Below are positions 1 through 37,193 of a stretch of DNA of 37,193 nucleotides, one piece after another. The notes below the pieces were generated by a model that was not told the DNA's origin, searched no databases, and saw only the letters and a program-made list of their open reading frames with translations. This stretch comes from an uncultured Saprospiraceae bacterium (lineage in GTDB: Bacteria > Bacteroidota > Bacteroidia > Chitinophagales > Saprospiraceae). Within the stretch, counting starts at the first letter, position 1. Each line of letters opens with the position of its first letter. The stretch covers positions 1 through 37,193 of the forward strand of contig CALDTJ010000518.1 of assembly GCA_937924145.1 (NCBI GenBank). The letters are read 5' to 3'. Both the position numbers and the translations under genes were made by a program.

Positions 1-167
1 CGCATTTGAGCTTGTCTTTTTTACCTCATACTGCGTTAAAAATACTCGCCAATGCCCTGCATTGTCTGCGTTTTTTGCCTTGTCTGAGATAAAAAATCCT
101 GCGTCAAATTTGCGTAGCTTATTTATTTCTAACTCCCTAAAGAACCTTAATTTTTTACCTATTTTAT
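1..167. other. Leader region upstream of arsS-like gene
   Basis: No gene is seen. The stretch has several short G/C-containing words (TGCG, TTGTCTG) separated by A/T runs, which looks like degenerate repeat sequence. No clear -33/-7 promoter pair was found. The window begins inside this spacer, so its left border is unknown. Confidence 0.3.
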
Positions 168-1241
168 ATGGCAATCAAACAACGCACAAAATCACTTAAA
201 GCTAAAGGCAATCAATTAGCAGATACTTATTTCCAATTAAATGTATTGAATGGAAAAGATCTTATGGATAATGCCTTTCCGAATTTTATTAAGAAAACGC
301 AAGCCGCAGGTTATAAAACATTGACTCCCAATGCTATAGAGGTTTTTCAAATTAACATCGGTAAATTATGCAATCAAACTTGTGCGCATTGCCATGTTGA
401 TGCTGGACCAGACAGGAAGGAAGAAAATATGAGTCGAGAACACCTCGAAACTTGTTTGGAAATAATTACCAAAACCCCATCAATTCATACAGTTGATATT
501 ACAGGTGGTGCACCAGAAATGAATGCTCATTTTCGATGGTTTGTAGAGGAAGTCAGTCGGTTGGGAAAGCAGGTAATTGATCGTTGTAACTTGACCATTA
601 TCATGGCGAATAAAAAGTACCATGATCTTCCTGAATTTTTTAAAAAGCATAAGGTTCATGTCGTTTCTTCTTTGCCTTATTTTTCTAAAAAAAGAACAGA
701 TAGTCAAAGAGGAGATGGAGTGTTTGAAGATTCTATTAAGGCACTTAAACTATTAAATGAGGTAGGATATGGGAAAGAGGGGAGTGGATTGATTTTGGAT
801 TTGGTGTATAATCCATCGGGCGCATTTTTGCCTAGTAGCCAAGAAACTTTAGAAAATGAGTTTAAACGTCAGTTAAAACGAAAGTATGATATAGATTTCA
901 ATTCACTTTTTGCAATTACGAACTTGCCAATCGCTCGTTTTTTAGATTATTTAATAGAATCTGGTAATTACCAAGAGTATATGCAAAAATTGATTGATGC
1001 CTATAATCCAATGACTATAGAAGGGCTAATGTGTCGGAATACGATTTCGGTTAGTTGGGATGGTTATTTGTACGATTGTGATTTTAATCAGATGTTGGAC
1101 TTAAAAGTAGCAAGTCCTAAAACGACGCATATCAACGATTTTAATGAAGACTTATTAATGGACAGGGCCATTGTTTTGAATCAACATTGCTATGGCTGTA
1201 CAGCAGGTGCAGGGTCTAGTTGTGGAGGAGAAGTAGCCTAA
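168..1241 (+). CDS. arsS: Arsenosugar biosynthesis radical SAM protein ArsS family
   Basis: The protein has 357 residues. A CxxxCxxC cluster (C68, C72, C75; CNQTCAHCHVDAGP) would bind the radical SAM iron-sulfur cluster, and TGGAPEM at 112-118 is the usual glycine-rich SAM motif. The C-terminal half carries further conserved cysteines (C289, C304, C341, C344, C352; CYGCTAGAGSSCGG near the end), as in the ArsS family with its DUF3641 tail. Family members studied in cyanobacteria join a 5'-deoxyadenosyl group to a methylated arsenical on the way to arsenosugars. That reaction is inferred here from family membership. No arsenic methyltransferase lies next to it, so the substrate is unconfirmed. 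The gene starts at ATG 168, stands alone, and is followed by a strong terminator at 1281-1318. Confidence 0.85.
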   Translation: MAIKQRTKSLKAKGNQLADTYFQLNVLNGKDLMDNAFPNFIKKTQAAGYKTLTPNAIEVFQINIGKLCNQTCAHCHVDAGPDRKEENMSREHLETCLEIITKTPSIHTVDITGGAPEMNAHFRWFVEEVSRLGKQVIDRCNLTIIMANKKYHDLPEFFKKHKVHVVSSLPYFSKKRTDSQRGDGVFEDSIKALKLLNEVGYGKEGSGLILDLVYNPSGAFLPSSQETLENEFKRQLKRKYDIDFNSLFAITNLPIARFLDYLIESGNYQEYMQKLIDAYNPMTIEGLMCRNTISVSWDGYLYDCDFNQMLDLKVASPKTTHINDFNEDLLMDRAIVLNQHCYGCTAGAGSSCGGEVA

Positions 1242-1280
1242 AATATTAGCGACCTCAATCGTCAAAACTTGAACAAAAAA

Positions 1281-1318
1281 GCCCTGTCAGATTATTGAAA
1301 CCTGACAGGGCTTTTTTT
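1281..1318 (+). terminator. Intrinsic terminator after arsS-like gene
   Basis: A 10-bp GC-rich stem (GCCCTGTCAG with CTGACAGGGC, loop 1291-1301) is followed by seven T. An A run precedes the stem, so it may also work for minus-strand transcripts from the convergent gene at 1377-2576. Confidence 0.8.
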
Positions 1319-1326
1319 GTTGTATA

Positions 1327-1370
1327 GGTGATTTTAATCGCCTTTTATTAAAGAGGTGATTGAAGTCGCC
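1327..1370. repeat. Two GGYGATT-type short palindromes
   Basis: GGTGATTTTAATCGCC (1327-1342) and GGTGATTGAAGTCGCC (1355-1370) are two copies of a 16-bp near-palindrome. Better copies occur at 5134-5149 and 5175-5190. They sit between the stop codons of two convergent genes. Confidence 0.6.
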
Positions 1371-1376
1371 TGTACT

Positions 1377-2576
1377 TTAATGCGTCAAAATAAATAAGAG
1401 TCCAAAAGCGAGAACTGTCAAAGTCGTACCGATCATAAAAATAAGGTAACACATTCTCAGTTTATTAAATTTATTACCTAAAGCCTTTCCTAAGTAGAAT
1501 AAATCGCTCATAATAGAGTCATCTAATTTGCGATCATCTTCTATGATTAACTTAACTCCCTTTTTATAATCTCCGAAATTCATTCGAAAAAAGTTTCCGT
1601 AGAAAAATAAATTAGTAGGACCACTTTCGATATTATTAATACTTGTCAACCCTTTCGTTTTGATTGGTCGAGTCGCTAAAGTTGCATAAATAATAGAGGC
1701 AACACAGGTTGTTAATAAAATAGAAGTAGGGAATACCATTCTGGCATCGTCTGCTATACTAGATGCCAATAAAGGAAGGGAAATAGTGATAATTAAGGCA
1801 TTGATACTCAGCATAATATTCGCTTTGTTGTCAGCGATGCTAGTCAAATCAATGTGGTTACGCAGTGCCGTTTTGAACATCATCTGCGCACTTTTATTTC
1901 CATTGATCGTATCAAGAGGAGGGCTATATTTTTTAGGCTTATTGTCTTTTACTTTTTCTTTTGTTTTTTCTTTAGTACTCGTAGCATTTTCCCATGCTTT
2001 TACCACTTTCTTCCGATTCTTAGCTTTTTTTCCATCAAATAAATCACTTGCTTTTTCTGTGAAATAGCTGTGGCCATCCATAAAACGAAGATTCATTTCC
2101 ATGAATTCGGCGTCCGTATAATCGGTTCCTAAAAATATTTTAGTTTCATGCCTTAAGTTGGCAATCGTCTTCATGTATTTTTTCTGTCCCAAATTATTCA
2201 AATCAGAATCTTTGATAATTCGTTGTAATAAATTTTTGGGTTCGTAGACTAATTTTGTAGCATCAATTAATTCTTTGACTAAAGTTATTTTTTCGGCAGG
2301 ATATTCATGTTTGGTAAGAAATGTTTCCGCTAATTTAGCACTAACCGCCTCGTGACCAACATAAGCTTCTACATACCCTGTATCATGCAATAGGGCAGCG
2401 AGTTCCATAGCCTCTAAGTTAGATGCGCCAATGTCGTAATGCTTCCCTAGAATAAGGGCAGTTTCACGTACCGACATGGTATGATTTAAATCGTGGTAAT
2501 ATAAATTTGGCGGTAAGTCGTGCTCGAAAATACCAAGTACGTATGCTTCCGTTAACTCAATAATGTTTTTTTCCAT
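1377..2576 (-). CDS. HD-domain phosphohydrolase fused to Pycsar-effector-like membrane domain
   Basis: The protein has 399 residues. Residues 25-180 form an HD domain: H32, the H64-D65 pair in LLHDTGY, H75, and D123/D125 in IIKDSDLNNLG are the expected metal ligands. A charged linker (183-222) leads to a C-terminal domain starting ALRNHIDLTSIADNKANIML, with membrane segments near 252-274, 281-301 and 376-398. That second part matches the family annotated as Pycsar system effector (DUF5706/PycTM type), in which the membrane domain responds to cyclic pyrimidine nucleotides. Known: HD domains often hydrolyse nucleotides or phosphodiesters. Inferred: the protein senses and/or degrades a cyclic nucleotide. 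A class III cyclase is divergently transcribed 386 bp away. HD-linked versions are widespread in Bacteroidetes, so a housekeeping signalling role is as possible as defence. Confidence 0.8.
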   Translation of the reverse strand: MEKNIIELTEAYVLGIFEHDLPPNLYYHDLNHTMSVRETALILGKHYDIGASNLEAMELAALLHDTGYVEAYVGHEAVSAKLAETFLTKHEYPAEKITLVKELIDATKLVYEPKNLLQRIIKDSDLNNLGQKKYMKTIANLRHETKIFLGTDYTDAEFMEMNLRFMDGHSYFTEKASDLFDGKKAKNRKKVVKAWENATSTKEKTKEKVKDNKPKKYSPPLDTINGNKSAQMMFKTALRNHIDLTSIADNKANIMLSINALIITISLPLLASSIADDARMVFPTSILLTTCVASIIYATLATRPIKTKGLTSINNIESGPTNLFFYGNFFRMNFGDYKKGVKLIIEDDRKLDDSIMSDLFYLGKALGNKFNKLRMCYLIFMIGTTLTVLAFGLLFILTH

Positions 2577-2962
2577 ACTAAGTTTTCTCGTGTCTCAAAT
2601 TTGGGGTTAATACTTTGAAATAGTCCATATTAATGAAATAAACAGATATATAGGCGTGTAATGGGGCGCTACTATTTTATTTCATTCCTAAAAGTTTTGG
2701 TTCTCTTCGGAATTCTATTACTTTGTTCTTGGTTTATTTGATAGGACAAGGCAATATGCACCAAATTTAAGCTTTTTTCTCTTTTTTATGATAAAATTGA
2801 TAGGAATATTTAAAAGGTGTACAAAGATAGCCTAAGTAATGGGCTACCTACAAAAATTATTTTTGCTAAAAGGAGTATTTGGGAAAATGAATAAGTGACT
2901 AAATATGGTGCAAATTTGGAGACAAACGACCTATATTTAGTAGTCAGCAACAAAAAACTTAA
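2577..2962. other. Divergent intergenic region between HD/PycTM and cyclase genes
   Basis: This spacer of 386 bp has no gene. It holds the start regions of both divergent genes, a minus-strand promoter candidate (2822-2854) and a small stem, TAGCC/GGCTA, at 2828-2846. No equally good promoter was found for the plus-strand cyclase; TATATTTA at 2932-2939 is a weak -7 match. Shared control of both genes from this region is possible. Confidence 0.5.
2822..2854 (-). promoter_or_regulatory. Bacteroidetes-type promoter for the HD/PycTM gene
   Basis: Read on the minus strand, TTTG (2854-2851) is followed after 21 nt by TATCTTTG (2829-2822). This fits the Bacteroidetes -33 TTTG / -7 TAnnTTTG pattern. 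It would give a leader of roughly 240 nt. The call rests on pattern only. Confidence 0.4.
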
Positions 2963-4075
2963 ATGATTTTTATACCAGCGAAGTTACGCGTAAAATTATC
3001 TAAAGTTGGGTGGATTACTCTGATATGGACCATAGTAGCCATTCTCGAAGTATTGTATATCCATACTTTGGCGATGAATTTTACCCCTTTTGAGACGACA
3101 GAGCAATATGACTTCTGGAAGTTGTTTACGGTATCCGTTTCTTCCGCTTTTATCTTGGGAATTGTCATCGGCAGTTTAATAATCTTTGTTTTGAGGGGAC
3201 GATTTCGAGACCATTCTTTTTTAGTCGCCGTATTTTTAAATACGCTGATTGCTGTATTAATTCTGGTGATAGCCATTGGAATTGTCGTCTTACTCTACGA
3301 GAGTTGGGTCAACGATTTACCCGTATTTAGTTGGGAAACCTTTTATAGTTCCAATCACAATTATACCAGTTTCTTTCTAGCCAAAACCTTAGTATTTTGG
3401 TTAATTATTATATTTCTGACCAATCTTTTGTTGGATGTCAATGAAAAATATGGAGCAGGGGTTTTACGGCAATTGGTGATGGGCAAATACCATCATCCGA
3501 GAGAAGAGGAGCGAATTTTTATGTTTTTGGATATGAAAGGTTCAACAACCATTGCTGAACAAATAGGGCATATCCAATTTTTTGAGTTGTTAAATGATTT
3601 TTTTAAGGATGTAACAGATCCAATTTTATACTCACGAGGAAGTATTTATCAATACATTGGCGATGAAGTCATCATTGTTTGGAAAGTAAAAAATGGTATT
3701 AAAAATGGAAATTGCATTCGTTGTTTCTATAATATCCGAGCGGCGATTAATCGGAAATCAGAAGAATATATGGAGAAATACGGCGTCGTACCCGATTTCA
3801 AAGCAGGCATCCATTATGGAATGGTTACGATTGGGGAAATAGGTGTTTTAAAAAGAGATATTGTCTTCTCAGGTGATGTTTTGAATACAACGGCTAGAAT
3901 CCAATCAATGTGTAATAATTTTGGTGTTAAATTGTTGATTTCCAAAAAATTATTAGATATTGTTGGTATTGCGCCCAATCACCTAGAAACTCGAAAAATT
4001 GGGAATATTTCCCTGAAAGGAAAAAAGAAAAAAGTGGTGCTCTACACTATCGAGGAGGAGGAGACACGGGTTTAG
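2963..4075 (+). CDS. Membrane-anchored class III nucleotide cyclase
   Basis: The protein has 370 residues. Four predicted membrane helices (about 17-36, 55-77, 86-111, 137-157) precede a class III cyclase domain (183-365). Both metal-binding aspartates are present (D190 in FMFLDMKGST, D234 in YIGDEVIIVW), as are the transition-state pair N308 and R312 (GDVLNTTARIQ). The two positions that choose the purine base differ from adenylyl cyclases: Q230 stands where Lys is usual and V301 where Asp is usual. The domain should therefore be active, but its nucleotide cannot be assumed to be cAMP. It is divergent from the HD/PycTM gene, and its last 29 bp overlap the end of the convergent gene at 4047-5111. 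The start ATG at 2963 has no clear ribosome binding site, as is normal for Bacteroidetes. Confidence 0.85.
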   Translation: MIFIPAKLRVKLSKVGWITLIWTIVAILEVLYIHTLAMNFTPFETTEQYDFWKLFTVSVSSAFILGIVIGSLIIFVLRGRFRDHSFLVAVFLNTLIAVLILVIAIGIVVLLYESWVNDLPVFSWETFYSSNHNYTSFFLAKTLVFWLIIIFLTNLLLDVNEKYGAGVLRQLVMGKYHHPREEERIFMFLDMKGSTTIAEQIGHIQFFELLNDFFKDVTDPILYSRGSIYQYIGDEVIIVWKVKNGIKNGNCIRCFYNIRAAINRKSEEYMEKYGVVPDFKAGIHYGMVTIGEIGVLKRDIVFSGDVLNTTARIQSMCNNFGVKLLISKKLLDIVGIAPNHLETRKIGNISLKGKKKKVVLYTIEEEETRV

Positions 4076-5111
4076 TTTTTACCTTTTTTAGCAATCTTTT
4101 ATTAATTCTTTTACCATTTTCATAAGCGATTAAAGTCGCACTAGGGTATCGTTCTAACATACTTTCTTCTAAAGATTTCTGACCAATATCCGCAGCCATA
4201 AAATCTCCAAGTAAGTAGCTGTAAATACCATTTGATTTTCTTTCCATAGTAATATTTCCATGCCTCTGGAAAATTTCATGATTAGCTGGTAATTCATTAA
4301 AAGAAGTAATAAACTCAATTTTATACCCAGTATAATAAGCAGGGATATCGCGAGTACGTGCAAAATCATCTGCACTTCTAACCAATGTTTCTCCAAATTG
4401 AGGATCAGGAATACTCATTTCTTTAGGCACCATAGGTTGATTGGGAGTAGTAAGGTGCTTATTAGGCGCACGTTCTGTGATAGGTTGTGCCAAATTTATT
4501 TTTGCAGTTGGTTTGTAAGCAGTTGGCATTTTTGCATACTTCATCGCCTCTCGATCCGATGACTCATTATAGTTTTTATCCACCAATCTAGTAGCATTTG
4601 TAACTGCTGCATAAGGATCATTTTCGCTAATAGCATCTGTGAAAGCGACGCCTTCGGGATTAGCAGTTGGAATAATTTGCTTGCTGTCGATACCATAACT
4701 TTCTGCCACTGCCATCATAGAAGGCGTACCCAAATTGCCAGATTTTTCTGTATATTTTGGATTGCCAAATGCATCTGCCAACCGAAACATCCTGATCTGA
4801 GTATGAACCTTTTGACCTGCATCACTAGGTTGGACCGAAACCGTAGTTTCTTCAAACTGATATAAATCCTTGTCCGCCCTTATCACATAAGTTTGATTAA
4901 TCGGAAGCATGGTGGTGAAAAAGCCATATTGATCGGTAAAAGTTGTAGCTATCAAACGATCAGAGGTCGTTTCTATAATTCTAATATCGACTGAATTTAA
5001 ATAGCCTTGATTACCACCTTCGAAAACATAGCCTTCTAAGGTAGTACTTTGTGCATGCGTAGTGAGGGAGCATATCGCAATTAAGAGGAGTCCAAAAAAC
5101 GTTTTTCTCAT
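4047..5111 (-). CDS. Secreted protein with carboxypeptidase-regulatory-like and SPOR-like domains
   Basis: The protein has 354 residues. A signal peptide (residues 1-20, ending THAQ) is followed by a beta-sandwich region at about 24-110 that resembles the carboxypeptidase regulatory-like fold (LEGYVFEGG, then a DQYGFFTT turn). A long low-complexity, proline-rich middle (about 115-255) leads to a C-terminal part (about 263-338) with GYKIEFI, YSYLLGDF and YPSATLIAYENGKRI, a pattern like SPOR-type domains of cell-envelope proteins. The end is basic and proline-rich. An envelope or periplasmic role, perhaps binding peptidoglycan, is inferred; no enzyme motif is seen. The 3' end overlaps the convergent cyclase gene by 29 bp, and an inverted repeat (5128-5196) lies just upstream of the start. 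Confidence 0.65.
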   Translation of the reverse strand: MRKTFFGLLLIAICSLTTHAQSTTLEGYVFEGGNQGYLNSVDIRIIETTSDRLIATTFTDQYGFFTTMLPINQTYVIRADKDLYQFEETTVSVQPSDAGQKVHTQIRMFRLADAFGNPKYTEKSGNLGTPSMMAVAESYGIDSKQIIPTANPEGVAFTDAISENDPYAAVTNATRLVDKNYNESSDREAMKYAKMPTAYKPTAKINLAQPITERAPNKHLTTPNQPMVPKEMSIPDPQFGETLVRSADDFARTRDIPAYYTGYKIEFITSFNELPANHEIFQRHGNITMERKSNGIYSYLLGDFMAADIGQKSLEESMLERYPSATLIAYENGKRINKRLLKKVKTKPVSPPPR

Positions 5112-5127
5112 AGCCGAATTTGTCTTC

Positions 5128-5196
5128 AGTACTGGCGACTTCAGTCGCCAACAGACATAAAATGTAAAAATGTTGGCGATTGAAATCGCCAGTACT
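5128..5196. repeat. 25-bp inverted repeat built of GGCGAYT palindromes
   Basis: The left arm 5128-5152 and right arm 5172-5196 are reverse complements except at two positions. Each arm contains its own palindrome (GGCGACTTCAGTCGCC and GGCGATTGAAATCGCC) flanked by AGTACT outside and a GTTG/CAAC word inside. It starts 17 bp before the ATG of the minus-strand gene, so it would fall in that leader. The rest of the 308-bp spacer to fmt (to 5419) shows only TAACTTTG at 5220-5227, a possible -7 box. Confidence 0.75.
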
Positions 5197-5419
5197 GGGG
5201 TTTTGTAATCAATGAATAGTAACTTTGTCTGTTATTTCAATCAAAATTAAGGAAATTGAATCAAAGATGAAACTTTGACGGTAGGAAATAGAGACTTCGA
5301 GTAGGCAAATTCGTCTTATAAATATAGTTTATTATCTAATTTTCTCGTTTGTAAGTCTTTCCACCATTGCAGGGCTGGAAAGACTAAATCAATCGTTTCA
5401 GCATAAAGTTTAACAATCA

Positions 5420-6334
5420 ATGAGTTTAAGAATTATCTTCATGGGGACGCCAGATTTTGCGGTTCCTTCTTTAAGAATTTTAGTAGAGAATGGTTACGAT
5501 GTCGTCGGAGTCATGACCGCAACGGATAAGTTAGGCGGTCGAGGCAAGAAGAAATTGATCGAATCAGCGGTTAAAAAATATGCAGTGGAGCAAGGTTTAA
5601 AGGTATTACAACCCAAAAATCTAAAAAATGCAGACTTTGTAGAAGAGGTACGAGCATTGAAAGCGGATTTGCAAATAGTTGTAGCTTTTAGGATGTTACC
5701 TGAAGTCATTTGGAATATGCCGAGATTAGGCACAATGAATTTACATGGTTCCTTATTACCAAAATATCGAGGCGCAGCACCCATCAATTGGGCTGTCATC
5801 AAAGGGGAAAAGGAAACGGGCGTAACCACCTTTTTGCTCAAACATAAGATAGATACAGGAGATGTGTTATATCAAAAATCTTTACCAATAGGAGAAAACG
5901 AAACAGCAGGCGAAGTCTATAACCGCATGATGGAAATGGGCGCAGGCGTTTTACTCGAATCTGTCAAAGCATTGGAAAGTGGCAATTATAAACCAGTTCC
6001 TCAAAAAGATACCGCCGCTACGAAAGCACCTAAAATCTATCACGAGACTTGTGAAATAGATTTTATCCAACCTACTCAAAAGGTACACGATTTTATTAGA
6101 GGGTTGAGCCCTTTTCCTACCGCTTGGACGACTTTTGAAGATAAAAAATTGAAGATTTTCAAAACGACGAAAGAAATCATTGACCATGACCAGGAGCCAG
6201 GCAAGTACTTTTCTGACAATAAGAAATATTTGAAAATCAGTACGATAGATGGGTATGTCTGTTTAGAAGAGCTACAATTGGCTGGCAAAAAACGCATGGA
6301 TGTCAAGTCGTTTTTGAATGGTTATAAGTTTTAA
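5420..6334 (+). CDS. fmt: Methionyl-tRNA formyltransferase
   Basis: The protein has 304 residues, the normal length. It transfers a formyl group from 10-formyltetrahydrofolate to Met-tRNA(fMet) in the cytoplasm, for translation initiation. The N-terminal formyltransferase domain starts RIIFMGTPDFAVPSL. The catalytic residues are N107, H109 (MNLHGSLLPKYRGAAPIN) and D145 (HKIDTGD). The C-terminal OB-like domain has GLSPFPTAW. The peptide deformylase gene often found beside fmt is absent, so the gene seems to stand alone. A palindromic repeat (6338-6387) begins four bases after the stop codon. Confidence 0.95.
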   Translation: MSLRIIFMGTPDFAVPSLRILVENGYDVVGVMTATDKLGGRGKKKLIESAVKKYAVEQGLKVLQPKNLKNADFVEEVRALKADLQIVVAFRMLPEVIWNMPRLGTMNLHGSLLPKYRGAAPINWAVIKGEKETGVTTFLLKHKIDTGDVLYQKSLPIGENETAGEVYNRMMEMGAGVLLESVKALESGNYKPVPQKDTAATKAPKIYHETCEIDFIQPTQKVHDFIRGLSPFPTAWTTFEDKKLKIFKTTKEIIDHDQEPGKYFSDNKKYLKISTIDGYVCLEELQLAGKKRMDVKSFLNGYKF

Positions 6335-6337
6335 AAA

Positions 6338-6387
6338 ATAGCTAACCTAACTTACTACCTAAATTAAAGCATCAAAAAGTTAGGTTA
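6338..6387. repeat. Hairpin repeat after fmt (TAACCTAACTT family)
   Basis: TAACCTAACTT (6343-6353) and AAGTTAGGTTA (6377-6387) form an 11-bp perfect stem with a 23-nt loop, preceded by ATAGC. The same words recur at 6708-6725, 7958-8028 and 8187-8264. No T tract follows, so it is not a clear terminator. Confidence 0.65.
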
Positions 6388-6575
6388 CAGGCTGACCGTG
6401 AATAGACTGATACGTAAACTGTAAAACATTGATTATAAGTATACTTATCAGACTCCTGATAGCTACCGAATTGGCGTCAAGCTAATTTTGTATAATACGT
6501 ATTTATTTGATAATCAATTATTTGATGGTGATTAGATAATCAGATAAAAAATGGATATTATAAAGAAGAAATATA

Positions 6576-6664
6576 TCAACGCTTGGATCTGTTGTCCTTC
6601 ATTAATCCGTTGTGTAATAAAAATATACAACGGATTAATGAAGAACAACAGATTTGGATGTTGA
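6576..6664. repeat. Long near-perfect inverted repeat, 27-bp arms
   Basis: Arms 6587-6613 and 6627-6653 are complementary with one mismatch, around a 13-nt A/T loop. The pairing extends weakly outward to TCAAC (6576-6580) and GTTGA (6660-6664). The left border TCAACGCTTG matches the repeat copy at 23129-23138. It lies in the 568-bp spacer between fmt and the PepSY gene, where no gene was seen. Confidence 0.75.
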
Positions 6665-6707
6665 CAAAACTAGTCTTAATAATATTAATCTTTTACCTGA
6701 CGATCTA

Positions 6708-6725
6708 AAGACTGCTAACCCAACT
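6708..6725. repeat. Single arm of the GTTGGGTTAGC repeat
   Basis: Read on the minus strand, this is GTTGGGTTAGCAGTCTTT, identical to the left arm of the hairpin at 7958-8028. No partner arm is seen beside it, so it may be a solo or decayed copy. Further on, TAACTTTG at 6846-6853 could be a -7 box for the PepSY gene. Confidence 0.55.
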
Positions 6726-6902
6726 CACGATCAACGATTTATAGTTCTAATAAGTTTGGTAGGGTAACATTAATTAGTTAATTTAGTAACAAGATGTTTT
6801 AGTATAGTAACTATTTGGTTTCCTAAAAGTATAACTATAAAATTGTAACTTTGTGTCGTATTTGTAGCAGTCGGAAACGACTATCCATTGGGTTGAAACA
6901 TT

Positions 6903-7439
6903 ATGCAGTTAAAGAAATACGTAAAGAGTTTAAGAGACTTTCGAAAATTCCATCGTTATACAGGTTTACTACTGGCAGTATTGTTACTGATTAGTGCAGT
7001 TACAGGTATTCTCCTTTCTCTAAAAAAAGATGTTGATCTGATCCAACCGCCTACCATAAAAGGGGTAAATAAAGACCTTTCTACTTGGAAATCAGTCAGT
7101 GAATTATCCAATTTGGCTACCACCGAATTCTACAAAGCCCATCCCGACCAACAAGGCAATGTCATAGACCGTTTAGATGTCCGTCCGTCGAAAGGGATGG
7201 TCAAAGTCCTATTTGAAGAAGGCAACTGGGAAGTCCAAATAGATGGAACGACAGGTGAAGTTTTGTCTATTGCCAAACGATATTCTGATTGGATAGAAAG
7301 CCTTCACGATGGTTCTATTATAAGTGATGGTTTTAAATTGCTTTCTATGAATGTTTTAGGGATTGGAGTCTTAATTCTGATTGCCTCTGGTGTTTGGTTA
7401 TGGTATGGCCCTAAGAAGATTCGGGCACTCAAAAGATGA
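6903..7439 (+). CDS. PepSY-associated membrane protein
   Basis: The protein has 178 residues. A basic N-terminus with RKFHRYTGLLLAVLLLISAVTG (about 14-36 including the first membrane helix) is typical of PepSY-associated TM proteins. A short extracytoplasmic part (about 42-145, with VLFEEGNWEVQIDGTTGEVL as the PepSY-like strand-helix pattern) and a second helix at 151-168 (LGIGVLILIASGVWLWYG) follow. Members of the broad family often sit beside iron-uptake genes or act in electron transfer; neither context is present here. This is a small two-helix version and its function is unknown. The ATG at 6903 is 50 bp after a TAACTTTG box. Confidence 0.75.
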   Translation: MQLKKYVKSLRDFRKFHRYTGLLLAVLLLISAVTGILLSLKKDVDLIQPPTIKGVNKDLSTWKSVSELSNLATTEFYKAHPDQQGNVIDRLDVRPSKGMVKVLFEEGNWEVQIDGTTGEVLSIAKRYSDWIESLHDGSIISDGFKLLSMNVLGIGVLILIASGVWLWYGPKKIRALKR

Positions 7440-7486
7440 GACAGGATGAACGAAGTCTTTTTTATTTTCTTTTGAGATAGCTACCT

Positions 7487-7855
7487 TTAGCCCTCTTCCA
7501 TATATTCAAAAATCAAATGAATCCGATCTTCACTTCCATTATTGTTCACACTATGAGATGCAATATTATTAACCTCATGAGCAAAACCTTCTTTTAAATG
7601 GTAATGCTTGGGATGAATGAAAAAATCTACCTACTCATTGGTCTGGATAAGTATATGTATTTTGTGTAAAAAATAATAAGAAGGCGAACCATCTATGTGT
7701 GCATCAATCCCATAACCTGCTTTTAATTTAGCCAGCATCATTGCTTTGATTTCTTCTTTTGGATAACTATAGGCGGCAACAGCTTGATTCAAAATAGGCA
7801 TTAAGATAGATTTCCAGATCGCTATATCTCTACTGATACTTATTTTTGGAATTAG
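7487..7855 (-). pseudogene. Broken Asp/Asn beta-hydroxylase-like gene (2-oxoglutarate oxygenase fold)
   Basis: Reading the minus strand from 7855 gives IAIWKSILMPILNQAV, then LKAGYGIDAHIDGSPSYYFL and HKIHILIQTNE, then a TAG stop, VDF, and a loss of frame in a T run. In the shifted frame the match continues as FFIHPKHYHLKEGFAHEVNN, IASHSVNN and EDRIHLIFEYMEEG, then a stop. The H-x-D pair (AHIDGS), the NNxxxHxV stretch and the R-I-H-L-I-F-E end are the metal and 2-oxoglutarate pattern of the aspartyl/asparaginyl beta-hydroxylase family. About one T appears to be missing, and the N-terminal part beyond the TGA at 7856-7858 is not found. Two sequencing errors could in principle give the same picture, but the missing front half argues for real decay. 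Confidence 0.7.
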
Positions 7856-7910
7856 TCAATTAAAAAATCGAAAATCGAAAATTTCTGTATATCTTATTGA
7901 TTAGGTCCAA

Positions 7911-7947
7911 TAACAAAAAAGCCAAGTTTCTTTCGAGACTTGGCTTT
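7911..7947 (-). terminator. Terminator for the minus-strand giant gene
   Basis: AAAGCCAAGT (7918-7927) pairs with ACTTGGCTTT (7938-7947) around a 10-nt loop. Read on the minus strand the stem runs into six T (7920-7915), as expected for an intrinsic terminator about 320 bp after the stop of the giant gene. On the plus strand the T run is interrupted. Confidence 0.65.
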
Positions 7948-7957
7948 CTTGATTTCA

Positions 7958-8028
7958 CGTTGGGTTAGCAGTCTTTTAAGGAAATCAATTCGAAAGAATT
8001 GATGCCCTTAAAACTGCTAACCTAACTC
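7958..8028. repeat. Long hairpin of the GTTGGGTTAGC family
   Basis: CGTTGGGTTAGCAG at the left pairs with CTGCTAACCTAAC at the right, and the pairing continues inward (TTTTAAGG with CCTTAAAA, ATCAATTC with GAATTGAT) to a GAAA loop. The stem is about 30 bp with a few mismatches. Confidence 0.75.
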
Positions 8029-8186
8029 TTCCGATAAAGGTTAAACTATGCTAAAAACCAAAATTATTGAAGTATGCGGTCTTTAATATTTTATTTCGAA
8101 AAAATTGATTAATGATTTTGGTTGCAAATATCTGATTATGAGTACTTTGTAAAAAAATAATTAGTAATCAACGTAATCAATAATTA

Positions 8187-8264
8187 TTAGAAGTTAGGTT
8201 AGCTATTCTCCAAAACCTAATTTTTTACCAAAATTAAGTCTTGAAAAAGATAGCTAACCCAACG
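8187..8264. repeat. Second hairpin of the GTTGGGTTAGC family, at the 3' end of the giant gene
   Basis: GTTAGGTTAGCTAT (8193-8206) pairs with ATAGCTAACCCAAC (8250-8263), with one mismatch, around a 43-nt A/T-rich interior. On the minus strand it starts with CGTTGGGTTAGC, the same border as the copy at 7958. It begins four bases after the stop codon of the giant gene. Confidence 0.7.
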
Positions 8265-8268
8265 GTAG

Positions 8269-11200
8269 TTATCGCAATATCGTAATATCTCCTTTCATCA
8301 CTTCCCCTTCGGAAATATCCAATCTAAGTACGTAATAATAAGTACCTTCTGGCAACTCATCTCCATTATTGCTTTGTCCTTGCCAATCGTTGTTGTATGG
8401 ACTTGCACGGAAAACGATATCTCCCCAACGGTTGAAAATCACCATTTCACTTTTTGGAAAATCTACGGCATCGAAAATTAATTCATCTACTAGTAGCATA
8501 TCGTTCATGCCGTCACCGTTTGGGGTAATGGCATTTGGAACAGTGTTCGTCGTATCGACATCTGCACCCGGTAATACAACAACTCGGACATTTGCAATCG
8601 AACACAAATTAGAACAAGTAGCATTACAAACTTCGTATTGGAACTGCTGCGTACCGAAGTATCTTGCAGGCGTAGTAAATTCAAAAATGCCATCGCCCAC
8701 TTCACTTAAACTACCCGTAGTTGGTTGTTCAAGGATGTTAACAGTGAAATTATCAGAGTTAATCTGATCGTTTTGGATCAAATCTAAGGAACTGAAACTT
8801 TGACCTGGCTGAATCTCAAATTGATCGTCATTGGCGAATGGTAGGGTAGGGACATTTACCACTACGGTGTCTGTACTAAACGCACCACATTCGTCACTAG
8901 AGAGCGTCCATAGGTAAGTATTCTCTCCTTCCTCTAAATCTGCCACACTAGTGTTCGCATCATTTGGACTCACTACCATACTTTGCTCTAATGTCCTCCA
9001 TGTACCCTCAAACCCAGTTGGCAATTCTGCCATTAAAGTGGTTTCATTAATACATATTTCTTGATTGTCTCCAGCATTGGCAACTGGTAAATCTCCTTCG
9101 TCTATAATCAAGACTACAGACGTATTCTTACAGTTCGTCTCTGTATTGGTAACAGTTAAAGTATAACTTCCACCCCTGTTCACCTCTGGTGTATAAGTAT
9201 CACCTCCTGAGGCAATACTTCCTCCAATTGTCGTCCATTCTATAGCGATATTAGGTCCCATTGCTCCTGTCCCATTGATAATCAACGGTTGGTTACAAGT
9301 AATCATTCGTTCTTGACCTGCGTTCGCTTCTGGTATATCTAAGTTGCTCGCATCTACGACTACTTCGTCGCTGGCAGAACAGCCATCTGGACTAACGATT
9401 GTTAAGGTATAGGTCCCTGCTGCATCTACCATTACAGCTAATTGGTCGGCTTCTCCTATGATGTTACCATCACTAGTGGTCCAATTAATCTCACTTCCCG
9501 AAGGTAACTCCTCACTTAATCCAGCTAAGGTTACCTCTGGTTGGTCACAATTTATTTCTTGATCTGTACCTGCATTTGCGATTGGAATAATGACATCGCT
9601 TTGTACCAATACTTCATCTGTACTAGAACAACCATTTATTCTGTTCGTAACGGTTAAAACGAATCTGCCTGGACCAGAAATTTCTGGTGCAATCACCGTT
9701 GTATCTCCCACTAAATTACCACTGGTTGATGTCCACGAATAAGCGATATTCGTGCCTTGGTCAGATGCTTCTCCGTTCAGGGTGCTACCTGTTGGAAACT
9801 CACAACCCGTTATTTCTAAGCCGTCTCCTGCGGATGCGAAAGGTTTTTCTTGATCGATGGTGACGGATACTTTTCCGACGGCGTCACAACCTGTTTCTGT
9901 ATCTATTACATTTAAAGTGTATTCTCCTGGTTCAGAGACATCAACGGTTGTTTCGTTAGAAATTTCTATACCTGCCTCATTTTCCCAAGAAAAAACTAAG
10001 GTCGGGCTACCCGTATCAGAACCTCTACCGTCAAGGGTCACAACGTCGTTTTGACAATCAATTAATCTATCTGGTCCTGTTTCTGCAAAAATTTGTGTGC
10101 CATCTCCACCAATAATAGTTGGAGTTGTACTCACACAATTATTTTCTGTATTGGTGACAATGATTTTATAAACGCCAATGGAAGAGATCATGACCGTCGA
10201 ACTATCTTCTCCTCCACATAATACTCCATCATCAGTCGTCCATTCATACGTATAATTATCTCCCTCTGGAACGACCGCACTTAATGGCGTACATTCCGTC
10301 ATACAACTAAAAGTAATGCTATTAGGAATCGACACTTGAGGTTCTGCTTTATCTTCTCTTACGACTACGGTTATACTATCTGAGATACAATCAGCATTAT
10401 TGTTATTGGTGACGATGAATAAATAATCGCCCGCTGTTTCTGTTGTTGTTATATTTTCTGTAGAAATTAATTCATTATTAGGATCTTCCCAACGGTAAGT
10501 GAAAACGGCTCCTACCGAAGAATTTGATCCATCTAAAGTAGCTAGGGTCGTATCACAACCAATAATCACTAAGTCTGCCGTTTGGGCGACTGGTAGTGAT
10601 TCATCTGCATTAATCATCATGGTGTCCGAAGTCGCACAACCATTAATTGGATTTGTTGCTGTGAAAATATAAGTACCTACTCTAGTTACATCTGCTATTT
10701 GAAGTGAATCAGCATTAGGGTTGGCAATGGAAGAGCCATTTGGGGTGGACCATTCGCCTACTGTCCCAGGGTCTCCTGTTCCTGTTAATCTTAAGAAGTC
10801 GTCTTCGCAACCCATTTCTCGGTCTTGCCCTGCGTCTACATTTACAGGTTTGATTCTATCTTCAATGATAAAAGTACTATCTGAAACAATACAATTATTT
10901 AAGGTATCGATGACTGTAAATTTATAAAGTCCTTCTTGATCTACTACTGGGTCAAGAAGGGTATTTTCATTGACGATGTTGCCATCTTCTGTAGACCATG
11001 AGAACGTTGCGTTCGGATTTTCTTCTGGATTAAATACTTCAATACCTAATTGAACAGTACTATTTGTACAACCTAAAGTACCGCCTTTTACCACTTGTAC
11101 TCGTGGTGGTTGTGCTCTAATGACAGAGATGGTATCAGAAGCTGAACAATTGGTATTGCTAACTAAAACGGTGAAGATATAAGTACCCGTAGAGACAACA

Positions 11201-13890
11201 TTAACAACATCTCTAGAAGTATCTCCTTCAATCATCCCCTCTGTACCTGAGACGACCCATGTGGTGCTAATAACTCCTCCTGCATTTTGTGGTAGCGTAT
11301 AATCACTAGCGTCTATCGTTAGGTCTATTGGAGTGCCTTGTTCGATACATCCTGCATCGAGATCATCTCCTAGATCAACCATTGGTAAATCACTATCGCT
11401 TAAAGAAAGGTCATATACTTTTGTTACTGTTTTTGATAAATCTGATAAAGAAGTCAGTCTGACCGAATAAACACCTTCGGCAAGATCAGTCAGTATAATT
11501 TGACCGTTCTCTACATCTTGGTTATTGATAAATTGTTGACCGTCCTTTGAAACAAAGTAGAAGAAGGATTCTCCTGGATCACCAGGTACATCTAAGGTCA
11601 GTAGACCTTCTCCAATTCCACATTTTGGATGAAGCGAATCGGAAACGATTAAGCCAAAATTATCTACACAGATGTCCCCTATATTATTAAAAATACCAAC
11701 ATTATCTCCTGCACTTTCTACCGTCGTTACCTCTTGGGTTTCATCTAAAGCAAAGTTGCTACACCTGCCGATTGCTGCCTTAGCGGTAAAGCAGAGACTA
11801 TAAAGCACGGTGCCATCTGCTATAGTATTGCCTGCTACAGGATCTTCAGAAATCCATGCTACAGCTATTTGGTCACTACCGATAGCACTAATATCTTCTG
11901 TTTGTAAGACTTGGTCAGCCCGAATAACGATAGAATCTAAATTTAAAACAGTAGAGTCGTAGATATGTGTATATTGTAAAGAGACAATATTATTAAAGTT
12001 TCGGGCGGTGATATCTACACAAAATGATTCATCCTCTAGTACTTCTGTTGGCATAGATTCTAAGACTAGGCCACCTGCTGCTACGGTGACTTGGCCGTTT
12101 ACTGGTGCCACATCTGGGAATTTTCCGCTGCTGTTAATAACAAATGGTGGATTATCATTTGATACAGGTAAGGCTATTGCTGTTTCATCACCTAATTCAC
12201 CTGTCACTCTAAAACAAACTTCAAAAATAGTAGATCCATCTGGTAGTGTAATACCTTCATCAGTTGGACTATCCCATGTAATCAATTGTAATTTCCCGTC
12301 TATCACATCCTTTATCTCAAAGTCAGCAGAAGATAAGCCAGTAAGCCCAACGGTATTGATAGTTACATATTCTAACACGGTAGGATCCCATTCTATTGGC
12401 ATTTCTACGTGCGTGATATTTTGGAAATTTGTTACTGTTAATGGGATACAGATTTCTTCTCCTGGAGGAGCAGCGACTGTTCCTGCTGTGATACTAACCG
12501 TTGGTGGTAGTATTTGTACTTCACAGCCAAAAAACTGTGGTTCTAAACTTTCTCCACTGCTATTTTCTACATTAAAACCATTTCCCGCTAAGGGTAAATA
12601 AGTGAGCGAACTGATGCTATCAACTGGTCCTATCGCTTTAAAACATGCGGCAAATAGAAAATCTCCATCTGCAACCGTCTCTCCTGTTGGGCTGGACCAA
12701 TCTAAAACTAATACTCCGCTATTATCTGAAAAATTAGCGGCTGTCAATCCATTCAAATTATAATTTTCAGTTTGCACAAATTCTAAAAGCGTTGGATCGT
12801 AAGTGACGGTATACTTCAGGTTGGTAATATCTTGGAAGTTGGTAGTCGTAAAATCTATACAGACGGTTTCTTCAGCTTTGATGTCTTTACAGTCGGTGGT
12901 AAAAGAAATAATACTTTGACAGTCAGATACATTAATCGTTGGATTGTTTAATTGGAAAACATCATATTCTACGCCTAGTTCATCTACAATTTCAGTCGCT
13001 TTTTCTTTACTGTCTAGAAATTTAATCGTAGTAGTTGAATTTGGTTCGCCTACTACTTCATAACATAAGGTAAATATTTTGGAACTGTCTGGTAGCGTTA
13101 ATGTGGCTAGTGCATCATCAAAATATAAGAAATTGGCTATCGAATCAAAATTACCCAATGAATCTACGGGAACTTGAAATTTATCTTCTTCTATACTAGA
13201 AAAGTCTCTTGCTTCAACGAACTTTATCACGCTGCTATCCCAACTTATTGCAGCAGTCACACTGATAATATCCACAAAGCCTGATACCGTTAAATCATAA
13301 CAAATTTGATCTCCTTTACAAAGCACATCTAAAGGTTCCGTTGGAATAAAATTAAAAAATACATCAGGAATTCCTGTTGTAGCTGTGATCGTTCCATTTC
13401 GCGGAGGAACTCTTACAGGGTCGTAAATATTGGCATTTCCAGATATATTTCTATTAATGATAATTTCGCTTGGTGTATCCGTGAAACTTACTTCCGTTGT
13501 CTCTCCTTCTGCTATTAAAGCACGGAATTCTATACTGAAAAAATTCATACCATCTTCCAAAACCATCCCTACACCGTTGGGATCTTCCCAAGAGAAAACT
13601 AAGTTTCCCATAGCTGCACCTGAGGCATCAATATTGGCATCTGATAGGGCTAAGGCGTTATCCATGTTGATGGAAGCTATGCCTATAAATTCTAATTCAG
13701 CAGTATTCCAATTCAAAGAATATTGCATCTTAGTTATATCTGTGAAATCCATTACGGATGCATCTATGGTGGTAATACTACCAGAAGGGACAGTTGCGTC
13801 ACTTAAAACTAGGGTCGGCTGTGCAAAAGCCGAAAGCGTAGTGAAAAAAACAACAAAACCAGTGATGATAAATTTTAAGTACCTGTACAT
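8269..13890 (-). CDS. Giant T9SS type B substrate with five cohesin-like modules
   Basis: The protein has 1873 residues. The signal peptide is 1-23. Five cohesin-like beta-sandwich modules follow at about 26-171, 175-322, 325-460, 462-604 and 606-744, each with a NFxxITxxxY...WDxxxLxF pattern and a DGxxLFxxCF strand. From about 835 to 1670 there are roughly ten Ig/PKD-like repeats with a Cys pair and motifs such as ADAGxDxxI or VTNxxNGC. Then come a cadherin-like module (about 1685-1775, FANDDQFEIQPG) and the C-terminal type B sorting domain (about 1785-1873: NAITPNGDGMND, IFNRWGDIVF, LPEGTYYYVL). It should be exported by T9SS and kept on the cell surface, as an adhesin or part of a gliding surface layer. 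The PorP/SprF gene lies 100 bp upstream in the same direction and is probably co-transcribed. Cohesins elsewhere bind dockerins; no dockerin is seen here. Confidence 0.88.
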   Translation of the reverse strand: MYRYLKFIITGFVVFFTTLSAFAQPTLVLSDATVPSGSITTIDASVMDFTDITKMQYSLNWNTAELEFIGIASINMDNALALSDANIDASGAAMGNLVFSWEDPNGVGMVLEDGMNFFSIEFRALIAEGETTEVSFTDTPSEIIINRNISGNANIYDPVRVPPRNGTITATTGIPDVFFNFIPTEPLDVLCKGDQICYDLTVSGFVDIISVTAAISWDSSVIKFVEARDFSSIEEDKFQVPVDSLGNFDSIANFLYFDDALATLTLPDSSKIFTLCYEVVGEPNSTTTIKFLDSKEKATEIVDELGVEYDVFQLNNPTINVSDCQSIISFTTDCKDIKAEETVCIDFTTTNFQDITNLKYTVTYDPTLLEFVQTENYNLNGLTAANFSDNSGVLVLDWSSPTGETVADGDFLFAACFKAIGPVDSISSLTYLPLAGNGFNVENSSGESLEPQFFGCEVQILPPTVSITAGTVAAPPGEEICIPLTVTNFQNITHVEMPIEWDPTVLEYVTINTVGLTGLSSADFEIKDVIDGKLQLITWDSPTDEGITLPDGSTIFEVCFRVTGELGDETAIALPVSNDNPPFVINSSGKFPDVAPVNGQVTVAAGGLVLESMPTEVLEDESFCVDITARNFNNIVSLQYTHIYDSTVLNLDSIVIRADQVLQTEDISAIGSDQIAVAWISEDPVAGNTIADGTVLYSLCFTAKAAIGRCSNFALDETQEVTTVESAGDNVGIFNNIGDICVDNFGLIVSDSLHPKCGIGEGLLTLDVPGDPGESFFYFVSKDGQQFINNQDVENGQIILTDLAEGVYSVRLTSLSDLSKTVTKVYDLSLSDSDLPMVDLGDDLDAGCIEQGTPIDLTIDASDYTLPQNAGGVISTTWVVSGTEGMIEGDTSRDVVNVVSTGTYIFTVLVSNTNCSASDTISVIRAQPPRVQVVKGGTLGCTNSTVQLGIEVFNPEENPNATFSWSTEDGNIVNENTLLDPVVDQEGLYKFTVIDTLNNCIVSDSTFIIEDRIKPVNVDAGQDREMGCEDDFLRLTGTGDPGTVGEWSTPNGSSIANPNADSLQIADVTRVGTYIFTATNPINGCATSDTMMINADESLPVAQTADLVIIGCDTTLATLDGSNSSVGAVFTYRWEDPNNELISTENITTTETAGDYLFIVTNNNNADCISDSITVVVREDKAEPQVSIPNSITFSCMTECTPLSAVVPEGDNYTYEWTTDDGVLCGGEDSSTVMISSIGVYKIIVTNTENNCVSTTPTIIGGDGTQIFAETGPDRLIDCQNDVVTLDGRGSDTGSPTLVFSWENEAGIEISNETTVDVSEPGEYTLNVIDTETGCDAVGKVSVTIDQEKPFASAGDGLEITGCEFPTGSTLNGEASDQGTNIAYSWTSTSGNLVGDTTVIAPEISGPGRFVLTVTNRINGCSSTDEVLVQSDVIIPIANAGTDQEINCDQPEVTLAGLSEELPSGSEINWTTSDGNIIGEADQLAVMVDAAGTYTLTIVSPDGCSASDEVVVDASNLDIPEANAGQERMITCNQPLIINGTGAMGPNIAIEWTTIGGSIASGGDTYTPEVNRGGSYTLTVTNTETNCKNTSVVLIIDEGDLPVANAGDNQEICINETTLMAELPTGFEGTWRTLEQSMVVSPNDANTSVADLEEGENTYLWTLSSDECGAFSTDTVVVNVPTLPFANDDQFEIQPGQSFSSLDLIQNDQINSDNFTVNILEQPTTGSLSEVGDGIFEFTTPARYFGTQQFQYEVCNATCSNLCSIANVRVVVLPGADVDTTNTVPNAITPNGDGMNDMLLVDELIFDAVDFPKSEMVIFNRWGDIVFRASPYNNDWQGQSNNGDELPEGTYYYVLRLDISEGEVMKGDITILR

Positions 13891-13921
13891 GGGTGTTTTT
13901 ATGTTATGGATAGAATGTTAT

Positions 13922-13993
13922 TGGTTGCTAGTTGCTGGTTGCTAGTTGCTGGTTGCGCTCGAAACTAGCAACCAGCAACTAGTAACTAGCCTA
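13922..13993. repeat. GTTGCNN-unit hairpin touching the stop codon of PorP/SprF
   Basis: The arms consist of seven-base units (GTTGCTA, GTTGCTG) and fold back on the reverse units (CTAGCAACCAGC), with TTGCGCTCGAAAC at the centre. Read on the minus strand, the element starts TAGGCTAGTTAC, where TAG is the stop codon of the PorP/SprF gene (13991-13993). A sister copy with different units but the same centre and border is at 15675-15749. Confidence 0.75.
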
Positions 13994-14935
13994 CTTTTGA
14001 ATAGAGTAAGAAACACTAATTTCGTGAGTCACGCCAGCTGCTGGGCCGAAGGAACTAAAGTTATAATCGAAGCCATAGCCAATTCTGATATTGCTATTGA
14101 AGCCAGCTCTTTCGCCGATTAATACACCCGTTTCTGCGTGGGCACTACCTGCGGTAGAACCACCTACACCAATCCAGATAGCTGCATTGGTTTGGTAACG
14201 GAAATTGACACTAACGTTGACCGGTGCGCCTTGCACATACTTAGCCCAACCTGCCAATTCTAAATAACTTTCATCTTCTAAAAAGTGGAATATCCCTGCT
14301 TGTGCGTAGAAATGCTGCATTCGTTTTAGGAAGAAATTACCTGTTTCATCTTGGAACTCTGTATCTAAACCAATAGTTTGCGGTATGGATACACCTGCAT
14401 AAACTAAATCGTCTCCGCTTTCCAATCGACGGTAATAATATAAGCCAAATCCCACATCTGGGAATAATTGTTGTTGATTATCCGCTGCTACAATGTCGTC
14501 TTGATCTCTCAGATTTAACTCTCTCGTATCGACTCTATATTGAACAACTCCTAAACTTAGTCCTAAAGCAATACCCCCATAATAAGGGTCACCTGCCAAA
14601 ATACCTCCGATCCGACCGTATAAACCAGTCAAACCTGTAGGACCTGTTTGGTCATTGATTAAATAACCACCAGTTAGTAGGCCAAAACTTCCATTTTCAT
14701 ATAAATATTCGCCTCTGATTAATTGTGTTTGTGGAGAATTTTCAAAATCCGCCCACTGATTTCGGTGAGAAGCACCAAAGGAAAGATTGTCTTCGTGTAT
14801 CAAGTAATCTCGACTAACCATGGCTGGATTAATTGCCATATAATTGTCCTGATATTGAGAGAATAATGGCAATTGTTGGGCAAATAATTGCGAACCAAGA
14901 AATAGAATACAACAGAATGTAATCAGTTTTTGCAT
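13991..14935 (-). CDS. PorP/SprF family T9SS membrane protein
   Basis: The protein has 314 residues. After a signal peptide (1-19) comes QQLPLFSQYQDNYMAINPAM, the hallmark start of PorP/SprF proteins, then FGASHRNQWADF and a series of amphipathic beta strands ending in VTHEISVSYSIQK, as expected for an outer-membrane barrel. Known: SprF-type proteins are needed for secretion or surface attachment of the type B substrate encoded beside them. Inferred partner: the giant protein 8269-13890 just downstream. Its stop codon is the first triplet of the hairpin repeat at 13922-13993. Confidence 0.88.
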   Translation of the reverse strand: MQKLITFCCILFLGSQLFAQQLPLFSQYQDNYMAINPAMVSRDYLIHEDNLSFGASHRNQWADFENSPQTQLIRGEYLYENGSFGLLTGGYLINDQTGPTGLTGLYGRIGGILAGDPYYGGIALGLSLGVVQYRVDTRELNLRDQDDIVAADNQQQLFPDVGFGLYYYRRLESGDDLVYAGVSIPQTIGLDTEFQDETGNFFLKRMQHFYAQAGIFHFLEDESYLELAGWAKYVQGAPVNVSVNFRYQTNAAIWIGVGGSTAGSAHAETGVLIGERAGFNSNIRIGYGFDYNFSSFGPAAGVTHEISVSYSIQK

Positions 14936-15746
14936 GGGATATAATTATGTTTATGTTTGTATCTATAATTCTAAAAATAAAGCACAAGTCTTAAATTATT
15001 TAAAATTATTATATAAAACTTTTACTAATTCAACTAACTTCTTTTTAGCAAAAAAATTGCGAAAATCGCCTATCTTTTTTTTAAAATAAAACTATAAAAT
15101 GTAATAGATGCCATTCATGAAATGGACTATAATTTTATAGCAACTTGTTGCCGTAAGTGTCTAATACTTACATACCGCAAGGGGCTTCACAAAAAATAGG
15201 CAAAGGTTTAAATCTAGGAGGTGTGAGTATGATTCTCTACGTAATCAAACTATAGTGTTTCAGAGACAGAAAAAATTCCGTTTTGCAGGTTAGTTGGAAT
15301 AGATGAGGGAGTTATTTTCTAACCCACTTTCGTATTCAACTCTTTTGAGATGTATCTGTTTCAAAAAAGACTGCAAATATATTAAATCATAAACGAATAT
15401 GTCATTTTTTAACTTGTTTTTTTTGTCTTTGTAAACTGCCTTACCTATTCCCAATAAAAAAGCCAATCCAGTACGGTTACTGAATCGACTTAGTAGGTCT
15501 TATTAACGGTTGTTTTTTTCAATTTTAATGCTGTCGGTAATTGGAATATAAATTAGGCAATTATCCGCTAGGATATTACCCAGAATTTTTTTTAATCGTC
15601 AATTTCTAAAACGATAAATGTGCCGTCCTCGTGTTTTCTAAATTTATTTTTGTCTAGTTCTTGGCATAAGTTGTATCGGGTTGCGGGTTGCGAGTTGCGG
15701 GTTGCGCTCGAAACCCGAAACCCGAAACTCGCAACCCGTAACCCGC
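14936..15746. other. Spacer between PD40/OmpA and PorP/SprF genes
   Basis: This region of 811 bp has no supported gene. It is very A/T-rich near the PorP start. At its right end is the hairpin repeat 15675-15749. On the minus strand, 15676-15592 reads as a short protein-like end (CQELDKNKFRKHEDGTF, IVLEIDD, stop), a possible gene relic. The length argues against one transcript for the PD40/OmpA and PorP genes. Confidence 0.5.
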
Positions 15747-15749
15747 CTA
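15675..15749. repeat. GTTGCGG-unit hairpin touching the stop codon of the PD40/OmpA gene
   Basis: Seven-base units (GTTGCGG, GTTGCGA) on the left fold onto CCCGAAA/CTCGCAA units on the right over about 30 bp, with the same central GTTGCGCTCGAAAC as the copy at 13922. Read on the minus strand it begins TAGGCGGGTTACGGG, and that TAG (15747-15749) is the stop codon of the PD40/OmpA gene. Confidence 0.75.
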
Positions 15750-17795
15750 CCGCTGCCCAATCAAATGCTCCATTTTCAAGCGATTGACCGCTGTAATTTT
15801 CATTTCTACTCGCTTATTTTGTAAATGTTCTTCTTCGCTACATCGAATACCATCAGAACAATGGTTGAGTAGTTTATCTTCGCCGTAACCAATCGTGCTG
15901 ATTTGCTCTTTTGGCGTCCCTTTATCTAGTAAATATTTCGAGATGGCATCTGCTCTTTTTCGGGCTAGCCGATGATTAAATTTTGCAGTGCCTCTTGCGT
16001 CGGTATGAACCGAAAGCTCCACGCTTATATTTGGGTAACTTTTTAGAAATTGATATACTCGATTTAATTCCTCGATTGTGTTTGGTAATAAATCGGCTTT
16101 ATTCTCTGTAAACGTCATCTTATTTAATAGTGCAATCTCTCCGACCTTATAAAGTCCCTGTTGCTCATATTGAGTCATAGAGGAAAAACGTTTATTTTCT
16201 GTATTGACAATGTCCGCAATTACCTCTTGTTCTATTAAATAGATTTCTGTATTGATGGCATTTAAATTTCCACAATTTCGATACTTAGTCGAGAAATTCT
16301 TTTGGTATTTTCTAAAAGCAGTCTTTTCTCCTGTTAACTCATATTCACAATCACAAGCTAGATAAAAAACAAAGTTGCCCATTTCATCACTGATGGCTCG
16401 CTCTGTTTTTTGAGTCGTTTTATTTAGTAATTCTAGCGAAACATAGGAGGCAGCTTCTCTAAATGGCATATTGATAGCCTTCACTTTTAGAGGAATGCCA
16501 GCTTTTCGTTTTAAGACTAAGTCCCATTGTTTCTTATTAGCCAATTCACTAGCGGATAATATTTTTTTCAATGGTAAATATCCTTCTTTCTCTACAAAAA
16601 CAGTGTAAGATTTTTCTCCCTCCAAAATCATTGAAATCTTACCTCGACTACCTGTTTGATAATTCCTTTTTTCTAATTGCTTATAAGGATTTTGATTAGG
16701 TGTATTTCCTAAGCTCATCATTTTGGCTATTGGATAGACGTCGTTTTGAGTAGTGGTGATGCCATCGTCAAATATGGTTACTAAAGCATTAGAAACACGC
16801 TCTTTACTATGCTGGTCATAGATCAAGATGCTTAATTGATCTGGTGGCAAAATAACTTCCTCCCATTTCCAATGATAGATGTCATCTCCTCCTTTTCCTC
16901 CTGTTCGATCAGAAGAAAAATAACCTTCTTTTCCATCAGGTGTTTCACAAAAGCCAAAATCATCCGCAGTAGAATTAAAATCAACTCCTAAGTTTTGAGC
17001 CCTTAAAAATTCATCTGAGTTGTCTGCTTTCTCCGCTTTGAAGATATCTAAACCTCCAAAACTATTGGTATTATTGGAAGAGAAGTAGAGGGTACCGTTT
17101 GCCGCTAAAAATGGAAATAATTCATTATTCGCACTATTGACAGTTGGACCTAAGTTTTCAGGATGCTGCCAAACTCCATTAATATTTCTACTTCTATATA
17201 AATCCATACCTCCAAATCCTCCAGGCCGATTAGAGGCAAAAATTAATTGACTCCCATCTTCTGAAAGACTTGGGTGACAGTTAGAAAAGTCTTCATCATT
17301 GAGCGGGAGTTCCTGCATATTTTGCCAAACATTATTGACTAATTGGGCAGAATATATTTTTAAATTGATAATGTTTTTTTCATTCTTACCTTTTTCATTA
17401 CTTCTCGTAAAAAATAGCTCTTTGCCATTTTTATTAAGAGCCGCTGCACCATCGTGTACTGGACTACTCGCCTTACCTGGTAGTCTCCGTATATTTATAA
17501 AGCCGTCATAATTACTTTTGTCTGCCACATATAAATCAGAAAATTGACTCTTTTCATCTCTCCATTTAGTCATCGGACTACCAGCAGTTGGTCGGGTTGA
17601 AGTAAAGACCAACTGATCTCCATAAATGAGCGGGGCATATTCCAAAGTTTTGGTATTGATGCTTTCTACATTTCGGATAGTCAAAGTTTCGGTTATGTTT
17701 TGTGCGTTACCCATATTTGCCATCAGGCAAAAGGTAAGCACCCAACCAAAACTTTTAGTGTTTGGTGAAAAATGTTTTTTTAATGTAAGATTCAT
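15747..17795 (-). CDS. PD40-repeat protein with C-terminal OmpA domain
   Basis: The protein has 682 residues from the ATG at 17795; a TTG two codons earlier (17801) is less likely. The signal peptide ends near NMGNAQ. PD40/WD40-like beta-propeller blades are seen as LIFASNRPGGFGGMDLYRS, LYFSSNNTNSFGGLDIF and GYFSSDRTGGKGGDDIYHW (about 40-310). Two carboxypeptidase-regulatory-like beta modules follow (about 325-430 and 440-530). The OmpA domain (about 555-672) has LNKMTFTENKADLLPNT, VELSVHTDARG and HRLARKRADAISKYL, with the Asp/Arg residues that bind peptidoglycan. The layout resembles PorE-type envelope proteins linked to T9SS, but the N-terminal TPR of PorE is missing. It probably ties a surface structure to the cell wall. 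Confidence 0.87.
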   Translation of the reverse strand: MNLTLKKHFSPNTKSFGWVLTFCLMANMGNAQNITETLTIRNVESINTKTLEYAPLIYGDQLVFTSTRPTAGSPMTKWRDEKSQFSDLYVADKSNYDGFINIRRLPGKASSPVHDGAAALNKNGKELFFTRSNEKGKNEKNIINLKIYSAQLVNNVWQNMQELPLNDEDFSNCHPSLSEDGSQLIFASNRPGGFGGMDLYRSRNINGVWQHPENLGPTVNSANNELFPFLAANGTLYFSSNNTNSFGGLDIFKAEKADNSDEFLRAQNLGVDFNSTADDFGFCETPDGKEGYFSSDRTGGKGGDDIYHWKWEEVILPPDQLSILIYDQHSKERVSNALVTIFDDGITTTQNDVYPIAKMMSLGNTPNQNPYKQLEKRNYQTGSRGKISMILEGEKSYTVFVEKEGYLPLKKILSASELANKKQWDLVLKRKAGIPLKVKAINMPFREAASYVSLELLNKTTQKTERAISDEMGNFVFYLACDCEYELTGEKTAFRKYQKNFSTKYRNCGNLNAINTEIYLIEQEVIADIVNTENKRFSSMTQYEQQGLYKVGEIALLNKMTFTENKADLLPNTIEELNRVYQFLKSYPNISVELSVHTDARGTAKFNHRLARKRADAISKYLLDKGTPKEQISTIGYGEDKLLNHCSDGIRCSEEEHLQNKRVEMKITAVNRLKMEHLIGQR

Positions 17796-18208
17796 TGACA
17801 ATTATGTGTGGTTGCAATACCATCCTATTGACGAAAAAAAAATGATGCTTTTATAATTCGCCTTTCTTCCAATCGACTTTCAATCAATTGAGCAGGAATA
17901 ATTATTTGAGAAGCAATCATCTATTCTTAATCGTCCTTTAGTAGTTTCAAGCGATAACATAGTCTTATCGCCGAACCACTAAATTGATCGGTCTGCTCGT
18001 TTTCTCATAGAAATATTTCTCTCTAAAAAATATAGCTTAGACGTAATAGTCTTTACTACAGTACGTATATTTTTTTGTTTGGTGTGGTAATCAACGAAAG
18101 AATGGAATAGCAGCTGTGTCTTATCTAAATTGCAAATTTAATACCAACAGATTAAGAATTTTAAAAATAAATAAAAAATTTTAATTTAAAAAAAATAAAA
18201 ATATGAAA
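17796..18208. other. Spacer upstream of the PD40/OmpA gene
   Basis: This region of 413 bp has no gene. The only structure noticed is a weak imperfect stem near 17950-17980 (GCGATAA...TTATCGC). It probably holds the promoter of the PD40/OmpA gene, but no good -33/-7 pair was recognised. Confidence 0.35.
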
Positions 18209-21200
18209 TTAATGACCAATTATAACCATTTTTTTCAATAATACTTCACTGCCGATTTGGAGTCTAGCAATGTAAAAACCTCCTTGTTGATTAGTTGGTG
18301 AGAATTCGATTTTGTGCTGTCCTTTTGGAGTCAACTCATTGTTAACTAGTGTGTTAACTACTTTTCCGCTGCTGTTGTAAATATCTAATTTTACGGATGT
18401 CTCTTTAGGTGTTTGGTAAACTAGTGTGGCATAATCTTGGAAAGGATTAGGAAAAACTGTCAAACTTGATTTTTCTTCCAATTTTATAGTACTGGTTTGT
18501 AGTTGTGAATAGAATTCTTGGTTAGAAGCCGTAGAAAAACCCTCTGGACACGGAGCTATTTGAGCTAGAAAGTTACTATTTGCTTCAGCGTGGAAGCCAT
18601 TTGTGAGGGTAATAGAAGTTTCCGCAAGGTAAGCAACATCAATACTTGCGGCTATTGTAGAAGAGGCAGTAATGGTCGTTGCTTGGAAGGTATCCGCCTG
18701 TGTAATTGGAGTGTTTATATCTAAACTTGGCGTACAGGTTTCGAAGACCGTACCACAGATACCGATCTCGCCAATTCTCGCATTTCCATCCAGCAAGGAT
18801 AAGCTAAATTTCTGGGTAACAAAAGAAGGCCCATCATATTTTTCCCAAGTATAATTACCCGTTTTAACCGAAATAAGTTGCTGCCAATTACCATCCGTAT
18901 CTTGATAGGAAACGGTGAAGGTACCAGCCGCTGCACCACCATTAAAATAGTGGAAATCGTTTATTTCATATAACACAGGTAGATCTATTTGTACAGAAGA
19001 TGGTGGAGGACCTGTCGCTGGAAAATCAGGCTTGCCCCAGAAGTTTGCTGCATTGATCCAACTTCCTGCTGTCCCACAGAAAGGAACTTGGTCGGGGTTG
19101 TCAAACAAATTCATTTCGTTGAACTCAGTCTCTGGTGTAAGATTTGTGACCCAACTTGGTCGAATACATATAGCGCAAGGACAAGAAAAATTACAAACTA
19201 AATCACATTCTCCTTCAGCAAAAGTGCTTGCACTAATATATAAGGTGTCTACAGATTCTTGGTCAGCCTGATCTATGGTAATGATCTTAAAATTATAGTC
19301 CGTATTTGCCATTAAATTATTGACCAAAGCGGTAGGATTGTCGGCTGTGTAAGGAATTGTATCAGGACTTGGTCCTCCAAAAATGACGTATTCTTTTAAA
19401 TCCATATCGAAAGGATGTTCCCATGCCAAACCCATTGTTTCACAAGAAATATCGTAGATTAGCCCATTTCTACCCTTTCCTGGTTTAATATTGGGGTTGA
19501 AGTTGGTGTCTTCTTCTCCACAAATAAATATTTCGCCAGTTGCTACATTATCATCATTGCTTGCCTCAAATCTAAGATACCTAACTAAACCCGCTACGGG
19601 CTCATTGAACTTTATCCAATCGTTGAATTTTTCGGCATTATAATCAATGACAGTAGTCCAAGGCCCATTAGGCGAATCTGCTTTTTGCACTTTTATATTT
19701 CCAGCAGAACCTCCACCATCGTGAATAAAAATATCGTTGATGTCGTAATAAGCCTGTAAGTCTATACTGACATATTCTGGATCTCCATGAGAATAATCTG
19801 GACCCCAAAAATTGCTTGGGACACTAAAGGGATTACAAATCGGATCATAAGTATCTTGTTCGTCCATCAATTTTTGAGCGTTACCTATTTCTTCATAATA
19901 ATCAAAAATCATAGTTGCATTCAGTGGTATTTTACATTGGTTGATACCTCCAAAAGTGCTAGCAGATAGTTTTAGCGTATCCGTTGATTCCTGATTTGCC
20001 ATATCTACTGTGATAATGGAAAATTCATATAGCGTATTTTCTGCTAAGCCGCCGACTGGATAAGTTTGACTACCTGGGATGTTAAGCGTGATAGGAGTGC
20101 CGCCATTTCTAATAATTTTATAACCTTGTACATCTGGATCAAATGGTGGGTCCCAAGCTAAAGTCATAGATTCGCAAGTAACATTAGAAATAGAACCATT
20201 GACAGGTTTACCGGGAGCAATGTTGGGATCATAATCGGAAAGGCGACCACATAAAAATAACTCACCGACTTTTGCTGCATCACTTTTCTCTGCTGTAAAT
20301 CGCATATAACGCACAGGAATGTGGGCAGGAATGACATTCGTTAGTGTTTTCCAGACATTATAATCTATCGTTAAGTAATCTGCTACGGTTGTCCAAGGTC
20401 CATTAGGCGAGTCTGCTATTTCTATGGTCAGCAAACCTCTACTGCCTTCGTCATGAATGGTAATGGCATCTATATAATAATATTCCTGTAGGTCTATACT
20501 GACGTACATATTTTCATCAAAATTAAAATTGAATCCCCATAAATCACTTTGCGGAGGAAAACTTGCATTTGGATCACACATTGGATCAAAATCATTCTGA
20601 TTGTCAAATAATCCATCTGGATTAACGGTGTTTTTGTATTCGTCAAAAATCCAATTTGGATTGACGGGGATTTTACAACTTTGGTCGGTTGCCACACCTG
20701 TTACTGCACATATTTTATTAGTTTCACTTTCCCCAACTCCTTCAGGGAATAGGAAAAAGGTATAAGGTTGTTCTGCTTTTAAATTTGCTACGGTAATAAC
20801 GGAGTCGCTAGGAGCTAAATCTTCGTCTACTAAAGTTGCCAAACGATGAGAGAAATCTGCTGCACTAAAATTACCTTCCATGTGCCAAAGCTGATAGGTG
20901 CCACTGCCATCGGGGGCATTTAGCCGAACATTGATAGAAGAACACGTCGCATTTTCGACCGTTGGATTCGCTGCGCAAGTGGTGGGTGGAGGAAAGTAAT
21001 TTCCATCTTTAATGATAAAAACAGGTCTTTCACTTATTTCAATCATTGGATTTGCCTCTGACAATGTCCATTGAACTCCATGAATACTAGGTAACTCCAT
21101 TTTTACTAAAGTGGCATCTTCAACATCTTCTTCGTCAAATTCATAATCGAAAACTTTAGCGGAGGAAGTTGGACTCCAAAGCGCATAAACTGTTTTTGCG

Positions 21201-22624
21201 TTATTGGCATCGACATGCTTGAATTTGAAAATCTTTACACAAGTCGTATCACCACAAGGAGAGACATCTCCATCAAACACCATATCAGTCAACACATTTT
21301 TCATGGTATAGGTGTAAAACCATGAGTTTTTTGGTTTGTAATTATTGGCTGCATTTTCCAATAAACCACTACTACTGTATAAGCCAGTATAAGGTGTTTG
21401 CTCATCTCGCAGAAAAAACAACATGGCTCGATCAATCTCAGCGGCTAATGCAGCTAAGTAAATTCGAGTAATCCATTGACCTTGCACTTCATAAGAGTCG
21501 TTTGGGCCAATTTGAGGGGCTATTACAACTGGCGAACCTATAGAACCTTCACCAAAAGTATCATAACCAAATTCTGACAGCCATAACTCCAAATCTGTAC
21601 CCATTGCGGTATTCAAAGAATCTCTATAATCATCAAAGGTTTTTAGAAACGCTTGTAAACCAGCGTGTTCTGGGCTAACTCCTTGAGTAGATTGCAAAAA
21701 GTTGGCATTGTTTCCAATATAATGATGGATGTTTAAAACTTGAAAGGGTAGGACGCCATGTGTGAAACTTGCAGATCGATTGGTTACTGACCAATCAACC
21801 ATTTTTCGAATATAATCTAAATTAGCTTCTGCCAAACCTCCCATGACTACCTTCATATTTGGATCGGCATTTTTGATTCCAATGCCTGTACCTAAGCTAT
21901 TCCCATGACCGTCATAGTCTGCACTCAACATCGTAGCATACTCCTCTGGCTCGAAGTAGGTGGTCGGATTTGTACCTCGCCACCACCACTTGTCTTGTTC
22001 GTTCCAACTCTCCATATATTCCACCAAGCCGAGTCCTGTTTTTGCCGTTTCTTCAGGGTGGGTTCTAGGAACGATGATGTTGTTAAAGTCGCTGGCATTG
22101 AAGGTGTTATGTCCATATCTGGCGGCATAATGATATAGATAGGCTGCGTGTGCTTTGTAAGACGCAGGATCTAAAGTATTCGCGTTTGAGACCACTGGAA
22201 TTTGCTCCTGCACGATATGATTGTCACTCTGATAGGTATCTCTAGATGGATCTACAATTTGGAATAAATTACCTAGAAAAGAAGGAGCAATTTGAATATC
22301 ATTGACGTTTCTAATTTCGTCATAAAATGCTCCAAATCTGGTAAAGGTCAGGTCTTGGTATACTTTGTCCCAACGGTAGACGGCATTCGGATAACTTGGT
22401 GAAAAATCAGTTTGTATCTGGCTTGGATTTCCTTCGTTCAAATACCAAGAATGGTACTCTCGAATAAATCCTACTGCTTTCATTTTTTCGACTGGATCTT
22501 CTCTTAAGGTATTGACCCCCATGAAACGATCGACCGTAATTTGCGCGCTTAAAAATTGGCTACAAAATAGTAAGAAAACTAAGCAGCTTAGGTGTGGAAA
22601 TTTATTAGTGAGTGGCAATTGCAT
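18209..22624 (-). CDS. Secreted glycoside-hydrolase-like protein with discoidin/FN3 modules and T9SS type A tail
   Basis: The protein has 1471 residues from ATG 22624, which starts a good signal peptide (ending FLSAQ). A GTG 14 codons earlier is less likely. Residues about 29-550 look like a TIM-barrel glycoside hydrolase of clan GH-A type: N208-E209 in MESWNEQDKWWW would be the acid/base, and E351 in LELWLSEFGYD the nucleophile. Three discoidin-like (F5/8 type C) modules (about 690-795, 900-1010 and 1130-1255) each contain a VSIDL/VQIDL...GPWTT or similar pattern, with FN3 modules between (TLAWDPPFDPDVQGYKI). A GFHAEANSNFLAQI spacer motif and a Por sorting tail (last ~85 residues, LTVFPNPFQDYATLVY) complete it. 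Inferred: a polysaccharide-degrading or -binding surface enzyme. The GH family is not identified. Confidence 0.75.
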   Translation of the reverse strand: MQLPLTNKFPHLSCLVFLLFCSQFLSAQITVDRFMGVNTLREDPVEKMKAVGFIREYHSWYLNEGNPSQIQTDFSPSYPNAVYRWDKVYQDLTFTRFGAFYDEIRNVNDIQIAPSFLGNLFQIVDPSRDTYQSDNHIVQEQIPVVSNANTLDPASYKAHAAYLYHYAARYGHNTFNASDFNNIIVPRTHPEETAKTGLGLVEYMESWNEQDKWWWRGTNPTTYFEPEEYATMLSADYDGHGNSLGTGIGIKNADPNMKVVMGGLAEANLDYIRKMVDWSVTNRSASFTHGVLPFQVLNIHHYIGNNANFLQSTQGVSPEHAGLQAFLKTFDDYRDSLNTAMGTDLELWLSEFGYDTFGEGSIGSPVVIAPQIGPNDSYEVQGQWITRIYLAALAAEIDRAMLFFLRDEQTPYTGLYSSSGLLENAANNYKPKNSWFYTYTMKNVLTDMVFDGDVSPCGDTTCVKIFKFKHVDANNAKTVYALWSPTSSAKVFDYEFDEEDVEDATLVKMELPSIHGVQWTLSEANPMIEISERPVFIIKDGNYFPPPTTCAANPTVENATCSSINVRLNAPDGSGTYQLWHMEGNFSAADFSHRLATLVDEDLAPSDSVITVANLKAEQPYTFFLFPEGVGESETNKICAVTGVATDQSCKIPVNPNWIFDEYKNTVNPDGLFDNQNDFDPMCDPNASFPPQSDLWGFNFNFDENMYVSIDLQEYYYIDAITIHDEGSRGLLTIEIADSPNGPWTTVADYLTIDYNVWKTLTNVIPAHIPVRYMRFTAEKSDAAKVGELFLCGRLSDYDPNIAPGKPVNGSISNVTCESMTLAWDPPFDPDVQGYKIIRNGGTPITLNIPGSQTYPVGGLAENTLYEFSIITVDMANQESTDTLKLSASTFGGINQCKIPLNATMIFDYYEEIGNAQKLMDEQDTYDPICNPFSVPSNFWGPDYSHGDPEYVSIDLQAYYDINDIFIHDGGGSAGNIKVQKADSPNGPWTTVIDYNAEKFNDWIKFNEPVAGLVRYLRFEASNDDNVATGEIFICGEEDTNFNPNIKPGKGRNGLIYDISCETMGLAWEHPFDMDLKEYVIFGGPSPDTIPYTADNPTALVNNLMANTDYNFKIITIDQADQESVDTLYISASTFAEGECDLVCNFSCPCAICIRPSWVTNLTPETEFNEMNLFDNPDQVPFCGTAGSWINAANFWGKPDFPATGPPPSSVQIDLPVLYEINDFHYFNGGAAAGTFTVSYQDTDGNWQQLISVKTGNYTWEKYDGPSFVTQKFSLSLLDGNARIGEIGICGTVFETCTPSLDINTPITQADTFQATTITASSTIAASIDVAYLAETSITLTNGFHAEANSNFLAQIAPCPEGFSTASNQEFYSQLQTSTIKLEEKSSLTVFPNPFQDYATLVYQTPKETSVKLDIYNSSGKVVNTLVNNELTPKGQHKIEFSPTNQQGGFYIARLQIGSEVLLKKMVIIGH

Positions 22625-22659
22625 CTTTGTGAAATTTGTTTTGTTATGTTTTGGTATTT

Positions 22660-22693
22660 CAAACACTATTTATGTATTGAATAATAGTGTTTG
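22660..22693. promoter_or_regulatory. Inverted repeat in the leader of the glycosidase-like gene
   Basis: CAAACACTATT (22660-22670) and AATAGTGTTTG (22683-22693) form a perfect 11-bp stem with a 12-nt loop, 36 bp before the chosen ATG. It could be an operator or an RNA hairpin in the 5' leader. Function is inferred from position only. Confidence 0.4.
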
Positions 22694-23019
22694 GGGGCAC
22701 GATTACAATAGATTTGTTAATCAATCTTTTGTAAAGGTGATTGGGGTAATAAATTAGAGAAAAATACTAAAAAGTAGGAAATAAAAAGATGGGCAAAAGC
22801 CGTTGAATGCTTCTAAAAGAAGGAAAGGGATGATTGCTCAAATACAATGTTGTTTGAATTTTAATCTACTTGTGGGGGGAGTAGCCTTTTTCAATGAATA
22901 AATATACGAAGTTTTGAAGAGAAATGGAAGTTTTGGAAGTACTAAATACAAGCGGTAGAATAGTATTAAGGCTATCGCATAGGCGTTAAGTAGTTAACAG
23001 CTCGAAAGAGAGTGATTGG

Positions 23020-23275
23020 TCAACGTCTAGTTCCGTGTTAAAAAAATCCGTGTTAAGTAGTCAACGTCTAGATTCGGAATAAAAAAATCACGTACCAGAC
23101 AATTTGAAATTATCAGATTAGAAAAACGTCAACGCTTGAACCTGCCCGACTGCGTCATGCGGGCTGGTTCGTGGGTATCATAATTCACCGATAGGAATCG
23201 GTGCAAGCTGTGGGTAAAAAGTCAACGTCTAGATTAGTTGGAATCATAAATTAGTTGGAGAATATCAACGTCTAA
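23020..23275. repeat. Cluster of five TCAACGTCTAGAT-type repeats
   Basis: Copies start at 23020, 23061, 23129 (variant TCAACGCTTGAA), 23222 and 23265, all in the same direction. Spacing is irregular (41, 68, 93 and 43 bp). The unit is about 12-15 bp, so this is not a CRISPR array. The copy at 23129 runs into a hairpin (GAACCTGCCCG with CGGGCTGGTTC, about 23138-23171). A related border TCAACGCTTG occurs at 6576. Confidence 0.7.
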
Positions 23276-23513
23276 ATAGCTGCTGAATCCCTGCCTTTTT
23301 GACCACTCCTAAATCACCTCGCTGCCAAAAAACTGCTAATCTGTAGTCGAATCACCTAATCTGTCATCTTTTTTTGACTGGCATAGTATTCGACCCTTAC
23401 TAATTTAATCAAGATGTTTCGTATCTTGCTGCCATTTTGGCAAACTAGAGGGGGATGTTTTAGCAAATAGCACCTCCTACGGACTGAAATAACCGCAAAT
23501 AGCGATATAATTT

Positions 23514-25919
23514 ATGTTTAAAGATTTTTTTTTCCCGCAAGGGATTGATGAAGAAGGTGATTTTATGCCTTTTTTGAGTATGAATGAAGACGATGACGAG
23601 ATGAACGTGAAAGAAGATTTTCCGAGCACCTTACCTGTATTGGCACTGAAGAATACTGTGCTTTTTCCTGGTATAGTCATTCCTATTACGGTAGGTAGGG
23701 ACAAATCTATAAAAGCAGTACATCATGCTTATGAAAGCGGTCGGCAAATAGCCGTATTGTCTCAAAAAACGGCAAAGACAGAAGATCCTAGAATAGAAGA
23801 TTTATACCACATAGGAACGATTGCTCGAATCTTGAAGATTTTGAAAATGCCAGATGGTACGACGACTGCCATTTTGCAAGGTAGAAAGCGTTTTTCTTTA
23901 GAAGAATTAGTTCAAGAAGAACCTTTTCTTTCTGGTAAAATTAAGCCAATCCTTAATGTCAAGGCGGCTAATCAGATGGAATTTAATGCGACGATTGCCT
24001 CTATAAAAGATTTGGCACAACAGATTATTAAGTTGGCACCAAATATTCCAACGGAGGCGAATGTGATGTTGAAGAATATTGAAAATGGTGCTTTTTTACT
24101 AAATTTCATTACTTCTAATCTGGGGATTGATGTGCCTGCTAAGCAGACGATTCTTGAGATTAATGAATTGAGTGTAAAAGCGGAGGCGGTATTGGTGAAG
24201 ATGGACGCTGAATTGCAATTATTGCAACTAAAAGATAAGATTGAATCAAAAGTTCGGACAGATTTAGAAAAACAACAGCGCGACTACTTTTTGAATCAGC
24301 AGTTGAAAACGATTCAAGAAGAACTAGGTAGTAATCCGCAAGATCAAGAATATGGCAAGTTAAAAGATCGAGCGGCTAAGATGAAATGGCCAGAGGAAGT
24401 TAAAGCCATTTTTGATAAAGATCTTAAAAAACTAAAAAGACTAAATCCGCAAGTAGCAGAATATTCCGTGATGTTGAACTATATGGAATTGATGCTAGAC
24501 CTGCCGTGGAATATTTATACAGAAGATAATTTCGACCTCAAAAAAGTTAAAAAAGTGTTGGATCAAGATCATTTTGGCTTAGAAAAAGTCAAAGATCGAA
24601 TTTTAGAACACTTGGCAGTTTTGAAGTTGAAGGGAGATATGAAAGCACCGATTATTTGCTTGGTGGGTCCTCCGGGAGTTGGTAAAACTTCGTTGGGTAA
24701 ATCGGTAGCCAATGCATTGAATCGAAAGTTTATTCGAATGTCTTTAGGTGGCTTGCATGATGAGTCTGAGATAAGAGGACATCGAAAAACCTACATTGGT
24801 GCAATGCCTGGTAGAATCATCCAATCTTTGAAAAAAGTAAAGTCTTCCAATCCAGTTTTTATATTAGATGAGATAGATAAGGTTGGTTCGAATTTTAGAG
24901 GAGATCCATCGTCTGCTTTATTAGAAGTGCTTGACCCTGAGCAGAATACGACCTTTCATGACAATTATTTGGATGTAGAATACGATCTTTCCAAAATCCT
25001 ATTTATTGCTACAGCCAACTCATTGAGTACGATTCAGCCTGCTTTGCGAGATAGAATGGAAATTATCCAAATTGGGGGGTATTCTATCGAAGAAAAAATG
25101 GAGATTGCTAAGAAGCACTTAATTCCAGAACAGCGAGTAGAACACGGTTTGAAAGCTAAGGATATTAAATTGTCAACTGGGGTAATCAAGCAAATCATTC
25201 AAGACTACACTAGAGAATCTGGCGTACGATCACTGAATCGCCAAATTGCAGGTGTGATGCGTGCGACTGCTCGAAAAGTAGCGATGGAAGAGACTTATGC
25301 GGTTAGTGTGACTAGTGATGACGTGAAAAAGATATTAGGCCCAACGAAGTTTTCTAGAGACCGATATCAGCGTACTAAGGTACCTGGGGTGGTAGTTGGT
25401 TTAGCTTGGACTTCGGTAGGTGGAGACATCTTATTCATCGAAGCGAGTTTGAGTAAAGGTAAAGGCAACTTACAGTTGACTGGAAATCTTGGGACAGTGA
25501 TGAAAGAATCTGCCCAAACAGCACTAAGTTTTTTGAAAGCTCATACCGAACAAATAGGTATAGACTCAAATGCTTTTACTGAAAATGATATTCATATTCA
25601 CGTACCAGAAGGGGCGACACCCAAAGATGGACCTTCTGCTGGTATTACAATGCTGACTGCATTGACTTCTGCTTTCACAGGGAAACCAGTGAAGCCTAAC
25701 TTGGCAATGACAGGAGAGATTACGCTTAGAGGAAAAGTGTTACCAGTTGGTGGTATCAAAGAAAAAATGCTAGCTGCTAAGCGAGCAGGTATCAAGGATA
25801 TTATTCTTTGTAAAGAGAATGAAAAGCATGTCGAAGAGATTACCGCCAGTTATATTAAGGGGGTTAAGTTTCATTATGTGGAGCGAATGGAAGAGGTGTT
25901 GGCGATTGCATTAGGCTAA
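23514..25919 (+). CDS. lon: ATP-dependent Lon protease
   Basis: The protein has 801 residues and is a complete bacterial LonA. The N-terminal LON substrate domain (about 38-235) has [13 protein letters not shown]. The AAA+ domain has Walker A GPPGVGKT (385-392) and Walker [10 protein letters not shown]. The C-terminal peptidase domain has catalytic S708 (PKDGPSAG) and K751 (GGIKEK). Lon degrades misfolded and short-lived regulatory proteins in the cytoplasm. The first ~35 residues are acidic and extra compared with the core. The gene stands alone and ends at a strong terminator (25946-25995). No heat-shock promoter was recognised upstream. Confidence 0.97.
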
Positions 25920-25945
25920 GCTTATTTTACTAAGTTTCCTAAATT

Positions 25946-25995
25946 GGGTTATAAAGATTAGAAAAATGATTTTCGATCTTTATAACCCTTTTTTT
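25946..25995 (+). terminator. Intrinsic terminator after lon
   Basis: GGGTTATAAAGAT (25946-25958) pairs perfectly with ATCTTTATAACCC (25976-25988), followed by seven T. It lies 27 bp after the lon stop codon. Confidence 0.9.
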
Positions 25996-27017
25996 ATGTG
26001 TATTTGTCAGATTTTAGAGTTGGTCTTTTATCTTCTTTGTCAAATTACTACCTACTGATTCCCTTTGATTTATAATTTTGTTAAAATCAGCGGGGCACTT
26101 GAAGTGACCCGCTGATAGTCCACAGTATTTGTCTAAGAACCATAATTTTTATTTGTTTTGGATGTTTTTCAATTTATCCACAATTTCCAATACTTTATCA
26201 CAGTAAAATTGATCTATTTGTCATTCTTTGAAACCCTTTCCGCATTGATCTTCGTATTACTAATTGCTAATATATAGCATAAAGTGATTTTGTTACATAT
26301 TAAAATATGAATAATATTTAAATATTTTTACCGTATTTATTTAATAATCAATACATTTGCAAAAATGTATACGAATTTTTTGAATAAAGAAAAAAAACAG
26401 ATTTTATCCTGTTTTGTGATTTTAAATTAATGACCTATTTTACGGCAACTTAATACCTAACACAATCTATTTAGCGACGAATAATATCCCCAATTAACTG
26501 AACTACACACAAAGAGTAATTGCTAAATAGGCCTTACCACGGCCTGAAAGTTTAAACTAGTCTTACAAAAAAACTAAATTATCCATCTTCTTGGAAGGTG
26601 CTTAATATATCACAGGCATTAGTACACCTATAAATAAATTTTTTAACCTTAGTTTTAAATTATTGTAGAAGCCTATCTAATATAGATTGGATTTTACTAA
26701 GAGATACTAGCGGTTGACCAAATTTAAAATGTGAATAAATAGAAATGACATTTAAGATAAGAGATTCCTTTTCTCTTATTTCACTATTTGACAAAGAAGT
26801 AGCCACATTTAACGAATGCGCTTATTGGAGTAGAATGACTATTTTCTATCAGTTTTTAGAGCTAATAAAAAATACTCATTTCAATAAAAGTGGAGCTTGT
26901 TTGGTCGTTTCTACGCCTTGCTGTGAGCTAATTTATTACGCTCTAACAAGTTATTCCTCTATTTTAAATCCAATCTATCACTAGATTCCCAGAATTAATA
27001 AACTATTAAAATTGATT
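25996..27017. other. Long spacer upstream of the second giant gene
   Basis: About 1 kb without a supported gene. A hairpin (TCAGCGGG with CCCGCTGA, 26087-26115) is present. On the minus strand, 26220-26149 reads as a protein-like end (QIDQFYCDKVLEIVDKLKN, then IQNK, stop), a possible relic. TACATTTG at 26352-26359 is a possible -7 box. If it is used, the giant gene has a leader of over 600 nt. A 79-codon frame at 26745-26984 is judged non-coding. Confidence 0.45.
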
Positions 27018-30000
27018 ATGAAGCAATTATTTTACCCACCACCCATCAGACAATTGATGATGGTACTTATGCTGCTAATTGCAGGTAACTCCTTTCTTTT
27101 TGCAGAAGGGTCAGTTGATTTCAGAAATTATCCAGGCAATCGACTATTTTATAATGTAGAGCAGAATCAACAGCTTAAAGTATATGCAAATGCTGGGGAA
27201 TCTATTAATGTCGGATCGAGTCATGTTGGTATCAATGGTGGCACCATCGAGGTTTATGATCCTAATGGTAACCTTGTACAGACTTTTGACGGAGCTGGAG
27301 ATAGAGCGATTATCTTCAACGATGTTCAAGAATTAGCAGGTCCAACAGGCGGTAATGGTTACAGCCCAGGGGTTGTTACTGCTACTCAAAGTGGTGTATA
27401 TACTGTTCGTTTGCGATATCCAGAACCCTTTGCACTCGGTTTTGTCAGTGCCTTACTAAATAGTGATCCTTGGACTAGGGCTAATGATCAGCCTCAAGGA
27501 GGGCAATTTCCTACCAGACACCAAAGAGTCGCTTTGGCTTGGGACGTTACCATTACCCAAGGTGGGGCAGGTGATGCTGGTGGAACTCCTGTGACAGGTC
27601 GCCTTTACTCTAAAGAATATATCTCTATTTTGGATGGAAATGATGGAGCGAATGGACCTAGATCTACTTCTCCTACCTTCTTCATATTAACTAGAGCAGG
27701 ATATTTGTATCAAGTAAATTTCTCGGATACAGACCCTTGGGGATTCCCAATTTATTCTAACTCATTTGGTTTGGTTACTGGAGATTTTGTTCCTACTTAT
27801 ATGTCTGGTACGATTGGAGCAGATGTATTCGATCAAGCTAATGGTGGAAGCTCTTATGTTCGATCCCCCAGTCCTGATACTTGGGTAGAAGGGACTACTT
27901 ATTTATATGAGCCACAAGCGGCAGATATTGGACCTATTAGTAATAATAAGATATTCTTTAATACTCCAGATCCTAATTTACCGACATCTGCTTTGGTGAC
28001 GGATACGGATACAGAAAGAAATAATACGCATACTACTTGGTTGTTGAATGAAATTCCTGCTTTAAATAACGTAGAACCATTTACTTTTAAAGGAATTTTA
28101 CCTGCCAATGGTTCTTGTCAAGGAGATTTAGTGGCAGAAGAGGGAGAAGGTGGAAATTTTGTCTTTGATTCTGAATTAGAAGGACAAGCGGTATTACAGA
28201 TTGACCTAAATAATAATGGTACTTATACCGACCCAGTCGATGTTACTATTAATAAAAATGTACGATTTGGTTTGGATTCTATTTTCTGGAATGGTACAGA
28301 TGGTACTGGTGCAGTTATTCCTGCTAATCCAAATTTTAATTTCAATTATATTTTAACCGTTAGAGGTGGAGAAATTCACTTGTTGCTAGAAGATATTGAA
28401 AATAATAATGGTGGGGTAACTTTTAGTAGATTAAATGGCCCTGGTAGCCCTGCTAATAGTTTCAACTACGATCACTCAGGTATCGGAGGTGCTACAAGTG
28501 GCGGAGGTGCTCCAGGTAATCCTCAACCAACTACTGTCCCTTTCACTTATTCTGATGGTTTCGGTAACGAAAAATTATTAGACCAATGGGCGTTTATTGA
28601 AACTAGTAATTTCGGTACAGGTACTTTGGCCATTAATATTCAACAAGAATGTAGCCCAGGAGATCACGACAATGATGGTATTCCTGACATAGTAGATATT
28701 GATGATGATAATGATGGGGTTCCTGATTTATTAGAATATTGTCACCCTACTGAAGGATTTGCTTGTTTACCAAATGGTTTAGACCCAAGTGGAGATGCAG
28801 ATGGTGATGGTGTACAAAACTTTGAAGATGCAAACGATGCAGCAGTAGGAAACAGTTGTACAGATAGTAACAATGATGGTATATGTGACCAAATCGCTGC
28901 TATTTATGATACTGATGGAGATAATGTACCAGATCATTTTGATTTAGATTCTGATAATGATGGTATTAGTGACTTAGTAGAGGCGGGTCATAATCAACCA
29001 GATGCAGATGGAAATGGTGTAATTGATGGTGATAATTCAGTTTTCGGAGCAAACGGTTTTTATGTTAATTTAGAAACGAATGACGCTCAAACTGCTGTTG
29101 CCAATTACGTACCTTGGGATTTTGATGGTGATGGTATTCCAGATCATGATGATTTAGATTCTGATAATGATGGAATTTTAGACGTAGTTGAGGCTGGATA
29201 TGCTAATTCTGATTCTAACCAAGACGGACGAATTGATGATGGAAATGGAAATGTACCTGCTGTAAACGGTGATGGTCTTGTACCATTAATTAATCCAGCT
29301 ATCACAGGTGTTGGGATTCCTCTTCCAATCGACTGGGATAACGATGGTATTCCAGATTGGCATGATTTAGATTCTGACAATGATGGTATTTTAGATGTAA
29401 TCGAAGGTGGTTACCAAGGTAATGATACCAATGGTGACGGACGAATTGATGATGGTAACGGAAATGTTCCTTCTGTGAATTCAGATGGTCTACCTCCAGT
29501 TATGCAGAATGGTCCAATTACTTTACCGCCAGATACAGACAATGATGGTATTAGAGATTGGCATGACTTAGACTCTGATAATGACGGTATCAATGATACG
29601 GTTGAAAATAGAAATCCTGATGGCGACGCAGACGGTTTTATTGGCACTGGTCCAATTACTGTTGATGCAAATGGAGTGGCTATCGCAGATGCAAATGGAC
29701 CAATTACTCCTTTTGCTCCATTGGTGAATACTGATGGTGAAGGACCAGGTGACTTTAGAGATTTAGATGCAGATGGCGATGGTATTAATGATGTGATCGA
29801 AGGCGGTCTAGCTGATCCTGACGGTGATGGTCTAATTGGTACAGGAACACCAGCAGTAAATCCATTTGGACAAGCAACAGGCGTAACTTCTAATCCAACG
29901 GATACAGATAATAACGGAGTACCTGATTTCCAGCAGTTACCTCCAGTAGACGAATCTTGTGAAGCACCAGCTGTACCGACTCTATCTTCTTCTGCAACAC

Positions 30001-33000
30001 AAGTTTGTGAAGGAGAGGCTGTAACATTCACAGCTACGGGAGTACCTGCTGCTGCGGATATTACTTATATATGGACAAATGGAACATCTGAGTTTACGAC
30101 TACTGCTCCTACCTTTACTTTAAACCCAACTGTTGTTAGTAATACTGGAACTTATACTGTTTCTGCGGTTAGAGATACTTGTAATTCAGGTGCATCAAAT
30201 GCAATTAGCTTAACAGTTAGTCCTAGACCTGCGTCACCTGTTATTATCGCAAGTGCAACGAGTGTTTGTGAAGGAGAGGCAGTGACATTAAGTACCAATG
30301 TGGTAGAAAATCCAGCGATTACTTATCAATGGACATTAACTAATGCAAGTGGTTCGCAATTGGTAGCAAATTCAACTAGTCCAAATCTAGTTTTAGATCC
30401 AATTTCAGCTAGTCAGGCAGGAACTTATTCTGTTGTTGCTACTGGTGGAGGTGGTGCTTGTCCAAGTGCCCCATCTGCGGGTGTAGCGATTGCTGTTGGT
30501 TCTGCTTCGACACCTCCAGTTATTACTGCTAGTACTACAAGTGTTTGTGAAGGAGAGGCGGTTACCTTAACTTCTAATGGACCAGTAGATGATACCTATC
30601 AGTGGACATTGACTACAGCGGACGGAAATTCGCAAGTTGTACCAAATGCTACAGGGTCTTCTTTAGTTTTAGATCCGATAGCTGCTAGCCAAGCTGGAAC
30701 TTATACAATAGAAGCTCTTAATAGTGATTGTCCGAGCGGCCCATCAGCAGGTGTAAGTATAGCTGTAACGCCAAAACCAGTTACACCAACAATGACAGTT
30801 GATAAAGCAGTTCATTGTGAAGGAGAAAGATTAGTCTTTATGACTCCACGTGTTGAAGGCACTGATGTTTTATATGAATTTACATTTACGAATGTTGATG
30901 GTAGAACAGATCCATTAGTTACGACTTCTCAGCCTAGTGCAGTGATTGAGCAGCTAGTTGCTGCCAATACAGGAATGTATCAAGTAAGAACAATCGTTAA
31001 TGGTTGTCCTTCTGATTTCTCTGAAGGGGTTGCTGTTGATGTATCAGCTGGTGGTTTACCAAATGTTACAGCTAGTTCCTCTGCGCCTGTTAATAATCCA
31101 GCATGTGAAGGAGATGATGTAACACTTTCCGTAACACCAGTTGACGGAGCGACTTACGAATGGTCAGGTCCTAACGGAGTTGTAGGAACAACAGCAGATG
31201 TTGTTTTAGAAAATGCGGCTGCTGCTGCTAGTGGACAATACTCAGTTACTGTTACTGTGGGTGAATGTCCAAAAACATTAGATCCAGTTATAGTTCAAGT
31301 TGATCCGAAACCAGCTACACCAACTTTAAGTGTTGATAACGCTGCAGTTTGTCCAGGTGAAAGTTTTACTTTATCTACGGACGCAGTTGCAGGTGATAAC
31401 GTGACTTATGATTGGTTATTGAATGGCACTGTGGTTACTTCAACGACTGAACCAACTTTATTGATAGCTACACCAACAGATGCAGATGCAGGAAGTTATA
31501 CGGTTGTGGCAAGAGATGGCGGTTGTCCTTCTGATCCATCCAATGCAGTAGATGTTGCTATTCAACCTCCTCTAGCAGGCGATATTACTTCAGACCCAGC
31601 AGGTGGTGTTTGTGAAGGTGAATCTATCACTTTGACTGCTCCAAGTGCAGATGGCGCAACTTATGCATGGACTGGTCCTAATGGATTTACTTCTGCTGAT
31701 GCAGCTATTACTTTAGATAATGTAACGCCAGCTAATAATGGTGATTATTCTGTGGTAGTAACTGTAAATGGTTGTCCAAATAACTTTGGTCCAACTACTT
31801 TAGAAATAAATACTAAACCAGCTACACCAACTATTTCTACAGATAAAGATAGCGCATGTCCAGGTGAGGCAGTTACATTAAGTACTGCTGCTGCAACGGG
31901 AGATGCTATTACGTATGATTGGTTATTAAATGGGACGGTAGTCGCTACTACTGATGTACCAACTCTTGAAATTTCTGATTTCCAAGCAACTAATGCTGGT
32001 GATTACACCGTAGTAGTCAAAGATGGCTCTTGTCCATCTGATCCTTCGGATCCTGCTGCATCAGTAGCATTGAAAGAAGGTTTGGAAGGGGTGTCTGCTA
32101 GCTCTAATAGCCCTGTTTGTATCGGTGATCCGATCAACTTGACGGCTACAGATGTAGAAGGTGCTACTTACGCATGGACTGGCCCTAATGGCTACACTTC
32201 TTCAGAACAAAACCCAACGATTGAGAATGCAACGGAAGCTAATGCTGGTGATTATACCGTAGTGGTTACAGTAGATGGTTGCCCTGCAACTATTCCTCCA
32301 ACAACTGTTGAGGTTACGCCTAAACCTGCTGCTCCAGTTGTAACAGTAGCTGAGGAGAATGTTTGTGAAGGTACAACAGGTGTCCTTAATGTAACTTCGC
32401 CAGATCCAATTCCAGAAGGTATGACCTTTACTGCTTTGGATGCTGTAGGAGCAACAGTTGGAACAAGTACAACTGGCGTTATCGAAATAGCAACGGATAG
32501 CTTAGAAGGTATCCAATTTTACTCTGTTATTTCTCAGTTAGACGGTGGATGCCCAAGTGAGCCATCAGAGGCTGTGGCTATCAATGTTGTACCAAAACCA
32601 ACCGAAGAGGCAGCAATTGCAACTGCTCCTGATGGTGGTGATCCTTGTGGTATGGCTCCAATGTCTTTAGAAGGGAATGCTTCTACTGAAGGTACAGGAA
32701 CTTGGACAAGTAGTAATGCAGATGTTGTTTTTGTAGATCCTAATAGTCCAACTACGGATGTAATGGGATTAGAAGATGGTGATGTAGTGACTTGGACCTT
32801 TGCGAATGAGGCTTGTGGAGAATATTCTTCTGCTAGTATCACAATTATCGCAATGCCACCAATGACGACTGCCAATGATGATGCATTTACTATTTTAAAT
32901 TCAGAATCTATTACAGGTCAAAGTATTACTGGTAACGATACACCAAATGGTGGTGGAGTAACTGTTATTTCTGGTCCTTCAAATGGTACAGGAACAATTG

Positions 33001-33407
33001 ATGCTAATGGTAACCTAACTTATACGCCAGCTGCTGGGTTTATTGGTACAGATCAAATAGTTTACGAATTATGTGATTTAGAATGTCCAGCTGCACCTTG
33101 TGATCAAGCAACAGTTACAATTACTGTCAATCAAGATCCTTCTGATTTAGATTGTACCGTTGCAGATGTAATTTCTCCAAATGGAGATGGTTTGAATGAT
33201 AGATTAATCATTCCTTGTTCTGACTTTAAGAATGTAGGATTGAAGATCTTCAACCGTTGGGGAGATTTAGTTTTTGAAGCTGATAACTATAACAATGATT
33301 GGGATGGTACACACGATGGTGCTGATTTACCTCCTGGACCATACTACTATATTTTCGAAGAAAATGGCGTAGAACCAACAACGGGTTGTGTCTCTATTGC
33401 AAGATAA
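27018..33407 (+). CDS. Giant T9SS type B substrate with calcium-binding and Ig-like repeats
   Basis: The protein has 2129 residues from ATG 27018; a TTG two codons earlier is less likely. The signal peptide ends at SFLFAEG. Residues about 30-540 form an unrecognised N-terminal region. Residues about 547-975 carry thrombospondin type 3-like calcium sites (DNDGIPDIVDIDDDNDGVPD and many similar). Residues about 980-1945 form about ten Ig-like repeats with CEGExVTL or CPGE starts and GDYTVVV strands ending CPSDPS. A cadherin-like module (about 1949-2038, ANDDAFTILN) and the type B sorting domain (last ~85 residues: ISPNGDGLNDRL, IFNRWGDLVFEA, LPPGPYYYIF) follow. It is a surface adhesin or gliding-type filament by inference, made rigid by calcium. 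It is the first gene of an operon with PorP/SprF (129 bp on) and a PD40 protein. Confidence 0.9.
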   Translation: MKQLFYPPPIRQLMMVLMLLIAGNSFLFAEGSVDFRNYPGNRLFYNVEQNQQLKVYANAGESINVGSSHVGINGGTIEVYDPNGNLVQTFDGAGDRAIIFNDVQELAGPTGGNGYSPGVVTATQSGVYTVRLRYPEPFALGFVSALLNSDPWTRANDQPQGGQFPTRHQRVALAWDVTITQGGAGDAGGTPVTGRLYSKEYISILDGNDGANGPRSTSPTFFILTRAGYLYQVNFSDTDPWGFPIYSNSFGLVTGDFVPTYMSGTIGADVFDQANGGSSYVRSPSPDTWVEGTTYLYEPQAADIGPISNNKIFFNTPDPNLPTSALVTDTDTERNNTHTTWLLNEIPALNNVEPFTFKGILPANGSCQGDLVAEEGEGGNFVFDSELEGQAVLQIDLNNNGTYTDPVDVTINKNVRFGLDSIFWNGTDGTGAVIPANPNFNFNYILTVRGGEIHLLLEDIENNNGGVTFSRLNGPGSPANSFNYDHSGIGGATSGGGAPGNPQPTTVPFTYSDGFGNEKLLDQWAFIETSNFGTGTLAINIQQECSPGDHDNDGIPDIVDIDDDNDGVPDLLEYCHPTEGFACLPNGLDPSGDADGDGVQNFEDANDAAVGNSCTDSNNDGICDQIAAIYDTDGDNVPDHFDLDSDNDGISDLVEAGHNQPDADGNGVIDGDNSVFGANGFYVNLETNDAQTAVANYVPWDFDGDGIPDHDDLDSDNDGILDVVEAGYANSDSNQDGRIDDGNGNVPAVNGDGLVPLINPAITGVGIPLPIDWDNDGIPDWHDLDSDNDGILDVIEGGYQGNDTNGDGRIDDGNGNVPSVNSDGLPPVMQNGPITLPPDTDNDGIRDWHDLDSDNDGINDTVENRNPDGDADGFIGTGPITVDANGVAIADANGPITPFAPLVNTDGEGPGDFRDLDADGDGINDVIEGGLADPDGDGLIGTGTPAVNPFGQATGVTSNPTDTDNNGVPDFQQLPPVDESCEAPAVPTLSSSATQVCEGEAVTFTATGVPAAADITYIWTNGTSEFTTTAPTFTLNPTVVSNTGTYTVSAVRDTCNSGASNAISLTVSPRPASPVIIASATSVCEGEAVTLSTNVVENPAITYQWTLTNASGSQLVANSTSPNLVLDPISASQAGTYSVVATGGGGACPSAPSAGVAIAVGSASTPPVITASTTSVCEGEAVTLTSNGPVDDTYQWTLTTADGNSQVVPNATGSSLVLDPIAASQAGTYTIEALNSDCPSGPSAGVSIAVTPKPVTPTMTVDKAVHCEGERLVFMTPRVEGTDVLYEFTFTNVDGRTDPLVTTSQPSAVIEQLVAANTGMYQVRTIVNGCPSDFSEGVAVDVSAGGLPNVTASSSAPVNNPACEGDDVTLSVTPVDGATYEWSGPNGVVGTTADVVLENAAAAASGQYSVTVTVGECPKTLDPVIVQVDPKPATPTLSVDNAAVCPGESFTLSTDAVAGDNVTYDWLLNGTVVTSTTEPTLLIATPTDADAGSYTVVARDGGCPSDPSNAVDVAIQPPLAGDITSDPAGGVCEGESITLTAPSADGATYAWTGPNGFTSADAAITLDNVTPANNGDYSVVVTVNGCPNNFGPTTLEINTKPATPTISTDKDSACPGEAVTLSTAAATGDAITYDWLLNGTVVATTDVPTLEISDFQATNAGDYTVVVKDGSCPSDPSDPAASVALKEGLEGVSASSNSPVCIGDPINLTATDVEGATYAWTGPNGYTSSEQNPTIENATEANAGDYTVVVTVDGCPATIPPTTVEVTPKPAAPVVTVAEENVCEGTTGVLNVTSPDPIPEGMTFTALDAVGATVGTSTTGVIEIATDSLEGIQFYSVISQLDGGCPSEPSEAVAINVVPKPTEEAAIATAPDGGDPCGMAPMSLEGNASTEGTGTWTSSNADVVFVDPNSPTTDVMGLEDGDVVTWTFANEACGEYSSASITIIAMPPMTTANDDAFTILNSESITGQSITGNDTPNGGGVTVISGPSNGTGTIDANGNLTYTPAAGFIGTDQIVYELCDLECPAAPCDQATVTITVNQDPSDLDCTVADVISPNGDGLNDRLIIPCSDFKNVGLKIFNRWGDLVFEADNYNNDWDGTHDGADLPPGPYYYIFEENGVEPTTGCVSIAR

Positions 33408-33421
33408 GGTAAGTTAACTTT

Positions 33422-33493
33422 GTTGACTGCAAATGCTTGAGACCTGTTAGATTTTCAAAGTCTAACAGGTCTAAGCCCAAGCATCAGTCGACT
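33422..33493 (+). promoter_or_regulatory. Intercistronic hairpin between giant gene and PorP/SprF
   Basis: The core stem GACCTGTTAGA / TCTAACAGGTC (33441-33451 and 33461-33471) is extended by ATGCTTG/CAAGCAT and GTTGACTG/CAGTCGAC, with interruptions. No T run follows, so it more likely marks an RNA processing or stability site, or partial termination, within the operon than a full terminator. Confidence 0.55.
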
Positions 33494-33536
33494 TAATTAA
33501 CAATTGTTTGTATCAAAAATGAAAAATTTTTAAAAA

Positions 33537-34472
33537 ATGAATAGAATTATATATACAACTGCCTTCTTGCTTTTCAGCCTTATGGCGATGGCGCAAAACG
33601 ATGTGCAGTATACCAATTATTTATTTAATAGGTTGGCTTATAACCCAGCTTATGCAGGTAGTGCAGGCGTACCAGTAGTGAACGCGCTCTACCGTAATCA
33701 GTGGACAGGTGGTTTTGCCGATGGCAAAGCTCCTAAGACTGGAACCATTAACTACCATGCACCGATCCAATGTGGAAGAGGTGGATTGGGATTTGGCTTT
33801 ACTAGTGATAAAGCTGGTATTTTCAACAGTAACCGTTTGGATGGAGCGTATGCTTACAAATTTAATGTCTCTAAAAAAGGGGTGTTAAGTTTAGGTTTAG
33901 GGGCTCAACTTGAATTCGGTAGTGCAGACTATTTCCGAACGAATCCATTAGATCAAGGAGATTTGACGATTGAGAATGGAAACGATACTTATAATAAGAC
34001 TAGAGTAAACTTTGGTGCAGGATTATATTATACCCATAATGATAATTTTTACATCGGTTTGTCTGCTCCACAATTATTGAATACTTCTTACTTCAGAGAG
34101 GTTAACATATCTGGTGATGGTAATGATTTTCATACTTACTATTTGATGTTAGGGTTTGTAACTGATTTGTCTAGTAATATCAAATTAGTACCAGGAGCAA
34201 TGCTTAGTTTGCATGGAAACGCACCATTTGAATTTGATATCAATGCCAATTTGGTTTTTATGGATAAATTGTGGGTTGGTTTAAATTATAGATTAGACGA
34301 CTCGATTGATGGGTTGATTCAATATCAATTAACCAACGATCTTAGAGCTGGGTTTTCTTATGATTTCACAACTAGTGATATCAAGAATTATTCTAATGGT
34401 AGTTTAGAATTTTTACTGTCTTATTCATTCAATAATTTCAGTAAGAATTTGAGTAATCTCCGTTACTTCTAA
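33537..34472 (+). CDS. PorP/SprF family T9SS membrane protein (second copy)
   Basis: The protein has 311 residues. A signal peptide (1-19, ending AMAQ) is followed by DVQYTNYLFNRLAYNPAYAG and NALYRNQWTGF-like residues, the typical PorP/SprF opening, then barrel strands. The final strand is EFLLSYSFNNFSKNL. It lies 129 bp after the giant type B gene and 66 bp before the PD40 gene, all in one direction, so co-transcription is likely. Known for the family: outer-membrane partner for secretion or anchoring of a type B substrate, here presumably 27018-33407. It is clearly diverged from the copy at 13991-14935, which suggests each serves its own substrate. Confidence 0.9.
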   Translation: MNRIIYTTAFLLFSLMAMAQNDVQYTNYLFNRLAYNPAYAGSAGVPVVNALYRNQWTGGFADGKAPKTGTINYHAPIQCGRGGLGFGFTSDKAGIFNSNRLDGAYAYKFNVSKKGVLSLGLGAQLEFGSADYFRTNPLDQGDLTIENGNDTYNKTRVNFGAGLYYTHNDNFYIGLSAPQLLNTSYFREVNISGDGNDFHTYYLMLGFVTDLSSNIKLVPGAMLSLHGNAPFEFDINANLVFMDKLWVGLNYRLDDSIDGLIQYQLTNDLRAGFSYDFTTSDIKNYSNGSLEFLLSYSFNNFSKNLSNLRYF

Positions 34473-34538
34473 TCAAAACTTATAATCAAGAATTGAGTCT
34501 TGAGACTTGATTCATTACTTATAATAAGCATAATAATC

Positions 34539-36413
34539 ATGATTAAAAAAAATATATTAATGCTACTTTTTCTAACCTTGTCTGTGGCTGCTTTCAGTCA
34601 AGCGGAGTTGGAAGAAGTATCTGTCACCAATATCAGGGTTATCAATACACCCCATAATGATTTTGTGGCAGTTCCTTACGGCGAGGGAATTATGTATAAT
34701 TCTTACGCCAAAGATAATAAGTGTGATACTTGTAGTATTCAGTCTTTAAAGTTTGCTAGTAAGCAAGCAGATGGAGACTGTAGTTTTTCGGCAGGAGTTT
34801 CTGTGCCCAACCAGTTAGAGGCAAAGCACAATTACGGTGCAGCTACATTTGCTCCAGATGGTGAGATGATGATCTTGTCTCAAAATAATACGACACCAAG
34901 AAAATCAGATCGTCGTAAGACTATGAAGTTGACAACTTCTATAAAGTCAGATCAAAATTCTTGGGTAAAAGGTGAAGATCTTCCTTTTAATAGTAATGAA
35001 TTTGAAACAACGCACCCGTTTCTTTCTGCTGATGGGCAGACCCTTTATTTTGCATCTGATAGACCAGGCGGAATCGGTGGAATGGATATTTGGAAAGTTA
35101 CAAAACAGGGAGAAACTTGGGGTACACCAATGAACCTTGGAGCACCTATCAATAGTCCAGGAAATGAATTATTTCCTGCTATTTCTGCTACTGGTGCCTT
35201 GTCCTATTCTTCTAATAGAGCAGGAGGTTTAGGTGGCCTAGATCTTTATACTGCAACTATGGAAAATGGTGCATGGACGACTGCCAACTTAGGTGCGCCA
35301 TTTAACTCTATGGCAGATGATCTAGGTTATGTAGAAAATGCAGATGGCGAAAGTGGCTATTTGACTTCTAATAGAGCAGGTGGACAAGGTGAAGATGATA
35401 TTTACTGTTGGAAAGTAAATAAAGCACCTGTAATTTTAGCAGTAGAAGATGCCAATACTTCAAAAAGATTACCTGGAGCAGATATTAACGTATTAGGACC
35501 TGTTGGGTCTGCTTTAGCTTATGTTGCTGATGGTAATGGTGGTGCGGAACCAGATATTACTTATCGTAGAAAGTACAAAGTGACCGCTGAAAAAGAAGGA
35601 TACTTGCCTTGGGAAGGAGAAATGACGGCAAAGGAATTGGCTATGGCTGATCCTTATATCATTCCTTTAATACCTAGAGGATATACTTTAAATGGAGATG
35701 TAAAAATTTTGGGGACCGAAACAATTGTTCCTGGTTCAAAGATTGTTTTGCATAATTTAACGACTGGTGAAAAACGAGAGGCGATTGCTGATGAAAATGG
35801 TAATTTCAAGTTTGAGAATATCTATTGTTTTGAGGATTATGAGTTGATTGCTTATGATGGCACAGAAGGAAACATGAGAGAGTCTGCTAAGTATCCATTG
35901 CCTGCTAGTGCAATCGACTGCTCAGGAGAAAAGGAAACAGTTGTTCCATTGAAAATTCCTGTACCTCCACCGCCGCCACCACCAGTATGTGCGTGTAATG
36001 ATGCAGGTATCTTGAGTTTGCCATTGGATGCAACACCAAAGCGGATTCACACTTTAGGGTCTAGACCAGAATTTGGAAATTCTCATAACTTAGATGCTGC
36101 TGGCTTCTTTAAGAAGTTGACTGATCGTTACAATCGTAGTGCTAGAGATAAGAAATATTTAGATGAAGTATTTACAGCGATGGGCTACGCCAACGGATTC
36201 GCCGACGCTAGTGAATATACTTTCTCTGAAACAGTTATTCCTAATGGTATGACTGGAAATATGGGCTACACTAAACGTCACCGTATTCAATACGTACAGT
36301 TGAACGCAAGAAATGATAGAGACTTACAGGCCTTTAGAGTTTCTTCTGTGAATGCTTGTGATGTTTACTTTATGAAGACTTGTGGTAACTTGTTCTTCTT
36401 TTGTAATAATTAG
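34539..36413 (+). CDS. PD40-repeat envelope protein with a non-OmpA C-terminal domain
   Basis: The protein has 624 residues from ATG 34539, which begins the signal peptide (1-21, ending AAFSQ); a TTG 13 codons earlier is less likely. PD40 blades occur as LYFASDRPGGIGGMDIWKV, SYSSNRAGGLGGLDLYTA and GYLTSNRAGGQGEDDIYCW. Two carboxypeptidase-regulatory-like modules follow (about 300-385 and 390-475), then a proline run (VPPPPPPPVCAC). The last ~130 residues have no OmpA motif. They contain FFKKLTDRYNRSARDKKYLD and end in DVYFMKTCGNLFFFCNN, with several cysteines, and are not recognised. The relative at 15747-17795 has the same front part but an OmpA end. It is probably a T9SS-linked periplasmic or outer-membrane partner of the two preceding genes. 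Confidence 0.8.
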   Translation: MIKKNILMLLFLTLSVAAFSQAELEEVSVTNIRVINTPHNDFVAVPYGEGIMYNSYAKDNKCDTCSIQSLKFASKQADGDCSFSAGVSVPNQLEAKHNYGAATFAPDGEMMILSQNNTTPRKSDRRKTMKLTTSIKSDQNSWVKGEDLPFNSNEFETTHPFLSADGQTLYFASDRPGGIGGMDIWKVTKQGETWGTPMNLGAPINSPGNELFPAISATGALSYSSNRAGGLGGLDLYTATMENGAWTTANLGAPFNSMADDLGYVENADGESGYLTSNRAGGQGEDDIYCWKVNKAPVILAVEDANTSKRLPGADINVLGPVGSALAYVADGNGGAEPDITYRRKYKVTAEKEGYLPWEGEMTAKELAMADPYIIPLIPRGYTLNGDVKILGTETIVPGSKIVLHNLTTGEKREAIADENGNFKFENIYCFEDYELIAYDGTEGNMRESAKYPLPASAIDCSGEKETVVPLKIPVPPPPPPPVCACNDAGILSLPLDATPKRIHTLGSRPEFGNSHNLDAAGFFKKLTDRYNRSARDKKYLDEVFTAMGYANGFADASEYTFSETVIPNGMTGNMGYTKRHRIQYVQLNARNDRDLQAFRVSSVNACDVYFMKTCGNLFFFCNN

Positions 36414-36489
36414 ACTGGTAGCACTTCTGATAGCTATCGGAATTAGGATGTCTTGTTTCAGGCCTTTAGGCTGATATATATAGGTCTTT

Positions 36490-36526
36490 AAATGCCCTTC
36501 TAGATACTTTTCTGGAAGGGCATTTT
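36490..36526 (+). terminator. Terminator of the second T9SS operon
   Basis: AAATGCCCTTC (36490-36500) pairs with GAAGGGCATTT (36515-36525), with TAG/CTG extending inward and a short T run at the end. It lies 77 bp after the PD40 stop codon. The remaining part of the 304-bp spacer to the flavin reductase shows nothing else. Confidence 0.75.
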
Positions 36527-36717
36527 GCGGTTAAGTAACATTCTTACTATCAAAATTAGCCAAGTAAATTGATTCATATATAATAGTTGAAGAGCATAAG
36601 TAATAAGTTTAAAAATTGGATTTCATGAACAAGGAGTACCTAAAGTTGTTTTAAATGCCAATGATTTATTATAGGTACTTTAAGTACTTGAAATTCAATA
36701 AAAATCATATAGAAAAA

Positions 36718-37191
36718 ATGGACCAAAAAAGATTAAGACAAGTAGCGGGCGCGTTTCCCACAGGTGTAACAATCGTTACCACGGATCATGTGAATGGACA
36801 AATATATGGAATGACGGCAAGTTCATTTTTATCCGTATCATTAGATCCTGCTTTGGTTTCCTTTTGTGTTAAAAAAGAAGCTACTTTATTTTCTTTATTG
36901 GAAGAAGGAAAAATTGTCGGTATTAGTATTTTGGCTTCAGACCAAAAAGAAATTAGCAATCAATTTGCGGGTATAAATAAAGAAGAAATCGCTGTTCCTA
37001 TGACCAGAAAGGCTACTGGAGCTGTAACTATTGACGATGCTTTAGCTTGGTATAGTACTAAGATTACACAGATTATTCCAGCAGGAGATCATTTTTTAAT
37101 TCTTTGTGAAATTATTGATTTAGGAAGAGCAGAAAGTGGATTGCCTTTGGTGTATTGGTCAGGTTACCGAACGACTGGGGAGGCTGTGTAG
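36718..37191 (+). CDS. Flavin reductase family protein (FMN-binding)
   Basis: The protein has 157 residues from ATG 36718. An ATG 21 codons upstream (36655) is in frame, but it adds a basic, tyrosine-rich stretch not usual in the family. The FMN-binding split-barrel motifs are present: FPTGVTIVTT, GMTASSFLSVSLDPALVSF and GISILASDQKEISNQFAG, ending in LPLVYWSGYRTTG. Such proteins reduce FMN with NAD(P)H, often supplying a monooxygenase, or act as the small subunit. No oxygenase gene is visible before the window ends, so the partner is unknown. The stop codon is two bases before the window end. Confidence 0.9.
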   Translation: MDQKRLRQVAGAFPTGVTIVTTDHVNGQIYGMTASSFLSVSLDPALVSFCVKKEATLFSLLEEGKIVGISILASDQKEISNQFAGINKEEIAVPMTRKATGAVTIDDALAWYSTKITQIIPAGDHFLILCEIIDLGRAESGLPLVYWSGYRTTGEAV

Positions 37192-37193
37192 AT

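Follow-up and report, generated by a model that had tools for sequence, protein, structure and literature searches.

OmpA-type domains are a standard wall hold for Gram-negative proteins, and the locus described here raises the question of whether a different module can stand in for them. The DNA analyzed, called the window below, is a stretch of 37,193 nucleotides from an uncultured marine Saprospiraceae bacterium (GenBank assembly GCA_937924145.1, contig CALDTJ010000518.1). An earlier note on this DNA had drawn attention to a protein encoded at positions 34539 to 36413, in which an OmpA domain seemed to be replaced, after a proline run, by an unrecognised cysteine-containing domain, and had suggested that the new end may anchor to something other than peptidoglycan. 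This C-terminal domain is referred to here as domain X, or X.

Two type B-PorP-PD40 cassettes in the window

The protein ending in X is encoded by an open frame with an ATG start on the plus strand (34539 to 36413; 624 amino acids [aa]). A gene for a PorP/SprF barrel lies directly upstream (33537 to 34472, plus strand; Pfam, 1.3e-67; TIGR03519, 232 bits), and the first gene of the cassette encodes a giant type B (CHU_C) T9SS surface protein (27012 to 33407, plus strand) recognised by CHU_C and TIGR04131. The window carries two versions of this three-gene set, which lie on different strands and have opposite gene orders, one with X at 27012 to 36413 on the plus strand and one with OmpA at 8269 to 17801 on the minus strand. 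The OmpA-type cassette consists of a type B T9SS protein (8269 to 13890, minus strand; TIGR04131, 50.3 bits; cutoff, 35), a PorP/SprF barrel (13991 to 14935, minus strand; Pfam and NCBIfam), and a PD40 protein of 684 aa with a TTG start (15747 to 17801, minus strand), the end of which is an OmpA domain (Pfam, 62.8 bits) showing the D-x7-N-x6-R spacing. The OmpA end of this relative had been recognised in the earlier note, which placed it at 15747 to 17795 with no strand; the plus frame over 15747 to 17801 is riddled with stops, and the gene lies on the minus strand. The DNA between the two cassettes encodes, at 18209 to 22666 on the minus strand, a T9SS type A protein of 1485 aa that contains a 3-coathanger stack domain.

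The front parts of the two PD40 proteins are of the same kind, as had been supposed. They are 32% identical over residues 12 to 295 (E value, 1.3e-47), and the same two PorE-type models head the NCBIfam results of both, in each case with scores below the cutoffs. The best NCBIfam score of both is that of the CHU_0125 family (NF053607; 204 and 327 bits; cutoff, 620), an OmpA-like outer membrane integrity protein that belongs by name to the OmpA family. The gene order type B giant, PorP, and PD40-X is conserved in the window and in all seven related loci examined, and this arrangement resembles the PorP-PorE-type B set of Porphyromonas gingivalis. According to PMC9143113, PorP and PorE of P. gingivalis are in a complex with the type B protein, and contact of this complex with the wall is believed to run through the OmpA domain of PorE; F. 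johnsoniae is reported there to have six porP-like genes adjoining porE-like genes.

From its N terminus, the window protein consists of a putative signal peptide, a PD40 propeller, a CarboxypepD_reg domain, a proline linker, and domain X. Residues 1 to 21 (34539 to 34601) read by eye as a signal peptide-like stretch, with a helix at residues 4 to 15 in a full-length model (pLDDT, 71.6; pTM, 0.49; 8 sequences) that gives rough boundaries only. The PD40 or beta-propeller part covers about residues 27 to 297 (34617 to 35429; Pfam PD40, 8.1e-15), and propeller strands are present in the full-length model at modest confidence. CarboxypepD_reg (residues 384 to 438; 35688 to 35852; Pfam, 34.0 bits; cutoff, 32.3) and a proline run at about residues 474 to 482 follow, and domain X takes up the last 142 residues (483 to 624; 35985 to 36410), with an FMKTCGN signature at its residues 129 to 135 (36369 to 36389) and FMKTCGNLFFFCNN as the C-terminal end of the protein. 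Like PorE (NF052230), the protein combines a PD40 propeller, a carboxypeptidase-regulatory-like domain, both above the Pfam cutoffs, and a C-terminal module. However, it reaches 191 bits against NF052230, the cutoff of which is 600; it shows no TPR in Pfam at an E value of ≤1; its first cysteine is residue 62, and it has no lipobox cysteine; and X stands instead of OmpA_C. No OmpA was found in the protein with Pfam or NCBIfam, and its last 142 residues match nothing in either library, which bears out the replacement of OmpA after the proline run. The protein is a PorE-like tether with a new tail; it is not an artefact and very probably not an OmpA variant.

Domain X as a protein family

Searches with domain X gave no match in Pfam, NCBIfam, PHROGs, or PDB sequences. 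None of the 22 members of a first alignment (A1) matches OmpA in Pfam, X has no Pfam match to SPOR (PF05036), and no paper on an X-like domain was found in the open-access literature searched. A second copy, 53% identical, is present in the host genome, and a single-sequence query matched 18 of 100 nearby genomes (E value of ≤0.01), which indicates that X is more than a product of chance. It is a real family and not a degenerate tail. With an 80-row profile, X was detected in 54 of 398 Saprospiraceae genomes and in 21 of 112 genera, and in a class-wide sample the same profile found it in 1 of 395 genomes, namely, that of the window. When one genome for each species was scanned with FMKTCGN as the seed, 142 pattern hits were obtained, 114 of which were confirmed as relatives, and 79 loci were retained. 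The Bacteroidota titles among these 79 loci are Saprospiraceae, Chitinophagales, Bacteroidia, or Bacteroidetes, and the other titles are Hellea, Litorimonas, Robiginitomaculum, or Caulobacterales (Alphaproteobacteria). In a sample of the alphaproteobacterial class, the only genome with X among 289 was that of Hellea balneolensis, around which the sample was centred.

In a tree of X based on few columns and rooted at the midpoint only, 34 of the 35 alphaproteobacterial rows form one supported group adjoining the Bacteroidota DUF1508 forms, and the remaining row is a long branch; this topology would be compatible with a single transfer into Alphaproteobacteria. The PD40-X rows form a single clade, and PD40-X is present in eight of the nine genomes of the window's genus. 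A mobile origin of X was considered and rejected, as the viral contigs gave 32 pattern hits and no confirmed X, and none was found in plasmids or phages.

When the carriers were typed by motif, with two genomes (G556 and G735) corrected by eye and the window's PD40 copy omitted, the DUF1508 form was the commonest X carrier, being present in 44 of the 54 X-bearing family genomes. It is the sole carrier in 35 of the 54, and at least 16 of these 35 genomes are at least 95% complete. Among the carrier classes of the X proteins, two were left as "frag," and one protein typed as a barrel (L117) is probably a DUF1508 fragment. At five loci (L229, L365, L369, L370, and L372), long DUF1508 (YegP-like) arrays, with up to nine stretches, precede an envelope anchor module; these arrays are an uncharacterised protein type. 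Neighbour clustering of the 79 loci revealed no partner gene that is widely common across X carriers, and the widely shared neighbour genes are mostly confined to a single type of carrier or a single taxon. Neighbours of the type B and PorP kinds were found only with the PD40-X form (7 of 7), and the idea that the domain is always encoded beside PorP and type B genes holds for this form alone, in the window and in those seven loci.

Conserved residues and predicted fold of domain X

The invariants of X are LG..P, several glycines, H99, D113, and FMKTCGN. The polar residues invariant in all 80 rows of the larger alignment (A3) are H99, D113, K131, T132, C133, and N135, the last four of which lie within FMKTCGN; because this motif was the search seed, its invariance in A3 (80 of 80) is biased. 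The motif is also invariant in all 22 rows of A1, which were gathered without it. Cysteine content, to which the earlier note had given weight, did not prove to be the key to this pattern, and C125 is variable. A disulfide was also considered: C2 is a cysteine in each of the 72 rows covering its position, but no pairing is claimed.

An AlphaFold2 model of X based on 80 rows reached a pLDDT of 91.4 and a pTM of 0.87. In this model, a short strand (residues 19 to 21) is followed by a helical hairpin (helices 38 to 51 and 53 to 65), a short helix (71 to 74), and six strands interrupted by a further short helix. The model has no match at an E value of ≤0.001 in PDB (Foldseek) or BFVD, VIA gave two rows (Z, 2.4 and 2.0), and the best Foldseek row is a papain-like toxin (E value, 0.04; TM, 0.24; rmsd, 12.4). 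As modelled, the fold of X is without a clear PDB neighbour, and therefore no binding site can be transferred to it.

These data bear on the possibility that X is a strongly diverged OmpA that retains the peptidoglycan site. X resembles OmpA_C (PF00691) in its comparable size and in the position that it occupies on the four families of carriers. However, it has no sequence similarity to OmpA_C, the hhalign comparison of the two profiles gave a probability of 0.1% over 5 columns, and a diverged OmpA fold was not seen: OmpA chains are missing from the best 50 Foldseek rows and from the rows of the second aligner, although such an absence falls short of proof. As described in the structural portions of PMC7192894, the D-x7-N-x6-R positions of the PorE OmpA domain are the peptidoglycan-contacting Asp, Asn, and Arg side chains, which hold the stem peptide, and the order of elements is alpha1-beta1-alpha2-beta2-alpha3-alpha4-alpha5-beta3. 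This spacing was found in 24 of 30 OmpA rows of the host genome versus 0 of 80 X rows, and the helix and strand order of the X model differs from the one given there. A diverged OmpA is scarcely credible as an explanation of X.

The invariance of H99, D113, and C133 in 80 of 80 rows could also be that of an envelope enzyme, for example, a cysteine-histidine hydrolase remodelling the wall near its carrier, and the weak top Foldseek rows are rich in papain-like cysteine peptidases (8ssm, 9l5u, and the PCAT1 peptidase; E values, 0.04 to 2.9). However, the papain-like matches fail to superpose (TM, about 0.2; rmsd, 12 to 14), the best match of the second aligner (Z, 2.4) goes to other proteins, and C133 is within the seed used for A3. 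Divergent X copies occur in G030, G562, and G578; in these, an alignment by eye places other residues at the H99 and D113 positions and only CGN is clearly kept, which disfavours a Cys-His-Asp enzyme and leaves this explanation very improbable. In G030 and G562, proteins that look secreted contain two divergent copies of X.

Interchange of OmpA and X on four carriers

The C-terminal module is either OmpA or X on PD40 tethers, Saprospiraceae TSP3 barrels, alphaproteobacterial barrels, and DUF1508 arrays. Among the best-match loci of PD40 carriers in 30 genomes, 8 have X, 21 have OmpA, none has both, and 1 is unreadable (L207, a masked stretch). For the alphaproteobacterial barrel, 33 homologues in 20 regions, which were chosen by hand and not at random, comprise 22 with OmpA, 11 with X, and none with both. 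Saprospiraceae TSP3 barrels with X were found at six loci (L058, L059, L064, L067, L071, and L081), and all 11 of the long homologous frames of relatives have an OmpA end; shorter frames of 227 to 335 aa, containing the barrel only, fall outside these 11. Among 20 DUF1508 regions of relatives, also hand-chosen and several of them not of the array type, an OmpA profile built from the window's genome revealed an OmpA end in eight, with a ninth after refetching, and a Pfam check of the OmpA-tailed DUF1508 proteins found OmpA in seven of eight, six of them above the cutoff. OmpA was found in none of the 79 X proteins; 24 X proteins from the genome search overlap these 79, and one of the 24 (L049) was improperly extracted. 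In their sequences, four unrelated carriers from two phyla display the swap of OmpA and X. The host genome has 41 OmpA matches above the cutoff, and therefore X was not forced by the loss of OmpA.

Adjacent barrel genes with OmpA and X tails were found in four genomes, G824 (Hellea balneolensis), G833, G834, and G835. The barrels of these pairs share amino acid identities of 95.6, 99.5, 93.4, and 93.4%, respectively, compared with 28 to 37% for the rest. Near-identical adjacent barrels that differ in the linker and the C-terminal module (OmpA or X) are seen at L260 (1074 to 4137), L262 (1081 to 4158), L263, and L264. At L260, which is from Hellea balneolensis, the X form lies at 2701 to 4134 and the OmpA form at 1104 to 2489. 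The DNA identity of the L262 barrels is 98.6%, pointing to a probable recent duplication or conversion.

Two loci show other arrangements. At L299 (351 to 3335, minus strand), in another genus, X lies inside a weak PD40-type protein and is nested in a weak OmpA, an exception to the exclusion of OmpA and X; it precedes the recognised OmpA part (Pfam, 19.5 bits, below the cutoff) and, by eye, comes after the apparent first strand of the OmpA domain. At L302 (237 to 1052, plus strand), SPOR (22.0 bits; cutoff, 21) is followed by a divergent X, the one instance of X beside this family, to which X is similar in being an envelope module. SPOR is a peptidoglycan-binding family.

Location and possible ligand of domain X

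The PD40-X, TSP3 barrel, and alphaproteobacterial barrel proteins have starts that resemble signal peptides by eye, and a strong hydrophobic stretch before X (1.6 or more) is found in 0 of 7, 0 of 6, and 0 of 27 of them, respectively, and in 1 of 5 giant X forms. The DUF1508-X proteins start without a signal and have a hydrophobic 19-mer before X in 30 of 33 cases; the charge rule favours a periplasmic X in 18 of these 33 carriers, and some of the stretches are Ala-rich and not clear helices. Taken from such features, X would lie in the periplasm in all carriers. PD40-X and DUF1508-X occur together in the window's genome and in five others of its genus, and Hellea balneolensis has barrel, giant, and DUF1508 forms of X.

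The interchange with OmpA on four carriers argues that X does the same job, and X is probably an interchangeable envelope anchor that displaces OmpA, whatever its ligand. An exact OmpA duty for X would make the tandem pairs hard to explain, and the keeping of these pairs argues for a nonidentical ligand, that is, another site, wall form, or polymer. From the sequences we infer anchoring by X at a periplasmic site with peptidoglycan as the ligand; peptidoglycan is the likeliest candidate, although we give it no more than about an even chance.

X could instead anchor to something other than peptidoglycan, as the earlier note had suggested, and the partner might be a protein, a periplasmic polymer of another kind, or a second X domain, bridging an inner membrane DUF1508-X protein with an outer membrane barrel-X or PD40-X protein. 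Such a ligand would fit the retention in genomes of both the OmpA and the X versions of one barrel, and it would fit the presence in single genomes of X on proteins of apparently different membranes. However, X occupies the place of OmpA on the carriers tested. With the DUF1508 form as the sole carrier in 35 of 54 genomes, the outer membrane X partner is dispensable, and an obligate bridge of two X proteins is therefore unlikely. On the whole, a ligand other than peptidoglycan is regarded as doubtful.

In the favoured reading, the signal peptide would export the window protein, and its propeller and regulatory-like domain would hold the underside of the PorP barrel carrying the type B giant, as may be supposed from the parts of PMC9143113 on P. 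gingivalis PorE. Domain X, via the proline linker, would tie the complex to the wall in the stead of OmpA. It may read a peptidoglycan site or form distinct from the DAP stem peptide that OmpA recognises, given that both modules are retained side by side in genomes. A wider and more tentative proposal, to which we give somewhat less than an even chance, is that X represents a new fold, binding to the wall or associated with it, whose spread within Saprospirales was followed by a single move into Hellea-type Alphaproteobacteria, and which displaced OmpA on at least four unrelated envelope proteins. In cells with near-identical OmpA and X barrels side by side, the outer membrane would then be divided between two tether ligands, which could be two forms of peptidoglycan or peptidoglycan plus a different polymer.

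Domain X is missing from the searched releases of Pfam, NCBIfam, and PHROGs, and a single model could close this gap over dozens of genomes. The tandem barrels of Hellea, which are near-identical save for the linker and module, offer a natural experiment, and the strain that has them is a cultured type strain. If a second module, unrelated in sequence, does swap with OmpA across carriers and phyla, the tether itself would be replaceable, and the swap would provide a handle on possible tie points of the outer membrane. A second type of envelope anchor, as yet unrecognised, may exist in bacteria.
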